NCBI RefSeq assembly: GCF_017565705.1
Contig: NZ_JAGDYL010000006.1
Location: 1-64,000, forward strand
Direction: 5' to 3'
Length of the DNA stretch: 64,000 nucleotides
Source of the DNA: Leucobacter ruminantium
GTDB taxonomy: Bacteria; Actinomycetota; Actinomycetes; Actinomycetales; Microbacteriaceae
Shown: piece after piece, positions 1 to 64,000 of the stretch
Position numbering within the stretch: position 1 is the stretch's first letter
Layout of the letters: each line of letters opens with the position of its first letter
Translations under genes and position numbers: made by a program
The notes under the pieces: model-generated
Told to the model about the DNA's origin: nothing
The model's input: only the letters and a program-made list of their open reading frames with translations
Databases searched by the model: none

Positions 1-650
1 AGGTAGCGTTAAACACGAAGACCTCGTGAGAGAACGATGGACGTTGAACACCCTGATTCTCTTACGAGGTCTTCGTTCTACCCAGGCGTACTCACCGATC
101 GGCCTACACTCTCAAATCCGAAGAGCCGCTTATTCCGCCGCCGGCCGCTTCAGATGCGGAGAACGGCGACAGAGATCAACAAGATGACTGAGGTCTCGTT
201 GCTGCTTGCGTCGTGGAGGTCATCCCTGGCCCGGGCTCCTAAAGCCCGGGGGTGCCTCGTTCAAGCTTATCAGAGATTCGCTCGTATATCACGCGAAAAC
301 AGTCCTCTGACCAGGTATTCCTTGCTCTCCGGCAGGGCGTGAAGGAGCTTCGTTTCTGCTCGTATATGAGCAGAAACGAAGCTCTGTGCATCGCTCTGCG
401 ACGTTGTCCGCGGATGGCCGGGCAAAGCCCGGCCCGGGTCAACATGCGACCAGGTGCTCGCGATGTACTCAGAGCCCTCGCCCTGCTTGAGAACGGAGAC
501 GAGAGCTGCCGCTCTTAAGCAGGGCGAGGGCTGGACCGTGCACAGCGCGGTCCGGGACGGAGCCTGGCGAGAGGGGTTGTTCCCCTCGGGTCAGTCGCCT
601 TCTTCGTTCGTGAGAGACCCCGTGGCTTCGGCCACGGGGTCTCTCTTTTC
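1..650 (+). ncRNA. candidate large structured RNA ending in an intrinsic terminator
   Basis: No convincing gene is present, but almost the whole stretch can pair locally. Hairpin arms seen by eye: 16-34 with 57-75 (19 bp, one G-U), 137-175 (two nested stems), 183-188 with 219-224, 230-237 with 243-250, 270-309 (two nested stems), 345-361 with 368-384 (17 bp perfect), 416-423 with 427-434, 473-488 with 517-532 (16 bp perfect), 533-553, 571-576 with 582-587, then the terminator at 612-645. Two hairpin loops (281-289 and 359-367) carry the same word CTCGTATAT, whose GUAUAU part is self-complementary, so a loop-loop contact is possible. The strand is inferred from the T-run after the terminator. 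The 5' end may lie left of the window. Size and hairpin density recall ornate RNAs of phages and mobile elements, but I cannot assign a family. A cluster of unrelated regulatory hairpins is the alternative. Confidence 0.5.
612..649 (+). terminator. intrinsic terminator
   Basis: A perfect 15-bp stem (612-626 with 631-645, arm GAGAGACCCCGTGGC) is closed by a TTCG tetraloop and followed by TTTT. It ends the structured region to its left and defines the + strand as transcribed. Confidence 0.85.
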
Positions 651-1424
651 ACCGGATCTGCATTTGCGCACTGCCGGCGCGACCCAACATCTACGACCAG
701 TTGAGGCGGCTCAGCAGGGCTGTTCCGCAAAACGTACCACGAAGCGGTGCTCGTTCCGGCTACGTTTTCATTCCGAGGAACAATAGACAAAACCCCTGGT
801 CGGAGGGCGTAAATGAGTGGCATCCCGCGAAAATGTCACTGGGGACCGTACCGCGAAGAAATCGTAATAGCTACGCTTCTAGCGGCCACAAATGCACGCT
901 GACCAGGGATTTTACCCAAAACGTACCAGCAGTACCGCCATTTTCAAAGTCTTTACATGCGTGTGTGTGCGCATGTGCGTGTATATGGTTCACTATTTCG
1001 TGGAACTCCCGGTACGTTTTTCTATATATTCCTTGATAAATCAACAAAAAATGTCTAAAAAACGTACCACTTAGCCGACAAAACGTACCACTTAGCCGAA
1101 AAAACGTACCACGAAGCATTTCTAAGTGGTACGTTTTGCCCTCGCGAGCTCCTGAAACGCGCATTACAGCCCCTGTTCGAGCTCCTCCCGGGCGGGGGCC
1201 CCTCCTCCCAGAGCGTGCTCGCACGAGGGCTGAGGGGGCTTCGCGGCACGCTGCGGCTGGCTGCAGCCGTGCCATGCTCCGCCACTCCCACGGCCTGAGC
1301 AGCCTCGCGGAGGAGGGGTCGCCTGCCTCCCGAGCGCCGCGCCGCAGGCGCGCTCGACGCCCTGCTACCGCCGTCGCGCGAGCTCTCGCGGTGCGCGAAT
1401 AATCGCGCTCCGGCAGTGCTGCGT
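651..1424. other. intergenic region with iterons; otherwise no gene seen
   Basis: This 774-bp gap holds no convincing gene. Its left part is AT-rich compared with the rest and contains the AAAACGTACC repeats described separately, plus a short alternating GT tract near 960-990. From about 1140 the sequence becomes very GC-rich, with local hairpins such as CGGCTG-gctg-CAGCCG near 1250, downstream of the minus-strand gene that ends at 1425. Confidence 0.6.
729..1137. repeat. AAAACGTACCAC iteron cluster
   Basis: The word AAAACGTACC recurs at 729-738 and 918-927, in inverse form at 761-768 (partial) and 1011-1020, and as a tight array at about 1059, 1080 and 1101. The first two array units continue as ACTTAGCCGA, the last as ACGAAGC, giving roughly 20-bp spacing. 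An inverted copy at 1124-1137 closes a 12-bp hairpin with the last direct unit. The flank at 1020-1060 is AT-rich. Iterons beside AT-rich DNA suggest a replication or partition site, or a multi-site operator. No replication gene adjoins it in the window. Confidence 0.65.
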
Positions 1425-2273
1425 CTACTGCGCCGCTCCAGTCTGCTGCGTCAGGAAGTCCGGTTTGAAAGCGTTGAGGAAGTAGCCGTACTCGTCGAAG
1501 TCGAGGCTCATCGGCGTCATTAGGTTGTAGAGCTGGGCACCGGTGCCCTGGAGCTGCAGGGAGGAGGGCTTGATGTCGGCGACGCCAAGGATGTACCCCG
1601 ACCCAGCGTCGACCACGAGGTCGAGCTTCGCGAGCTGGAAGAGCTCGTAGAGCACGCCGACCTGGAGTGAGTCCAGTGTCTCACCGCCCCTGAAGTCCTT
1701 GTCGCGCACGAGGCTGAGGGGTCCTCCTGTCTGCTGGCGGTTTCCGATGATGAAGATCGTGATGAGCTGCCGGTACGTCAGCGACTCCATCAAGGACAGG
1801 ATGTAGTTCGCGTGGCCCGAGTCGATGTCGTCGCGGAAGACGATGTTCGTGTAGAAGTTCGCGAGCAGCGCCACCTTCCGCTCCTCGTACGCCTTCCGAG
1901 CCGCGAGGAACGTGCCCTCCAGCAGTTCATCGGCCTCGGAGCGCAGCTTCTTGCCGTTCTTGCGCTCCCGAGGCCTGAAGAAGCTCTCTGAGCGAAGAGG
2001 CTGCCCACCGTTCAGGCGCTCGGTGATCTTCTCCCGCGCGAGCAGGTACACCGACCCCATGCGCTCCTGCTCAGTCTCTGCGGTGAAGCGTGCGGCGACG
2101 TCTCCCGCGACGGCCTTCATGCTGTCTTGCAGGAGCGCGCCGGCAGCCGCGCCGGCCACCGCTCCGACCGGGCCGCCGACGAACAGGCCTGCAGTCGCGC
2201 CTGCGGTTATGCCCAGTGCGCCTGCACCGGACTCGATCATCCGCCCCAGTGGCGTCTTGTTGCCGTCACTCAT
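1425..2273 (-). CDS. glycine-zipper membrane-associated protein of unknown function
   Basis: A 282-residue protein that I do not recognise. Residues about 15-55 form a glycine- and alanine-rich hydrophobic hairpin (GAGALGITAGATAGLFVGG and GAVAGAAAGALLQ), typical of glycine-zipper segments that insert in membranes. The rest is a mixed helical domain with a charged centre (RPRERKNGKK) followed by conserved-looking hydrophobic helices (ALLANFYTNIVF, LTYRQLITIFII). It lies 33 bp downstream of an XRE regulator on the same strand, so the two probably form a small autoregulated unit. A zipper-type N-terminus with a regulator partner would fit a membrane-active effector, but that is inference. The ATG at 2273 is the first good start and no signal peptide is seen. 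Confidence 0.7.
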   Translation of the reverse strand: MSDGNKTPLGRMIESGAGALGITAGATAGLFVGGPVGAVAGAAAGALLQDSMKAVAGDVAARFTAETEQERMGSVYLLAREKITERLNGGQPLRSESFFRPRERKNGKKLRSEADELLEGTFLAARKAYEERKVALLANFYTNIVFRDDIDSGHANYILSLMESLTYRQLITIFIIGNRQQTGGPLSLVRDKDFRGGETLDSLQVGVLYELFQLAKLDLVVDAGSGYILGVADIKPSSLQLQGTGAQLYNLMTPMSLDFDEYGYFLNAFKPDFLTQQTGAAQ

Positions 2274-2306
2274 GGTTCTGTTCAGTCTCCGTTCCCAGTG
2301 CTGAGC

Positions 2307-2594
2307 CTACTGAGGCTTCCGCCGACCCTTCGGGTTCGCATCGGCAGGCCGCTGCCGCACCGCAGGGAGTTTGTCCTTGACTTCTCCCGCGAGCAGGCCG
2401 GTTGCGTCTACGCCCAGGAGTTTCGCGTACTCGTCGAACGTGTCCATCGTCACGTTCCGCTCGCCGCGCTCCAGTGCGGCCAAGTAGCGAGGCGTGACGC
2501 CGATCCGCTCCGCGAGCTGCTCCTGCGTCAGGGTCCAGTGCTCGCGCTGCGCCCGCAGCCCCGCACCGAGCCGGTGCCTCAGAGATTCCCCCAT
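2307..2594 (-). CDS. XRE-family HTH transcriptional regulator
   Basis: A 95-residue protein with a Cro/C1-type helix-turn-helix at about residues 12-66: LRAQREHWTLTQEQLAERIG, then VTPRYLAALERGER. A short basic tail follows (PKGRRKPQ). I chose the ATG at 2594. An in-frame GTG at 2636 would add 14 residues, but the coding would then run across the palindromes at 2605-2656, which look like its own operators. It is probably a DNA-binding repressor of itself and of the downstream 1425-2273 gene, and possibly of the lipoprotein operon that diverges from it. Confidence 0.85.
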   Translation of the reverse strand: MGESLRHRLGAGLRAQREHWTLTQEQLAERIGVTPRYLAALERGERNVTMDTFDEYAKLLGVDATGLLAGEVKDKLPAVRQRPADANPKGRRKPQ

Positions 2595-2604
2595 AGCTAT
2601 CCAG

Positions 2605-2656
2605 CGTTCCAACCGGAACGTGTGCGTACCAGGCACAGAAGCGTTCCGGTTACGCT
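2605..2656. promoter_or_regulatory. paired palindromic operator sites
   Basis: Two related palindromes sit just upstream of the XRE gene: CGTTCC-aacc-GGAACG (2605-2620) and AGCGT-tccggtt-ACGCT (2640-2656). Both start with GCGTTCC. The position between the divergent units suggests operators for the XRE protein. Confidence 0.5.
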
Positions 2657-2802
2657 AAGATTTGCTCGTAGACGAGTAGGAATGATGCTCGTTAAGCAGA
2701 GACGGGAGCCCCCGCCCGGTCGCCTCGCCAGCGCCGGAAGACTCCAGCCCCCAACGGCCCGACCTGCAGGCGACACGCACGAGCAGGAAATGAGGCCACG
2801 CC

Positions 2803-3669
2803 ATGCGCGCCCAGATAACGAAGAAGACCGTCACGAGCATCGCTGCGGGGGCAGCGATGCTGCTCGCCCTGACAGGCTGCTCGGGCGGGGGCCAAACTAG
2901 CGCGGGTATCGACGCAGCGCCCGAACAGGGCGTCTTCGAGTTCCAGACGCCGCGCTACGGCTCCGACAGCGGCGAGCTGCTGATCCGCCTGCCCGAAGGC
3001 CTCGTCAGCGCCCTCGGCGGCGACGCCGAGCCGCTAGTCACGGAGGCTGTACTCACCCCGCGCGAGCTCGACGGCGCGAAGTACTGCGCGGTCGACCTGT
3101 CGATCACCTACGCGGGTGAGGGCGAGGTCGTCCTGACGAAGCCCACGAAGACCGAGGCCGAGTGGCGCGAGGGCGAGGAGCTCAGCCTCCGGGATTACGC
3201 CATCGAGCCGATCGCCGACTACATCAACGAGACCGGCGACACGAGCCTCGTCTTCCAGGACCGCCCCAGCATGGAACAGATCGAGAAGTTCATCGACACT
3301 GCGGACTCCTACTTCCTCCAGGACCTCCCCGAGGCGTACGAGGCGTACCTCGCCTCCGAGTACAAGCCCAAGCCGGAGTGGTCCGTGCTGTCGTCCGCGA
3401 GCCCAGCGTCCGAGCTGGACGAGTCTGCGCCCGAGCCCGGCAGCTACATCACGTCGGACAATCGGCTGCTCACGATCGTCGACTCCTGCGCGGCATCACC
3501 CGCGGACGACGGGGGCACGGTGTTCACATTCCCCGTCCTCGCGGGCGGCGATGTCGAGACGCTCGCCGAGGTGAAGCTCTCCATCATGAAGTCGGGCACC
3601 ATCACCGTGACCAGCAGCGAGGTCGACGGGTTCGTCCGCGACACCGACGGCAACTGGATCGCTGACTGA
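2803..3669 (+). CDS. predicted lipoprotein
   Basis: A 288-residue exported protein of unknown function. The N-terminus has a basic stretch (MRAQITKKT), a hydrophobic core and a lipobox LTGC at residues 24-27, so lipidation on Cys27 and anchoring outside the membrane are expected. The mature part is acidic, with no family I can name. Several charged helices and a C-terminal beta-rich stretch (TITVTSSEVDGFVRDTDGNW) are visible. The RBS-like GAGG lies about 8 nt before the ATG. The next gene starts 14 bp after its stop, so the two form an operon. Surface lipoproteins on such elements sometimes act in entry exclusion or mating, but nothing in the sequence proves this. Confidence 0.8.
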   Translation: MRAQITKKTVTSIAAGAAMLLALTGCSGGGQTSAGIDAAPEQGVFEFQTPRYGSDSGELLIRLPEGLVSALGGDAEPLVTEAVLTPRELDGAKYCAVDLSITYAGEGEVVLTKPTKTEAEWREGEELSLRDYAIEPIADYINETGDTSLVFQDRPSMEQIEKFIDTADSYFLQDLPEAYEAYLASEYKPKPEWSVLSSASPASELDESAPEPGSYITSDNRLLTIVDSCAASPADDGGTVFTFPVLAGGDVETLAEVKLSIMKSGTITVTSSEVDGFVRDTDGNWIAD

Positions 3670-3683
3670 GCGCAGCCCAGAGC

Positions 3684-4799
3684 ATGTCCAGAACGCCGCC
3701 TCCTGGGCTGCCACCCGACCACCCGCTGATGCAGCACCTGCGGCAGCAGGGGCAAAGCCAGCGCCCCAAGCGGCGCCGGTTCGACACACACGACGTCGTC
3801 ACCGGCGTACTCAGCATGGCCGTGCTGTGCTGGGCCGCCTGGGAGATCCTCGGCATCGGCAACGCCTTCGGCTATGAGGGGCTCTCCGTGGATGACGCCA
3901 AGGCCAAGATGTCCGAGGACAGCATCGCCATCATCTTCGACCCTGTCGGTTTCCTGATCGCGCTGGGGCTCGTCATCGCCTCGTTCATAATCCACAAGGT
4001 TGGTGGCACCGGTCTCACGCTCGGCGGCCTCATCGCCACGGCGGCGCTGTTCGTGTTGTCATTCTTCAGGGTCTCGATGCTCGTCCCGATGCTGTTCGGC
4101 GCCATCGGGGGAATGACGAGCACCGTCTACAGCTCAGACGACCTCCGTGTGCCAACGGCCGACAACAGCATCGTCGACCCCGGGCAGCTCATCATGTATC
4201 AGGGCGGCGAGGGCGTCCGCATCGCGACAGCGTTCGCCAACACCAGCGACGAGCACTGGGAGTCCGCGACGCTCGCGCTGGAGTACAGCGACGCCTCAGG
4301 CGTCGTCTGCGGTGTCTACGAGCACGTCGAGCGCTTCCTTGGGCCCGGGCAGCGCGTCGAGGTCAGCACCGAGTTCCTTGCAGCCGCCACGCGCTATGCC
4401 GACCCTTCATGTGTGCCGGTGGCGGCCTCGGCTGAGCTGACAAGCATAGACGTCGACTCCCGCGCGGAGATCCCGGAGGCCGACTACGTCCAGCAGCACA
4501 GCGCAGCGCCCGAGCTCGCGTCGCTGTACGTCAGCGAGGAGCCGGGGATCGTGAGCAGCGTCGTCACGGTCTCAGTAGCAGGCGCAGTCTCGCCAGAAGC
4601 AGTAGACAGCCTGCAGGGCACCGACGGCAGGGCCCGTCTGCCGATGGCGTTCGAGCTCGTCGACCACGAGGGCCAGCGCCTCGCATGGTGCTTCGCGCCG
4701 GAGGACGTGCAGCCCGACGGTGGCTTCATCACCGGGAAGTACCACAGCCCCGTCGAGCCGGGATCCTACGCCTCCGTGGCGATCGTCCCGAGCTGCTGA
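3684..4799 (+). CDS. multi-pass membrane protein with extracellular domain
   Basis: A 371-residue protein without a recognised family. A proline-rich cytoplasmic N-terminus (residues 1-35) is followed by three probable membrane segments: about 40-60 (VTGVLSMAVLCWAAWEILGI), about 88-105 (PVGFLIALGLVIASFIIH) and about 110-142 (LTLGGLIATAALFVLSFF onward). The remaining 230 residues lack membrane spans and contain scattered cysteines (VVCGVYE, DPSCVP, WCFAPED), as in exported domains. It follows the lipoprotein gene by 14 bp and ends at a strong terminator, so the pair is one transcription unit. Envelope location is clear; function is unknown. Confidence 0.8.
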   Translation: MSRTPPPGLPPDHPLMQHLRQQGQSQRPKRRRFDTHDVVTGVLSMAVLCWAAWEILGIGNAFGYEGLSVDDAKAKMSEDSIAIIFDPVGFLIALGLVIASFIIHKVGGTGLTLGGLIATAALFVLSFFRVSMLVPMLFGAIGGMTSTVYSSDDLRVPTADNSIVDPGQLIMYQGGEGVRIATAFANTSDEHWESATLALEYSDASGVVCGVYEHVERFLGPGQRVEVSTEFLAAATRYADPSCVPVAASAELTSIDVDSRAEIPEADYVQQHSAAPELASLYVSEEPGIVSSVVTVSVAGAVSPEAVDSLQGTDGRARLPMAFELVDHEGQRLAWCFAPEDVQPDGGFITGKYHSPVEPGSYASVAIVPSC

Positions 4800-4815
4800 G
4801 CCGAGCATCACGAGA

Positions 4816-4850
4816 GACCCCGCAGCATCACGCTGCGGGGTCTTTGCTTT
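4816..4850 (+). terminator. intrinsic terminator
   Basis: An 11-bp perfect stem (4816-4826 with 4832-4842, arm GACCCCGCAGC) is followed by a T-rich tail. It ends the lipoprotein/membrane protein operon. Confidence 0.85.
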
Positions 4851-4982
4851 ACACCCGAGCACCCTCCCTTCGCGGAGGACCACTCGCCCCGACGAGCTCA
4901 GAACAAGGTGGACCAGATCGCGATCGGCGGTCATCTCACTGTCTCTCACTGCGACCCCGGAGGACCATGCTTTTCATACCCC

Positions 4983-5423
4983 CGAGGACCACGCCGAGGA
5001 CCACGCGAACCGAGAAGAGACCGAGTTTCGACGGAGGTTGAACCGAGTTTTGACCGAGTTTCAACGCCAATCGACACGAGAAATGACCGAGCAAACACCG
5101 AGTTTCAACGCGCTCTTGACCGAGCTACGACCGAGGTTTCGTGCCTCGGGAAAATCACCGAGGTTGGCACGAGATACGACCGACGTTGACGCGAGATTCA
5201 CCCGAAGTTTGACCGAGAAATGACCACCCGAGGTTGGCACGAGTTTGCACCGAGTCTCGACCGAGGTTCAACGGCGCGTTCACCGGCTTCTGGCCGAGAA
5301 GTAACCGAGGTCTGCACGAGTTTCGACCGAGGTTGACACGAGGTGAAAATCACCGAACCTCGACCGAGGTTTACGTGAGCTTCTACCAGCTTCTGACCGA
5401 GAAGTAACCGAGCTTGGCACGAG
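4983..5423. repeat. 11-bp phased repeat array (ACCGAG words)
   Basis: From 4983 to 5423 the word CGAG, usually as ACCGAG or CACGAG, recurs with an 11-bp step. Phase one: 5011, 5022, 5033, 5044, 5055, 5077, 5088, 5099, 5121, 5132. Phase two: 5159, 5170, 5181 (CGAC), 5192, 5203 (CGAA), 5214. Phase three: 5229, 5240, 5251, 5262, 5284 (CGGC), 5295, 5306, 5317, 5328, 5339. Phase four: 5354, 5365, 5376 (TGAG), 5387 (degenerate), 5398, 5409, 5420. The second and third slips are 15 bp and the first is 27 bp. Slip units contain AAAATCACC or AAATGACCACC. Eleven bp is not a multiple of three, so this is not a coding repeat. It lies between convergent genes and abuts the relaxase stop codon. The spacing suggests protein binding on one helix face, as in partition or transfer loci. 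Confidence 0.85.
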
Positions 5424-5426
5424 TCG

Positions 5427-7586
5427 CTACTCGAACTGCGCTTCGTCCTCTTCGTGGCCCTCAAGAAACACAGCCTCTTCCTCGGCGACCATCTCGTAGA
5501 CGCCGCGCGAAATCTGGTCGCGCGTCGCGTCGCGGGCGTCGTAGCGCCCCAGCTCGTGCAGCCACGCAGCAGTGCGCTTCTTCTTCTCGCGGAGCATCAT
5601 CTGCTCGTACACCAGCGGGTTCATGCTCCCACCGTGGTCGCGCAGGAACTTGTCGCCGAGGCCCTTCGGCACCGTGCGGTCGTCGATGCGGTGCCCCTGG
5701 GAGAGGGCGAGCAGCGCCGTGCGCTCGAACTCCGGCAGCGCGTCCAGCACCGCCTGCACGCGAGGAGAGACAGTGCGCTTCGGCTTCTGCTCTGCTCTCT
5801 GGCGCGTCAAATCAGGCGTCACCGGCCCCGTAGCGGGAGCGGAGGGGCTCGCAGCGACTGGCGCTTCAGGCTCAGCAGCAGGCTCGCTGGGCGCGTAGCG
5901 GTCCAGCAGCTCGTCGATCTCCTCGGGCGACTGATCCAGCAGCCCCTGGTCTTCCTCAGGTTCCTCCGTGGACGCAGCGGGAGCGGAGTCCACGGGCTGA
6001 GCATCGCCCGCTTCTTCCTCGTCTACGAGCGGAATCGAGGGCGTAGCGTCGGCCTCAGTAAGCCGCGCCTCGCGCTCCGCCAGCGCCGCAGCGACTCTCG
6101 CCTTCTCGGCCTCGCTGCGGGCCGTCTGCTCTGCGGCGAGGGCGGCGAGACGCTCGCGACGCTCTGCAGCACGAGCGTCGGCCTCGGCATCAGCGGCGGC
6201 CTGCTCGGCCGCCGCCTGCGCAGCGCGCTCGGCGATCCGGGCATCAGCCGCTGCGTCGTCCCGCGCCCGCTTCGCAGCGTCTCGTTTCTCCTGGTCTTCC
6301 AGGCGTTTCCGCCAGCCGGCGGGATCAGACTTGAGCTCGGCTGCAAGCCTCAGCACCGTCTCGTGGTCTCCGGTGTCATACGCTTCACCAGCCGCGTCGA
6401 AGTCCACGGCGAGGGCAGCCGCGAACTCCTCCTCCATGCGGTCGAGCTGCTCGTCACGCGCGAACGCCAGGACGTCATTGCGGATCTCTGCGAGCTCAGC
6501 AGGCGTAAGCGCAGCGACAGGCCGGGGGAGACCCGCCTGCACGCGCTCAGGACGCCTCTCGCGCGGTTTCCCGGCCCTGTTGCAGGCCAGCTGCTCCATG
6601 GCGCTCTCGTGCGCGTAGTGGTCGCCCAGCGTAGTGCCGCGGACGTTCTGCGGCATGCCCGGCAGCCGGTACGACAAGGCCCGCTTCTCCCGGGGCGTGC
6701 CCGCGCGCGTGATCCGCTCGAACACGAGGACATCTCGCTCGGCCATCGCCTCGGTGAAGCCCGCGAGATCGACCGCACGAGGATCAGCCATCGCTGCCTC
6801 GAATGCGTCGCGGATGATGTCGTGATTGGACTTCTCGCCGTTGCGAGCCATGCGGCGGTCGCGGCTGCTGCGCTTCTCGCGCTTCCGCTCAGCAGTAGAG
6901 GGCAGGCGCTGCGGCCCCAGGCCGTACTGCGCGCCGTGCTCGGCCAGGAACTTGTCAGCCCGGTCGCGCATCGCGTCGACATCAGTAAGCCCTCCAGCAA
7001 GCTTCGAGCCCGCCTTGTAGAGCTTCCCGTCGACCTCCTGGTCGGCGTACAAAGTAGCGTTCCGCACCACGTGCACGTGGAACGCGCCGCCTTTGCCGTC
7101 GGCCTGCCCGGTCGCCATGAACTGCTCGCCGGGGTAGTCCGTGCGCATCATGTCGTTGACGAACGCGAACGCATACGCCACCTGATCCGGGTCGTCGGGG
7201 TTCACCTCGTCAGGGCCGAACGAGATGATCAGGTGCCGCGCCTCGGCCTGGCGCACGAGGGCACCGGGATGACAGACGTGCGTCGCCATCTCGCCGTCGC
7301 GGGCCTCGCGCCAGACGCGGCGGCCGTTGGGGCGCGTGACGCGCACGTGCGTCGCCACTTCGCCAGCCTCAGGCAGCGCGTAGCGGGACGGCGAGGTACG
7401 CACAGCGCCCTGCGTGCCGAAGCGCCTGCGCGTCACCGCGAAGTCGACTGCCACTGTTTCCGGCCGGCAGTAGTTGCCCGCGACATGCAGCACGCGATCA
7501 GCAGCGGTCTGCCCGGGCTTCGGTTTCACCGTGTAGCGCGCCAGACGCGCCGCCACCTCCGTCGAGCTCACGACGATAACAGGCAT
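5427..7586 (-). CDS. HUH relaxase (MobA/VirD2-like mobilization protein)
   Basis: A 719-residue relaxase that should nick the element at oriT and pilot the transferred strand by a phosphotyrosine link. The N-terminal relaxase domain (about residues 1-300) has RHLIISFG at 117-124 and the metal-binding HUH motif FHVHVVRN at 169-176, with His170 and His172. Candidate nicking tyrosines lie in the first 40 residues (Y18, Y39). Residues about 400-560 are a long alanine-, arginine- and glutamate-rich coiled coil, then an acidic proline-rich linker, and a folded C-terminal domain (about 600-719). The ATG at 7586 lies just before the MobC stop, so the two are co-transcribed and probably translationally coupled. 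Two of the dispersed AGCGGGAGCGGAG hairpins lie inside the linker coding region. Family assignment is good; the exact MOB class is not certain. Confidence 0.88.
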   Translation of the reverse strand: MPVIVVSSTEVAARLARYTVKPKPGQTAADRVLHVAGNYCRPETVAVDFAVTRRRFGTQGAVRTSPSRYALPEAGEVATHVRVTRPNGRRVWREARDGEMATHVCHPGALVRQAEARHLIISFGPDEVNPDDPDQVAYAFAFVNDMMRTDYPGEQFMATGQADGKGGAFHVHVVRNATLYADQEVDGKLYKAGSKLAGGLTDVDAMRDRADKFLAEHGAQYGLGPQRLPSTAERKREKRSSRDRRMARNGEKSNHDIIRDAFEAAMADPRAVDLAGFTEAMAERDVLVFERITRAGTPREKRALSYRLPGMPQNVRGTTLGDHYAHESAMEQLACNRAGKPRERRPERVQAGLPRPVAALTPAELAEIRNDVLAFARDEQLDRMEEEFAAALAVDFDAAGEAYDTGDHETVLRLAAELKSDPAGWRKRLEDQEKRDAAKRARDDAAADARIAERAAQAAAEQAAADAEADARAAERRERLAALAAEQTARSEAEKARVAAALAEREARLTEADATPSIPLVDEEEAGDAQPVDSAPAASTEEPEEDQGLLDQSPEEIDELLDRYAPSEPAAEPEAPVAASPSAPATGPVTPDLTRQRAEQKPKRTVSPRVQAVLDALPEFERTALLALSQGHRIDDRTVPKGLGDKFLRDHGGSMNPLVYEQMMLREKKKRTAAWLHELGRYDARDATRDQISRGVYEMVAEEEAVFLEGHEEDEAQFE
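5825..5848 (+). repeat. dispersed stem-loop repeat, copy A
   Basis: Stem GCCCC/GGGGC around loop GTAGCGGGAGCGGA (5830-5843). Inside the relaxase gene, on the antisense strand. Confidence 0.75.
5966..5995 (+). repeat. dispersed stem-loop repeat, copy B
   Basis: Perfect 8-bp stem CCGTGGAC/GTCCACGG around loop GCAGCGGGAGCGGA (5974-5987). Inside the relaxase gene, on the antisense strand. Confidence 0.85.
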
Positions 7587-7587
7587 G

Positions 7588-8190
7588 TCAGCTCACCCCC
7601 TTGAGCGCGCGGTACTGCACGCTGGAGTCGCGCTGCGCATCACGCTGCATCGCCTTCAGGAGCGCCTCAAGCACGCGCCCGACGCGGTTCACGGCGTCGA
7701 CCGGCACAGCCTCGCCGCTGTTCGCGAGCTTCACTATCTGGTTCCAGTTGTTGCCGATGCGCTGCAGCTGGAACGTCTGCTCGGCGTAGCGCTTCGACAC
7801 GTCCTGCAGCGACTCGCGCAGCGCCACGAGAGCAGCAGAGTCCTCGTGCAAAGCGACGCTGCGGCGGTGCGACATGCGCTTCGCGAGCACGTCGTCGACT
7901 TTATCCACCGAGCCCGACGCGAGCGCCTCGTGCACACTCGTCACCGACGCGCGCAACGCGTCGGAACGGCTCCCTCCGAGCTGCTCGCGCACCTCGTCGA
8001 GAGCCGCGAGCTCCTCGGTTGACAGCCTGACGGCGACGACCTCGCGAGCTGCACTGGTCGCCGCGCTGCGCGCGTCGGCTGGCGCACCCTTCGCTCCGCT
8101 CGGGCCCGCCTGAGCGGTGTCGGACGCCTGCGCTGCCGCTGCGACATCCTCGCCAAACGTCGGGCGCTCTTTGCTCTTCTCTTCGTTCAT
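7588..8190 (-). CDS. mobC: MobC-like relaxosome accessory protein
   Basis: A 200-residue partner of the relaxase. Residues 54-85 read like a ribbon-helix-helix DNA-binding segment (VVAVRLSTEELAALDEV and GGSRSDALR). The C-terminal part has the MobC signature QLQRIGNNWNQIVKLANSGE at 141-160. MobC proteins bind near oriT and help open the nick region. The gene starts 17 bp from a large inverted repeat (8207-8291), the likely oriT, and ends 1 bp before the relaxase start. The alanine-rich N-terminus (1-50) is probably disordered. The first ATG, at 8190, is used. Confidence 0.88.
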   Translation of the reverse strand: MNEEKSKERPTFGEDVAAAAQASDTAQAGPSGAKGAPADARSAATSAAREVVAVRLSTEELAALDEVREQLGGSRSDALRASVTSVHEALASGSVDKVDDVLAKRMSHRRSVALHEDSAALVALRESLQDVSKRYAEQTFQLQRIGNNWNQIVKLANSGEAVPVDAVNRVGRVLEALLKAMQRDAQRDSSVQYRALKGVS

Positions 8191-8206
8191 CGCCTGCGCC
8201 CTCCGA

Positions 8207-8291
8207 GTGCTTAGTCACCTGCACTGTCACCCCGGACGCCTGCTACTTCGTACGCAGGCGCCTCGGGGATCCATTTTAGGTGACTAAGCAC
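8207..8291. other. candidate origin of transfer (oriT)
   Basis: A perfect 14-bp inverted repeat, GTGCTTAGTCACCT (8207-8220) and AGGTGACTAAGCAC (8278-8291), encloses a second nested pair: CCCCG and CGCCTGC on the left, GCAGGCG and CGGGG on the right, around a TACTTCGTAC loop. It lies directly upstream of mobC and the relaxase, the usual place for oriT of mobilization modules. The whole can fold into a long cruciform. An operator or attenuator for the mob operon is the alternative. No nick site can be assigned by eye. Confidence 0.6.
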
Positions 8292-8818
8292 TGGCAAGCA
8301 ACCTGACCGTTTACGTTCTTCGCTGCGCTCGAACTCAACAGTCAGGCCGGTCGTGTCTGTCTCGCTCACGCTCGACATCCACTTCCTTTGCTTGCGGGAA
8401 GGCTGCGCCCTCCTCGACCACCTGCTCACCTCGCGCTCTCGGAACCTGTACGGTTCCTCGATCGCGACGTGGTCATGCCGACCCTCGCGGCTCGTCATGA
8501 CACGCTCGCCGCACCGTGCTGCGCACGTCGCGGCTCGCTGAGCAGCGCACGTCTGCGCACCCTGACACGGGTGCTGCAGAACACACGCTGTCTCGCGTCA
8601 CGCGTGACGCTCGCGCGGTGCTCTGCGATCGCCCTGCGGTACCCGCTGACCGACGCAGACCACCACCCCGCACGAGGGAGGGGACCTCCCGTCGTGCGGG
8701 GGCATAGCCCCCGCCGGGTGGGGATGTGAGAAGGGTGTGAGCACGCACGCGCACACACGCAGCACACGCCAGCAGCACCACCCGTGCGGGAGGTGCGACA
8801 CCACGAGGAGACACCCAC
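8292..8818. other. intergenic region with overlapping hairpins
   Basis: No convincing gene is seen in this 527-bp gap between oriT and the small-gene operon. At 8666-8701 there is a long hairpin (arm CCCCGCACGAGGGAGG, one bulge). A second hairpin, GGGGGC-ata-GCCCCC, at 8697-8711 shares bases with the right arm of the first, so the two are mutually exclusive, as in attenuators. Both precede the operon starting at 8819. Confidence 0.5.
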
Positions 8819-9031
8819 ATGAGCACCAGCACGAGCAACGAAACGAGCAGCGGCAACACCCGCGAAGCGGCGATGCGCAGGCACCCCAGCTACCAAGCAA
8901 AACAGCACGAAGAGCCCGAGCAGGGACAGCACGATGACGAGGTCTACGAGGAAGGCGCGAGACGCGCCGCGCAGGCCTCGGAGCGGGAGCGGAGAGGTGG
9001 CACCGACCTCGCGCGCGAGGCAGCTTCATGA
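8819..9031 (+). CDS. small charged protein, first gene of a small-gene operon
   Basis: A 70-residue hydrophilic protein with no recognised family. It is rich in Glu, Arg, Ser and Gln and probably largely disordered (STSTSNETSSGN at the start, then a charged helix). The RBS-like GAGGAG lies about 9 nt before the ATG. Its TGA stop overlaps the next ATG (ATGA), indicating coupled translation. The dispersed hairpin repeat at 8976-8997 encodes its SERERR stretch. It may be a small accessory protein of the element; a chance frame cannot be fully excluded, but RBS and coupling support it. Confidence 0.55.
   Translation: MSTSTSNETSSGNTREAAMRRHPSYQAKQHEEPEQGQHDDEVYEEGARRAAQASERERRGGTDLAREAAS
8976..8997 (+). 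repeat. dispersed stem-loop repeat, copy C
   Basis: Short stem CCTC/GAGG around loop GGAGCGGGAGCGGA (8980-8993). Inside the 70-residue gene. Confidence 0.65.
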
Positions 9032-9222
9032 GTGAACCAGACGACGCTCTGCCCGCCCAACCATCACCGCCCGCGCACCAGCCCGGCCGCGCGATCGCGA
9101 TCAGCCAGGGGCGGAACTACTCGATCACCTACCCGGTTGGGCACCCGCTCTACGGCTCTGTCGGCTTCGACATCGACGCGGCCCTCGACGACCAGTACAA
9201 CGAGCAGGATGAGCCCTCATGA
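9028..9222 (+). CDS. small protein of unknown function
   Basis: A 64-residue protein with a proline-rich N-terminus and a C-terminal part ending in an acidic tail (AALDDQYNEQDEPS). The middle (ISQGRNYSITYPVGHP) looks like short beta strands. It starts inside the stop of the previous gene and its own stop overlaps the next start, so it sits in the middle of a three-gene coupled unit. No family is recognised. Confidence 0.55.
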   Translation: MSEPDDALPAQPSPPAHQPGRAIAISQGRNYSITYPVGHPLYGSVGFDIDAALDDQYNEQDEPS

Positions 9223-9362
9223 GCAGCATGAACACCCCGCCCATCTCGGCGGCGCCTGAGATCGAGCCCGAAGACACGCCGATCACGATCGACGACCTCG
9301 ACTGGGACGCCTGCGGCATCAGCCACGAGACGGGCGAGTTCATGTGGGGCAACGGAGACTAA
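9219..9362 (+). CDS. very small acidic protein (47 residues)
   Basis: A 47-residue reading frame starting at an ATG that overlaps the previous stop (ATGA) and ending at TAA. It is acidic (EIEPEDTPITIDDLDWDA) and ends in GEFMWGNGD. The DNA around its start is partly duplicated at the start of the 9445 gene. The coupling suggests it is translated; no function can be given. Confidence 0.5.
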   Translation: MSSMNTPPISAAPEIEPEDTPITIDDLDWDACGISHETGEFMWGNGD

Positions 9363-9444
9363 CCCGCCCGCATGCGGATCTGCTCGTGAGCCCCTCCCAG
9401 AGGACGCGGATCGACGACCAAGACAACGAGCAGGAGGACCGCTC

Positions 9445-9777
9445 ATGAGCGACGAGAATACTCCGCCTCTCTCGGCGACGGAGCGGGAGCGGAGGCGCCG
9501 GGCGGTACGAATAGTGCGCGGCAGCCATGCGCTCGACGGGTTCTACCCCGACGAGGAGGAACTCGCCGAGGACGAGGAGTACATCAATGGCACAGCGACC
9601 CTCGACGAGCTGATCGAGCGGGCGAAGGAGAAGTACGGCACCCACTCGGGCCCAGAGGGACAACAGAAGAGCCGTGGACGAGCGAAGACACCGCTGCTGG
9701 TAGCAGGGGCGCTCGCCCTCGCCTGCGTCCCGGGGCTGCTCGCCGGCCTCGTCTGGCGGCTCTGGCTCGCGCACTGA
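9445..9777 (+). CDS. small membrane-anchored protein
   Basis: A 110-residue protein with a charged cytoplasmic part and one C-terminal membrane segment (about residues 84-106, LLVAGALALACVPGLLAG), like a tail-anchored protein. The N-terminus has ATERERRRRAVR, encoded by one of the dispersed hairpin repeats (9473-9500). Its RBS GGAGG is about 7 nt before the ATG. The leader and first codons (9411-9450) closely resemble 9185-9224 in front of the 47-residue gene, suggesting a local duplication of gene starts. Function unknown. Confidence 0.65.
   Translation: MSDENTPPLSATERERRRRAVRIVRGSHALDGFYPDEEELAEDEEYINGTATLDELIERAKEKYGTHSGPEGQQKSRGRAKTPLLVAGALALACVPGLLAGLVWRLWLAH
9473..9500 (+). repeat. dispersed stem-loop repeat, copy D
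   Basis: Stem CGGCGAC/GGCGCCG (six of seven pairs) around loop GGAGCGGGAGCGGA (9480-9493). Inside the tail-anchored protein gene. Confidence 0.75.
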
Positions 9778-9806
9778 GACTCAGCCCGCTACGACCGATC
9801 ATGAAT

Positions 9807-9834
9807 GCCCCTCGGAGCGGCAGCAGAGAGGGGC
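9807..9834 (+). repeat. dispersed stem-loop repeat, copy E (variant loop)
   Basis: Perfect 7-bp stem GCCCCTC/GAGGGGC around GGAGCGGCAGCAGA (9814-9827), two changes from the consensus loop. Intergenic. Confidence 0.75.
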
Positions 9835-9920
9835 GGGCAGAAGAGCGACCAAGACAGCCGCAAGAGCGCTCTGCGAGGACCACCACGAAACAAAGCCCGA
9901 GGACCACGTCCTGACCCCTT

Positions 9921-9946
9921 GGCGGCGGAGCGGGAGCGGAGCCGCT
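9921..9946 (+). repeat. dispersed stem-loop repeat, copy F
   Basis: Stem GGCGGC/GCCGCT (five pairs plus one G-U) around loop GGAGCGGGAGCGGA (9927-9940). Intergenic. Confidence 0.75.
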
Positions 9947-10000
9947 GCGTGGTCCTCCTGACCCGTCGCGAAAGAACCGGCGTGGTCCTCGCTGCGCTTT

Positions 10001-10030
10001 CCGACCCCGCAGCGGGAGCGGAGGGGGCGG
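10001..10030 (+). repeat. dispersed stem-loop repeat, copy G
   Basis: Stem CCGACCCC/GGGGGCGG (seven of eight pairs) around loop GCAGCGGGAGCGGA (10009-10022). Intergenic. Confidence 0.75.
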
Positions 10031-10091
10031 TGATGAGCGCATCGCGCGCACAGAAGAACAGCAACACCAAGCACAGAGAGAAAAGAGCACC

Positions 10092-10658
10092 ATGACTAAA
10101 ACCAGCAAGACCCCCGACGGCAAAGCAGCAAGCCCCGACTGGGCCGTCGTCTCCTCGGCGACGGTCTACGACCTCAGCTACACGGACAATCGTGGCTCCC
10201 GGCAGCTCCTGCTGATCGGCTACGACAAGCCGCACGCCATCCACGCGGCGCTGGCGCACCTGCGAGGGATCAACGGCCCTCGCGGCTACGCGAAGCGCAC
10301 CCGCAGCGGCTGGATCACCCGCAACGACCCGCGCAGGCACGAGAGGCACAGCCACCGCGGTGTCAACACGCTGATGCTCGTGCACGGCTCGGAGGGCGAC
10401 CCCTCTGGGGCGCGCCCAGGAATCAGCGTCGAGAAGCACGCAGTGCTGCGCGAGCGACGGGCCGACGGCATCACGACTAGCCGCGAGTTCGAGGCCCGCT
10501 TCGCCATAGTCCCGGAAGAGAACATCTTCTTCCCGGAGGAGACCGAGGACAACCCCTCAGGGATCGTGCGCGTCTCGTTCGACGAGCAGCGCGCGAGGAA
10601 GGCGCGCCACCTGGAGCCGCAGCCGACGATCCATGTACTGAGTACCCCCGGAGCATGA
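10092..10658 (+). CDS. hypothetical protein
   Basis: A 188-residue soluble protein that I do not recognise. The first part reads as a compact alpha/beta fold (TVYDLSYTDNRGSRQLLLIGYDKPHAIHAALAHL, given here only by its core: YDLSYTD, LLLIGYDKP, AIHAALAHL). A basic stretch (about 68-90) and a C-terminal region with acidic and hydrophobic residues follow. No membrane segment or signal peptide is seen. It sits 98 bp before the VbhA-like gene and likely shares its transcript, which ends at the terminator at 11177. Confidence 0.65.
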   Translation: MTKTSKTPDGKAASPDWAVVSSATVYDLSYTDNRGSRQLLLIGYDKPHAIHAALAHLRGINGPRGYAKRTRSGWITRNDPRRHERHSHRGVNTLMLVHGSEGDPSGARPGISVEKHAVLRERRADGITTSREFEARFAIVPEENIFFPEETEDNPSGIVRVSFDEQRARKARHLEPQPTIHVLSTPGA

Positions 10659-10756
10659 GGCGTGTGCTGTGCTTGCTGGTGCCAGCAAGCACAGCACAGC
10701 GTCGCACTACAGGCACTGGTGCATTGCACGAAACGACAAGAGAAGGAGACCGCGCC

Positions 10757-11146
10757 ATGGCCGAGGACGACGAGAGCAGGAGCGCTCCCGCGACCCCGAT
10801 AACAGAGGCAGGAGTCGACGCCCGCCTCGCCGCCGCCGACGGCGTCCTCGGCGCTGGCGGTCACAAAGTCACCGACCCCGTCGCGCGGGAGATCGTCCGC
10901 CGCAAGATCCGCGGCGAGATCAGCAGCGAGGAAGCAGACCGGCTTATCCTCGCGCACTGCGGCGTCACGCCTTGGGCGCAGCACACTCGCGAGTGCCGCT
11001 TCTTCAAGCCGAGAGCGATGCTGTCGGCTGCTCCCATGCAGGGCGATCAGAGCGAGCAGGACGACCACCACTCAGAGCCGCTCTTCGCCGGCCCGGAGCT
11101 CCAGGCGATGTACGACGCAGCTGAGCCGTCGCCAGGCGGCGACTGA
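10757..11146 (+). CDS. VbhA-like antitoxin-domain protein
   Basis: A 129-residue protein. Residues about 20-72 match the pattern of VbhA-type antitoxins that inhibit Fic-domain AMP-transferases: an alanine-rich helix, GGHKVTDPVAREIVRRKIRG and then EISSEEADRLILAHCG. The Fic toxin, with its HPFxxGNGR motif, is not seen anywhere in the window, so this looks like an orphan or solo antitoxin, perhaps anti-Fic protection or a regulator. I chose the ATG at 10757 because AAGGAG lies 9 nt upstream; an upstream GTG-type extension has no RBS. The protein ends in a flexible acidic tail. The family call rests on pattern recognition only. Confidence 0.55.
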   Translation: MAEDDESRSAPATPITEAGVDARLAAADGVLGAGGHKVTDPVAREIVRRKIRGEISSEEADRLILAHCGVTPWAQHTRECRFFKPRAMLSAAPMQGDQSEQDDHHSEPLFAGPELQAMYDAAEPSPGGD

Positions 11147-11176
11147 CCGCGGCCTCGGAGAAGCTAGAGACAAACA

Positions 11177-11214
11177 AGTGACCCCGAGGCATCGCACCTC
11201 GGGGTCACTGTTTT
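11177..11214. terminator. bidirectional intrinsic terminator
   Basis: A perfect 13-bp stem (11177-11189 with 11197-11209, arm AGTGACCCCGAGG) is followed by GTTTTC. It separates the plus-strand operon ending at 11146 from the convergent minus-strand gene ending at 11239. Confidence 0.85.
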
Positions 11215-11238
11215 CATGCGGGTCTGCACGCGTGGAGC

Positions 11239-11601
11239 TCACAGCCCGAGCGCCCGCCGGAGCTCGGCGATCCTCTTCGCCTCGCCGAGGTCTCCCGGGC
11301 TCTCCACGATGTTGTGCAGGCGGTACAGGTCCTCGACGAGCCGGGAGCGGCGCTCCTCGCGCTTCGCGGTCACCCTGGCCTGCAGGGTCTCGACCTGAGC
11401 GAGAGCGCGCTCCAGGCGCTCTTCCTCGGTGAGGGCACGCTTGCTCGTGCGTCGCCTCGTGCTCGGCTGGGCAGGGGGAAGCACAGCAGCAGGCGCAGCA
11501 ACATCCTGCGCGAGCTCCTCCGCCTCGGAGAAATCCTCGTCCTGCTCGTGGTCGGTGCTCTTCTGGTCCTCGGCGTCCAGCGCCGCGTAGTCGAAGCTCA
11601 T
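11239..11601 (-). CDS. coiled-coil protein of unknown function
   Basis: A 120-residue protein with an acidic N-terminus (residues 1-35), a proline/alanine linker and a strongly charged coiled coil from about residue 52 (ALTEEERLERALAQVETL and onward), ending in a small helix (AKRIAELRRALGL). Such proteins occur in mobilization and replication clusters as accessory factors, but I do not recognise a family. It is the last gene of the minus-strand run that begins with the excisionase and helicase-primase. Confidence 0.6.
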   Translation of the reverse strand: MSFDYAALDAEDQKSTDHEQDEDFSEAEELAQDVAAPAAVLPPAQPSTRRRTSKRALTEEERLERALAQVETLQARVTAKREERRSRLVEDLYRLHNIVESPGDLGEAKRIAELRRALGL

Positions 11602-11676
11602 GATGTCGTCTCTCCTTCAGGTAGTTGGTCTAGTCGTGCTCGTGAGAGCTCGGTTGGTGTGGTGGTTTGGTTGTGC

Positions 11677-11877
11677 TCAATCCTCGTGCGCAGCGGGAGC
11701 GGAGGACGAGGGGCGGGCAGGACGGGCAGAGGCGGCAGCTGCGCGCCGCTCCAGGCGCTCGGCGGCGCGCAGGTGGCCGCCCTGGGCGGCCCAGAAGTAC
11801 AGCGCGGCACTGAAGCAGCCCAGCGCGCCCAGGCTCAGCACGGTGATCACCAGCAGGAAGACAGTGCGCTCGTCCAT
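11677..11877 (-). CDS. small single-span membrane protein
   Basis: A 66-residue protein with one hydrophobic segment near the N-terminus (VFLLVITVLSLGALGCFSAA) and a basic, alanine-rich tail. I chose the ATG at 11877; a GTG one codon upstream is also possible. Its ATG overlaps the stop of the 24-codon frame before it (TGATG). One dispersed hairpin repeat (11682-11711) lies in its 3' part. No family recognised. Confidence 0.55.
   Translation of the reverse strand: MDERTVFLLVITVLSLGALGCFSAALYFWAAQGGHLRAAERLERRAAAASARPARPSSSAPAAHED
11682..11711 (+). repeat. dispersed stem-loop repeat, copy H
   Basis: Stem CCTCGTGC/GGACGAGG (seven of eight pairs) around loop GCAGCGGGAGCGGA (11690-11703). In the 3' part of a small minus-strand membrane protein gene. 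Confidence 0.8.
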
Positions 11878-11951
11878 CACAGGCTCCTCTCGTCGTCGGG
11901 GCGGAGCTTCGCGCGGACGGCGAGACTCTCGTGGTCGGTGTTCTCAGTCAT
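11877..11951 (-). CDS. 24-residue upstream ORF (possible leader)
   Basis: A 24-codon frame (starting MTENTDHESLAV) whose stop overlaps the ATG of the small membrane protein. A purine-rich stretch lies upstream, but no clear Shine-Dalgarno sequence is seen. It may be a coupled small gene or leader. Evidence is only overlap and position. Confidence 0.35.
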   Translation of the reverse strand: MTENTDHESLAVRAKLRPDDERSL

Positions 11952-12003
11952 GATGTTCTCTCTCTCTTTTTCTTGTTGCTGGTGAGGTCGGGAGCAGGTG
12001 CCC

Positions 12004-14151
12004 CTACCCGGTCGGCGACAGCAGCTCGTCGAGGTCTGCCCGCGCTGCGACGACCGCGAGGGCGATGCTCTCGGCGCGAGCGATCTCGGTCGGGTCGTAC
12101 GCGCGCTGCGGCGCGGCGCCGCACGAGCACGAGGAGCCGATGCGCATGATCCGGGCGTGCTCGGGCACATGAGCAGGATCGGCGACGCCCTCGCCCTCCA
12201 CCGCGCGCTTCTCCCAGAGAGCCTCCTCGTCTGCAGCGAGGCGCTCGCAGCGGATGAGATGCGCCTCGGCCGCGGCGACCACGGGGTCGGCAGCAGGAGC
12301 GAGCGCGTGGGCCGGCGAGACAGCAGCAGTGAGCGGAGCAGCACGGTCCCGGTACAGCACGTTGCGGAACTGCATGCCCTTCGGGAAATCGCGCTTCCAC
12401 TTCTCGGGCATCTCGAATACGTTGCGGTGCTGGTACTCCACGACGAGCGGCTCCCGCCCCGCCATTCGCGTCGAGGCCTTCATCTTCTCGCCCTTGCCGA
12501 GGTCGACCCAGTCGCCCGGGCCGTCGGCGACGGCCGCCCTGATGCTGTCGTCGAACGACTTGCGGTCGACCATGTGGCCGCTCGGCTTGTTGCGCGCAAA
12601 CCAGCCCTTGTAGACCTCGAACAGGAACTCCAGCGGCAGGAGATCCCACACGAACTCGTCTCGGTGCTCGGCCCAGAACAGGCGCACCGGGTCGTTATCG
12701 TTCTTCGCCTCCAGCAGCAGGGCCGCCGAGACGGAGGTCTCGCTGTAACCGGTGAAGTCCATCTCCAGGGCCCGGCGCATGACGTACTGCAGCACCTCAG
12801 GGCGGTGCATGTAGTCGTCCTTGATGTACTTGCGCTCGCGGCCCTCGAAGCGGGCCGTGAGCGGGATCAGCAGCCAGCGGCGCCACATGCTCCCGCCGTG
12901 GTCGCCGAACTTCGGCAGCGCGTTCATGCAGTGGATCTGCGCTCCCTCGAATACCTCGTTGTAGGGCTTCTCGTACTTCGGGTTCACCAGGATCGGGTCC
13001 CGGGTGGCGAGGGACTTGATGATCTCGGCGTTCCTGACGAAGTCGTTCGTCGCGTTCTCGTCGGAGGCGATCAGCGACTTGCCGGAGATCAGGGGCAGAG
13101 TAGCGTCCTTCGCGAGGTTCGAGAGGCTCGCAGCGAGCGTCCTGGACTCCCCGGCGAGACCGGTCGCCAGAGCGACGATCGTGCCCTTGCCGTTATTGCC
13201 GTCCTTGTCGTAGAGCGCCACCGCCTTATTGGTTCGTATGTGCGGCTGCGCCACTGAAGCGAGGACCTCCCAGAGCTGGCCGTAGACCTCCTCGTCTCCA
13301 TCCGCGATCTCCATGAGACCCGAGTCGACGTCCCAGTCGGTGCCGTCGTCATCGTTGTGTATCACGGGGTTCTGCGCATCTGCCACATATGCGACGGGTG
13401 AGCGGGACAAGAACACGCGGTCCGGCGAGAACGGGTGCAGCTCACCCGTGGCGCGCTCGTAGTCGCCGTTCGCGACGGGGGCCCAGAGCGCGCTCGTCTC
13501 CCGCCTGATGCGCGGCGCGAGGCGACGCACCGCCGACTCGACGTCCTTCATGAAGCTCGCGCCCCCTGAAGAGTTGTACACGCCAGCCAGCGCGAAGACG
13601 TGCTCCACGTTCGGACTGTAGACGCCGTGCTCCGGGTCCCAGACAACGACGGGGTCGAGCTTGTCGGGACGGGCTCCGGGGGCGCGCGAGGCCAGGAGCC
13701 TGCGCACGCCGTGGAGGGAGACCAGGATGCGCGCGACCTGGTTGAACGTCAGCGTCTTCAGCAGCGGGGCCTGGTTCTTCTCGTTCGCGTCGGCCCTGGG
13801 GCTGACGCGAACGGCCCGGCCCGCGTTGAGGAGGCGCAGGTTCGCGTTCACCTGCTCCAGGAGTTCGCGCTCGATGTCCTGCGGGTGAGGGAGCGCTTCT
13901 CCGCGCGCTGCGGCCTCCAGGAGACCGTCCAGGTACACCGTGGTCACATTCTCGATGACCGAGTTCTGCGTATCGGCGTCCTTGCTCGGGGACGAGGAGA
14001 AAGTCGCTGCGACAACTGGCAGGAACGCCTCGGTTCCTGTAGTATTGATCTCAGCGCCGCCAAACGCTTTGGGAGCCCCTCGACTCGTGTCGGGGGCTTC
14101 TTCTTTTTCGGGCGGTGCTCCCGACTGGACGGGCACGGTCTGCTCGGTCAT
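12004..14151 (-). CDS. D5/P4-type DNA primase-helicase (replication protein)
   Basis: A 715-residue protein that should unwind, and possibly prime, DNA at the element's own origin. The superfamily 3 helicase core is visible: Walker A GNNGKGT at 318-324, an acidic Walker B-like segment LIASDEN at 360-366, a sensor NALPKFGDHGG at 410-420 and an arginine-finger candidate WRRW at 423-426. The N-terminal 300 residues, a region that is a primase-like domain in this family, show no motif I can assign with confidence. A C-terminal tail has a cluster CSCGAAP near 675. The gene is 1 bp downstream of the excisionase-like gene and about 700 bp from an iteron array, giving a self-contained replication module. 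Such helicase-primases are typical of integrative elements and P4-like satellites. Confidence 0.8.
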   Translation of the reverse strand: MTEQTVPVQSGAPPEKEEAPDTSRGAPKAFGGAEINTTGTEAFLPVVAATFSSSPSKDADTQNSVIENVTTVYLDGLLEAAARGEALPHPQDIERELLEQVNANLRLLNAGRAVRVSPRADANEKNQAPLLKTLTFNQVARILVSLHGVRRLLASRAPGARPDKLDPVVVWDPEHGVYSPNVEHVFALAGVYNSSGGASFMKDVESAVRRLAPRIRRETSALWAPVANGDYERATGELHPFSPDRVFLSRSPVAYVADAQNPVIHNDDDGTDWDVDSGLMEIADGDEEVYGQLWEVLASVAQPHIRTNKAVALYDKDGNNGKGTIVALATGLAGESRTLAASLSNLAKDATLPLISGKSLIASDENATNDFVRNAEIIKSLATRDPILVNPKYEKPYNEVFEGAQIHCMNALPKFGDHGGSMWRRWLLIPLTARFEGRERKYIKDDYMHRPEVLQYVMRRALEMDFTGYSETSVSAALLLEAKNDNDPVRLFWAEHRDEFVWDLLPLEFLFEVYKGWFARNKPSGHMVDRKSFDDSIRAAVADGPGDWVDLGKGEKMKASTRMAGREPLVVEYQHRNVFEMPEKWKRDFPKGMQFRNVLYRDRAAPLTAAVSPAHALAPAADPVVAAAEAHLIRCERLAADEEALWEKRAVEGEGVADPAHVPEHARIMRIGSSCSCGAAPQRAYDPTEIARAESIALAVVAARADLDELLSPTG

Positions 14152-14152
14152 C

Positions 14153-14503
14153 TCACTCGCCCCCGATCGTGATGAGGGCGTCTGCGAACGCCGAGAGCAC
14201 GACGTCGCGCTGCTCAGGTCGCAGCGGGGGAGCAGCCTCAGCCACGCGCTTCGCCCACAGGCGGAGGGTGGAGTCGTCCGCCGTTCGCGCGCCCGCGAGC
14301 ACAGGCGCCGGGCCGAAGAGCGCGTCGAGGTCTCCCGAGGACACGCGGTGCTTGCCGTTGACGATCTGGGACGGCAGCCTGCCGTCGGCGATCCTACGCA
14401 TCAGAGTGACGCGGGACACGCCCGTGTAGACGACTGCCTGGGTCAGGTCGAGGTGGTCCTCGCCGTCGCGGCCCACGAGCACTGTCCGATTACGCTCCGC
14501 CAT
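14153..14503 (-). CDS. MerR-like helix-turn-helix protein, excisionase candidate
   Basis: A 116-residue protein with a helix-turn-helix at residues 18-50: LTQAVVYTGVSRVTLMRRIA, then DGRLPSQIVNGKHRVS. This arrangement, ending in a short wing and a DLDALFG-like stretch, is seen in excisionases and MerR-type DNA-binding proteins. The C-terminal half (LRLWAKRVAEAAPPL onward) is helical and may serve dimerisation. It is the first gene of the minus-strand run and lies 1 bp from the helicase-primase gene. It could be the recombination directionality factor for the serine integrase or the replication regulator; the sequence does not decide between them. Confidence 0.65.
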   Translation of the reverse strand: MAERNRTVLVGRDGEDHLDLTQAVVYTGVSRVTLMRRIADGRLPSQIVNGKHRVSSGDLDALFGPAPVLAGARTADDSTLRLWAKRVAEAAPPLRPEQRDVVLSAFADALITIGGE

Positions 14504-14884
14504 GATGGCGGCCTCTCCGCAGAAGGGCGCGACGAGCGCTCACCGAGCGGTGAGTGCTTCAGTCGCCTGCCGGCTCCTGGGACCTGCCCTTGCGCCCTCC
14601 CGCTTGAGAGGATGTTCAGGGGTGTGCGATAAACGTGGGACTCGTGTTACGTCGGTGGGTAGTCACTTCCATTCCTCCGACGCCGCCGAAGCGGGGGCAT
14701 TGTTCTTCAGGTCTCTGTTGCCTCAAGCATATCTTGTGTCTACCTGACGCCGCAACCACAAGATGTAGTGTGTCGCGAGATTTTCCGTGGCGGTCCGGGC
14801 GGCGCTCCCGCTCGCCGTTGGGGAGGAGGATCCCTCCCTCCAGAGGGTGCTCGGCCTGGGTGGAGAGGGCGGTCGATCTACGGC
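14504..14884. other. intergenic region upstream of the replication operon
   Basis: No gene is seen. An inverted repeat ATCTTGTG (14731-14738) and CACAAGAT (14757-14764) could be an operator for the operon starting at 14503. The sequence 14691-14770 is relatively AT-rich and could hold its promoter. Confidence 0.4.
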
Positions 14885-15204
14885 GGGTGACAGCAGCTGT
14901 CACCCGCTTTTACCGCATGATTACGCGGAAGTTGACCGCGCGGGTGACACGGGTGACAAACGAGCAGAGCCCTTGTCACCCGCTTTTGCCGCGGAATCAT
15001 GCGGAAGTAGCCGTCCGGGTGACACGGGTGACAGATTTTCTGCTCAACCTTATATAGAGAAATCACACTTCGTGAGAGCTGGTTTCTAAATATAGTCATA
15101 ACTCAAAAATGCTGTCACCTGTCACCCATAGGGGTAAAAACCGCAGAATCATGCGGCTAGAACGGGTGACAATGCGGGTGACAGGCTGTCACCCGCTGTC
15201 ACCC
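14885..15204. repeat. GGGTGAC iteron array, probable origin of replication
   Basis: The heptamer GGGTGAC occurs direct at 14885, 14942, 14951, 15017, 15026, 15164 and 15176, and inverted (GTCACCC) at 14899, 14975, 15121, 15188 and 15198. The first pair forms a perfect 23-bp palindrome (CGGGTGACAGC and GCTGTCACCCG around one A). Three times the order is GTCACCC, then a short palindrome CCGC...ATCATGCGG (or close), then a GGGTGAC pair; that is, three long direct units. Between units two and three lies an AT-rich stretch (about 15040-15112). Iterons plus AT-rich DNA next to a helicase gene are the classic picture of a plasmid or element origin. Confidence 0.8.
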
Positions 15205-15267
15205 ACCGCCATGCACCCGTCTGCCCGAGCAACCTCATGCCCGACGAGCTCTCCCTCCCCATCGACC

Positions 15268-15299
15268 GTCCGAGGCGCAGCGGGAGCGCAGCCGCGGAC
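15268..15299 (+). repeat. dispersed stem-loop repeat, copy I (variant loop)
   Basis: Stem GTCCGAGGC/GCCGCGGAC (eight of nine pairs) around GCAGCGGGAGCGCA (15277-15290), one change from the consensus loop. Next to the iteron origin. Confidence 0.8.
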
Positions 15300-15345
15300 C
15301 TCAAGACGTCACAAGACTCTGCGACCACACGTCTCGTCGCCCTCT

Positions 15346-15373
15346 CCGTGACGCAGCGGGAGCGGAGTCACGG
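15346..15373 (+). repeat. dispersed stem-loop repeat, copy J
   Basis: Perfect 7-bp stem CCGTGAC/GTCACGG around loop GCAGCGGGAGCGGA (15353-15366). Next to the iteron origin. Confidence 0.85.
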
Positions 15374-15537
15374 GGCAAGCAAGCGCAGCAGAGAGCGCAG
15401 CAACAGTCGGCAACGACCACGCACAACGAGCGCAGCAACAAACCGTGACACGCCGTGCCGATCATCGCTTCGCGATGTAGATCGGATCGTCTAGCCTGTG
15501 ACCAGTCGTAAGACTCATGCTGCGACTGCCTTTCAAG

Positions 15538-15585
15538 GGGCCGCTTCAGGACTCGGACACCACGGAGCGGCCCTCACCTTTTTCT
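15538..15585. terminator. probable terminator near the integrase 3' end
   Basis: An 8-bp stem GGGCCGCT (15538-15545) and AGCGGCCC (15566-15573) is followed on the plus strand by a run of five T. It lies 40 bp beyond the integrase stop. The loop of 20 nt is long, so the call is moderate. Confidence 0.4.
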
Positions 15586-15613
15586 CGGCTCCGGCAGTGC
15601 GCTTTATTGCTCG

Positions 15614-17260
15614 CTACTTCCAGCCGGGCACCACACGCTCAGGGTGCAGACCCTTCTGCCCGCGGGCACCGCGCTTCACACGAGGGGCGAGTACAGCGCC
15701 TATGACGCGCCTGCGCTCGATGAGATCCATCTTCTCCCACGCCTGGCGAACGGCGCCCTCGCGCGCCACTTTGAGGACCCAGGGGTCGACCTCGCTGAGC
15801 TGCTCCAGCCGCTTCTGCGCCGCCTCGATCTTCGGCTCGACCCGTGCCTGCTGGTCGAACAGCAGGTCTAGGTTGCGCTCGCGCTCGGCCCGCTCCCTGA
15901 CCTGCTCCAGCCACTCGCGGTGCCCGTCGATCTCTTCGAGCAGAGCCCGGCGCTCGGCGTCGTTGCCGCTACCCCTTCCAGCAGCGGCCGCCACGAAGTC
16001 CGGCCGCTCCAGCCGCGCGAGCACGAGCTCCGTCACGATCTGGTCGAGCGACTCCATCTTCATCGCAACGTGGAAGCCCTTCTTCCCGTCCGGGCCCGGC
16101 CTGCCGGGCAGTCCCTGGCACATGTACGTCAAATAGTGCGGCCGGTCGATCACCATCATCGGTTCGCCGTGCTCGTCGAACATCGGTCGCATCTGCCTGT
16201 CCAGGCGCTGTTTCATGGCGACCTGCTTCACCGGCTGACCAGCCGCGTCGAGCACGGGAGAACCATCCGCGTCGAGCACCGGCACGAGTCTCTTGCCCCC
16301 GGCGTTCTGCTTCCCGACGCGCAGCGAGGAGCCGCAGACGTCGCAGAACGCGATCCCGCTGAGCAGGTGCTTGAACTCCCGGAAGGCTCCGGGTCGCTTG
16401 CGTGAGGCAGGAGAGAGCGCTGCCTGCAGTCGCACCCAATCGTCGTACTCGATCAGAGCCGGCCACACGGCGTCGCCCACGATCTCACCGCGGTGCTGGC
16501 GCTTGCCTGCGTACGCGGGCATAGTGAGCATCTGCTTGATTGCCGCCCCATCCCAGCCGTGGTGCATGCGGTGCTCCTTGCGCTTGGGTCGACGGGGCTC
16601 GATGCCCCGTTCGTTGAAGCTCTTCGCGATCGAGTACATGCTCTCTCCCGCGAGCGCCCGGCGTGCGGCTTCTTTGACGATCGGCGCCTGCTCCGGGTGC
16701 TCCTCGATCCGCACCAGCTCACGAGTCTGAGGGTCGTAAATACGGAGGTACCCGTAGACATTCTTTCCGTGGGGCTTGCCCTCCTTCGCCGCGTCGCGGA
16801 CGTTGCGACGGATGCGCTCAGAGGACTTGTCGCTCTCGTACTCGGCGTCGACGGCGTCCTCGTGCAGCGATCGCCTGTCGCGAGCGTTCGTAGGGTCGTA
16901 GAGCCTGCTGTGCGTCGTAACCCAGATCTTGACCCCTCGATCTTCGCAGAGCTCGATCAGCCGGGACCACTCGCTCACCCGGCGCGAGCCGCGCGACGAC
17001 TCCCAGATCGCGAGCACGTCAGCGTCGAACGTCCCGCCCTCCAGGTCGGCGACGAGCCGCTCGAAGTCCTCGCGTCCGCCGCGCGCGTAGCGGCTCGCAC
17101 TTCGATCGACGTCGCGGTACGGCTCCGAGGCATGCGGCACGAGACCCTCGCGCGCGAATGCCCTCAAGTTCTCCTCGTGCTGCTGATCGGGAGACTTACC
17201 GGTCTTCTTGTCGTCCCTGGACACGCGAAGGTATTCCCGCACTACTAATGACCTGGTCAT
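15614..17260 (-). CDS. large serine integrase
   Basis: A 548-residue large serine recombinase that should integrate and excise the element. The N-terminal catalytic domain starts with VVREYLRVSRDD, the serine of RVS (about residue 14) being the nucleophile, followed by the usual arginine-rich motifs (WESSRGSRRVSEWSRL near 90). A recombinase domain (about 165-280) and a zinc ribbon (CDVCG near 310 and YMCQG near 380), then a coiled-coil segment (about 430-500) complete the family plan. I chose the ATG at 17260 because GAGGTG lies about 7 nt upstream; a GTG at 17269 is possible. A TATAAT box (17281-17286, minus strand) lies 20 nt upstream, right at the comEC junction. The integrase sits at the element edge, as usual. 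Confidence 0.93.
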   Translation of the reverse strand: MTRSLVVREYLRVSRDDKKTGKSPDQQHEENLRAFAREGLVPHASEPYRDVDRSASRYARGGREDFERLVADLEGGTFDADVLAIWESSRGSRRVSEWSRLIELCEDRGVKIWVTTHSRLYDPTNARDRRSLHEDAVDAEYESDKSSERIRRNVRDAAKEGKPHGKNVYGYLRIYDPQTRELVRIEEHPEQAPIVKEAARRALAGESMYSIAKSFNERGIEPRRPKRKEHRMHHGWDGAAIKQMLTMPAYAGKRQHRGEIVGDAVWPALIEYDDWVRLQAALSPASRKRPGAFREFKHLLSGIAFCDVCGSSLRVGKQNAGGKRLVPVLDADGSPVLDAAGQPVKQVAMKQRLDRQMRPMFDEHGEPMMVIDRPHYLTYMCQGLPGRPGPDGKKGFHVAMKMESLDQIVTELVLARLERPDFVAAAAGRGSGNDAERRALLEEIDGHREWLEQVRERAERERNLDLLFDQQARVEPKIEAAQKRLEQLSEVDPWVLKVAREGAVRQAWEKMDLIERRRVIGAVLAPRVKRGARGQKGLHPERVVPGWK

Positions 17261-17302
17261 ATCACTCACCTCTGGTAATAATTATAGCTGGGGCGAACTG
17301 CG
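17261..17302. other. attachment junction (one att site) in comEC
   Basis: Left of about 17287 the DNA is integrase leader and AT-rich (TAATAATTATAG); right of it GGGGCGAACTGC encodes the GANC part of the ComEC signature. The crossover therefore lies around 17285-17300. Serine integrases recombine at a 2-bp core, which cannot be fixed without the empty site or the other junction. The integrase -10 box lies in this junction. Confidence 0.7.
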
Positions 17303-19018
17303 GGATTCTGGTCGGCGCGGTCGTATGGGCCGCCTCTGCGCTGGGCCTCGGTCGGCGCCTGCGCGTGCCGCTCGGTGCGGCGGCGCTCGGAGGGTTCGTG
17401 ATCGTCGTCGGCCCCGACGCGAGCGTGCAGCGCGCGGCGGTCATGGCGGTCGTGATGCTCGTCTCGAGCTTCGGAGGCAAGCGGGCGCTCTCGCTCCCCG
17501 CGCTCGGCGCCGCGATGATCGTACTGCTGCTCGCCGATCCCTGGCAGGCGCTCCAACCCGGATTCGCGCTCTCCGTCGCGGCGACCGCAGGCATTCTCCT
17601 CCTCTCCCCGTTGTTCGAACAGGCGGTGCTCCGGCGACTCGCCGTGCCGCGCTGGCTGGTGCTGCCGGTCACCGTCGCTCTTGCCGCGCAGATCGCCTGC
17701 GGGCCGTTCCTGCTCCTGCTGCAGCCGAGCATCCCCGCAGCGGGCGTGCTCGCCAACACGCTCGCCGCGCCTGCGGCGCCGCTCGGCACGGGCCTCGGCC
17801 TGATCGCGCTGCTGCTCCTGCCCGTCGCACCGTCGCTCGGCGAGATCTGCGTGGTGCTCGCGAGCCTGCCGGCCCGCTGGATCTCCGCAACGGCGGAGGT
17901 CGTGTCGCAGCTCCCGGCCGCGCGGTGGGCGTGGCCGGGCGGCTGGGGAGGCGCGCTGCTGCTCGCAGCGGTGGAGCTCGCAGTGCTCGGCGCCTGGCTG
18001 CTCGTCACGAGACGGATCGCGCTCTCCGCCCGGGATCGCGCGACGGCCAGGGCACCGTGGCACGGAGCGCGGCCCCTCGCGCCTCCCACGCGGATCATCG
18101 CGGCGGCGCTCGTGTGCGGCGCGCTCGGCGTCTTCCTCTGGCCGGTGGCGATCGTCCCGCTGGTCTCGGCCGCCGGCATCCCGGGCGACTGGCGCATCGT
18201 CGCATGCGATGTCGGCCAGGGCGACGCGCTGCTGCTGCGAGACGGCGAGCGGCCGCGCGAGACGATGCTCGTCGACACGGGCGACGATCCCGAGAAGCTG
18301 ACCGCCTGCCTCGAGCGCTTCGGCGTGAAGCGCATCGCACTGCTCGTGCTCACGCATGACGACCGCGACCATGTCGGCGCCCTGAGCGCCGTCGCCGACC
18401 GCGCCGACGCCGTGCTCATCGCCCCGGCCGACGCCGAGAGCGGCGACGAGCGGCCGCTCCTCATGCGCCTCGCGGAGGCGGGGCTCGAAGCCCGCATCGG
18501 CTCCTCAGGACTCTCGGGAGGAGACGGCGCCCTGAGGTGGGAGGTGCTCGCGCCGCACCCCGGGGCGGTGCCGGCCGACACGAACGCCGCGAGCCTCGTG
18601 CTGCGAGTGCGCAGCGGAGGGATCACCGCTCTGCTGCTCGCCGACACCGGAGCCGAGGAGCAGGCCGCGCTGCTGCGCGGTGGGGAAGAACTCGGGGCGG
18701 ACGTGGTGAAGGTCGCCCACCACGGCTCGCGCGATCAGGATCCCTCGCTGCCCGCCGCCGTAGGGGCCCGTCTCGCTCTCGTCTCCGTCGGAGCGGACAA
18801 TGGCTACGGGCATCCGACACCCGAGACGCTCGCCGCGTTCGAGCACGCGGGGGCGCAGACGCTCCGCACCGATCTGCATGGTTCGATCGTGATCGCGGGG
18901 GAGTCCGGCGCCTTCAGGCTTTGGTTCGAGCGCGAAGGGCGGACCGACGATGGCGCGGGCGGGTCTCCGGGCTCCGCCGACCGGCCCCGCGCGAGCGCAC
19001 GCGCCGTCGCTCGCCGAG
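17287..19018 (+). pseudogene. comEC: comEC 3' fragment, disrupted by the element
   Basis: The C-terminal part of the DNA-uptake channel protein ComEC. It starts at AGANCGILVG, the hallmark of the competence (membrane) domain, and continues through several membrane helices (for example LLAAVELAVLGAWLLVT) into the metallo-beta-lactamase-like domain with LLVLTHDDRDHVG, VDTGDD and KVAHHGSRDQD. The N-terminal part is missing and should lie beyond the left end of the element, outside the window. Homology fades near 18942 (FRLWFEREGR), yet no stop codon follows in that frame: it stays open across holA to 20580. A TAG in another frame at 19019-19021 suggests a frameshift near the 3' end. holA follows, as expected for this locus. 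Confidence 0.88.
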
Positions 19019-19030
19019 TAGGGTTGAGGG

Positions 19031-20041
19031 GTGGCAGCAGCGCGTGGAGCGAAGAACAGGATCCCCCAGCTCGAGTGGGCCGAAGCGGCACCCGCCCCGA
19101 TCGTGCTGGTGAGCGGCCCGGAGGCCTTCCTCGCCGATCGTGCGGTCCAGGCGGTGCGCGAGGCCCTCCGGGCCGCGACGCCGGAGCTCGAGGTGCACGA
19201 CATCGACGCCGCCTCCTACGCGGCGGGCGAGCTGTTCACCATCGCGAGCCCCTCGCTCTTCGCGGAGCCCCGACTGATCCGCGTCGAGGGCGTCGAGAAG
19301 TGCTCCGACGCCTTTCTCGAAGACGCGAAGCGGTACGTGCAGCAGCCCGCCGAGGATACGACGCTCGTGCTGCGGCACGCCGGAGGTCAGCGCGGCAAGG
19401 CGCTGCTCGACCTCGTGCGCGGCGGGGCGGGCGACGGGGTCGAGATCGTCTGCCCCGAGATCAAGAAGGACCAGGACCGGCTCGGCTTCGTGCAGGCGGA
19501 GTTCCGCCGCCTCGGCGCGCAGGTGACGCCCGGTGCCGCCCGTATGCTCGCCGCCGCCTACTCCGGCGGCATCGGCGAGCTCGCGGGCGCGTGCGCGCAG
19601 CTGGTCTCCGATGTCGGGAAGCGCATCTCGGAGGCCGAGGTCGGCCGCGCGACCGAGGGGCGGGTGGAGACGACGGGCTTCAAAGTCGCGGACGCGGCGA
19701 CGGCGGGGCGCGGGGCCGACGCGCTCGTGCTGCTGCGTCAGGCGCTCTCGACGGGCACCGACCCCATCCCGATCCTCGCGGCCGTGAACATGAAGGTGCG
19801 CGCGATGGCCCGCGTCTACGGCGCGGCGGGCTCGGGCGGTCAGCTCGCGAAGCAGCTGGGCATGGCCCCCTGGCAGGTCGACCGCGCCCTGCGCGAGGTG
19901 CGGGGCTGGCGGGAGGAGGACCTCGCCCGAGCCGTCGATCTCGCGGCCGAGACCGAGTGGAGGCTCAAGGGCGGAAGCCGGGACCCCGAGTATGCGCTCG
20001 AGCGCTACATCCGCTTCATCGCTGCCAAGGGCAGGCGATAG
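19031..20041 (+). CDS. holA: DNA polymerase III delta subunit
   Basis: A 336-residue clamp-loader subunit. Delta proteins open the sliding clamp and load it on primed DNA with tau/gamma and delta'. The N-terminal part (PIVLVSGPEAFLADRAVQAV) is the RecA-like fold without a working Walker motif, as usual for delta. Conserved segments such as FAEPRLIRVEGVEK, EIKKDQDRLGF and the C-terminal collar helices (ALERYIRFIAAKGRR) are present. The GTG at 19031 gives the normal family length. It lies between comEC and rpsT, the common actinobacterial order. Confidence 0.93.
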   Translation: MAAARGAKNRIPQLEWAEAAPAPIVLVSGPEAFLADRAVQAVREALRAATPELEVHDIDAASYAAGELFTIASPSLFAEPRLIRVEGVEKCSDAFLEDAKRYVQQPAEDTTLVLRHAGGQRGKALLDLVRGGAGDGVEIVCPEIKKDQDRLGFVQAEFRRLGAQVTPGAARMLAAAYSGGIGELAGACAQLVSDVGKRISEAEVGRATEGRVETTGFKVADAATAGRGADALVLLRQALSTGTDPIPILAAVNMKVRAMARVYGAAGSGGQLAKQLGMAPWQVDRALREVRGWREEDLARAVDLAAETEWRLKGGSRDPEYALERYIRFIAAKGRR

Positions 20042-20084
20042 GCGGGCAGCGGCGAAGGTCGTCGCGCAACGGGGCGGACAGGGT

Positions 20085-20123
20085 GGAAAACAACAGGGGC
20101 CCCGCCGCAGCGGAGCCCCTGTT
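20085..20123 (-). terminator. rpsT terminator
   Basis: A 9-bp stem AACAGGGGC (20092-20100) and GCCCCTGTT (20115-20123) is followed on the minus strand by a T-rich stretch. It lies 26 bp after the rpsT stop. Confidence 0.75.
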
Positions 20124-20148
20124 CGAAGCAGTCGGTGAAACCGTCGTC

Positions 20149-20409
20149 TTAGAGCGCGGCGACCTTGGTGGCCAGCTTCGCCTTGCGGTTCGCGGCCTGG
20201 TTCTTGTGGATGACGCCCTTCGAGACGGCCTTGTCGAGCTTGCGCGCGGCGACCTTCAGGTTCGCCTCGGCAGCGGTCTTGTCGCCGGCCGCGATCGCCT
20301 CGCGGGTCTTGCGGACGAGGGTGCGGAGCTCGCTCTTGTACGCCTTGTTGCGCTCGGTCGCCTTCTGGTTGGTCTTGATGCGCTTCAGCTGCGACTTGAT
20401 GTTTGCCAC
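20149..20409 (-). CDS. rpsT: 30S ribosomal protein S20
   Basis: An 86-residue basic helical protein that binds 16S rRNA early in 30S assembly. It starts [20 protein letters not shown], typical of S20, and has the usual length and the C-terminal [14 protein letters not shown]. It is convergent with holA and transcribed alone, with a terminator behind it. Confidence 0.97.
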
Positions 20410-20558
20410 GTTGGGTTGGTTCCTTCAGTTGGAGGTCGATCGGTGGTGTTCCGCTCGGCGAGAGAGGGCGCCTCACGGAGAGTGTGGATTGATCCACACG
20501 CAAGCCAAGAATCAACTCTAGCAGATGGCGGCGTCCGAATCCCGATCTCGCCGCCGTG

Positions 20559-21245
20559 TCATCCGAGCTCCAGTCGATAGCCCATCCCAGGTTCGGTCAG
20601 CAGGTAACGCGGGGATGAGGGATCGGGCTCGAGCTTCTTCCGGAGCTGCGAGAGGTAGAGGCGCAGGTAGCCGGTGTCGCGCGCGTGCTCGGTGCCCCAG
20701 ATGCTGGTGAGGATCGTCTGACGGGTGACGAGCCTGCCTGCGTTGCGGATCAGCAGCTCGATCACCTGCCACTCGGTCGGTGTGAGGCGGATCGTGCGGG
20801 GTTCGTCGCCCGAGGTGTCCACGACGCGACGCGCCGCGAGATCGACGGTGATATCGCCGAGCCTCACCGCGGGTTCCGCCTCCTGCACCGGTAGCCGACG
20901 CGTGAGTGCCCGGATGCGCGCGAGCAGTTCCTCGATCGAGAACGGCTTGGTGACGTAGTCGTCGGCTCCCGCGTCGAGGGCGTCGACCTTGTCCGCCGCC
21001 CCGGCGCGGCCCGACACGACGAGGATGGGGGCCTCCGACCAGCCGCGGATCGCGTGGATCGCCTCGACTCCGTCGAGCCGGGGCATGCCCAGATCGAGCA
21101 GCACGAGGGCCGGGCGGTGCTCGGCGGCGACGGAGACCGCCTCGGCCCCGTCGGAGGCGGTCAGGATCTCGTAGCCCTTCGCGGTGAGCGTGATGCGGAG
21201 CGCGCGCAGCAGCTGCGGGTCGTCGTCAGCGATGAGGATCTTCAC
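20559..21245 (-). CDS. KdpE-like response regulator
   Basis: A 228-residue OmpR/PhoB-class response regulator. The receiver domain (1-120) has the acidic pocket (IADDD at 4-8), the phosphorylation site in LVLLDLGMP (Asp about 52) and the lysine of YVTKPFS. The winged-helix output domain (about 130-226) has LTPTEWQVIELLIRNAGRLV and YLRLYLSQLRKKLE. Sequence style and the DUF4118-type partner kinase point to the KdpDE group that responds to potassium or turgor, but no kdpFABC pump is in the window. It starts at a GTG that overlaps the kinase stop (GTGA), so the two are co-translated. The likely target is the adjacent permease gene. Confidence 0.88.
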   Translation of the reverse strand: MKILIADDDPQLLRALRITLTAKGYEILTASDGAEAVSVAAEHRPALVLLDLGMPRLDGVEAIHAIRGWSEAPILVVSGRAGAADKVDALDAGADDYVTKPFSIEELLARIRALTRRLPVQEAEPAVRLGDITVDLAARRVVDTSGDEPRTIRLTPTEWQVIELLIRNAGRLVTRQTILTSIWGTEHARDTGYLRLYLSQLRKKLEPDPSSPRYLLTEPGMGYRLELG

Positions 21246-22366
21246 TGCGCGCCTCCCGTCGATCCGGCCGCCCCGATCCCTCTCCCCGTCTCGTGACCGC
21301 GGGGAGCCGCAGGCAGCGACACCAGCATGGTGAGCCCGCCGCCGGGCGTCTCCTCGGGCACGATTTCGCCGCGCATGGCCTCGATGAAGCCGCGCGAGAG
21401 CGCGAGACCCAGGCCGAGCCCCGTGGTGTTGTCGGTATCGCCGAGACGCTGGAACGGCACGAACACGTCGTCGCGGCGGTCGGCGGGGATCCCCGGTCCG
21501 CGGTCGAGGACGCGGATCTCGACCCGCTCGCCGACCGCGGCCGTCGAGACCGAGATCCGCCGGCCCGGCGGCGAATGGCGCCTCGCGTTGGCGAGCAGGT
21601 TCACGAGGGCGCGCTGCAGCAGCACCGGGTCGCAGAGCGCCTGCGCATCGCCGTGCCCGAGCTCGAGCTCCGCCTCGTCCGGGCCGAGTTCGAGCTCGTC
21701 GAGGGAGAGCATGATCGTCTCGACAGGGTCGGTGACGATCTGCGAGACCGTGAGCACGCCGGCCTGCACCCGGCTCACGTCGAGCAGGTCGGTGACGAGC
21801 GTCGACAGCGCCGCGAGGCTCTCGTCGGCGGTGTCGAGCAGTTCCCGCCGGTCCTCCTGCGAGAGCTCGGATCCCGCCGCTCGCAACCCTCCGACCGCAG
21901 CGGTCGCCGACGCGAGGGGGCGGCGGAGGTCGTGACTCAGCGCGGAGAGGAGCGCGCCGCGCAGACGGTGGGAGCCCGCGACCGACTCGATCTCGTCGAC
22001 GGTCTCCTCGAGGCGCCGGTGCGTGCGTGCGCTGCGGCCCACCACGACGCTCACGAGCACCGCGATCGCGATGTGCAGCAGCAGGGCGAGGATGTGGATC
22101 GGTTCCGCGATCGTGATCTCGCGGTAGGGCTCGATGAAGGCCAGGTCGAGCACGACCCCGGAGAGCACGGCGGCGAGGAGCGCGGGCCAGATCCCTCCGA
22201 TGAGCGCGACGATCACGACCAGCAGCTGATAGCTCAGCACCTCGACCGTGATGGTCTCGGGAGCGTGGATCGATCTGAGCGGCCAGAGCAGCAGCAGGCC
22301 GCCCGCGAGCGCGAGACCGGTGCCCCAGAGCTGCCGGCCGCGGCTGAGCGCCCCTTGCGTTGCCAT
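21242..22366 (-). CDS. KdpD-like sensor histidine kinase lacking the KdpD input domain
   Basis: A 374-residue sensor kinase. Residues about 10-110 form four membrane helices of the DUF4118 type found in KdpD (LWGTGLALAGGLLLLWPL, LLVVIVALIGGIWPALLAAV and so on). The dimerisation domain has the H-box ALLSALSHDLRRPLAS, and the ATPase domain has VNLLANARRHSP (N box), DRGPGIP and GLGLGLALSRGF. The cytoplasmic KdpD and Usp domains of full-length KdpD are absent. I chose the ATG at 22366 because GGAGG stands 8 nt upstream; an upstream in-frame ATG at 22441 lacks an RBS. The stop overlaps the regulator start. Confidence 0.88.
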   Translation of the reverse strand: MATQGALSRGRQLWGTGLALAGGLLLLWPLRSIHAPETITVEVLSYQLLVVIVALIGGIWPALLAAVLSGVVLDLAFIEPYREITIAEPIHILALLLHIAIAVLVSVVVGRSARTHRRLEETVDEIESVAGSHRLRGALLSALSHDLRRPLASATAAVGGLRAAGSELSQEDRRELLDTADESLAALSTLVTDLLDVSRVQAGVLTVSQIVTDPVETIMLSLDELELGPDEAELELGHGDAQALCDPVLLQRALVNLLANARRHSPPGRRISVSTAAVGERVEIRVLDRGPGIPADRRDDVFVPFQRLGDTDNTTGLGLGLALSRGFIEAMRGEIVPEETPGGGLTMLVSLPAAPRGHETGRGIGAAGSTGGAQ

Positions 22367-22459
22367 GTCGATCCTCCGCTCGCTCGACTCCAGCGTATTC
22401 GGGCGAGGGATCCGGGGAGGGATCCCTCGCCGATCTCCCACCGACCGCAGGCCCGGCGC

Positions 22460-24511
22460 TCAGGCCACGTGCACCCAGGGGCGTCCGGCGGGGTCGGGTT
22501 CCGCCTCGCGCAGCACCTCGCGCGTCATGGGGGCGATCTCGCCCTCCCCGAAGAGGAGGAACCTGACGAGGTTGCGCAGCGGGTGCCCCTCCGTCCATCG
22601 GAAGTAGATGTGCGGCGTGCAGCCGTATTCGCGGCGCAGGTGCAGGGCGATCGCCGCGATGCCGTTCGGCACGGTGCTGCCTCGCGCCGTCAGCACCCGG
22701 TAGCCGTGCCGTTCGACGCCGCGCACCAGCAGCTCGTCCTCGAAGTCGGAGCTGTCGGAGACCTCGATCTCGATGAACAGCACGTCGTCGTCGGGCAGGC
22801 CGTGGGCGATGCGCGCGTGGCGCAGCTTCTGCCGGTAGCGCGCGGGGCTCACATCGTTGGGTTCGTGGGCCAGGAGCCGAGCCCGCCCGCCCGGTGCGGC
22901 GTCCACGAACTCGGCCGCGCTCTCGTCGAGGCGCACGGCGGTGGCGCGCAGTTCCGTGGATCGGGCCACGCGCGAGACGAAGCTCACGGCGACGATGCCG
23001 AAGACGAAGCAGGCGGCGATCTTCAGGCCGTCGGGTCGCTCGATGATGTTCGCGACGGTCGTGTAGAGGAAGACGACGGTGACGGCGCCGAAGCCGACGG
23101 TCGCGGCGCGCTGTCGCGCGCGTCTCGCGACGAGCGTCACGGCGATGGAGGCGGAGGTGATGAGCACGAGCACGCCGGTCGCGTAAGCGCCGCCCTGCGC
23201 GTCCACGTCGGCCCGGAACAGGATCGTGATGACGAACGCGATCGCGGTGAACACGAGCACGAGCGGCCGCGTCGCGCGCGTCCACGCCGGCGCCATGCCG
23301 TATCGGGGCAGGTAGCGCGGCACCAGGTTGAGCAGCCCGGCCATGGCCGAGGCGCCGGCGAACCAGAGGATCGCGATCGTGATGAGGTCGTAGGCCGTAC
23401 CGAAGCCCTCTCCGAGATAGGCGTGCGCGAGGTAGGCGAGGGCGCGGCCGTTCGCCGCACCGCCCGGCTCGAACTCGGCCGCAGGGATCAGTGCGACGGT
23501 GGTGAACGACGAGGCGATGAGGAAGCCGCTCATGATGAGCGCCGAGGTGGTGAGGAGGCGCCGCGCGCCGCGGATGCGGCCGGCGGGGCGCTCCTCGGTG
23601 TCATCGGCGTCGCCGCTGATCTGCGGCATGACGGCGACGCCCGTCTCGAAGCCCGACAGGCCGAGGGCGAGCTTCGGGAACACGACGAGTGCGATCGCGA
23701 TGACCATGAGCGGGTCGCCGTGCTGCGTCGTGAGCGTGCTCCACCAGTCGCCGATGGCGACCGGATGCTCGGCGAGATGGGCGATCGCCACGGCGATCAC
23801 GATCAGGTTGAGTGCGAGGAAGGCGGCCACGAGCACGGTCGCCAGTCGGATCGCCTCGCGGAACCCCCGCAGGAAGACGGCGCCGAGGGCGGCGAGCAGC
23901 ACGAGGGTCACTGCGATGTTCCGGCCGTGCAGCACCTGCGGAGCGAACGGGTTCTCCACGAGGTGGGCGGTCGCGTCAGCGGTCGACAGCGTGATCGTGA
24001 TCATGAAGTCGGTCGCGGCGAAGCCGAGCAGCACGAGCACGGCGAGTTTGCCGCCCCAGCGGGGGAGCAGTTTCGCGAGCATCGAGATGGAACCGGTGCC
24101 GTGCGGGCTCTCCCGGGCGACGCGCCGGTAGACCGGCAGTGCACCCGCGAGGGTGACGACGACCAGCACGACGGTGGCGATCGGCGCGACAGCGCCTGCG
24201 GCGAGTGCGGCGATGGCCGGCTGATAGCCGAGGGTGGAGAAGTAGTCGACGCCGGTGAGGCACATGACGCGCAACCAGTGCGTGCGGCGGTGCTCTTCGG
24301 GGCGGCCGTGCGGGCCGGTCTGCCTGCCGGGGGATTCCGCGGTGTCGGCGAGGAGCCAACGGGCGAGGGATCGGCCGGCGCGGGATCGGCCGGCGCGCGG
24401 CTCGGCCTGCTCGGCGGGGCGCCGCTCGAGCGAGGAGGCGGTCGAAGTGCTGTTCACACGTCCATCGAACCTCCTCCGGACGGTGCCGGGGGTCATCCTG
24501 ACGGTTTCCAT
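22460..24511 (-). CDS. APC-superfamily permease, possible potassium transporter
   Basis: A 683-residue inner-membrane transporter with about 12 membrane helices (residues about 80-530) and a long cytoplasmic C-terminal domain. The first helix region reads [20 protein letters not shown], like APC-type amino-acid and Kup/KimA-type potassium carriers. The soluble tail ([18 protein letters not shown] and [18 protein letters not shown]) resembles no enzyme and may be regulatory. The N-terminal 75 residues are basic and probably disordered, so the true start may be further in. The KdpDE-like pair lies just downstream on the same strand, which supports potassium or osmotic function; substrate is inferred only. 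Confidence 0.75.
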
Positions 24512-24620
24512 ACGGGGCGGTGCCGCGATCCTCGCGGAATCCTCACACGGAGGGTTGCATCGCGACTATTCATTGTTACTATGTAGTGGTAGTCAGTGAC
24601 ATTGAGTAGATGGGGAGCGT
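24512..24620. promoter_or_regulatory. divergent promoter region with PadR-type operator
   Basis: This short AT-rich stretch separates the permease gene from the padR operon. It holds ACTATGTAGT (24578-24587) and several GTAGT/GTCA/TGACATTGAGT words, an imperfect palindrome around 24575-24605 of the kind bound by PadR repressors. Confidence 0.4.
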
Positions 24621-24950
24621 ATGGGACGTCAGATGACCGAGATGCTCAAGGGTGTACTCGAAGGGGTGGTGCTCGCGATCCTCGCGGCGAACCCCGCGTA
24701 CGGCTACGAGATCACCTCCCGCCTGCGCGACGAGGGGTTCTCGGAGATCGCCGAGGGCACCGTCTACGCGCTGCTGCTGCGCATCGAGCAGCGCGGCCTC
24801 GTGGACGTCGAGAAGACGCCCTCCGAGAAAGGGCCTCCGCGCAAGGTCTACTCCCTCAATGCGCAGGGGCGGGCGCATCTGGACGAGTTCTGGAGCAACT
24901 GGAGCTTTCTCTCAGCGCACATCGAAGCACTTCACCGAGAAGGAGAATGA
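24621..24950 (+). CDS. PadR-family transcriptional regulator
   Basis: A 109-residue winged-helix repressor. The PadR pattern is clear: LKGVLEGVVLAILAANPAYG at the start, then YEITSRLRDEGF, EGTVYALLLRIEQRGLV and a basic wing SEKGPPRKVYSL. Such proteins usually bind drugs or phenolic compounds and control a neighbouring exporter. Here it heads a four-gene unit joined by overlapping or close starts: padR, DUF1048, ABC ATPase, ABC permease. It probably represses this operon through the palindrome just upstream. Confidence 0.93.
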   Translation: MGRQMTEMLKGVLEGVVLAILAANPAYGYEITSRLRDEGFSEIAEGTVYALLLRIEQRGLVDVEKTPSEKGPPRKVYSLNAQGRAHLDEFWSNWSFLSAHIEALHREGE

Positions 24951-24952
24951 AC

Positions 24953-25321
24953 ATGGCGGCATCATGGATCGAGCGGGTCACCGGATCCCTCGAGCAGAAG
25001 AAGCAGTATCGCGGCCTCAAGGCGCGCATGCGGGCGCTCCCCGCGGGCTATCGGGAATCGGCCGAGGCGCTCGAGCGGTACCTCCTGTACTTCGGCGGCG
25101 TCGAGTCGGGCGAGGTGCTCGTGAGGATGCTCGACGACCTCGTCGTGCTGTTCGAGCAGAGCGCCGCCGACGGCACCGCCATCCGCGACGTCGTGGGGGC
25201 GGATCCGGTCGAGTTCGCGGACGCCTTCCTCGAGAACTACGCCGAGGCGCGCTGGATCGGCAAGGAGCGCCGCCGACTCGCGGAGGCCATCGAGCACGCC
25301 GCGGGGGAGACGCGGCCATGA
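24953..25321 (+). CDS. DUF1048 family protein
   Basis: A 122-residue helical cytoplasmic protein of the DUF1048 family, which is commonly encoded between PadR regulators and ABC exporters; its role is not known. Recognisable parts are ERVTGSLEQKKQYRGLKARM, LPAGYRESAEALERYLLYFG and VVGADPVEFADAFLENY. I chose the ATG at 24953, 8 nt after AGGAG; the ATG at 24947 overlaps the padR stop but is too close to the RBS. Its stop overlaps the start of the ATPase gene. Confidence 0.85.
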   Translation: MAASWIERVTGSLEQKKQYRGLKARMRALPAGYRESAEALERYLLYFGGVESGEVLVRMLDDLVVLFEQSAADGTAIRDVVGADPVEFADAFLENYAEARWIGKERRRLAEAIEHAAGETRP

Positions 25322-26097
25322 CGGCGTCTCCTCCCGCGATCCGCGTCGCGGGCCTCGAGAAGTCGTTCGGCGAGCTGCGGGTGCTGCGCGGAGTGGACGT
25401 CGCGGCCGACGCGGGATCCGTCCTCGCGCTGCTCGGCTCGAACGGCGCGGGCAAGACCACGCTCGTGAGGATCCTCGCGACACTCCTCGCCGCCGACGCG
25501 GGGACGGCCTCCGTGGCCGGGTTCGACGTCGGAGCGGAAGCGGCGCGCGTGCGGGAGTCGATCAGCCTGACCGGGCAGTTCGCCGCGGTCGACGATGTGC
25601 TCACCGGCCGCGAGAACCTCGTGCTGATGGCTCGGCTCCGCCACCTCCCGGACCCTGTGGAGGCCGCGCGCGAACTGCTGCGGCGGTTCTCGCTCGAAGA
25701 GGCCGGGGACCGGCGCGCATCCGAGTACTCGGGCGGCATGCGGCGACGGCTCGACATCGCGATGAGCATGATCGGGGCACCCTCGGTGGTCTTCCTGGAC
25801 GAACCGACGACGGGCCTCGACCCCGAGGCGCGGCAGGAGGTGTGGCAGGCCGTGCGCGAGCTCGCGCACGGCGGCACGACCGTGCTGCTCACCACGCAGT
25901 ACCTCGAGGAGGCGGAGCAGCTCGCAGACCGCATCGCGATCCTGCACGAGGGTCGGATCATCGCCGACGGCACCCTCGCCGAGCTGCGGGCGCTGCTGCC
26001 TTCGGCGCGGATCGAATACGTCGAGAAGCAGCCGACGCTCGAGGAGGTCTTCCTCGCCGTCGTCGGAGCGGACGGGTCGGAGAGGGGATCGAGATGA
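25318..26097 (+). CDS. ABC-2 type transporter ATP-binding protein
   Basis: A 259-residue ATPase that powers the exporter encoded with it. Motifs in order: Walker A GSNGAGKTT (about 40-48), Q-loop SLTGQFAAVDD (about 84-90), signature EYSGGMRRRLDIA (about 137-149), Walker B VVFLDEPTTGLDP (about 157-169) and the switch histidine region, here LLTTQYLEEAEQ. As in DrrA-type drug exporter ATPases, glutamine takes the place of the usual H-loop histidine. The ATG overlaps the stop of the DUF1048 gene and its own stop overlaps the permease start. Confidence 0.95.
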   Translation: MTASPPAIRVAGLEKSFGELRVLRGVDVAADAGSVLALLGSNGAGKTTLVRILATLLAADAGTASVAGFDVGAEAARVRESISLTGQFAAVDDVLTGRENLVLMARLRHLPDPVEAARELLRRFSLEEAGDRRASEYSGGMRRRLDIAMSMIGAPSVVFLDEPTTGLDPEARQEVWQAVRELAHGGTTVLLTTQYLEEAEQLADRIAILHEGRIIADGTLAELRALLPSARIEYVEKQPTLEEVFLAVVGADGSERGSR

Positions 26098-26855
26098 ACC
26101 ACCACCTGTTGCGCGACACGGGGGTGCTGCACGCGCGACTTCTGCGCCACGTGCTGCGGAGCCCGGACACCCTCGTCACGACCGCGATCATGCCGATCGC
26201 GATCATGCTGATGTTCGTGTTCGTGCTCGGCGGAGCCATCGACACGGGCGACGTGCCCTACGTCGACTACCTGCTGCCCGGCGTGCTGCTCATCACCGTC
26301 GCGTCCGGGGTGTCGTACACCGCGATGCGGCTGTTTCAGGATCTGAACACCGGGATCTTCGAGCGTTTCCGGTCGATGCCCATCGCCCGGTCGTCGATGC
26401 TCTGGGCGCACGTGCTGACCTCGCTGATCGCGAACCTCGTCTCGCTCGCGGCGGTGGTGCTCGCGGCGCTGCTGATGGGCTTCCGGAGCAGCGCGGGGAT
26501 CGGGGCCTGGCTCTCCGTGCTCGGGATCCTGGTGCTGTTCACCCTCGCCCTCACCTGGCTCGCCGTGATCCCCGGCCTGCTGGCGAAGAGTCTGGACGGG
26601 GCGGTCGCGTTCTCCTACCCCCTGATCTTCCTGCCTTTCGTGAGTTCGGCATTCGTGCCCACCGGCACCATGCCGGGGCCGGTGCGCTTCTTCGCGGAGC
26701 ACCAGCCCGTAACGGCGATCGTCGACGCGATCCGGGGCCTGCTGGCGCAGCGGCCGGTGAGCGGCGACATATGGGCGGCGCTCGTCTGGTGTCTCGGCAT
26801 CCTGATCGCCGCCGCCGGCTTCGCGATCCTCGCCTACCGGCGTCGCGCGGCATAG
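26094..26855 (+). CDS. ABC-2 type transporter permease
   Basis: A 253-residue membrane protein with six predicted helices, of the DrrB/ABC-2 type. Visible features are TTAIMPIAIMLMFVFVLGGA, YVDYLLPGVLLITVASGVSY, the interfacial FRSMPIARSS segment and the ending LGILIAAAGFAILAYRRRAA. With the preceding ATPase it should form an exporter, probably of a drug or other lipophilic compound, under control of the PadR protein. The ATG overlaps the ATPase stop. Confidence 0.93.
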   Translation: MNHHLLRDTGVLHARLLRHVLRSPDTLVTTAIMPIAIMLMFVFVLGGAIDTGDVPYVDYLLPGVLLITVASGVSYTAMRLFQDLNTGIFERFRSMPIARSSMLWAHVLTSLIANLVSLAAVVLAALLMGFRSSAGIGAWLSVLGILVLFTLALTWLAVIPGLLAKSLDGAVAFSYPLIFLPFVSSAFVPTGTMPGPVRFFAEHQPVTAIVDAIRGLLAQRPVSGDIWAALVWCLGILIAAAGFAILAYRRRAA

Positions 26856-26905
26856 GGATCGCGCCGCGCGATCGTGCCGCCGCCGCTATGCGATAATTGC
26901 TCGCA

Positions 26906-28755
<1,850 letters not shown>

Positions 28756-28759
<4 letters not shown>

Positions 28760-29919
28760 AGTCGAACGGTGCAGGGGAGAGCATCGAGGGCAACCGTCGC
28801 AGCAGTCACGTCGACATGCCGGTCGCCTACGCGGCCGTCGGCGCCTCGAAGGCGGAGGACCTGCTGAGGTTTCCGCCAGAGGGCAGCACCCCCTACGAGG
28901 AGGCGCTGCGACTCGGCAGCGGGGAGGAGCGCTTCCTGCTCGCCTCGAGCGTGCTCATGACCTGGGGCGCCCAGCGCGGCGCCGGTATGCGGGTCGACCA
29001 GATCGAGCGCGGCCCCGACGACGAGTACGAGGGCGTCGTGTTCGACGCCGACGGCGGGGTGCAGGCCGCCGCGCCGCGCGAGGACACCTTCGGCCCCGAC
29101 GGCGAGGCCTACCTCAACGCCGGCACCACCGCCACGATCACGGGCGCCGGCCAGAACCCTCGGCGCGTGCTCGTGATCTACACGATCGACGAGGAGCGGC
29201 GCGTCGGCTTCGCGTGGGGCACCGGCGACGAGAACGGCGCCGTGGGCGAGCAGTGCTTCGCCGTGGAGCGCAGGGACGACGATACCGTCTGGGCCGTGGC
29301 CCGCGGCTTCCTGACCGCGCCCCGCGCGGGACTGCTCGGGCTGAAGGCGCGCTCCGACCTGCGAAGCGCGCTCGAGGACGTGAAGCGACAGCTGCAGGCG
29401 CTCGCACCCGGCGCGGTCGTGGACAATGCGGGCGAGGGATCCGACGCCGCTCGAGCGGAGGCTGGTGCGGCCGAGCCGACAGCCGAAAAGGGCGAGCCGG
29501 TTGCCGAGCCGGTCCAGGCCGAGGCGGAGGCGGAGGTGGCCGAGCCGGTTGCCGAGCAGGCGGAGTCTGCTGCCGAGCCGGTCGCCGAGGCGCCCGAGCA
29601 CCCCGATGCGGCCGAGCACTCCGATGCGGCCGAGGTGTGGGGCGCCGCGGAGGAGACCGTCGAAGACGCGGTCGTGGTCGAATCGGCCTTCACCGCCGAG
29701 ATCGAGGTCGTCGATCCGGCCGAGGGCGATACTGAGCCCGACGAGTCCGGAACCGATGGGTCTGTCGCGACCGAGCAGGCGGAGCCCTCCGCGACCGGGC
29801 AGATCGACGAGCAGGTCGAGCCCACTGCGACCGAGCAGGTCGACGAGGCGCCCCGCCCCGCCCCGCGCCCCACCCACCAGCGCCGCCCCAGCCGCCCGGC
29901 GGGCAAGCAGGGCGAATAG
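28756..29919 (+). CDS. DUF1990 family protein with long repetitive acidic tail
   Basis: A 387-residue protein. Residues about 18-190 match DUF1990: [60 protein letters not shown] and a closing [12 protein letters not shown]. The family function is not established. Residues about 215-388 are low-complexity and acidic, with repeats of [17 protein letters not shown] and AAEHSDAAE types, unlike short family members. A short proline-rich basic end follows. It overlaps the lepA stop by ATGA and is followed at once by hemW. Confidence 0.8.
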
Positions 29920-29920
29920 G

Positions 29921-31174
29921 GTGGCCGGAGCCCTCCCCGAAGGCGACCCCGCGCCCGCCGACGGCTCGCTCCCCGAGAGCGCCCGCATCGGCGCCGAGGA
30001 TCGCGCCTTCGGCGTCTACGTGCATGTGCCCTACTGCCGCGTGCGCTGCGGCTACTGCGACTTCAACACCTACACGGCGAGCGAACTCGGCGGCACGAGC
30101 CGGGCGGACTACGCCGATCAGGTGCGGCGCGAGCTCGCGTTCGGCGCCGACGCGATGCGGCGGGGAGGGATCCCTCACCGTCCCGTGTCGACCGTGTTCT
30201 TCGGAGGAGGCACGCCGACGCTGCTGCCCGCGCGCGACCTCGCGGCGATGCTGGGGGGCATCCGCGAGGAGTGGGGGCTCGCCGCGGGCGCTGAGATCAC
30301 CACCGAGGCGAACCCCGACTCCGTCGACGCCGACTACCTGGGCGCGCTGGCCGAAGCGGGTTTCACGCGGGTGAGCTTCGGCATGCAATCCGCAGTGCCG
30401 AGCGTGCTCGCGACCCTCGACCGCACGCACACGCCCGAGCGGGTGCCGCTCGTGACACGGTGGGCGCGTGAGGCGGGCCTGCAGGTGAGCGTCGACCTCA
30501 TCTACGGCACGCCGGGCGAGAGCCTCGCCGACTGGGAGCGCTCGATCGACGCGGCGCTCGCGACCGAGCCCGACCACATCTCCGCGTACGCGCTCATCGT
30601 CGAGCGCGGCACGAAGCTCGCCGCACAGATCCGACGCGGCGAGGTGCCCGCCCCCGACGAGGATCTGCACGCCGAGATGTACGAGCTCGCCGACGCGCGC
30701 TTCGCGGCGGCCGGCTTCTCGTGGTACGAGATCAGCAACTGGGCGCGATCGGCGGACACGCGCTCGCGCCACAACCTCTCGTACTGGACGGGGGAGGACT
30801 GGTGGGCGGCCGGACCCGGCGCGCACAGCCATATCGGCGGCACCCGCTGGTGGAACGTCAAGCACCCCGGCGCATACGCCCAGCGCATCGCCGCGGGGGT
30901 CTCGCCGGCGCACGCCCGCGAGGTGCTGACGCCCGAGGCGCGGCGCGAGGAACGGATCCTGCTCGAGACGCGCATCGCCGACGGGCTTCCGACCGATGCG
31001 CTCACCGCCGATGAGCGCCGTGCCGTGCCCGGGCTCATCGCCGACGGGCTGATCGACGGGCGTGCCGCGCTGCCCGGGCGCGGGGCCGGGGCGGTCGGCA
31101 CGGGCCGCGTGATTCCGACCCTGCGCGGCCGGCTGCTCGCCGACACGGTCGTGCACCGCCTGCTCGCCGGCTGA
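29921..31174 (+). CDS. hemW: radical SAM heme chaperone HemW-like protein
   Basis: A 417-residue radical SAM protein of the HemW/HemN-like group. The iron-sulfur motif is CRVRCGYC (CxxxCxxC), preceded by YVHVPY and followed by DFNTYT. Other family segments: VFFGGGTPTLLP, TTEANPDSVD, RVSFGMQSAVPSVL, SVDLIYGTPGES and YEISNWAR. HemW proteins are heme chaperones rather than coproporphyrinogen oxidases; this assignment follows the family. The GTG at 29921 starts right after the previous stop. Confidence 0.93.
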   Translation: MAGALPEGDPAPADGSLPESARIGAEDRAFGVYVHVPYCRVRCGYCDFNTYTASELGGTSRADYADQVRRELAFGADAMRRGGIPHRPVSTVFFGGGTPTLLPARDLAAMLGGIREEWGLAAGAEITTEANPDSVDADYLGALAEAGFTRVSFGMQSAVPSVLATLDRTHTPERVPLVTRWAREAGLQVSVDLIYGTPGESLADWERSIDAALATEPDHISAYALIVERGTKLAAQIRRGEVPAPDEDLHAEMYELADARFAAAGFSWYEISNWARSADTRSRHNLSYWTGEDWWAAGPGAHSHIGGTRWWNVKHPGAYAQRIAAGVSPAHAREVLTPEARREERILLETRIADGLPTDALTADERRAVPGLIADGLIDGRAALPGRGAGAVGTGRVIPTLRGRLLADTVVHRLLAG

Positions 31175-31260
31175 GCGGCGGCGACTCTCGGGGCTCCGCT
31201 GCTCTCGCTCCGCTGTTCCCTCGCCCCGGCGCTAGTGCTGACTGCACTCGCCCTTCGCCC

Positions 31261-31345
31261 GCGGAATACTGTATTGCCGGGCGAACATCGTATTGACAGT
31301 CAACACGATGTTCACCGGGCAATACGATATGTGCCGAGAGGGATC
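31261..31345. repeat. 85-bp imperfect palindromic repeat, copy 1
   Basis: Contains ACATCGTATTGAC and CAATACGATATGTGCCG, with outer arms GTATTGCC and GGCAATAC. About 75 percent identical by eye to 32670-32753. The two copies flank the gene at 31530-32531. Confidence 0.7.
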
Positions 31346-31529
31346 GGGGTGCTGAGCGAGACGATGAGGGATCCTGTCGCGAGGCCCCGCCCGAGTGCGA
31401 CGTGCTGTCGGGACGCAACGACCCTCAACGTCCATCCACAGGCGAGATTTCGAACCACTTCTCCACAAAACCGCGGTTCTGCGTCAGCGGAGAGATGCGC
31501 GACGTCGAGTTCTGCTCGACCGTTGAGGC

Positions 31530-32531
31530 ATGAGTCGTCAACCCACCATCGCCGAGTTGCGGGCAGCTCTGCGACACCGTAGCCACCTCGTTGTGGCGGG
31601 CAGCACCGACCGACGCATCCGCCGTGAGGTCGATCGCCGCGCCCTGCACCTGATAACCCGCGGCTGGTACGTCGCGGGCGATCTGTGGAAGACCCTCACG
31701 CCGCGGAGCAAGCACCTGCTGCTCCTGCTCGCGGTCGCCGCCGTCGCCGAAACCGCGCCGGTGTTCTCCTTCGCTTCAGCCGCTGCCGTGCACGGTCTGC
31801 CGCTCCACGGTCTGCAACTCGACCGAGCCCATGTACTCGTCGGTACGCATCGCCGCTCGGCGAGCACCGGACCGGTGAAGCGGCACACGAGTCCGTTCAG
31901 GCCCGAAGAGGTCGTGTGCTTCGCGGGGCTGGCGTGTACGGATCTCGTGCGCACCGCCGTGGATGTGGCGCGCAGCGCGAGCTACGAATCGGGACTCCTT
32001 TGCGCCGACGCGGCGCTGCGGCGCATGGTGCTGCACGAACCCTGGAGCGTCTCGGTGCTGCGGGAGTCGATGCGCGAGCGTCTCGAGCGATTGCCGCGCT
32101 CGCACGGGAAGAGGCGGGCGCTCAGGGTGCTCGCCCATGCGAGCGCGCAGTCGGAATCAGCGTTGGAGAGCCTCACCAGGCTGCAACTCGAACGGCTCGG
32201 GTTCACAGTGCTTCAGCAGGTGCGCGTGGTCGGCCCGCGCGGCGAGGAACTGAGGGTCGACCTCGAACTCGTCGGGTTCGGCGTCTTTGTCGAGGCGGAC
32301 GGCAAACAGAAGTATCTCGACGCCGGTATGCGCGGCGAGCGCACCGTCGAGGAGATGCTCCTCGACGAAAAGCGTCGCGAGGACTGGGTGCGCGGAGTGA
32401 CCGCCTATCGTGTCATCAGGCTGGGGTGGGAGGACGTGCGGTCTCCCGGCGCGCTGGCCACCCGGCTACGAGCGTTCGGCATCGAGCCGCCGCGCTCGCC
32501 CGACGCCGCTCCGCTGCGCGAGCTCTACTGA
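31530..32531 (+). CDS. AbiEi-like and endonuclease-like domain protein
   Basis: A 333-residue protein. The first part (about 1-170) resembles the winged-helix AbiEi-type antitoxin domain common in actinobacteria (IRREVDRRALHLITRGWYVA, then FSFASAAAVHGLPL and CTDLVRTAVDVA). The C-terminal part (about 215-310) has a VSR/DUF559-like nuclease pattern: ALESLTRLQLERLGF, GEELRVDLELVGFGVFVEAD, GKQKYL. The D..E.xDGK arrangement fits a PD-(D/E)XK fold. No AbiEii toxin adjoins it. It sits between hemW and hrcA, flanked by two related repeats, so it is probably a lineage-specific insertion. Function is uncertain. Confidence 0.7.
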   Translation: MSRQPTIAELRAALRHRSHLVVAGSTDRRIRREVDRRALHLITRGWYVAGDLWKTLTPRSKHLLLLLAVAAVAETAPVFSFASAAAVHGLPLHGLQLDRAHVLVGTHRRSASTGPVKRHTSPFRPEEVVCFAGLACTDLVRTAVDVARSASYESGLLCADAALRRMVLHEPWSVSVLRESMRERLERLPRSHGKRRALRVLAHASAQSESALESLTRLQLERLGFTVLQQVRVVGPRGEELRVDLELVGFGVFVEADGKQKYLDAGMRGERTVEEMLLDEKRREDWVRGVTAYRVIRLGWEDVRSPGALATRLRAFGIEPPRSPDAAPLRELY

Positions 32532-32669
32532 GTGCTGCGCGACGGCGAATCCCTCGCCCGCCATCTGCCCGGGGCCGAAGGTCGCGACGGCCGAGATAGG
32601 CCCCTGCCCCTGCGCCTGCCCCGCTCTGCTTCTGCCCCGCTCTGCTTCTGCCCCCCAACCTAGTCACCC

Positions 32670-32753
32670 GCCGAATACGGTATCGCCCAAACCACATCGT
32701 ATTGACTGCCAAGAGGATGTGTGCCGGACAATACGATGCGTGCCGGGCGAGGG
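32670..32753. repeat. 85-bp imperfect palindromic repeat, copy 2
   Basis: Related to 31261-31345: shares CGAATAC, ACATCGTATTGACTG, CAATACGATGCGTGCCG. Together they bracket the AbiEi-like gene. Confidence 0.7.
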
Positions 32754-32897
32754 TTGCGGCATCAGATCGAATAGGCGAGGGGTCAGGCGGGCTCGAGCGA
32801 GCCGCGAGGGATCAGCCGGGCCGGAGCGAGTCGCGAGGGATCGCGGAGCGCGAACGCGCGCGCCTCGCCCCGGATGGAGGAGGGCAGGTGAGGTAGA

Positions 32898-32924
32898 CTG
32901 GCACTCCGAATCGACGAGTGCCAA
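32898..32924 (+). promoter_or_regulatory. CIRCE operator
   Basis: TGGCACTC, nine bases (cgaatcgac), GAGTGCCA: the inverted repeat bound by HrcA, close to the TTAGCACTC-N9-GAGTGCTAA consensus. It overlaps a TAGACT -10-like box in front of hrcA, so the operon is autoregulated by heat shock. Confidence 0.9.
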
Positions 32925-33052
32925 GACGAGCGCCGAAGCGGTGCGAGGCCCGGCGCGGAGTCGGATGCCGAGACGGGCATCGACACCGCTGCTGAGACGA
33001 GCACCGGAACGAGCATCGGCCGGAATACGAGAGACGAGAGCGGAGGTGCGGC

Positions 33053-34120
33053 ATGGCGGCAGAACGCCAGGGATCGGAGCGCGCCGTCTCCGAGCGCAGC
33101 CTCGCCGTGCTGCACGCGATCGTCAGCGACTACATCTCGTCGAACGAGCCCGTCGGCTCCAAGGCGATCGTCGACAGGCACAGCTTCGGGGTCTCGGCCG
33201 CCACGATCCGCAACGACATGGCCCTGCTCGAGGAGGACGAGCTGATCGCCCAGCCGCACACCTCCTCCGGTCGGGTGCCGACCGACAAGGGCTACCGCCT
33301 CTACGTCGACACGCTGGCGGGCATCCGCCCCCTCACGAGCGCCCAGAAGACCGCGATCACGCGCTTCCTGAGCGAGTCGAGCGATCTCGACGATGTGATG
33401 GCCCGCTCGGTGCGACTGCTCGCCCAGCTCACGAACCAGGTCGCCGTGGTGCAGTATCCGTCGCTGCGTCGCACCGTCGTGCGGCACATCGACCTCGTCG
33501 CGGTCGGCGAGGATCGCGTGCTCGCGGTGCTGATCCTCGGCAGCGGGGTGGTGGAGCAGCAGCTCGCGCGTCTGCCCGCGTCGCAGGTCACCGAGGCCTG
33601 GGTGCACGGACTGCGGGAGCGAATCGCCGGCGCGATCGTCGGGGCCGATGTGGACGCGGGAATCGTGGCGATCACCCGCCTCGGGGAGACGATGGAGGGC
33701 TGGGTGCACCCGGGCGAGGCAGACCTCGTGCGGAGCGTGCTCGAGGTGGTCGACGCGCAGCTGCGGGCCAACCGCAGCGAGAAGATCGCGATCGCCGGCG
33801 CCGCGAACCTGTCGCGCCCCGGTGAGTTCGCGGGATCCCTCCACACCGTGCTCGAGGCGATCGAGGAGCAGGTGACGCTGCTGCGCCTCTTCGACGAGCT
33901 CGTGCAAGACGAGCGCGAGGTGGCCGCCTCGATCGGTCGCGAGAACGCGCCGTACGGTCTCGCCTCCGCCTCGGTCATCGCGTCGAACTACGAATCCGAG
34001 GGCGTCTCTCCGTCGCGTCTCGGCGTGCTCGGCCCGCTGCGCATGGACTACGCCGCCAACATCGCGGCGGTGCGCGCAGTCGCTCGCTACCTGAACCGCC
34101 TGCTCGGCGAGGATCAGTGA
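33053..34120 (+). CDS. hrcA: heat-inducible transcription repressor HrcA
   Basis: A 355-residue repressor of class I heat-shock genes. The winged helix lies at the N-terminus (SERSLAVLHAIVSDYISSNE, VGSKAIVDRHSFGVSAATIR) and is followed by the GAF-like domain; LIAQPHTSSGRVPTDKGYR is the classic HrcA stretch. A CIRCE site lies about 130 bp upstream, so it represses itself and dnaJ. Length and order with dnaJ are typical for actinobacteria. The ATG follows GGAGGTGCGGC. Confidence 0.97.
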   Translation: MAAERQGSERAVSERSLAVLHAIVSDYISSNEPVGSKAIVDRHSFGVSAATIRNDMALLEEDELIAQPHTSSGRVPTDKGYRLYVDTLAGIRPLTSAQKTAITRFLSESSDLDDVMARSVRLLAQLTNQVAVVQYPSLRRTVVRHIDLVAVGEDRVLAVLILGSGVVEQQLARLPASQVTEAWVHGLRERIAGAIVGADVDAGIVAITRLGETMEGWVHPGEADLVRSVLEVVDAQLRANRSEKIAIAGAANLSRPGEFAGSLHTVLEAIEEQVTLLRLFDELVQDEREVAASIGRENAPYGLASASVIASNYESEGVSPSRLGVLGPLRMDYAANIAAVRAVARYLNRLLGEDQ

Positions 34121-34221
34121 GCGCGGGCTGTTGAGCGAAGACCAGTGAACCGACACCAGTGACTTCCGCGCGCCGCCGTGCGCGGACCAGAACCGACATC
34201 CACACCCTGAGGAGCTGAATC

Positions 34222-35316
34222 GTGGCCGACCACTACGAGACCCTCGGCGTCTCCCGCGAGGCGACGCCCGAAGAGATCAAGAAGGCGTACCGTCGTCTCG
34301 CCCGCGAGCTGCATCCCGATGTGAATCCGAGCGAGGAGGCCTCCGAGAAGTTCAAGGCAGTCACCCACGCCTACGACGTGCTGAGCGACCCCGAGCAGCG
34401 GCAGCGCTACGACATGGGCGGCGACGGCTCCGGCGGCATGGGCGGTTTCGGCGACATCTTCGAGACGTTCTTCGGCGGCGGTTTCGGGGGAGGCCAGCGC
34501 GGTCCGCGCTCGCGCTCGGAGCGCGGCGATGACGCGATGATCCGCGTCGACGTGTCGCTCGAGGAGGTCGTGTTCGGCTCGCAGCGCGAGGTGACGGTGA
34601 ACACGGCCGTGCTCTGCGAGGCCTGCCAGGGATCCTGCTGCCAGCCGGGCACCCACCCGGTGACCTGCGACGTCTGCGGCGGCCAGGGCCAGGTGCAGCG
34701 CCAGGTGCGTTCGCTCTTCGGCAACGTCGTCACGATGCATCCCTGCGGCAGCTGCCAGGGCTACGGCACGATCATCGAGCACCCGTGCGTGAGCTGCGGC
34801 GGCAAGGGCCGCGTGCGCGAGCGCCGCACGATCCCGGTCGACATCCCGTCGGGCATCGACACCGGCACGCGCATGCAGATGCGCGGCGGCGGCGAGGTGG
34901 GCCCTGGCGGCGGCCCGAACGGCGATCTGTTCATCGAGTTCCGCGTCACCCATCACGACATCTTCAGCCGCGATGGCAACGATCTGCTGTGCACGATGCA
35001 GCTGGCGATGACCGACGCGACCCTGGGAACCAAGACCACGGTCGCGGGTCTCGACGGCGACGTCGAGGTCGAGATCGAGGCCGGCACGCAGTCTGGCGAT
35101 CTGATCACGGTCAGGGGGCGAGGGATCCAGGGGCTCCGCACGACCACCCGCGGCGACCTGAAGATCGCGGTGCAGGTCGTGACGCCGACGAAGCTGTCGA
35201 AGAGGGAGCAGGATCTGGTGCGCCAGCTCGCCGCGCTGCGGAAGGACGACGCGCCTCACCTGGGTGAGTTCCAGCAGAGCTTCTTCGGCAAGATTCGCGA
35301 CCGCTTCTTCCGCTAG
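34222..35316 (+). CDS. dnaJ: chaperone DnaJ (second actinobacterial type)
   Basis: A 364-residue co-chaperone that stimulates DnaK. The J-domain (1-66) has [14 protein letters not shown] with the HPD triad; a Gly/Phe-rich linker ([18 protein letters not shown]) follows. The zinc region has four repeats, but the first reads [12 protein letters not shown] in place of CxxCxGxG, while [16 protein letters not shown] and CVSCGGKG are standard. The C-terminal substrate-binding domains are complete. It is co-transcribed with hrcA. Confidence 0.96.
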
Positions 35317-35340
35317 ACGCGCGACCGCTACCCTTGAGGG

Positions 35341-36096
35341 GTGGCGAATCTGTACTTCACCGACGGCCTCGCACCGGAGGCGTTCGAGGCCGGCGCGATC
35401 GTCGAGGTGACGGGCGAGGAGGCGCGGCACGCCGTGCGGGTGAGCCGGCTCCGCATGGGCGAGCGCATCATGGTCGGCGACGGCCTGGGCACGGTGGGCG
35501 AGGGGCCGGTGGAGAGCGCCGAGAGGGATCGTTTCACCGTGCGGCTCGAGAGCGTGCGGAGGGATCCCTCGCCCGCGCAGCGGGTCGTGCTCGTGCAGGC
35601 GCTTGCGAAGGGTGATCGCGACGAGCGCGCGGTGGAGCAGGCCACCGAGTTCGGCGTGGACGCGATCGTGCCGTGGGAGGCCGCTCGCTCGGTCTCCCGC
35701 TGGGGCGCGGAGAAGACGGCGAAGGGCGTCGCGAAGTGGGCGCGCATCGCCCGGGAGGCCTCGAAGCAGTCGCTGCGGTCCCGGGTGCCGGGCGTTGCGG
35801 AGCCGGTGCGGCTCGCCCAGCTCTGCGAGGCGGCGGGACGCGAGGGGGTCGCGGTCGTCGCGCTGCATCCCCGCGGCGGCGCACGGTTGACCGCCTGGGC
35901 GGCCGGGGCGGATGTCGCGGTGGCGGGGGAGATCCTGCTCGTCGTCGGCCCCGAGGGAGGCTTCGCCGACGAGGAGCTGGACGCGCTCGAGGCGGCAGGC
36001 GCCGTGGTCCGGGTGCTGGGGGAGACCGTGCTGCGCACGTCGAGCGCGGGCCCCGCGGCAATCGCGGTACTGAACGCGGCTCTCGGCCGCTGGTAG
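35341..36096 (+). CDS. rsmE: 16S rRNA m3U1498 methyltransferase
   Basis: A 251-residue SPOUT-class methyltransferase. The N-terminal PUA-like part (MANLYFTDGL, EEARHAVRVSRLRMGERIMV) precedes the knotted domain with RDERAVEQATEFGVDAIVPW, the SAM-binding loop LLVVGPEGGFADEELDAL and LGETVLRTSSAGPAAIAVLN. It methylates U1498 of 16S rRNA in other bacteria. The GTG at 35341 follows the dnaJ stop by 24 bp; same operon. Confidence 0.95.
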   Translation: MANLYFTDGLAPEAFEAGAIVEVTGEEARHAVRVSRLRMGERIMVGDGLGTVGEGPVESAERDRFTVRLESVRRDPSPAQRVVLVQALAKGDRDERAVEQATEFGVDAIVPWEAARSVSRWGAEKTAKGVAKWARIAREASKQSLRSRVPGVAEPVRLAQLCEAAGREGVAVVALHPRGGARLTAWAAGADVAVAGEILLVVGPEGGFADEELDALEAAGAVVRVLGETVLRTSSAGPAAIAVLNAALGRW

Positions 36097-36109
36097 GCGC
36101 GGGAGCGGC

Positions 36110-36874
36110 TCACTCCCCGCCTGGCAGCCCCTCGAGCGGATCGCCGCACTGGAAGCCCTCGCAGGGCAGCAGCGGGTCGCGCGGCACCACGCCCTCGGGC
36201 GGGGTCAGCAGATACTCGGCGCGTTCCCTTTGCACGTGCTGGATCCCTTGCGAGGTCATGACGCTGCGGCCCAGCTCGCACCTGGGGTCGAAGGGCGGCT
36301 GCTCGTAGTCGAAGGCGCGCAGCGCCTCGACGCCCCACTCGGCCTCGAACTCCTCGCGGATCTCTGCGGTGCGCTGTTCCGCCTCGTCCGCGTACCCATC
36401 GGGGAGTTCGAGCCCTTCCGGCGGCTCGAACAGTTCGGAGTAGTCGCCGGGTAGCTGCAGCCTCTGCTCGGCCGAGACCGTCGCCGAGTGGATCACGGGC
36501 GCCGCGAACGGCGGGATCCGCGGCCCGCGCACGACGAGGTCGTAGGTGAATCCGGGGATCAGGGCGAGCTCGGTGCTCGGGTCGCTCGTGCACGCGACCG
36601 TTTTGCGGGAGACGAAGGTGCCGCAGTCGCTCGACTGCTTCGGCGCGATGCCGCTGCGCCTGGAGCCGGTGAAAGGCCCCTCCTGGATCGTGCAGGAGCC
36701 GACGGTTTCCGCAGGGAAGAGCGGGCTCGCGAGCGGGAGGCCGACGACCACGAGCAGGCCGATGAGCGGCGCTCCGAGCAGCGGCGCCCAGATCCGCGCC
36801 CGCGGGAGCCTCCGCGGCCTTGCCGCGGAGGCGGTCGAGCCTGCGGAGGCTTCGGAGTCGGAGGAGGCGGGCAC
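36110..36874 (-). CDS. membrane-anchored protein of unknown function
   Basis: A 254-residue protein with a short cytoplasmic basic N-terminus, one membrane span (about 27-50: IWAPLLGAPLIGLLVVVGLP) and an extracellular part with several cysteines (GSCTIQEG, SDCGTF, VACTSD, PRCELG, LPCEGFQCGD) that could form disulfides. No family is recognised. I chose the GTG at 36874; longer in-frame extensions would run into the HIT gene on the other strand. It is convergent with rsmE and divergent from the HIT gene. Confidence 0.65.
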   Translation of the reverse strand: MPASSDSEASAGSTASAARPRRLPRARIWAPLLGAPLIGLLVVVGLPLASPLFPAETVGSCTIQEGPFTGSRRSGIAPKQSSDCGTFVSRKTVACTSDPSTELALIPGFTYDLVVRGPRIPPFAAPVIHSATVSAEQRLQLPGDYSELFEPPEGLELPDGYADEAEQRTAEIREEFEAEWGVEALRAFDYEQPPFDPRCELGRSVMTSQGIQHVQRERAEYLLTPPEGVVPRDPLLPCEGFQCGDPLEGLPGGE

Positions 36875-36941
36875 GGCACCATTCTGCCAGCAACCGAAAC
36901 CCCGGTGATCCGCACGGGAACCGCCCGGTAGACTGGATGGC

Positions 36942-37292
36942 ATGGCAGCAGAGACCGTGTTCGGCAAGATCGTCTCGGGGGAGATCCCTGTCGATATCAT
37001 CGCGGAGACCGATCGGGTGATCGCCTTCCTCGACATCGCGCCGCAGGCGCCACTGCACGCGCTCGTCATCCCGAAGACGACCGAGTACGCGAACGTGGCC
37101 GAGCTCGCGGCAGGCGACCCCGAGACCCTCGCCGAGATGGTGACGGTCGCGAAGCGGATCGCCGACGAGCGCGCCAACGGCGAGTTCAGGCTCGTCTTCA
37201 ACAACGGCGCCAGCGCGGGCCAGACCGTCTTCCACGTGCACGCGCACGTGCTCGCCGGAGATCTCGAGGAGAGCACGCTCGTTGGATCCTGA
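36942..37292 (+). CDS. HIT-family nucleotide-binding protein
   Basis: A 116-residue histidine-triad hydrolase of the HinT branch, which removes groups from adenosine phosphoramidates. The fold starts with FGKIVSGEIP and ends with the triad HVHAHVL; HALVIPK and FNNGASAGQTVFH are typical. The stop codon lies inside the start region of phoH, so both are co-translated. Confidence 0.95.
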   Translation: MAAETVFGKIVSGEIPVDIIAETDRVIAFLDIAPQAPLHALVIPKTTEYANVAELAAGDPETLAEMVTVAKRIADERANGEFRLVFNNGASAGQTVFHVHAHVLAGDLEESTLVGS

Positions 37293-38265
37293 GCTGCAGC
37301 GCACCGTCCTGCTCACCGGCGTCGACCTCGCCGCCTTCCTCGGGCACCGGGACCGGCTCATCGCCGACCTCGAAGCCCAGCACCCCGACGTGCAGTTCCA
37401 TGTGCGCGACGAGGTGCTGTCGCTGCGCGGCCCGGCCGACGAGGTGCGACAGGCCGAGGAAGTGGTGAACGAGGTGCTCGAGGTGGCGCGCCGCAGCGGC
37501 GCCGTCTCGGGGCAGGACGTGAGGGAGGTGACCCGCATGGTGCAGCGCGGTGACGGGCCGACGGCGGCGCAGGTGCTCAGCGAGCCGATCCTCACTGTGC
37601 GGGGCAACGCCGTGCGCCCGCAGACGGCGGGACAGCGCTCATACGTCGACGCCATCGACCGCAACACGATCGTGTTCGGCATCGGACCGGCGGGCACGGG
37701 CAAGACCTACCTCGCGATGGCGAAGGCCGTGCAGGCGCTGCAGCGGCGCGAGGTCGCGAAGATCATCCTCACCCGTCCGGCCGTGGAGGCGGGCGAGCGG
37801 CTCGGCTACCTGCCCGGCAGCCTCGAGGACAAGATCGATCCCTATCTCAGGCCCCTCTTCGACGCCGTCGGCTCGATGATGGACCCCGATCTCGTGCCGA
37901 GGCTCCTCGCGAACGGCACGATCGAGGTCGCGCCGCTCGCCTACATGCGCGGGCGCACCCTCAACGAGTCGTTCGTGATCCTCGACGAGGCGCAGAACAC
38001 GACTCCGGAGCAGATGAAGATGTTCCTCACGCGCCTCGGGTACGGCTCCAAGATGGTCGTGACGGGCGACATCACCCAGGTCGACCTGCCGATCGCCGCG
38101 AGCGGGCTGCGCGTGGTGAACCGCATCCTGCGCGGAGTCGAAGACGTGCACTTCGCGGAGCTCACGGCGGACGACATCGTGCGCCACAGCCTCGTCGGGC
38201 GCATCGTGGACGCCTACAGCGTCTACGAGGAGAGCAGACAGCAGCGGAAGGACGGTGCCCCATGA
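37282..38265 (+). CDS. phoH: PhoH-like ATPase
   Basis: A 327-residue PhoH family protein. Walker A GPAGTGKTYLAMA, the RPAVEAGERLGYLPG segment, Walker B FVILDEAQNTTPEQMKMFLT and GDITQVDLP are all present. An N-terminal KH-like part precedes the ATPase. The TTG at 37282 gives the normal length and overlaps the HIT gene end; the next in-frame starts would cut the KH-like part. It forms a tight unit with ybeY, as is common; a role in RNA metabolism is inferred. Confidence 0.93.
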   Translation: MDPELQRTVLLTGVDLAAFLGHRDRLIADLEAQHPDVQFHVRDEVLSLRGPADEVRQAEEVVNEVLEVARRSGAVSGQDVREVTRMVQRGDGPTAAQVLSEPILTVRGNAVRPQTAGQRSYVDAIDRNTIVFGIGPAGTGKTYLAMAKAVQALQRREVAKIILTRPAVEAGERLGYLPGSLEDKIDPYLRPLFDAVGSMMDPDLVPRLLANGTIEVAPLAYMRGRTLNESFVILDEAQNTTPEQMKMFLTRLGYGSKMVVTGDITQVDLPIAASGLRVVNRILRGVEDVHFAELTADDIVRHSLVGRIVDAYSVYEESRQQRKDGAP

Positions 38266-38723
38266 GCGTCGAGATCAACAACGAGTCGGGAATCGCCGTC
38301 GAGGAGGAGCGGCTGCAGCGCCTCGCCGCCTTCGTGCTCGAGTCGCTGCACGTGCACCCCGACACCGAGCTGGGCGTGATGATGGTCGACGAGGCGGCGA
38401 TCGAGCAGCTGCACGTGCAGTGGATGGACGAGCCCGGCCCCACCGATGTGCTGAGCTTCCCGATGGACGAGCTGCGCCCGGGCCGCGTCGACGCGAAGAC
38501 GCCGGCCGGGCTGCTCGGCGACGTCGTCATCTGTCCCCAGGTAGCCGAGCTGCAGGCTGAGGCCGCGGGTCATGACCTGGCGCAGGAGGTGTCGGTGCTG
38601 CTCACGCACGGGATGCTGCACCTGCTGGGCTTCGACCACGCGACTCCCGACGAGGAGGCGGAGATGTTCGGTCTGCAGCGCGATCTTCTGCTCTCGTTCG
38701 CCATGCGCGAGCGGGGCCGATGA
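38262..38723 (+). CDS. ybeY: endoribonuclease YbeY
   Basis: A 153-residue zinc-dependent protein for 16S rRNA maturation and ribosome quality control. The metal motif is HGMLHLLGFDH (HxxxHxxGxDH), preceded by TDVLSFPMDEL and LGDVVICP. The ATG overlaps the phoH stop and its stop overlaps the next gene. Confidence 0.96.
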   Translation: MSVEINNESGIAVEEERLQRLAAFVLESLHVHPDTELGVMMVDEAAIEQLHVQWMDEPGPTDVLSFPMDELRPGRVDAKTPAGLLGDVVICPQVAELQAEAAGHDLAQEVSVLLTHGMLHLLGFDHATPDEEAEMFGLQRDLLLSFAMRERGR

Positions 38724-40009
38724 GCGTCGGACTCGCGGCGCTGCTGATCGGCGTCGCGCTCCTGCTCGTCGGCTTCGGCGGCCTGCTCGCCGCGACCGAT
38801 GCGGCGCTCGGCGTGCGGTCGCGGGCCGAGCTCGTCTCCCTCGCCGAGGAGTCGCCGCGCGTGGGAAAGGCTATCCGCGCGATCGCGGAGGACGAGCGCG
38901 CCCACCTCAACGCGCTCGGCTTCGCCCGCGTGTTCGCCGAGACGCTCTCGGCCGTGCTCATCACGCTCGTGCTGGCCTACTCCCTCGACAACCTGTGGCT
39001 GACGCTCGTCGTCGCGGGGCTCGCGATGACGGCGATGACCTTCGTGCTCGTCGGTTCGAGCCCGCGCACCGTCGGCACCCACCACCCCGAGGCGATCATC
39101 CGCGTCACGGCGCGCACGGTGCGCGCTCTGCGCGTGGTGCTCGGTCCGCTCGCGACGGGTCTGATCAGGCTCGGCGACCGCGTGACCCCGGGGCGGGGCC
39201 AGGGATCCGCTCGCATCCGCGACGAGCAGCAGCTGCTGTCGATGGTCGACCAGGCCGCTGAACAGGCACTGCTCGAGACCGACGACCGCGACTACATCCA
39301 CTCGCTCGTGGAGTTCGGCGACACCCTCGTGCGCGAGGTGATGGTGCCGCGCATCGACATGGTCACCGTCTCGAGCGAGGCGACCGTGCGCGAGTCGCTC
39401 GAGCAGCTGCTCGCCTCCCGCCACTCCCGAGTGCCGGTCTTCGCGGGAGAGGTCGACGATGTCGCAGGCATCGCCTATCTGCGCGACGCCAGCGGCTTCG
39501 TGCTGCGACGCCCGGAGGAGGCGGAGACGGCGCCGATCACCCGCATCATGAAGCCCGCGCTCTTCGTGCCGGAGCTGCAGCGCGCCGACGACCTGCTGCG
39601 GCAGATGCAGCACGAGGCCACTCACATCGCGCTCGTCGTCGACGAGTACGGCGGCATCTCGGGCCTCGTCACGCTCGAGGATCTCATCGAGGAACTGCTC
39701 GGAGACATCTCTGACGAGCACGACCGAGAGGTGCCCGAGGTGGAGCTGCAGGAGGGAGGTTCGCTGCTCGTGAGCGCGCGCCTCTCGGTGGAGCGGCTCG
39801 GCGAGCTCTTCGACGTGGAACTCGACGACGAGGACGTCGACACGGTCGGCGGTCTCGTCGCCAAGCATCTCGGGCGTCTGCCCGAGACCGGTGACCGGGT
39901 GGTCGTCGAGGGGATCGAGCTGACCGCGGCGGGCATGCTGCGCCGCCGTCAGCGACTGCTGACCGTCGAGGCGAGGCGCATCGGCGAGAACGAAGGGGAA
40001 CACGAATGA
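38720..40009 (+). CDS. CBS-domain hemolysin/CorC-type membrane protein
   Basis: A 429-residue protein of the CNNM/CorC group, possibly in magnesium or cobalt efflux. An N-terminal DUF21 region has membrane helices (VGLAALLIGVALLLVGFGGL and LSAVLITLVLAYSLDNLWLT). Then come two CBS repeats (RIDMVTVSSEATVRESLEQL and MKPALFVPELQRADDLLRQM) and a CorC-type C-terminal domain from YGGISGLVTLEDLIEEL. Placement between ybeY and era is standard; both ends overlap neighbours by ATGA. Confidence 0.93.
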   Translation: MSVGLAALLIGVALLLVGFGGLLAATDAALGVRSRAELVSLAEESPRVGKAIRAIAEDERAHLNALGFARVFAETLSAVLITLVLAYSLDNLWLTLVVAGLAMTAMTFVLVGSSPRTVGTHHPEAIIRVTARTVRALRVVLGPLATGLIRLGDRVTPGRGQGSARIRDEQQLLSMVDQAAEQALLETDDRDYIHSLVEFGDTLVREVMVPRIDMVTVSSEATVRESLEQLLASRHSRVPVFAGEVDDVAGIAYLRDASGFVLRRPEEAETAPITRIMKPALFVPELQRADDLLRQMQHEATHIALVVDEYGGISGLVTLEDLIEELLGDISDEHDREVPEVELQEGGSLLVSARLSVERLGELFDVELDDEDVDTVGGLVAKHLGRLPETGDRVVVEGIELTAAGMLRRRQRLLTVEARRIGENEGEHE

Positions 40010-40959
40010 CCGAAGAGCTCTCGGCGAGCGGCGAGGGATCCGGGATCGGCCCGGCGGGCGAGGCGTTCCGTGCCGGCTTTGTCTCCTTCGTGGGGCGGCC
40101 CAACGTCGGCAAGTCCACCCTCACCAACGCCCTGGTGGGGGAGAAGATCGCCATCACGAGCCCCAAGCCTCAGACCACGCGACGGGCGATCAGGGGCATC
40201 GTGCACCGCCCCGACGGCCAGCTCATCATCGTCGACACTCCGGGCATCCACCGGCCCCGCACGCTGCTCGGCGAGCGGCTCAACGCCCTCGTGGAGGCCA
40301 CGCTCGGCGACGTCGACGTGATCGGCTTCTGCGTGCCCGCGAATGAGAAGCTCGGCCCGGGCGACCGTTTCATCAACGAGCGCATCGACGACTTCCCCCG
40401 CGCCAGGAAGGTCGCGATCCTCACCAAGGTCGATGAGGCGTCGCAGGGCGAGATCATCGACCAGCTCACCCGACTCGGCGAGCTCCGCGAGTGGGACGCC
40501 GTCGTCCCGATCTCCTCGGTCACCCGGGAGCAGCTCGACGTGCTCTCCGACGTGCTGCTCGGGCTCATGCCCGAATCACCCGCGCTGTACGAGGACGAGA
40601 CGACGACCGACGAGGCGGAGGACGACCGCATCGCCGAGCTGATCCGCGAGGCCGCGCTCGAGGGCGCGCGCGAGGAGCTGCCGCACTCGCTCGCTGCCAC
40701 GGTCGACGACCGCGAGGAGCGCGAGGGCGAGAACGGCGAGCCCGGCCTCGTCGAGATCTACGCCTCCATCTATGTCGAGCGCGACAGCCAGAAGGGCATC
40801 GTCATCGGCAAGGGCGGCTCCCGGCTCCGCGGCGTCGGGGAGCGCGCGCGCCGCGAGATCGAGGAGCTGATCGGCCGCCGCGTCTACCTGTCGCTGCGCG
40901 TGAAGGTGCTCAAGGAGTGGCAGCGCGACCCCAAGGCGCTCGGTAGACTCGGGTTCTGA
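40006..40959 (+). CDS. era: GTPase Era
   Basis: A 317-residue GTPase that helps 16S rRNA processing and 30S assembly. GRPNVGKSTLTNALVGEK (G1), TTRRAIRGIV (G2), DTPGIHRPR (G3) and TKVDEAS (G4) are clear. The KH domain at the end contains VIGKGGSRLRGVGERARREI. An acidic insert (about 197-245, EDETTTDEAEDD onward) sits between the domains. The ATG overlaps the previous stop. Confidence 0.97.
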   Translation: MTEELSASGEGSGIGPAGEAFRAGFVSFVGRPNVGKSTLTNALVGEKIAITSPKPQTTRRAIRGIVHRPDGQLIIVDTPGIHRPRTLLGERLNALVEATLGDVDVIGFCVPANEKLGPGDRFINERIDDFPRARKVAILTKVDEASQGEIIDQLTRLGELREWDAVVPISSVTREQLDVLSDVLLGLMPESPALYEDETTTDEAEDDRIAELIREAALEGAREELPHSLAATVDDREEREGENGEPGLVEIYASIYVERDSQKGIVIGKGGSRLRGVGERARREIEELIGRRVYLSLRVKVLKEWQRDPKALGRLGF

Positions 40960-40979
40960 CCGTCGCGAGAAGGAGCACA

Positions 40980-41354
40980 GTGAACGACATCACCGACCAG
41001 GCGCAGCTCACCACCCTGTTCCAGAGCTACGGCGTCTTCGGCATCGTCTGGTACCTCGTGATCGCGATTGCGCTGTGGCGCATATTCTCGAAGGCCGGCT
41101 ATCCCGGGATCCTCGCGATCATCCCGATCGTCAACGTGTTCGTCCTCGTGAAGGTCGCGGGCTACTCCGCGTGGATGACCCTGCTCTACCTCGTGCCGAT
41201 CGCGAACCTGATCTTCAGCATCTTCGTCGCGATCCGTCTCGGGCAGCGCTTCGGCAAGGGCGGCGCGTTCTCGTTCTTCCTGCTGTGGCTCTTCTCGGTG
41301 ATCGGCTACCTCATCCTCGGCTTCGGGGGAGCGCGGTACAGCCCGCGACGCTGA
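40980..41354 (+). CDS. small four-helix membrane protein (DUF5684-like)
   Basis: A 124-residue integral membrane protein with four hydrophobic segments (VWYLVIAIALWRIFSK, ILAIIPIVNVFVLVKVAG, LLYLVPIANLIFSIFVAI, FFLLWLFSVIGYLILGFG). The pattern GYPGILAIIPIVNVFVLVKV is common in small proteins of the DUF5684 type, unknown in function. GTG start after AGGAG; it trails era by 20 bp and may share its transcript. Confidence 0.75.
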   Translation: MNDITDQAQLTTLFQSYGVFGIVWYLVIAIALWRIFSKAGYPGILAIIPIVNVFVLVKVAGYSAWMTLLYLVPIANLIFSIFVAIRLGQRFGKGGAFSFFLLWLFSVIGYLILGFGGARYSPRR

Positions 41355-41377
41355 CCTCCCCGGTTGCAGCCGATCCC

Positions 41378-43186
41378 TCAGCGGCCGCCCGAGAACCCTC
41401 CGCCTCCGCCTCCGCCCGAGAAGCCGCCTCCGCCCGAGCCGCCGGAACTCGACGATGAGTAGCTGACCGACGACTGCAGCGAACTCGTGAACGACGAGAT
41501 GGTGCTGCCGAGGTCGCCGATTCCGTGCGCGGCGACGCCGGGGTACCACAGGGGCGCGTAGCCCGGCTGCTCCCGGTACTTCACGGCGAGCACGCGACCC
41601 CACTCCTTCTCCAGGCCGAAGAGCATCGCATACGGCAGCAGCTTCTCGTAGAGGCGGATCACGTCGACCGTTCCGTCCTGCCCGCGCTCGGCTCCGCTGT
41701 ACGACTGGAGCACCCCGAGCCGCTCCTCCTCGGCCACCCCGATGAAGAGCTTCACACCCTCCAGATACTCACGCCGCTCGGCGCCGAGCGGCGTGTGCAC
41801 GCGATGCTTCGAGATCGAGGCGACCGCCAGCACGAGCGCGATGACGCCCGCGATGATGCAGATCACGGGACTCGCGGAGAAGGGGCGGAGCAGGAACGTC
41901 AGCACGAGGAGCACCGCGAGCACCGCGACGATGCCGAGAGAGACGAGGCCGAGTACGCGCGCCGCGCCGCTGCGCTCACGGGTGAAGTACCCCCTGGCCG
42001 CAGCCTCCTCCGCGCCTGCCGCGGCGAGCCCGGACATCGACTGGGCGAAGGACTCGCTCTCCTCCGGCAGCTCGAACGCGGTTCCGGGCTCCGTCGAGGG
42101 GAAGATGGCGCGCATGGCTCTCGCATCCAAGTCGTCACGGGCCAGCGAGGGATCCACCACGCGCAGCACCGGTCGACCCTCGCGGGTGCCGAAGAGGCCG
42201 CGCTTCTGCTCTCCCTCCTCGATGCGGATCGCACCGCTGACTGCGAGGTGCACGATCTCCGCGGGGACGACGCTCCTCGAGACGCCGACGACGGGAGCGG
42301 CGATGAGCGGGGGAAGCTCCGCGGGCACGTCGTACTGCGCGACGACGATTCCGCGCGCGACCCTGCGCCTCCCGATCATCCTTGCCGTGAGCACCGCGCC
42401 GATGCCGGAGGTCGCGAGCGCAGCTCCGCCGACCACGAGCGGCAGCACGTCGAGGGCCGGGTTGGGCAGGCGCTTCGGCGGCTGGACGACGCTGCCGGGC
42501 TGCAAGCCGATGGCGACCGTCACGCCCTCGGAGGGCGCGAGCCCCCTGACCGAGGCGCGGAACGCACCGCCGTCCCTCGCGATCCCGCACTCGCCCGTCG
42601 ACTCCGCGGGGCCCGAATAGCACCTCGCGTCGCCGTTCAGGCGTTCTGCGAGCTCGGGGGAGAAGACGATCTCGGCGGAGAAGGCGTCGATGGGCTGCGC
42701 GTGCTCGAAATCGGTGAGATCCCAGTAGAACTCGTCGGCGGTGCCGTCGTCGCGCGCGAGGATCACGTCGCTCAGGGTGTACTCGATGACGTAGGTGTGC
42801 ACGCCGCGGACGTAGCCGTCGTCGCCCGTGAGCACCGCGACGAAGCCGTCCTCCCGTTCGACCTCGAACGGCACGGGAGCGCCGGACTCGTCTCGCACGC
42901 TGAAGTCGCGGGGGTCGGTCGAGGACCCCTCGTAGTCGATCGGCAGGCCGCGGACGAGGCCGCGGTTCTGATCGAAGTCGGGGAAGCGCGCCGTGAGCGT
43001 CTCGGTGACGTGCGCGACCGCCCGGCCTGATTCGTCGGCTTCGATGAGGTAGCGGACGCTCCACCGGTCGTAGCTGAAGTCCGAGACATCGGCGCGGGCC
43101 GCCTCGGCTCCGGAACCGGTGCCGAGGCCGAGCGCGAGGAGCACCGCCGCGGCGCAGACGGCGAGTGCGCGCGTGAGGGTTCGCAT
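41378..43186 (-). CDS. DUF2207 membrane protein
   Basis: A 602-residue envelope protein. It begins with a signal peptide (MRTLTRALAVCAAAVLLALG, cleavage near residue 30), then a DUF2207 ectodomain with YLIEADESGRAVAHVTETLT and LVRGLPIDYEG, membrane segments about 245-265 and 400-440, and a cytosolic part (LFIGVAEEERLGVLQSYSG). It ends in a glycine/serine-rich tail (GGGGFSGGGGGGGFSGG). The function of the family is unknown. It is convergent with the era group. Confidence 0.9.
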   Translation of the reverse strand: MRTLTRALAVCAAAVLLALGLGTGSGAEAARADVSDFSYDRWSVRYLIEADESGRAVAHVTETLTARFPDFDQNRGLVRGLPIDYEGSSTDPRDFSVRDESGAPVPFEVEREDGFVAVLTGDDGYVRGVHTYVIEYTLSDVILARDDGTADEFYWDLTDFEHAQPIDAFSAEIVFSPELAERLNGDARCYSGPAESTGECGIARDGGAFRASVRGLAPSEGVTVAIGLQPGSVVQPPKRLPNPALDVLPLVVGGAALATSGIGAVLTARMIGRRRVARGIVVAQYDVPAELPPLIAAPVVGVSRSVVPAEIVHLAVSGAIRIEEGEQKRGLFGTREGRPVLRVVDPSLARDDLDARAMRAIFPSTEPGTAFELPEESESFAQSMSGLAAAGAEEAAARGYFTRERSGAARVLGLVSLGIVAVLAVLLVLTFLLRPFSASPVICIIAGVIALVLAVASISKHRVHTPLGAERREYLEGVKLFIGVAEEERLGVLQSYSGAERGQDGTVDVIRLYEKLLPYAMLFGLEKEWGRVLAVKYREQPGYAPLWYPGVAAHGIGDLGSTISSFTSSLQSSVSYSSSSSGGSGGGGFSGGGGGGGFSGGR

Positions 43187-43283
43187 GTCCTCCAGGCTAC
43201 TCCGGACCGTGCTCGCAGGGCCGGACGCGGGCGACCCCGCAGCCGGTGGCGGCCCGATCCCTCGCTGATGCTATGCTGTTCGC

Positions 43284-43328
43284 ATGCTGTTCGGCTCGCT
43301 TCTCCTTAGCTGCCGCGACGAGTCCTAG
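43284..43328 (+). CDS. leuA leader peptide
   Basis: A 14-codon frame starting at an ATG and ending at TAG, reading MLFGSLLLSCRDES. Three consecutive leucine codons (CTT CTC CTT) stand just before the left arm of an attenuator-type hairpin. This is the arrangement of ribosome-mediated attenuation known for leucine synthesis genes in actinobacteria. Confidence 0.75.
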   Translation: MLFGSLLLSCRDES

Positions 43329-43352
43329 ATCATCAGGCCTCACTCGTCGCGG
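43313..43352 (+). promoter_or_regulatory. leuA attenuator hairpin
   Basis: A perfect 11-bp stem, CCGCGACGAGT (43313-43323) and ACTCGTCGCGG (43342-43352), followed by AGTTTCGTGTT. The left arm lies inside the leader peptide, so a ribosome stalled at the leucine codons would change folding. Confidence 0.7.
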
Positions 43353-43369
43353 AGTTTCGTGTTGGCTGA

Positions 43370-45169
<1,800 letters not shown>

Positions 45170-45190
45170 TCCGGGGGCTGCACCGCGATA

Positions 45191-45234
45191 TACGAACGGG
45201 CGGGGACCTCGGCTCCCGCCCGTTCGTACATTTA
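45191..45234 (+). terminator. leuA terminator
   Basis: A perfect 14-bp stem TACGAACGGGCGGG (45191-45204) and CCCGCCCGTTCGTA (45215-45228), followed by CATTTATT. Confidence 0.85.
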
Positions 45235-45292
45235 TTCGAATGATCCGCGTGGCGAGGCCGTGAATGTCGGAGGCTCGCTCTAGGCTGAAACT

Positions 45293-45922
45293 GTGATTGC
45301 TTCGATTCGCGGACAGGTGCTGACGGCCGGCGCCGGCTGGGTGGTGGTGGAGATCGGCGGCATCGGCATGCGCGTCGAGGTGCCGAGCGGCAGGATCCCT
45401 CAGTTCCATCCGGGGGAGCAGGCCGCTCTCCACACCTCGCTCGTGGTGCGCGAGGATTCGCTGACGCTCTTCGGGTTCCCGACCCCGGAAGAGCTCGAGG
45501 TCTTCGGGCACCTCATCGCGGTCTCGGGCGTGGGGCCGCGCAGCGCGCTCGGCGTGCTCTCGGCGCTCAGCCCGCGCGAGGTCGTGCGGGCCGTCGCAGC
45601 CGAAGACGAGAAGCCGTTCCGCAAGGTCTCGGGCATCGGCCCCAAGACCGCGAAGCTCATCGCGGTCTCGCTCGCGGGCAAGCTGCCCGAGGCCGCTTTC
45701 GCGGGCGAGGGATCCGCGGAGGCCGCACCCGCTGACCCCGTGGCCGCCGTGGCCGCTGCGGTGACGGAGGGCCTGGTCGGTCTCGGCTGGAGCGAATCGG
45801 ATGCCGGGCAAGCGGTGCAGGACGCGCTCGGCGCCGGCGCCCCGGCCGACAGCTCCGGTCTGCTGCGGGCGGCGCTCGCGCTGCTGCAGGGCGGCCGTGC
45901 GGGAGCGAGGGCGGCTCGATGA
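45293..45922 (+). CDS. ruvA: Holliday junction complex subunit RuvA
   Basis: A 209-residue junction-binding subunit that targets RuvB to Holliday junctions. Domain [14 protein letters not shown] with [11 protein letters not shown]. Helix-hairpin-helix region: [19 protein letters not shown] and [21 protein letters not shown]-terminal domain [26 protein letters not shown] start. ruvC, usually just upstream, is absent here; leuA precedes instead. Confidence 0.96.
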
Positions 45923-46926
45923 GCGGCGAGCTGTCGCCGCAGGCCGCACCCTCGGAGCAGGGGTACGAGGGCGCGCTTCGCCCCGCGACGCTCGCCGAGT
46001 TCGTCGGGCAGTCGAAGGTGCGACGCCAGCTCGGTCTGCTGCTCGACGCCGCCACGCTGCGGCAGCACACGCCCGACCACATCCTGCTCGCAGGCCCTCC
46101 CGGCCTCGGCAAGACGACGCTCTCGATGATCGTGGCCTCCGAGCTCGACAAGCCGCTGCACCAGACGTCGGGCCCCGCGATCCAGCACGCGGGCGATCTC
46201 GCGGCTGTGCTCTCCGCGCTGACGCCCGGCGAGGTGCTGTTCATCGACGAGATCCACCGCATGGCGCGCAGCGCCGAGGAGATGCTCTATCTCGCGATGG
46301 AGGATTTCAAGATCGACATCATGGTCGGCAAGGGCGCGGGCGCGACCTCCGTGCCGCTCGAGCTGTCGCCGTTCACGCTCGTCGGCGCCACCACGCGCGC
46401 CGGGCTCCTGCCCAACCCGCTGCGCGATCGCTTCGGCTTCACGGCGCACCTCGAGTTCTACTCCGACGACGAGCTGTCGAGCGTGATCCGCCGCGCGGCC
46501 CGTCTGCTCGAGTTCGACATCTCGGATCAGGGCGTCGAGGAGATCGCGGGCCGCTCCCGCGGCACGCCGCGCATCGCGAACCGGTTGCTGCGCCGGGTGC
46601 GCGACTACTGCCTCGTGCACGAGACACCGGGAGACACCGAGTCCGTGCGCGCCGCCCTCACGCTGTACGACGTCGACCAGCACGGTCTCGACCGACTCGA
46701 CCGCGAGGTGCTCGCCGCGGTCGTCGAGCGCTTCGGCGGCGGGCCGGTGGGGCTCTCGAATCTCGCCGTCTCCGTCGGCGAGGAGGCGGAGACCATCGAG
46801 GCCGTCGTCGAGCCCTTCCTGGTGCGCGCGGGGTTGCTCACGCGCACCTCTCGCGGACGCGTGGCGACGCGTCTGGGGTGGCAGCACGTCGGGGCCGAGA
46901 TCCCCGAGCACCTGTTCTCAGTCTGA
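45919..46926 (+). CDS. ruvB: Holliday junction helicase RuvB
   Basis: A 335-residue AAA+ motor for branch migration. [18 protein letters not shown] precedes Walker [14 protein letters not shown]; Walker B is LFIDEIHRM; the sensor and arginine finger region is [19 protein letters not shown]; the winged helix ([18 protein letters not shown]) closes the chain. Start overlaps the ruvA stop by ATGA. Confidence 0.98.
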
Positions 46927-46985
46927 TCGGGGTAAGCTTGTCGGGTCTGTGCGCTACAGCGCGCTCACCCTTCGAAAGGACCACC

Positions 46986-47414
46986 GTGGACCCGATTACC
47001 ATCATCATGTTCGGACTCATCGCAGTCCTGATCTTCTTCATGTTCCGCAACGGCAAGAAGCGTCAGCAGGCGATGCAGGAGCTGCAGAACTCGCTGCGGC
47101 CCGGTGCCGAGGTGATGCTGCAGTCGGGCATCTTCGCGACGATCGAGTCGATCGACGAGGAGGAGAACCGTGCGACCGTGCGCAGCGGCGACTCGACGAT
47201 CGTCGTGCACCGCAGTGCCATCGCCCAGGTCGTGAAGCCGGTCGAGGCCGACGCGAGCGAGGGGGAGCTCGCGCCCGACGACGATCCGGAGTTCGGCGAG
47301 CGCATCTCGCGCGAGGAGACCGCGGCGGAGCCCGTGATCGACCTCGACGCCGAGAAGCCCGCGGCCGATCGCGACGCCGATGACGAGGACGGCTCGGAGA
47401 AGCCCAAGGCCTGA
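46986..47414 (+). CDS. yajC: preprotein translocase subunit YajC
   Basis: A 142-residue partner of SecDF. One N-terminal membrane segment (PITIIMFGLIAVLIFFMFRN) is followed by the YajC domain (LRPGAEVMLQSGIFATIESI and TIVVHRSAIAQVV) and a long acidic tail. GTG start after AAAGGA. It stands between ruvB and secD, the usual place. Confidence 0.94.
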   Translation: MDPITIIMFGLIAVLIFFMFRNGKKRQQAMQELQNSLRPGAEVMLQSGIFATIESIDEEENRATVRSGDSTIVVHRSAIAQVVKPVEADASEGELAPDDDPEFGERISREETAAEPVIDLDAEKPAADRDADDEDGSEKPKA

Positions 47415-47478
47415 CGCCTCGTCGGCCGCGGGCGCTCGGCCCGCGGCCAGTTCCGCATGTAGAGAAAGCAGTTACGTT

Positions 47479-49374
47479 TTGGCCTCCACACCAGCCGTGC
47501 GCAAAGCGCGCCGTTCCCTGGTCCTCCTCCTGGTCATCGTCGTCGGCCTCGCCGGTCTGATCGCCCTCGGAGTGTTCCGCAGCAACGCGACCTGGACCCC
47601 CAAACTGGCGCTCGACCTGCAGGGCGGCACGCAGGTGCTGCTCGCGGCCGAGCAGACCGACGGTCAGGCGGTCAGCGGCGAGCAGTTGCAGCAGGCGGTG
47701 TCGATCATCCGTCAGCGCGTGGACGCCGCGGGTGTCTCCGAGGCCGAGATCACCACTCAGGGCAACCGGAACATCTCGGTGTCGATCCCCGGCAAGGTGG
47801 ACGAGGCGACGCTGCAGCGCATCGAGGCCTCGGCGAAGCTCGACTTCCGACCCGTTCTCGCCGTCGACCTGAGCGCCCCCGCGCAGACGGAGGAGTCCGC
47901 GGACGGCGCCGAGGCCTCGCCCGCGGAGGAAGGCGACGCTGCCAAGGCGGATGAGGCCGCCGCGAAGACGGACGAGGCCGAGAAGGAGACGGCGGCCGAG
48001 AAGACCAAAGCCGAGGAGGCCGAGAAGGCGGAAGCCGAGAAGGATCAGGCGGAGAAGGGCTCGGACACGGCCGAGCAGGAGGAGCCCGCCGATCTCTACC
48101 CCGACCCGCTGCCGAAGGGGGCCGGCGACCTCGAGTGGCTCACGCCGGCGCTGCAGCAGCAGTTCACCGACTTCACCTGCGACTCCGAGGAGGCGCTCGA
48201 CGCCCGGAACGCGCAGTCGGATCGGCCGCTCATCACCTGCGACAACTCCGGTCAGCTGAAGTACATCCTCGGACCCGTGGAGCTCGGGGGAGACGTCATC
48301 ACCGACGCGGTCTCCCAGATGGCCACGACCCAGACGGGCGCCACCACGGGCGAGTGGGTCGTGCAGCTCACCATGAACAAGAAGGGCGCCGATACCTTCG
48401 GCAAGATCAGCACCCGACTCTTCGGTGCCCCCGAGCCCCAGAACCAGTTCGCCTTCGTGCTCGACGGTCAGGTGCTCTCGGCTCCGACGATGCAGGGCCA
48501 GATCCTCGACGGCCGCCCGTCGATCAGCGGCGGCTTCACCCAGGAGTCCTCGAAGGCTCTCGCCGACCAGCTCAAGTTCGGCGCGCTGCCCATCGGATTC
48601 ACCGTGCAGAGCCAGGAGGACATCTCGGCGACGCTCGGTTCGAACCAGCTGCAGGCCGGCCTGCTCGCGGGCCTCATCGGTCTGCTGCTCGTCGTCGTGT
48701 ACTCGCTCTTCCAGTACCGCGCGCTCGCCTCGGTCACGATCGCGTCGCTGGCCATCGCCGCCGTGCTCACCTATCTGCTGCTCACGTTCTTCTCCTGGCG
48801 GCAGGGCTACCGCCTGTCGCTCGCGGGCGTCGCGGGCATCATCGTCGCGGTCGGCTTCACCGCCGACTCGTTCATCGTCTACTTCGAGCGCATCCGCGAC
48901 GCGCTGCGCGACGGGCACTCGATCGAAGGCGCGGTCGAGAACGGCTGGAAGCGCGCGCTGCGCACGGTGCTCGCCTCCGACGGCGTGAACTTCCTCGCAG
49001 CCGCGATCCTGTTCATCCTCGCGGTCGGCAACGTCAAGGGCTTCGCGTTCACGCTCGGCCTCACGACCCTGGTCGACGTGGTGGTCGTCGCGCTGTTCAC
49101 CCATCCGATGCTGGTGCTGCTCGCGCGCACCCGCTTCTACCGCGAGGGGCATCGCTTCTCGGGCCTCGATCCCCGTCAGCTCGGAACCGTCTACCGGGGT
49201 CGCATGCAGTTCCGCGCTCCGGAGGTCTCGGGCAAGGGCGCGGGCAAGAAGAACCAGCGCAGCCGCGCCGAGGCCGAGCGTCGCCAGACGATCGCCGAGC
49301 GGAAGGCCGCAGAGGCGGCCGGCTCGGGCGACCGGGTTCCGGAAGACGCCGCCACCACCGGAAAGGAGAGCTAG
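47479..49374 (+). CDS. secD: protein translocase subunit SecD
   Basis: A 631-residue subunit that uses proton motive force to pull exported proteins. First helix SLVLLLVIVVGLAGLIALGV, then LALDLQGGTQVLL (SecD hallmark), a periplasmic domain and five more helices near the C-terminus, with GLIGLLLVVVYSLFQYRALA and GFTADSFIVYFERIRD. A charged Ala/Glu/Lys-rich insert (about 140-205) enlarges the periplasmic part, as in other actinobacteria. TTG start at 47479; alternatives lie downstream. Confidence 0.95.
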   Translation: MASTPAVRKARRSLVLLLVIVVGLAGLIALGVFRSNATWTPKLALDLQGGTQVLLAAEQTDGQAVSGEQLQQAVSIIRQRVDAAGVSEAEITTQGNRNISVSIPGKVDEATLQRIEASAKLDFRPVLAVDLSAPAQTEESADGAEASPAEEGDAAKADEAAAKTDEAEKETAAEKTKAEEAEKAEAEKDQAEKGSDTAEQEEPADLYPDPLPKGAGDLEWLTPALQQQFTDFTCDSEEALDARNAQSDRPLITCDNSGQLKYILGPVELGGDVITDAVSQMATTQTGATTGEWVVQLTMNKKGADTFGKISTRLFGAPEPQNQFAFVLDGQVLSAPTMQGQILDGRPSISGGFTQESSKALADQLKFGALPIGFTVQSQEDISATLGSNQLQAGLLAGLIGLLLVVVYSLFQYRALASVTIASLAIAAVLTYLLLTFFSWRQGYRLSLAGVAGIIVAVGFTADSFIVYFERIRDALRDGHSIEGAVENGWKRALRTVLASDGVNFLAAAILFILAVGNVKGFAFTLGLTTLVDVVVVALFTHPMLVLLARTRFYREGHRFSGLDPRQLGTVYRGRMQFRAPEVSGKGAGKKNQRSRAEAERRQTIAERKAAEAAGSGDRVPEDAATTGKES

Positions 49375-49376
49375 AG

Positions 49377-50399
49377 ATGGCTCGCTCATTCGCCGATTTC
49401 GGCAACGCTCTGTACACCGGTGAGAAGTCGATCAACTTCATCGGTCGCCGCAAGACCTGGTACCTCATCTCGGTGGTGCTCATCGTGATCTCGGTTCTCG
49501 GACCGATCATGCGCGGCGGCTTCGCGTTCGGCATCGAGTTCACGGGCGGAAGCCAGTTCCAGGTGCACCTCTCGGAGAGCACGGACCGCAACCCCGACAC
49601 GGCGCAGCGGGCAGTGTCCGAGGTGCTGCCGTCGAGCGCTCCCCGCATCTCGCAGCTCGGCCCGACCGACATCCGCGTGCAGACCGAGGCTCTCTCGGAT
49701 TCGGAGAACCAGGAGGTCACCGCCGCCCTGGCGAAGGCCTACGGCATCGATGCGAGCGAGGTCACCTACTCCTACATCGGGCCGGCCTGGGGGCAGGACA
49801 TCACGCGACAGGCGGTCATCGCGCTGATCGTGTTCATCCTGCTCGCGGCCCTCGTCATGGCGATCTACTTCCGCACCTGGAAGATGTCGCTCGCGGCGAT
49901 GGCGGCGCTCTTCCACGATCTCATCATCACCGCGGGCATCTACGGCCTCTCGGGCTTCGAGATCACGCCGGCCGCGATGATCGGATTCCTCACGATCCTC
50001 GGTTACTCGCTCTACGACACCGTCGTGGTGTTCGACAAGATCCGCGAGAACACGAGGTCGGACGCGCTCGGCGACCGCACCTTCGGGGAGGCGATCAATC
50101 TGGGCGTGAACCAGACCCTCGTCCGCTCGATCAACACCTCGGTCGTCGCGCTGCTGCCGGTGGGCTCGATCCTGTTCATCGGCGCCTTCGTACTCGGCGC
50201 GGGCACCCTCCGCGACATCTCGCTGGCGCTCTTCATCGGCATCCTTGTCGGGGCCTACTCGACCATCTTCATCGCGGCTCCGGTCTACGCTCAGCTGCGC
50301 GCGGGTGACGCCTCGGTGAAGGCCCACGACCAGCGCGTGCTGAAGGCGAGGGATCGCGGGGCGCGCGCCGATTCGCAGCTCGCCGAGGAGAGGGTGTAG
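49377..50399 (+). CDS. secF: protein translocase subunit SecF
   Basis: A 340-residue partner of SecD with six helices. FGIEFTGGSQFQV is the SecF hallmark; SLYDTVVVFDKIRENTR and the ending IGILVGAYSTIFIAAPVYAQ are typical. It begins 3 bp after the secD stop, with GGAGAGCTAG as RBS. Confidence 0.96.
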   Translation: MARSFADFGNALYTGEKSINFIGRRKTWYLISVVLIVISVLGPIMRGGFAFGIEFTGGSQFQVHLSESTDRNPDTAQRAVSEVLPSSAPRISQLGPTDIRVQTEALSDSENQEVTAALAKAYGIDASEVTYSYIGPAWGQDITRQAVIALIVFILLAALVMAIYFRTWKMSLAAMAALFHDLIITAGIYGLSGFEITPAAMIGFLTILGYSLYDTVVVFDKIRENTRSDALGDRTFGEAINLGVNQTLVRSINTSVVALLPVGSILFIGAFVLGAGTLRDISLALFIGILVGAYSTIFIAAPVYAQLRAGDASVKAHDQRVLKARDRGARADSQLAEERV

Positions 50400-50425
50400 C
50401 TTAATTCGAGACGAGGAGGTGGGCC

Positions 50426-52672
50426 GTGGCGACGCATGATACGAGCTCGAACAGCACTGTTTCGCTGCGCCGCCTCGTGCCCAGGATCTTCTCCCGCGGC
50501 GGCTCGCCGGGAGCGGTCGATCAGCTGGTGCGCACGGTGCGCGGCAACCACCCGCGCGCCGACCTCTCGGTCATCGAGCAGGCGTACGTCGTCGCCGAGC
50601 GGTCGCACCGCGGACAGAAGCGCCGCAGCGGCGAGCCCTACATCACGCACCCGATCGCGGTCGCGCAGATCCTCGCCGATCTCGGCGTCGCCCCTGTGGC
50701 GATCGCCGCAGCGCTGCTGCATGACACGGTAGAGGACACCGACTACTCGCTCGAGCAGCTCACCGCCGAGTTCGGCGAGGAGATCGCGATGCTGGTCGAC
50801 GGCGTCACGAAGCTCGACAAGGTGAAGTACGGCGACTCCGCGCAGGCGGAGACCGTGCGCAAGATGGTCGTCGCGATGTCGAAGGACATCCGCGTGCTCG
50901 TCATCAAGCTCGCAGACCGCCTCCACAACGCCCGCACCTGGGGCTTCGTACCGGGCGACTCCGCCAAGCGCAAGGCGCAGGAGACCCTCGAGATCTACGC
51001 GCCGCTCGCTCACCGCCTCGGCATCCAGTCGATCAAGTCGGAGCTCGAGGATCTCTCGTTCGCGGTGCTCAAACCGAAGCTCTACGCCGAGATCGAGAAT
51101 CTGGTGAGCCAGCGCAACCCGCAGCGCGACGAGCTCGTCGGCCTCGTGATCGGCTCGATCGAGGCCGATCTGCGCGACGCGCGGATCCGCGGAGAGGTCA
51201 CCGGCCGGCCGAAGGAGCTCTACTCGATCTATCAGAAGATGATCGTGCGCGGCCGCGACTTCGACGATATCTACGACCTCGTCGGCATCCGCGTGCTCGT
51301 GAACTCGATCCGCGACTGCTACGCGGTGCTGGGGGCCGTACACGCCCGCTGGACGCCGATCCCCGGTCGTTTCAAGGACTACATCGCGACTCCGAAGTTC
51401 AACCTCTACCAGTCGCTGCACACGACCGTCATCGGACCCGACGGGCGTGCGGTCGAGATCCAGATCCGCACGGTGGAGATGCACCAGCGCGCGGAGTACG
51501 GCGTCGCCGCCCACTGGAAGTACAAGCAGCGCCAGTCTGGTTCGGCGCCGAGTTCGAACGACATGGCGTGGCTCGCACACATCTCCGACTGGCAGGCGGA
51601 GACCGAGGATCCGAGCGAGTTCCTCGATGCCCTGCGCTACGAGATCGGCGCGAAGGAGGTCTACGTCTTCACGCCGAAGGGCCGCGTCATCGGGCTTCCG
51701 GACGGCGGCACGACCGTCGACTTCGCCTACGCCGTGCATACGGAGGTGGGCCATCGCACGATGGGCGCGCGTGTCAACGGCCGGCTGGTGCCGCTCGAGA
51801 CCGAGCTGCAGAACGGCGACGTCGTCGAGGTGTTCACCTCGAAGGATCCCGAGGCCGGTCCGAACAAGGACTGGCTGCACTTCGTCAAGAGCAAGCGCGC
51901 GCAGAACAAGATCCGGCAGTGGTTCACCAAGGAGCGCCGCGAGGAGGCCGCCGAGACCGGCAAGATCGAGATCACGAAGGCGCTGCGCAAGCAGGGGCTG
52001 CCCCTGCACCAGGTGCTGAACTCGGAGGCGCTGCAGCAGGTCGCGCTGCAGCTGCGCTACGCAGACGTGACGGCGCTCTACGCCGCCGTGGGCGAGGGGC
52101 ACGTGTCGGCCCAGTCGGTGATCGAGAAGGTCTCCGCCCTCGTCTTCGACGAGCAGGCCTCGACGGAGCCCGCGCTCTCGACGCTTCCGATCATCGACGC
52201 GCCCCGTCCGAGCAAGGCGGCCGACTCGAGCGGCGTCGTGGTGAAGGGCGCTTCGGACGTGCTGGCGAAGCTCGCGAAGTGCTGCACCCCTGTGCCGGGA
52301 GACGACATCAAGGGCTTCGTGACGAAGGGTCAGGGCGTCTCGGTGCACCGCACCGACTGCCACAACTTCCAGGAGCTGCAGAAGCAGCAGGACCGCGTGG
52401 TCGATGTGGAGTGGGCGCCGACGTCGAAGAGCGTCTTCCTCGTGCAGATCCAGGTCGAGGCGCTCGACCGCTCCGGCCTGCTCTCCGATGTCACACGCAC
52501 GCTCTCCGACCATCACGTGAACATCCTCTCGGCCTCGGTGAACACGTCGAGCTCGAGGCTCGCGATCAGCCGCTTCGTCTTCGAGATGGCGAACGCCACC
52601 CACCTCGACCACGTGCTCAACGCGGTGCGCCGCATCGACGGGGTCTACGACGTCTACCGCATCACGAGCTGA
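50426..52672 (+). CDS. relA: bifunctional (p)ppGpp synthetase/hydrolase Rel
   Basis: A 748-residue enzyme of the stringent response. The HD hydrolase domain has [15 protein letters not shown] and [19 protein letters not shown]; both metal sites look intact. The synthetase domain has [33 protein letters not shown] and [23 protein letters not shown] ([20 protein letters not shown]), zinc finger ([10 protein letters not shown] and HRTDCHNF) and ACT domains follow. GTG start 27 bp after secF. Confidence 0.97.
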
Positions 52673-53240
52673 CGGGTCGGCGGGCCGATAGGCCACCCGG
52701 TCGCAGATCCTCGAGACGGAGGCGCACCCGCTCATCGTGCGGCCGGCTGCGGGCGGCGATGAAGGCGCTCAGGCCCGCGCGGACCCCGTTGCGTCCGAGG
52801 AGGCAGCGGCAGGCGACGAGCTCCCGCCTGCCGAGATGCTGGGCGCGCAGCAGATCGTAGACGGTGCGCACGGGAGTGGTGACGCGGAGGCCGCCGACCT
52901 CGGCGATCTCCGATCCCTCCAGGCGGTACTCGTGCACGGCGATCCCCACTCGCATCATGTCGCCGAGCAGCCTGCCGCGGCTCGCGATGAACCTGAGCGG
53001 CGTTCCCGGCTCGCGGGCGGCACCCCAGATCCAGGCCGCGGTCAGACGCGCGGCGACCCGATCGTGCTCGAAGGCGCGTGAGATCGCGGCGGCGCGAACG
53101 GCCGGCGTCTCGGGCCAGGAGATGAGGCGCACGCCGGGCCCGCAGCGAACGGCGGCGCCTCGTAGCAGCTCGGCCGACCGCACCGCGGCGGGCCAGCGGT
53201 CGAGCCTCGGCGGGATCGGGGGAGCGGGGACGCCAGACAT
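52662..53240 (-). CDS. AbiEi/DUF559-like hypothetical protein
   Basis: A 192-residue protein. The reading [40 protein letters not shown] and [18 protein letters not shown] is like the antitoxin-type (AbiEi) half of actinobacterial fusion proteins; a nuclease half is missing. It overlaps the relA end by 11 bp on the other strand. I chose the ATG at 53240; a GTG or ATG further up (53276) is less likely. Confidence 0.6.
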
Positions 53241-53278
53241 GTCCCCATGCTCTCCGATGCATCGGGGGCACGCCACCG

Positions 53279-53312
53279 CTCGGGTGCGAGTTGTGGATAA
53301 CTCGCACCCGAG
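53279..53312. terminator. long perfect hairpin between two minus-strand genes
   Basis: A perfect 14-bp stem CTCGGGTGCGAGTT (53279-53292) and AACTCGCACCCGAG (53299-53312) around GTGGAT. It lies just after the DUF349 gene on its strand and probably terminates it, though no T-run follows. Confidence 0.6.
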
Positions 53313-53340
53313 GGCGCGATCCCCGGGCTGGGGAGGAAGA

Positions 53341-54576
53341 TCAGTCTCCGATCGCGGCCAGCCACGAGCGCTGAGTCTCGAGCTTGGCCTCGGCGTCGGC
53401 CGCGGCCTTCGCGTCGCCCGATGACTGGGCGGCTGCGAGCTCGGTCTCGAGCTCGGCGATCGAGGCCTCGAGCTGACCCCTGAGGCCTTCGCTGCGCGCC
53501 TTCGTCTCGGGGTTCGTCTTGCGCCAGTGCTCGTCTTCCAGCTGCTTGACGTGATCTTCGATCTTGCGCAGGCGACCTTCGACCTCGCGCAGGGCCTCGC
53601 GCGGCACGCGGCCGATCTCGTCCCACTTCAACTGCACCTCGGTGAGCAGCTTGCGCGCCTTCGCATGATCCCTCTCCTGCAGGATCGGGTCGGCGCCGTC
53701 GAGCAGCTCCTGCTTCGCAGTGAGGTTCGCCGCGTACTCCTCGTTGGTCTGCGCGACCTCTGCGGCCTTCGCCTCGTAGAGCACATCGCCCGCGGCCTTG
53801 AAGCGCGCCCACAGCTGGTCGTCGAGCTTGCGGCTGGCGCGGCCCGCCGCCTTCCACTCGTCGAGCAGCGCTCGGTAGGCGGGGATGCCCTCGATGCCCT
53901 TCGGGGCGAGCGCCTCGGCGGCGGCGATGATGCGCTCCTTGCGCTGCTTCACGTCTTTGTTGTTCGCGTCCATCTGGGCGAAGTGGGCGCGGCGGGCCGA
54001 GTCGAACGACTGTCGCGCCGAGCGGAAGCGCTTCCACAGCGCGTCGGCCTGCGCCTTCGGGATCTGCGGCCCGCTGCGCTGCGAGGCCTGCCACTCCGAG
54101 AAGAGGTTCTCGAACGCCTGACTGGTGTCCTTCCAGCGGATCGAGGCCTCGGGCTGCGCTGCGAGGCGCTCCGCCTCGACGGCGATGGCCTCGCGCTTTG
54201 CAATGGCCTCCTGGCGAGCGGCCTCGCGCTCGGCCTGCTGCTTCTCGCTGAGCTCGGCGGTCTTCGCGGTGAGCTTCTCGACGCGCTCCCGCAGCGAGGC
54301 GATGTCGCCGACGGCGGCCGGCTCGACGAGCTGTTCGCGGAGCTTCGCGACGGTGTCTGCGGCCGAGGCGTCGGCGGTGCCGCGGGCGATGCGGGCCTCG
54401 AGCAGCGTCACCTGACCCTCGAGGTCGGCGAACTTGCGCTCGAAGTAGGCGAGGGCCTCTTCGGGGGTGCCGTCGGGGAAGGAACCGACGGCGCGTTCGC
54501 CCTCGCCCTCGCGCACGTAGACCGTGCGGTCCTCGTCGACTCGGCCCCAGGGCGTTTCATTGCTCGCAGCACTCAC
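53341..54576 (-). CDS. DUF349 family coiled-coil protein
   Basis: A 411-residue helical protein with three DUF349 repeats: WKDTSQAFENLFSEWQASQR and WKRFRSARQSFDSARRAHF, WKAAGRASRKLDDQLWARFK, and WDEIGRVPREALREVEGRL. The start MSAASNETPWGRVDEDRTVY and YVREGEGERAVGSFPDG form the typical N-terminal beta part. Function is not established. It is divergent from rarA. Confidence 0.92.
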   Translation of the reverse strand: MSAASNETPWGRVDEDRTVYVREGEGERAVGSFPDGTPEEALAYFERKFADLEGQVTLLEARIARGTADASAADTVAKLREQLVEPAAVGDIASLRERVEKLTAKTAELSEKQQAEREAARQEAIAKREAIAVEAERLAAQPEASIRWKDTSQAFENLFSEWQASQRSGPQIPKAQADALWKRFRSARQSFDSARRAHFAQMDANNKDVKQRKERIIAAAEALAPKGIEGIPAYRALLDEWKAAGRASRKLDDQLWARFKAAGDVLYEAKAAEVAQTNEEYAANLTAKQELLDGADPILQERDHAKARKLLTEVQLKWDEIGRVPREALREVEGRLRKIEDHVKQLEDEHWRKTNPETKARSEGLRGQLEASIAELETELAAAQSSGDAKAAADAEAKLETQRSWLAAIGD

Positions 54577-54681
54577 GGTTGATCACCTGTCGTGTGTGGG
54601 CCGGGCAGCGCCGACCGTACGGAATAGACCCCTCCACTATGCCACAGCCGCATTGTCGGGGGTGGCGGATACCATGGGGGC

Positions 54682-56115
54682 GTGGATTCGAGAGCCCTGC
54701 CTGCGCCCACCGCCCCGCTCGCGGTGCGGATGCGTCCGCGATCCCTCGACGAGGTCGTGGGGCAGCAGCATCTGCTGCGGCCCGGCTCCCCGTTGCGCGT
54801 GCTCGCGGCGGAGGGCGATCAGGGGGCCGGCGCCGTCTCGATCATCCTGTGGGGACCGCCCGGCACCGGCAAGACGACGCTGGCCCAGGCGATCGCGCAC
54901 TCGAGCGGGCGCAGATTCGTCGAGCTCTCGGCGGTCACGGCCGGCATCAAAGACGTGCGCACGGTCATGGAGAAGGCGCTGAACGACCGCGATCTCTTCG
55001 GCGTCGCGACCGTGCTCTTCCTCGACGAGATCCACCGCTTCACGAAGGCGCAGCAGGATGCGCTGCTGCCCGGCGTCGAGAACGGCTGGGTGACGCTCGT
55101 GGCGGCCACGACCGAGAACCCGTCGTTCTCGGTGATCAGCCCGCTGCTCTCGCGCTCGCTGCTGCTCACACTCGAGCCGCTGACCGACGACGACCTCCGC
55201 ACGCTGCTGCGGCGCGCGGTCGATGACGCTCGGGGTCTCGCGAGTTCGGTGGTCCTCGAAGACGAGGCGCTCGAGGCGCTCGTGCAGCTCGCTTCCGGAG
55301 ACGCGAGACGCGCGCTCACGAGCCTCGAGGCCGCCGCGATGTCGGCGCGCACCGCGGCTGGGCCTCGCGACGCGTCCGGCGAGGACGAGTCGGGCGAGAA
55401 CCGCGACGACGAGCACGACGAGGGCGACGAGGAGGAGCGGAGCGGCGCTCGCGCGGGCGGCGAGGGAACCGCTGCTCCCGCACTCGTCACGGCCGAGATC
55501 GTGTCGGCGTCGGTCGACCGCGCGCTGCTGCGCTACGACCGCAACGGCGATCAGCACTACGACGTGATCAGCGCCTTCATCAAATCGATGCGCGGATCCG
55601 ACCCCGACGCCGCGCTGCACTATCTCGCCCGCATGATCGAGGCGGGGGAGGACCCGCGCTTCATCGCCCGTCGTCTCATGGTACACGCCGCCGAAGACGT
55701 GGGCATGGCCGATCCCCGTGCGCTGCAGGTCGCCGTCGCCGCGGCCGAGGCCACGCAGCTCATCGGGCTGCCCGAGGCACGGATTCCGCTCGCCGAGGCG
55801 ACCGTCTACATCGCGACCGCGCCGAAGTCGAATGCCATCATCACGGCGATCGACGCGGCGATCGCCGACGTGAAGGCCGGCCGCTTCGGCCTCGTGCCCA
55901 AGCATCTGCGCGACGCCCACTACCCGGGAGCGAAGCGCATGGGGCACGGCAAGGGCTACCGCTACCCCCACAGCGACCCGCGCGGGGTCTCGACCCAGCA
56001 GTATCTGCCCGACGAACTGCGCGATAAGGTCTACTACGCTCCGACGCAGCACGGCAACGAGCGCGAGGTCTCCGAGCGTCTCGAGAAGATCCGCCGCATC
56101 ACTCGCGGCGCGTGA
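54682..56115 (+). CDS. rarA: replication-associated recombination protein RarA
   Basis: A 477-residue AAA+ ATPase related to clamp loaders and acting at stalled forks. [15 protein letters not shown], Walker [14 protein letters not shown], Walker [21 protein letters not shown], sensor [17 protein letters not shown]. An acidic, disordered linker (about 232-268, [20 protein letters not shown]) is inserted before the C-terminal tetramer domain with [20 protein letters not shown]-like motifs (here [15 protein letters not shown]). GTG start. Confidence 0.95.
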
Positions 56116-56337
56116 GGCATCTGCTAAGCTAGACGCTGGCCAACGCCCCGCTCGTCGCAGGCTGCAGACGGGCGGAGGGCGGCAGGCGCCCTGTAGCCGG
56201 GTTTCTGCACTGGTCGTTCCCTCACCGAAGACGGTTCGCTGCGTCGCGTGCATCACCAGTTGATGCGGGCGCAGCAAGGCCGAGAGAACACGCCGCCCGC
56301 CGGGCGGCGATATGCACAGAAACCCGAAAGGATCCAC
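56116..56337 (+). promoter_or_regulatory. structured leader of rpsD (candidate autoregulatory RNA)
   Basis: A 220-nt leader with TAAGCT as -10 candidate near 56125. A 10-bp long-range stem pairs CGGGTTTCTG (56198-56207) with CAGAAACCCG (56317-56326), directly before the AAAGGA ribosome site. Inside are a GCATCA/TGATGC hairpin near 56249-56266 and CGCCGCCC/GGGCGGCG (56291-56309). The arrangement suggests translational control by S4, which autoregulates in other bacteria. Confidence 0.6.
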
Positions 56338-56967
56338 GTGTCGACTACGTCGCGTACCCGTTCCAAGACCCGCCTGAGCCGCTCGCTCGGCATCGCCCTC
56401 ACCCCGAAGGCCGCGCGCTACCTCGAGAAGCGCCCCTACGGCCCCGGCCAGCACGGCCGCACCAAGCGCAAGAGCGACAGCGACTACGCCGTCCGCCTGC
56501 GCGAGAAGCAGCGTCTCCGGGCCCAGTACGGCATCCGCGAGAAGCAGCTCGTCATCGCCTTCAAGGAGGCGCGTCGTCAGGACGGCCTGACCGGTGAGAA
56601 CCTGGTCGAGCTGCTCGAGATGCGCCTCGACGCGCTCGTGCTGCGCGCCGGCTTCGCCCGCACCACCGCGCAGGCCCGCCAGCTCGTCGTGCACCGCCAC
56701 ATCCTCGTCGACGGCAAGATCGTCGACCGCCCGTCGTTCCGCGTGAAGCCGGGTCAGCTCATCCACGTCAAGGAGCGCTCGGAGGGTCTCGAGCCCTTCC
56801 AGGTCGCCGCTGCCGGCGGTCACGCCGAGGTGCTGCCCAACGTTCCCGGCTACCTCGAGGTCGAGCTCGACAAGCTCCAGGCCCGCCTGGTGCGCCGCCC
56901 GAAGCGCGCCGAGGTCCCCGTGACCTGCGAGGTGCAGCTCGTGGTCGAGTACTACGCAGCTCGCTAG
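56338..56967 (+). CDS. rpsD: 30S ribosomal protein S4
   Basis: A 209-residue primary 16S rRNA-binding protein. KTRLSRSLGIALTPKAARYL, YGPGQHGRTKRKSDSDYAVR and EKQRLRAQYGIREKQ are typical. The S4 RNA-binding domain carries VLRAGFARTTAQARQLVVHR. The GTG at 56338 follows GAAAGGA. The last 15 bases, including the stop, are part of a 35-bp tandem repeat. Confidence 0.98.
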   Translation: MSTTSRTRSKTRLSRSLGIALTPKAARYLEKRPYGPGQHGRTKRKSDSDYAVRLREKQRLRAQYGIREKQLVIAFKEARRQDGLTGENLVELLEMRLDALVLRAGFARTTAQARQLVVHRHILVDGKIVDRPSFRVKPGQLIHVKERSEGLEPFQVAAAGGHAEVLPNVPGYLEVELDKLQARLVRRPKRAEVPVTCEVQLVVEYYAAR

Positions 56968-57035
56968 TAGTACCGGCAAGCGCAGCCTACGCAGCTCGCT
57001 AGTAGTACCGACAAGCAGAGCCTGCGCAGCTCGCC
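56953..57035 (+). repeat. 35-bp tandem duplication at the rpsD 3' end
   Basis: The unit starting TACGCAGCTCGCTAGTAGTA occurs at 56953-56987 and 56988-57022 with three differences, and begins again at 57023. The first copy includes the rpsD stop codon. Confidence 0.85.
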
Positions 57036-57053
57036 GGGCGACGAGTCGCCGCA

Positions 57054-57089
57054 CGAGGGGCGTCGGAGTTTTCACTCCGGCGCCCCTCG
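57054..57089 (+). terminator. rpsD terminator hairpin
   Basis: A 16-bp stem (one G-U pair) CGAGGGGCGTCGGAGT (57054-57069) with ACTCCGGCGCCCCTCG (57074-57089). The T-run behind it is weak. Confidence 0.65.
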
Positions 57090-57189
57090 CCGTATTCCCG
57101 GGCTGCGCTCACCCCAACCGCTAAGCTTGAGGGGTGCTTTCACGCGCGGCGGTCATCGCTGCGCCCGATGTCGCCAGGAGGAACGGAAC

Positions 57190-57405
57190 ATGCGCAAGCT
57201 GATGTGGCTGTTGAGCGGTGTGGCGCTCGGATTCGTGGCCGCCCACTTCGTGAACCGGACCCCGGAGGGTCGGCGGTTCTTCGACCGGCTGAATCGCGGG
57301 GTCGACGAGTTCGGCCGCGCCTTCGCGGCCGGCTATCACGACGTCGAGGCGCAGGCGACGGGCGAAGGGGCGGCCGATACCCCGGCCGACGCGAAGCAGC
57401 AGTAA
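57190..57405 (+). CDS. small membrane protein between rpsD and alaS
   Basis: A 71-residue protein with one N-terminal membrane segment (LMWLLSGVALGFVAAHFV) and a soluble helical part (FFDRLNRGVDEFGRAFAAGY), ending in a flexible tail. CAGGAGG stands 9 nt before the ATG. It lies in the usual rpsD-alaS gap, where actinobacteria carry small anchored proteins of unknown role. Confidence 0.8.
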   Translation: MRKLMWLLSGVALGFVAAHFVNRTPEGRRFFDRLNRGVDEFGRAFAAGYHDVEAQATGEGAADTPADAKQQ

Positions 57406-57460
57406 AGACGTACCCGGATCCCTCGTCAGGGATCCTCGACGGACCACGAATAGGATCACG

Positions 57461-60127
57461 ATGCAGACCGCTGAAATCCACCGCCGTTGGCTCGACTTCT
57501 TCGAGAGGCGCGGACACACCGTCGTGCCCTCGGCGTCCCTCGTGAGCGACGACCCGAGCCTCATGTTCACGGTGGCCGGCATGGTGCCGTTCGTGCCCTA
57601 TCTCTCGGGCCTCGTCCCCGCGCCGTACCCGCGTGCCACGAGCGTGCAGAAGTGCATCCGCACGAACGACATCGAGGAGGTCGGCAAGACCCCCCGCCAC
57701 GGTACGTTCTTCCAGATGTGCGGCAACTTCTCCTTCGGCGATTACTTCAAGGAGGAGGCCATCAGGTTCGCGTGGGAGCTGCTCACGACGAGCGAGGACG
57801 AGGGCGGCCTCGGCTTCTCGCCCGACGATCTCTGGGTGACGGTCTACGAGGACGACGACGAGGCGATCGAGCTGTGGAAGCAGCACTCGACCCTGCCCGA
57901 GGAGCGCATCCAGCGTCTCGGCATGGACACCAACTACTGGTCGACCGGCCAGCCCGGCCCCGCCGGCCCCTGCTCCGAGATCTTCTTCGACCGCGGGCCC
58001 GAGTACGGCGTCGACGGCGGCCCCGCCACCGACGATGACCGCTACGTCGAGATCTGGAACCTCGTGTTCATGCAGTACCAGATCACCGATGTGAAGTCGA
58101 AGACCGACTTCACGATCGTGGGCGAGCTGCCGAACAAGAACATCGACACCGGCATGGGGCTCGAGCGCGTCGCGTTCATCAAGCAGGGCGTCGACAACAT
58201 GTACGAGATCGACCAGGTGCGCCCCGTGCTCGACCGCGCGGCCGAGCTGGCGGGTAAGACCTACGGCGCCGATCACGAGGACGACGTGCGCCTGCGCGTC
58301 ATCGCCGACCACGTGCGCAGCGGCCTCATGCTGATCGCCGACGGCGTGACGCCGTCGAACGAGGGCCGCGGCTACATCCTGCGCCGCCTGCTGCGCCGCG
58401 TGATCCGCTCGATGCGTCTGCTCGGCGTCGACGGCCCGAGCTTCGCGGAGCTGTTCCCGGTGTCGCGCGACGCGATGCAGGCGGCCTACCCCGAGGTCGC
58501 GCGCGACTTCGACTTCATCTCGCGCACCGCGTACGCCGAGGAGCGCGCTTTCCTCCGCACGCTCGCCTCGGGCAGCCAGACGCTCGACACCGCGATCGAG
58601 GCGGCGAAGGCGGCCGAGACCACGGTCTCGGGCGATACCGCGTTCCTGCTGCACGACACCTACGGCTTCCCGATCGAGCTCACGCTCGAGATCGCGGAGG
58701 AGGCCGGCGTGCCGGTCGACCGCGATGTCTTCGCGAGTCTGATGCAGGAACAGCGCGACCGGGCCAAGGCCGACGCGAAGGCGAAGAAGGGCCAGCGCGC
58801 CGACCTCTCCGTGTACAAGGAGCTGCGCGGTCTCGGCGAGACCGCCTTCGTCGGCTACGACGAGTTCGATCACGAGAGCCGCGTGCTCGGCATCGTCGTC
58901 GACGGCGCCCCGGTGCAGGCCGCCCAGGAGGGGCAGGTCGCCGAGCTCGTGCTCGCCGAGACCTCGCTGTGGGCGGAGTCGGGTGGCCAGGACGCTGATC
59001 AGGGCGTCATCGTCGGCGACGGCTTCGAGGCCGAGGTGCTCGACGTGCAGAAGCCCGTGCCCGGGCTCATCGTGCACACCGTGCGCGTGACCGTCGGAAC
59101 GGTGGCCCTCGACGCGCGCGCCGAGACCCGCGTCGATCGCGACTACCGGCGGGGCGCTGCGCAGGCGCACTCGGGCACGCACGTCGTGCACGCGGCGCTG
59201 CGCGAGGTGCTCGGCCCGAACGCGCACCAGGCGGGCTCGTACAACAAGGCCGGCTACCTGCGCCTCGACTTCACGCACGGCGACGCCCTCTCGTCGGAGA
59301 CGAAGAGCGAGATCGAGGAAATCTCGAACCTCGCCATCCGCTCCGACTACGAGGTCGTCACCCGGGAGATGGCGCTCGACGAGGCCAAGGCGCTCGGCGC
59401 GATGGCGCTGTTCGGCGAGAAGTACGGCGACCGCGTGCGCGTCGTCGACATCGGCGGTCCCTGGTCTCGCGAGCTCTGCGCGGGCACGCACGTCGCGAGT
59501 TCGTCCGAGATCGGCATGATCAGCCTGATCTCGGAGAGCTCGGTCGGCTCGACTAACCGCCGCGTCGAGTCGCTCGTCGGCATCGAGGCGTTCCGCAACT
59601 TCGCGGCCGAGCGCGCCATCGTGCAGCAGCTCACGAGCGGGCTCAAGGTGCCCCGCACCGAGCTCGTGACGAAGGTGCAGGATCTGGGCGCCCAGCTGCG
59701 CGCGGCCGAGAAGAAGATCGCGGCGCTCGAGGCCGAGAAGCTGTCGCAGCGGGCTCCCGAGCTGCTCGCCGCGGCGCAGGAGATCGGCGGCGTTCGCGCG
59801 GTGCTCGGCTCGCTCGGCACGGTCGGCTCCGCCGACGATCTGCGCGGTCTCGCGCTGCGGCTGAGGGATCGCCTGAGCGCCGAGGCCGGGGTCGTCGTGC
59901 TCGCCGGCGAGGTGCCCGCCGACGGCGGCGGCAAGCCCGTCGTCATCGCGGCGACGACCGAGGCCGCGCGCGATCGCGGCGTGCGGGCCGGCGATCTCGC
60001 CAAGCTCGGCGCGCAGGTGCTCGGCGGCGGCGGCGGCGGCAAGCCCGACCTCGCGCAGGGCGGCGGCGCCGACGCCTCCAAGATCGACGACGCTCTGGCG
60101 GAGATCCGCCGGAGCCTGGCAGGCTAG
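57461..60127 (+). CDS. alaS: alanine-tRNA ligase
   Basis: An 888-residue class II synthetase. The catalytic part has TAEIHRRWLDFFERRGHTVV, FTVAGMVPFVPYL, CIRTNDIEEVGKTPRHGTFF and GMGLERVAF. The editing domain has the zinc motif QAHSGTHVVHAALRE with CAGTHV. The C-terminal oligomerisation domain ends in a DHHA1-type glycine-rich part (LGGGGGGKPDLAQGGG). Full length. Confidence 0.98.
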   Translation: MQTAEIHRRWLDFFERRGHTVVPSASLVSDDPSLMFTVAGMVPFVPYLSGLVPAPYPRATSVQKCIRTNDIEEVGKTPRHGTFFQMCGNFSFGDYFKEEAIRFAWELLTTSEDEGGLGFSPDDLWVTVYEDDDEAIELWKQHSTLPEERIQRLGMDTNYWSTGQPGPAGPCSEIFFDRGPEYGVDGGPATDDDRYVEIWNLVFMQYQITDVKSKTDFTIVGELPNKNIDTGMGLERVAFIKQGVDNMYEIDQVRPVLDRAAELAGKTYGADHEDDVRLRVIADHVRSGLMLIADGVTPSNEGRGYILRRLLRRVIRSMRLLGVDGPSFAELFPVSRDAMQAAYPEVARDFDFISRTAYAEERAFLRTLASGSQTLDTAIEAAKAAETTVSGDTAFLLHDTYGFPIELTLEIAEEAGVPVDRDVFASLMQEQRDRAKADAKAKKGQRADLSVYKELRGLGETAFVGYDEFDHESRVLGIVVDGAPVQAAQEGQVAELVLAETSLWAESGGQDADQGVIVGDGFEAEVLDVQKPVPGLIVHTVRVTVGTVALDARAETRVDRDYRRGAAQAHSGTHVVHAALREVLGPNAHQAGSYNKAGYLRLDFTHGDALSSETKSEIEEISNLAIRSDYEVVTREMALDEAKALGAMALFGEKYGDRVRVVDIGGPWSRELCAGTHVASSSEIGMISLISESSVGSTNRRVESLVGIEAFRNFAAERAIVQQLTSGLKVPRTELVTKVQDLGAQLRAAEKKIAALEAEKLSQRAPELLAAAQEIGGVRAVLGSLGTVGSADDLRGLALRLRDRLSAEAGVVVLAGEVPADGGGKPVVIAATTEAARDRGVRAGDLAKLGAQVLGGGGGGKPDLAQGGGADASKIDDALAEIRRSLAG

Positions 60128-60621
60128 TGCGGCCGGGCGTGCGCCTCGGCGTCGACGTGGGCAGGGCCCGCGTCGGCGTCGCCCGCTGCGACCTGCACGG
60201 CATGCTCGCGACACCGGTCGAGACGGTGCCGCGCGACTCGAGCGGCGACGCCGACATCGCGCGGATCGCGGCGATCGCCGCGGAGCTCGAAGCCTTCGAG
60301 GCCGTGGTCGGCCTGCCGATCAACTTGCGGGGGGAGCGCACGCCGTCGACCGACGACGCGGAGGCGTTCGCGGTGCGGCTCGCGGCGCGGCTCGCGCCCT
60401 CCGGTGTGACGGTGCGGCTGGTCGACGAGCGGCTCTCGACCGTGTCGGCCCAGGGCCAGCTGCGGCAGACGGGCAAGAAGACGAAGCAGACCCGGTCGAT
60501 CATCGACCAGGCGGCCGCGGTCGTCATCCTCCAGCACGCGCTCGACATCGAGCGCTCGCGGGGCGAGGCGCCGGGTCGCGCAGCCGTGCCGTCGGGCACG
60601 GCGGAAGGAGATCGCACATGA
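60127..60621 (+). CDS. ruvX: RuvX/YqgF-type nuclease
   Basis: A 164-residue RNase H-fold protein, Holliday-junction resolvase-like and linked to pre-16S rRNA processing. RLGVDVGRARVGVARCD and VVGLPINLRGERTPSTDDAE with VRLVDERLSTVSA are the family motifs. GTG start whose G is the last base of the alaS stop. Confidence 0.94.
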   Translation: MRPGVRLGVDVGRARVGVARCDLHGMLATPVETVPRDSSGDADIARIAAIAAELEAFEAVVGLPINLRGERTPSTDDAEAFAVRLAARLAPSGVTVRLVDERLSTVSAQGQLRQTGKKTKQTRSIIDQAAAVVILQHALDIERSRGEAPGRAAVPSGTAEGDRT

Positions 60622-61724
60622 ACGCGCGCAGCGAGGGATCGAAGCGCAGGGGCAAGCGGATCGCGATCACGCTCGTCGTGCTCGCGGTGCTGCTCGGCGG
60701 CCTCGCCGCAGCGGGAGGGTACCTGTGGTCGCAGTTCGGCGACCGCATCTCGCTCGCGATGGGCTGGACCAGCAACGATTACGAGGGCGAGGGCCACGGC
60801 GAGGTGCTCATCACGGTGACCTCGGGCCAGGTCGGCGCGGATGTTGCGGACACCCTCGCCGAGGCGGACGTCGTGAAGACCTCCGACGCGTTCTACGAGC
60901 TGCTGCTCGAACAGGATCCGCAGGTCGACTTCCAGGTCGGCACCTACCGGATGAAGCAGCAGATGAGTTCGCAGGCGGCCCTCGACGCGCTGCAGGACCC
61001 GGCCAACCTCATGGAGCTGACGGTCACGATCCCCGAGGGTATGGCCGCGAAGGATGCGCTGCAGCGCGCCTCCGACATCCTCGGCATCCCGATGGAGGAG
61101 TTCGACGCGGCGATCGCCGACCCGGCGGCGTTCGGAATTCCCGCGCAGTTCCCGAGCGTGGAGGGCTTCCTGTTCCCGGCGACCTACACCTTCGAGCCGG
61201 AGGACACGGCGCACTCCGTCGTGCAGAAGATGGTCGACCGCATGCGCCAGGCGCTCGCCGAGCACGGCGTCGCGCAGGGCGACGAGTGGCGCGTGCTGAC
61301 ACTCGCCTCCGTGGTGCAGCGGGAGGCGGGTTCGAACCTCGACGACTTCCCGAAGATCGCGCGCGTGTTCCAGAACCGTCTCGATCAGGGCGTGCTGCTG
61401 CAGTCGGACGCGACCGTCGCCTACGGCACCGGCAACACCCACACGGTGTGGACCACGCCCGAGGAGCGCGCCGACGCCTCGAACCGCTACAACACCTATG
61501 CGAACCCCGGCCTGCCCGTCGGGCCGATCGGAAACCCCGGCGACGTCGCGATCGACGCGGCCGTGCACCCGGCCGACGGGCCGTGGATGTTCTTCATGCC
61601 GATCAACCTGGAGACGGGCGAGACCGTCTTCAGCGAGACCGCCGAGCAGCACGAGGAGTCGGTCGCGCGGCTCGGCGAATGGTGCGAGGCGCATCGCTCG
61701 CAGGGCGGTACCCGCTGTGACTGA
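60618..61724 (+). CDS. mltG: endolytic transglycosylase MltG
   Basis: A 368-residue membrane-anchored enzyme that cuts nascent peptidoglycan strands. One membrane span (about 14-36, IAITLVVLAVLLGGLAAAGG), then a LysM-like subdomain (VTSGQVGADVADTLAEADVV) and the YceG catalytic domain with PSVEGFLFPATYTFEPEDTA, LASVVQREAG (catalytic Glu) and NTYANPGLPVGPIGNPG. ATG overlaps the ruvX stop. Confidence 0.96.
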   Translation: MNARSEGSKRRGKRIAITLVVLAVLLGGLAAAGGYLWSQFGDRISLAMGWTSNDYEGEGHGEVLITVTSGQVGADVADTLAEADVVKTSDAFYELLLEQDPQVDFQVGTYRMKQQMSSQAALDALQDPANLMELTVTIPEGMAAKDALQRASDILGIPMEEFDAAIADPAAFGIPAQFPSVEGFLFPATYTFEPEDTAHSVVQKMVDRMRQALAEHGVAQGDEWRVLTLASVVQREAGSNLDDFPKIARVFQNRLDQGVLLQSDATVAYGTGNTHTVWTTPEERADASNRYNTYANPGLPVGPIGNPGDVAIDAAVHPADGPWMFFMPINLETGETVFSETAEQHEESVARLGEWCEAHRSQGGTRCD

Positions 61725-62661
61725 CACCGTTCCGCAGGAGGACGGCGTGCTGGCCGAGCGCCTCGCCGTGCTCGGCTCGCCGATCGCGCACTCGAAGTCG
61801 CCGGCGATCCACGCGGCGGCCTACGAGCGGCTCGCGCTCGACTGGCGATACGGCAGGCAGCAGCTCGAGGCGGCGGAGCTCGCAGACTTCCTGGCCTCCC
61901 GAGGGCCGCAGTGGAGGGGCTTCTCCGTGACGATGCCGCTGAAGGAGGAGGCGCACCGCCTGTCGACGGTGCTCGACCCCATCGCGGAGGAGAGCGGGGT
62001 GGTGAACACCCTGCTGCGCATCGCGAGCGATACGAGCGGCGCCCCGCGCTGGGCGGGCTTCAACACCGATGTCGCCGGGCTCGCCATGGCGATCTCGAAC
62101 GCCGGCCTCGACGCGACGAGCACCGTGGTGATCGGCTCGGGGGCCACGGCCGTCTCGGCGATCCTCGCCGCTCGCCGCCTCGGCGCGCGGCACGTCGAGG
62201 TCGTCGCCCGCAACGTCGACGCGGTCGGCCGCCTGGTCGCCCGCTTCGGCGAGACCCGCGAGCCCGGCTCGGACTCGCCGCTCCACGTCTCGGGCACCGT
62301 CCTGCCCCACGCGGTGAATCTCATTGCCGATATCGCCGCCGTCGCGGCGGCCGGCATAGACGCGCGCATCGCGTCTCCCACGCTCGTGATCTCCACCCTT
62401 CCGGGACCGGCGGGCGCCGAGCTCGCGCTGCCGACGGGGCTGACGGAGGTGCCGCTCTTCGACGTCGCCTACGATCCCTGGCCCTCGCCCCTCGCCGCGC
62501 GCTGGCGGGACGCGGGCGGCACCGCGCATGCGGGCACGGAGATGCTCGTGGAGCAGGCCCTCGCGCAGGTGCGCATCTTCGTCGGAGGCGATCCCTCCAT
62601 CGCGCTCGAGGACGAGCCGTCCGTGCTCGCGGCGATGCGAGCCGCGAGTGTGGGAGGATAG
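61717..62661 (+). CDS. aroE: shikimate dehydrogenase
   Basis: A 314-residue NADP-dependent enzyme that reduces 3-dehydroshikimate. [20 protein letters not shown] binds substrate; [13 protein letters not shown] carries the catalytic lysine; [13 protein letters not shown] and [20 protein letters not shown] (nucleotide loop) follow. GTG start overlapping the mltG stop by 8 bp. Next comes aroC. Confidence 0.94.
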
Positions 62662-62666
62662 TCCTC

Positions 62667-63863
62667 ATGCTGCGTTGGCTTACGGCCGGAGAATCCCACG
62701 GCCCCGAACTCATTGCCGTTCTCGAAGGGCTCCCCGCGGGGGTGCCAGTCTCTCTCGAAGGGATCCGCGAGGATCTCGCCCGTCGCAAGCTCGGCTACGG
62801 TCGCGGCTCGCGCATGAAGTTCGAGCAGGACGAACTGCACCTCTCGGGCGGAGTGGTGCAGGGCGTCTCGATCGGCGGCCCCGTCGCCATCCGCATCGGC
62901 AACACCGAGTGGCCGAAGTGGACCGAGGTGATGTCGGCCGAGAAGACCGAGCTCTCCGAGAAGTCGCGCGGTCGCGGAGCGCCGCTGACGCGGCCGCGCC
63001 CCGGTCATGCCGACCTCGTCGGCATGCAGAAGTACGGCTTCGACGAGGCCCGCCCCGTGCTCGAGCGCGCGAGCGCCCGTGAGACCGCCGCGCGCGTGGC
63101 CCTCGGCGCCGTGGCGCGCGCGTTCCTCGCCGAGCTCGGCATCCGCCTCGTGAGCCACACGATCTCCATGGGCGAGGTCGCGGTGCCCGCGGGCTCCCCG
63201 CTGCCAGGGCCCGACGACGTCGCCGCGCTCGACGCCGACCCGCTGCGCTGCTTCGACGCCGAGACGAGCGCGCGCATGGTCGAGGAGGTCGACGACACCA
63301 AGAAGTCGGGCGACACGCTCGGCGGCATCGTCGAGGTGCTCGCCTACGGGCTGCCCCCGGGGCTCGGCTCCTACGTGCACTGGGATCGCCGTCTCGATTC
63401 CCGTCTCGCCGGCGCGCTCATGGGCATCCAGGCGATCAAGGGCGTCGAGGTCGGCGATGGGTTCGAGACGACGAGGCGCCGTGGATCCCTCGCACATGAC
63501 GAGCTGCACCTCGAAGACGGACGCATCGCGCGCGACACCGATCGCGCGGGCGGCATCGAGGGCGGCATGACCACCGGACAGGTGATGCGGGTGCGCGCCG
63601 GCATGAAGCCGATCGCCACGGTGCCGCGCGCCCTCCCCACGGTCGATGTCGCGACGGGCGAGGAGTCGAAGGCGCATCACCAGCGCAGCGACGTCACGGC
63701 CGTACCCGCAGCCGGTGTGGTCGCCGAGGCGATGGTCGCGCTCGTGCTGGCCGATGCCGTCGCCGAGAAGTTCGGCGGCGACAGCGTCGCGGAGACGAAG
63801 CGCAACCTCGAATCGTATCTCGCGGCGATTCCCGAGCGGCTCGCGACCGTCATCGAGTCGTGA
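62667..63863 (+). CDS. aroC: chorismate synthase
   Basis: A 398-residue FMN-dependent enzyme for the last step to chorismate. [76 protein letters not shown] and [20 protein letters not shown] are hallmarks. ATG follows GGAGGATAGTCCTC. Stop overlaps the next start. Confidence 0.98.
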
Positions 63864-64000
63864 GCGACCGTCGGCGCGCGGATCCCGGGGCCGAGTCCTC
63901 CGATCCGCGCCCCAAGCCCTCGCCGCCCCCTTCGGTGCAGGCAGGGGGGAAGGCGCGCGGAGCCTCCGGCGCCGTCTCGGCGGATGACGGAGCCGCCGGC
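63860..64000 (+). CDS. start of a downstream gene, probably shikimate kinase (partial)
   Basis: A frame of 47 codons runs from the GTG at 63860, overlapping the aroC stop (GTGA), to the window end without a stop. The visible residues are a disordered, Pro/Ala/Gly-rich N-terminus ([17 protein letters not shown]). In related genomes aroK follows aroC, so shikimate kinase is likely, but its motifs are beyond the edge. Confidence 0.5.

Follow-up and report, generated by a model that had tools for sequence, protein, structure and literature searches.

The integrative element at window 1 to ~17,270 of Leucobacter ruminantium (the window is the whole stretch of 64,000 nt that was analysed) carries ten hairpins with a constant loop and variable stems. 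These hairpins are selected to fold as a single strand; covariation alone cannot separate DNA from RNA. Within Leucobacter they are linked to one type of SF3 helicase, and their strand bias follows the helicase gene rather than whichever gene is nearby.

The element encodes on its minus strand a PF03432-type relaxase (5427..7586; 16.6 bits, under the family cut-off of 24.6), MobC (7588..8190), an SF3/D5 (P4-type) replicative helicase in which no primase catalytic domain was detected (12004..14151), an excisionase-like DNA-binding protein (14153..14503; under the family cut-off) and, at its right end, a large serine recombinase (15614..17269). Twelve iteron-like sites, GGGTGACA, are distributed on both strands at 14885..15204, and this region is a probable replication origin. 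The 13th copy, at 8225, is within a candidate oriT (8206..8330), and window 17,401-64,000 contains none. The candidate oriT has a perfect inverted repeat of 15 bp (8206-8220/8278-8292), with GGCAAGCAACCTGACCG after it; the placing of the nick site is a guess. Two relatives, G403 and G323, retain GGCAAGCAACCTGACCG, and the inverted repeat is imperfect in G323. The window relaxase had two matches on plasmids, at 24-26%, and one relative in genome contigs. No DNA match was found to window 5400-17,300 in plasmids, or to window 11,700-17,300, the only stretch compared, in phages.

The loop of the ten plus-strand hairpins is C-GNAGCGGGAGCGGA-G. The exact 13-mer AGCGGGAGCGGAG occurs eight times in the window (5832, 5976, 8982, 9482, 9929, 10011, 11692, and 15355), always on the plus strand. 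The whole 3,305,448-base genome also contains eight, all on the element, while the reversed-pattern control occurs twice. The loops at 15279 and 9816 are variants with one and two mismatches, respectively. Hairpins 1 (5820..5853, loop 5830-5843) and 2 (5964..5997, loop 5974-5987), the latter with a perfect 8-bp stem, are antisense to the 3' end of the relaxase gene. They are followed by hairpin 3 (8970..9003, loop 8980-8993), hairpin 4 (9470..9503, loop 9480-9493) within the 5' end of a VbhA-like gene, hairpin 5 (9804..9837) with the variant loop GGAGCGGCAGCAGA, hairpin 6 (9917..9950, loop 9927-9940), hairpin 7 (9999..10032, loop 10009-10022), and hairpin 8 (11680..11713, loop 11690-11703), which is upstream of a minus-strand reading frame at 11239-11601. 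Hairpins 9 (15267..15300, variant loop GCAGCGGGAGCGCA) and 10 (15343..15376, loop 15353-15366) stand to the right of the iterons.

Eight exact loops and two variants agree with the sequence-only reading, which had also seen no copy in the chromosomal part; the general loop was found 0 times in window 17,301-64,000. Its statement that all copies are on the plus strand is correct for the ten but not absolute. A weaker minus-strand hairpin at 8119..8152 inside mobC, whose membership in the family is uncertain, scores 25 bits with the first model and 27.9 bits with a later one, and is conserved in G403 and G323. A further weak plus-strand model match is at 1928-2006 (20.5 bits). The weaker copy suspected near 14226 has three mismatches and a broken stem (13.3 bits, E = 1.3) and is not supported. 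A coding sequence for Glu-Arg-Glu-Arg-Arg can also give rise to the loop sequence.

In the fold, a stem of variable sequence leads to a GNA/GNA internal loop, which is followed by two G-C pairs topped by a GNNA tetraloop. In the 14-nt-loop register, five to seven of the first seven flanking pairs are formed in all ten hairpins, against a chance level across window positions of 9.0% for five of seven and 1.8% for six of seven. Paired cells amount to 88.2% in the ten copies and 65.6% in shuffles (0/500). Both sides have changed in eight of the nine outer stem pairs, and the covariation score is 0.610; shuffles give 0.189 and slid registers no more than 0.190. Stems that differ from copy to copy yet stay paired had been described before, and covariation above shuffles supports the proposed selection on a folded single strand.

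Covariation was seen in two more sets, 34 copies from seven loci and 29 sites from five further elements. The 34 distinct copies (41 gathered minus six duplicates and one distant copy, L081 15149) were gathered by loop and partly also by stem or position, so this set leans to structure. The 29 sites, gathered by loop and drawn from 34 opposite-strand loops, are 73.3% paired versus 61.0%, with a score of 0.294 versus 0.131 (0/500). Shuffling the arms between copies gave z of 5.7 for the ten, 10.6 for the 34 copies, and 6.3 for the 29 sites; z was 6.2 when all 34 opposite-strand loops were kept and 5.4 when the strict pattern alone was used (24 sites). Several sites have poor stems in G434, G416, and G096, where 5/8 score at most four of seven. 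When folded as DNA, nine of the ten sequences have the intended hairpin as their minimum-energy structure, the exception being hairpin 6. Stability clearly exceeds that of shuffles in six of the ten (z at or below -2.28) but not in the remaining four (z -0.43 to +0.17); the sequence is very GC-rich.

Other Leucobacter elements, some of them with divergent relaxases, also have related hairpins, in part with loop variants, and the stems of these hairpins are still complementary. The SF3 (D5/P4-type) helicase gene was found in 12 of 54 Leucobacter genomes, and all 12 have loops near it. Clusters, defined as at least two matches of model R3 within 10 kb, occur in 9/12 helicase genomes and 0/42 other Leucobacter genomes; the 12 elements, being related by ancestry, do not count as independent events. 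A link to the relaxase (3/54 Leucobacter) was rejected as too narrow, since four helicase elements with hairpins (G412, G413, G400, and G428) showed no relaxase by PF03432 or by similarity to that of the window. The sites in G413, G400, and G428 were considered remnants until the helicase was found 27-34 kb away; these are probably long elements. G403 has a second hairpin pair at dprA, ~53 kb from its helicase.

Model searches covered 249 genomes of the family with R1, 396 of the order with R2, and 398 of the family with R3, in overlapping draws. The clusters were confined to Leucobacter under strict filters, which may miss weak copies. Two pairs in G277 and G218 are false, lying within low-complexity repeats, and the single match in G158 sits in low-complexity coding sequence. 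The element of G103, from another genus, matches R3 weakly (24.2 bits, E = 0.022), on the opposite strand. In five helicase elements from other genera, no loop with a stem was found, and an unbiased search of these five for other repeated hairpin loops gave nothing comparable. The loop alone was rejected as a signature. Outside clusters, stems at 52 distinct Leucobacter loops are near the chance level of the window (at least five of seven pairs in 9/52, six pairs in 1/52). Among the loop matches listed from viral contigs (at least 120 stretches), 80 are exact, of which 0/80 form all six of pairs 2-7 and 1/80 forms five. Such sites were not found described in the open PMC subset of the literature, where the loop string appeared only under mammal-related titles.

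Inside the 12 Leucobacter helicase elements, R3 matches were opposite to the helicase gene in 53 cases and on the same strand in two, both of which are the mobC site; R3 was built from 40 sites picked for good stems, and its matches therefore lean to structure. The pattern GNAGCGNNAGCGNA, counted over the stretches read including flanks, occurs 58 times opposite to the helicase gene and 10 times on the same strand, or 43 and four times when stems are required. Three of these four are one mobC site, and one is in G416. The earlier idea that one strand is the main target is thus upheld by the 53 versus two R3 matches.

The hairpins are to the right of another repeat array in L079 and L080. They are also found to the right of mobC, or of the gene in its place beside the relaxase, in G000, G096, G416, G434, and G414, which represent five divergent relaxase types. 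Where a relaxase is present, hairpins also lie beyond mobC in the presumed leading region, as placed from the putative origin and oriT. Elements without a detected relaxase have only two or three hairpins, beside iterons. Loops are more numerous with a relaxase than without (eight versus four elements, p = 0.06), which is suggestive only. The helicase and relaxase genes are co-oriented in 8/8 elements where both were seen, and therefore replication and transfer cannot be separated.

The SF3 helicase is the only window reading frame (at least 50 aa, E 1e-5) present in all 11 other elements. The Pfam matches of 16 helicases were DUF5906 (16), Pox_D5 (14), D5_N (12), and a papillomavirus helicase model (1), and nothing else; no primase catalytic domain was matched in any of the 16. 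The protein had been called a helicase-primase. It does match primase-named families (TIGR01613 and several PHROGs), but only through the helicase part. In PDB chain 7ola, which is called DNA primase and has 797 residues, the helicase profile covers residues 296-759, and residues 1-295 stay unmatched. By these sequence profiles, the SF3 helicase of the element seems to lack a primase domain.

The reading we favour, tentatively and at somewhat short of an even chance, has a host factor reading the hairpins as signals for single-strand initiation (ssi-like) or for loading. We infer the single-stranded DNA state of the strand, the host reader, and the priming outcome. The plus strand would become single-stranded either during replication from the iteron origin, where it would be the lagging-strand template, or during conjugal mobilisation, where it would be the strand transferred, and each site would then fold. 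The earlier proposal of loading sites on the transferred or lagging strand, or of a primase recognition site, is compatible with the data. A factor, probably encoded by the host, would read the constant loop and start or load complementary-strand synthesis. Several copies would shorten the stretch left single-stranded, and multiple copies would suit an element whose helicase seems to have no primase domain. A host-encoded reader is favoured because no stemmed loop was found in the five helicase elements of other genera. The few hairpins of the elements without a detected relaxase count against priming of the whole lagging strand.

It is unlikely that the hairpins are single-stranded promoters like Frpo, on which the folded transferred strand would recruit host RNA polymerase for leftward early transcription of minus-strand genes in the recipient. 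Frpo sites are described in PMC9849209 as single-strand promoters in the leading region, and in three elements a small minus-strand reading frame has its nearest hairpin starting ~50-80 nt upstream (window 11239-11601; G096, start 5388; G416, start 9772). However, the Frpo fold rebuilds -10 and -35 boxes (PMC9849209), whereas here the stems vary and no box could be conserved within the 34-nt sites. The candidate leading-region genes at window 9028-11146 are on the plus strand and unreadable from a plus-strand template, and no minus-strand gene is evident to the left of hairpins 1 and 2.

Equally improbable are loading or recognition sites for a protein of the element, the SF3 helicase or the relaxosome, without priming. 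No protein other than the helicase is shared by all 12 elements, and the strand of the hairpins tracks the orientation of the helicase gene. However, no stemmed loop was found in the five elements of other genera with the same helicase type, one of them with a helicase ~50% identical to that of the window, and the GGGA-type loop is constant among Leucobacter elements even where helicase identity to the window protein is only 31-41%.

Structured RNA elements in plus-strand transcripts, such as protein-binding or processing hairpins, are still less probable. GNRA tetraloops are typical of RNA, to which covariation is as open as to DNA, and at 8.8-11.1 kb several copies are located within plus-strand reading frames or in the gaps separating them. 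However, copies 1, 2, and 8-10 lie either between minus-strand genes or antisense to them, and the strand follows the helicase gene instead of the local gene. The Rfam search of window 1-17,400 gave 10 matches up to E = 5, all below cut-offs and none at any of the ten hairpins.

The aligned relatives bear on the two remaining explanations. Hairpins keep their positions there. In the G403 ortholog of hairpin 3, pair 2 has changed from T-A to C-G, which is compensatory, and pair 8 of hairpin 9 is compensated in two relatives and broken in one. Single copies seem dispensable because stems have decayed in some orthologous copies. Where copies were seen to be lost, a deletion runs from one loop to another. 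In G323, the missing part corresponds almost exactly to the window sequence from hairpin 3 to hairpin 5, with chimeric arms at a join that resembles a loop-to-loop deletion, and G404, compared with G414, has two joins of the same appearance, also with chimeric arms. Integron attC sites are single-strand hairpins recognised by shape, with variable stems, and the three joins would fit recombination sites that swap the segments between hairpins. This is very unlikely. Two of the three joins left clearly broken stems, while most copies have matched arms, and slippage can cause deletion between direct repeats of 14-22 nt. There is no recombinase common to the elements; the window serine recombinase is matched in 6/11 others, three at only 25-27%. 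The recombination seen in the Leucobacter elements, as opposed to that at attC, may be accidental. Small mobile hairpins (REP/MITE-like), raised earlier and in keeping with the many same-loop copies at dispersed places, are scarcely credible, as stem arms are not copied along with the loop, paralogous copies do not share flanks from one ancestral insertion, positions are constant, and no empty site with intact flanks was seen in the aligned stretches.

The sso of rolling-circle plasmids carries a short conserved loop box (CS-6). According to PMC5714925, sso is strand-specific, second-strand synthesis is begun by host enzymes only, and pT181 has one primer at sso; the Leucobacter copies are dispersed and tied to an SF3-helicase element. 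The ssi and Frpo sites act strand-specifically and serve host priming enzymes or RNA polymerase (PMC7690428). According to PMC7690428 and PMC4434180, ssi sites are present on several plasmids and Frpo is in the leading region. The RSF1010 ssiA is a hairpin read by the RSF1010 primase (PMC4434180). Strand-specific folded sites are shared with RSF1010 ssiA/B and F Frpo, where they are used for priming. RSF1010 has one ssi per strand and a cognate primase, whereas Leucobacter elements have two to ~11 copies, mostly on one strand. Compared by description, the Leucobacter hairpins combine a constant loop with free stems, while F Frpo has promoter boxes in the fold. The STAXI motif, as outlined in PMC2864571, is likewise repeated, structured, near single-strand-DNA and antirestriction genes, and proposed as possible ssDNA; it differs in its pseudoknot, its frequent UUCG loops, and its occurrence in Enterobacteriales.

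A broader possibility, more doubtful than the reading as ssi-like or loading signals, is a previously undescribed ssDNA code. Leucobacter elements with a primase-less SF3 helicase would use a multi-copy, near-invariant GNA-GC-GNNA-GC-GNA head for host-read starts at the vegetative origin and on the transferred strand, and one signal would serve both replication and establishment after conjugation. To our knowledge, priming by elements with a bare SF3 helicase and second-strand synthesis of transferred DNA in Gram-positive bacteria are poorly known. A repeated, strand-specific hairpin with a fixed head offers a direct handle on them, through cloning, mutation of loop or stem, and fishing out of the reader protein. 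It would be a rare case in which selection on folded ssDNA is visible by covariation across many copies in one element.

The left 17.27 kb of the window, at the contig end, is an integrative element with genes for a relaxase (5427-7586), MobC (7588-8190), an SF3/D5 (P4-type) helicase (12004-14151), an excisionase-like protein (14153-14503) and a serine recombinase (15614-17269), all on the minus strand. The chromosome beyond it is presumably comEC-like, as we read the sequence. Ten plus-strand hairpins of this element (5820-15376) share the loop GNAGCGGGAGCGGA, closed by a C-G pair. Their stems vary from copy to copy yet stay paired, with both-sided changes in eight of the nine outer stem pairs. 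Covariation in this set scores 0.610, where shuffles reach 0.189. The family with a fixed loop and varying paired stems, proposed in the sequence-only reading, is thus real. In the whole-genome count, every copy of the exact 13-mer of the loop lies on the plus strand of the element. The hairpin head follows the formula G-N-A, GC, GNNA, GC, G-N-A, and could be a symmetric internal loop with sheared G-A pairs plus a GNNA tetraloop. Motifs of this kind are very stable. Hairpin 4 encodes the Arg/Glu-rich start of a VbhA-like antitoxin gene (9445-9777).

The search of 54 Leucobacter genomes with the first hairpin model, R1, found clusters or pairs in six genomes (G403, G323, G412, G413, G428 and G400) besides the window. 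Relatives of the hairpins are present in other Leucobacter elements, with compensatory stem changes and some decayed stems. Pair 2 of orthologous hairpin 3 changes from T-A to C-G, which is compensatory. In orthologues of hairpin 9, pair 8 changes from T-A to G-C or C-G, and a third relative has an unpaired G-G; pair 2 of hairpin 10 changes from A-T to G-C, and is G-G in another relative. Stem decay among orthologous copies is observed, for example, in hairpins 1 and 2 in G403.

Covariation, controlled with slid registers and shuffles, exceeds the shuffles in the window set and in two larger sets. Among 34 distinct copies, a set assembled partly by stem and position, 87.2% of cells are paired and the score is 0.571 against 0.166. 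Twenty-nine sites gathered by loop from G434, G414, G404, G416 and G096, mostly from the sister elements of G414 and G404, are 73.3% paired against 61.0% when shuffled, and score 0.294 against 0.131, with slid registers at or below 0.127. Its signal is less strong than that of the first set: at every outer pair, 4-15 of 27 distinct rows are unpaired. With all 34 opposite-strand loops of these five elements, the arm-shuffle z is 6.2. Outside clusters, exact loops form no hairpins beyond chance: one of 52 such Leucobacter loop sites has six of seven pairs and nine have five. None of 80 exact loops in viral contigs, among the matches listed, has all six of pairs 2-7. In G404 (locus L293, 2376-2611), a tight series of hairpins ~30-50 nt apart carries a GGCA-type loop.

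The helicase is the only window reading frame matched in all 11 other hairpin elements. It has matches in 12 of the 54 Leucobacter genomes (E 1e-25), and hairpins were already known in eight of these from R1 or the loop pattern; those of G096 had also been seen earlier. Inspection of the helicase neighbourhood in the last three, G434, G414 and G404, revealed variant loops, with GTGA or GGCA replacing GGGA. Because that inspection was directed, all 54 genomes were scanned undirected with R3, a later model built from 40 well-stemmed sites, under strict filters and with some genomes fragmented. At an E of up to 0.03, clusters of at least two matches within 10 kb were found in nine genomes, all with the helicase. 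Three more helicase genomes (G434, G416 and G096) have a single R3 match in the element and further loops by pattern. The 42 helicase-free genomes have isolated matches (15/42) and no clusters (0/42). G403 has a second hairpin pair at dprA, ~53 kb from its helicase, and no helicase match was found in the 50 kb at 1,235,000-1,284,999. Elements or relics of the hairpin family are located at competence genes (comM, dprA) in L075 (9070-9259) and in L079 and L080 (~9.2-10.6 kb). In G413 (L294, L295, L079), the ~38 kb between dprA and comM combine the helicase gene with type I restriction genes and with genes for an Mrr-like nuclease, an Abi_C protein and a ClpB-like ATPase, and resemble a defence island equipped with a replication helicase of its own.

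The placement on one strand, claimed earlier for the window, holds as a strong bias, with a few same-strand copies as exceptions. Within the 12 elements, 53 R3 matches lie opposite the helicase gene strand against two on the same strand, and both of these are a weaker hairpin inside mobC (window 8119-8152). The pattern GNAGCGNNAGCGNA, over stretches including flanks, gives 58 against 10, and 43 against four for loops with at least five of seven pairs; three of the four are the mobC site and the fourth lies in the G416 gene at the place of mobC. These counts are not independent trials, since the elements share ancestry.

Hairpins 9 and 10 lie to the right of 12 GGGTGACA iterons (14885-15204); a 13th copy is at 8225, and the 46.6 kb of chromosome has none. 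In L079 and L080, by reading, an array of other, GTTAC-type repeats is followed by hairpins. An array of 17 plus-strand ACCGAG repeats (5009-5412) lies directly left of hairpins 1 and 2 and may mark another origin or a site for partition. The third repeat array of the element is AAAACGTACCA, present six times (729-1137). A non-coding stretch at 15436-15600, alignable in L079, L080 and L081, is possibly a small RNA; to the eye, it contains what resemble a promoter, a short hairpin and a T-tailed terminator hairpin, and a simple scan flagged neither promoter nor terminator.

In relaxase elements, the first loop follows ~0.3-0.8 kb past the start of mobC, or of the gene replacing it (window 8970, G096 4931, G416 9823, G434 7174, G414 11644); in G096 and G434 the nearest sites have poor stems and better ones lie at ~0.8 kb. 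The relaxase types share 23-35% identity over domains and 35-58% over short C-terminal stretches, in the pairs compared. Those of the window and G434 fall below the Pfam cut-off, and that of G096, with no Pfam hit, was assigned by similarity to other relaxases. Gene order and an inverted repeat (8206-8292) with CAACCTG downstream suggest, short of proof, that the plus strand is the transferred one. Helicase and relaxase genes are co-oriented in all eight elements having both, so that a role in replication and one in transfer are inseparable. Three loop-to-loop joins with chimeric arms show that the copies recombine; slippage between repeats is the simplest account of these joins, although a role in recombination is conceivable.

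In other genera, no stemmed loop was seen in five helicase elements, one of them with a helicase ~50% identical to that of the window; among such elements, G103 has one weak R3 match. Models run over 249, 396 and 398 family and order genomes found no true cluster outside Leucobacter. Despite the helicase link, these results make a host factor the simplest reader of the hairpins. No primase catalytic domain was found by Pfam in 16 of 16 helicases; families named primase match through the helicase part, and no match covers residues 1-295 of PDB chain 7ola. Priming would then have to come from an outside system. Single-strand initiation (ssi) sites supply outside priming in known plasmids, according to passages of PMC7690428, PMC5714925 and PMC4434180. 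The few copies in elements where no relaxase was found, the decayed copies and the few same-strand copies speak against likening the hairpins to them. The family was not met in the searches made. The hairpins are real, selected and strongly strand-biased, and they are best filed, with a confidence somewhat short of even, as ssi-like by function and not as proven members.
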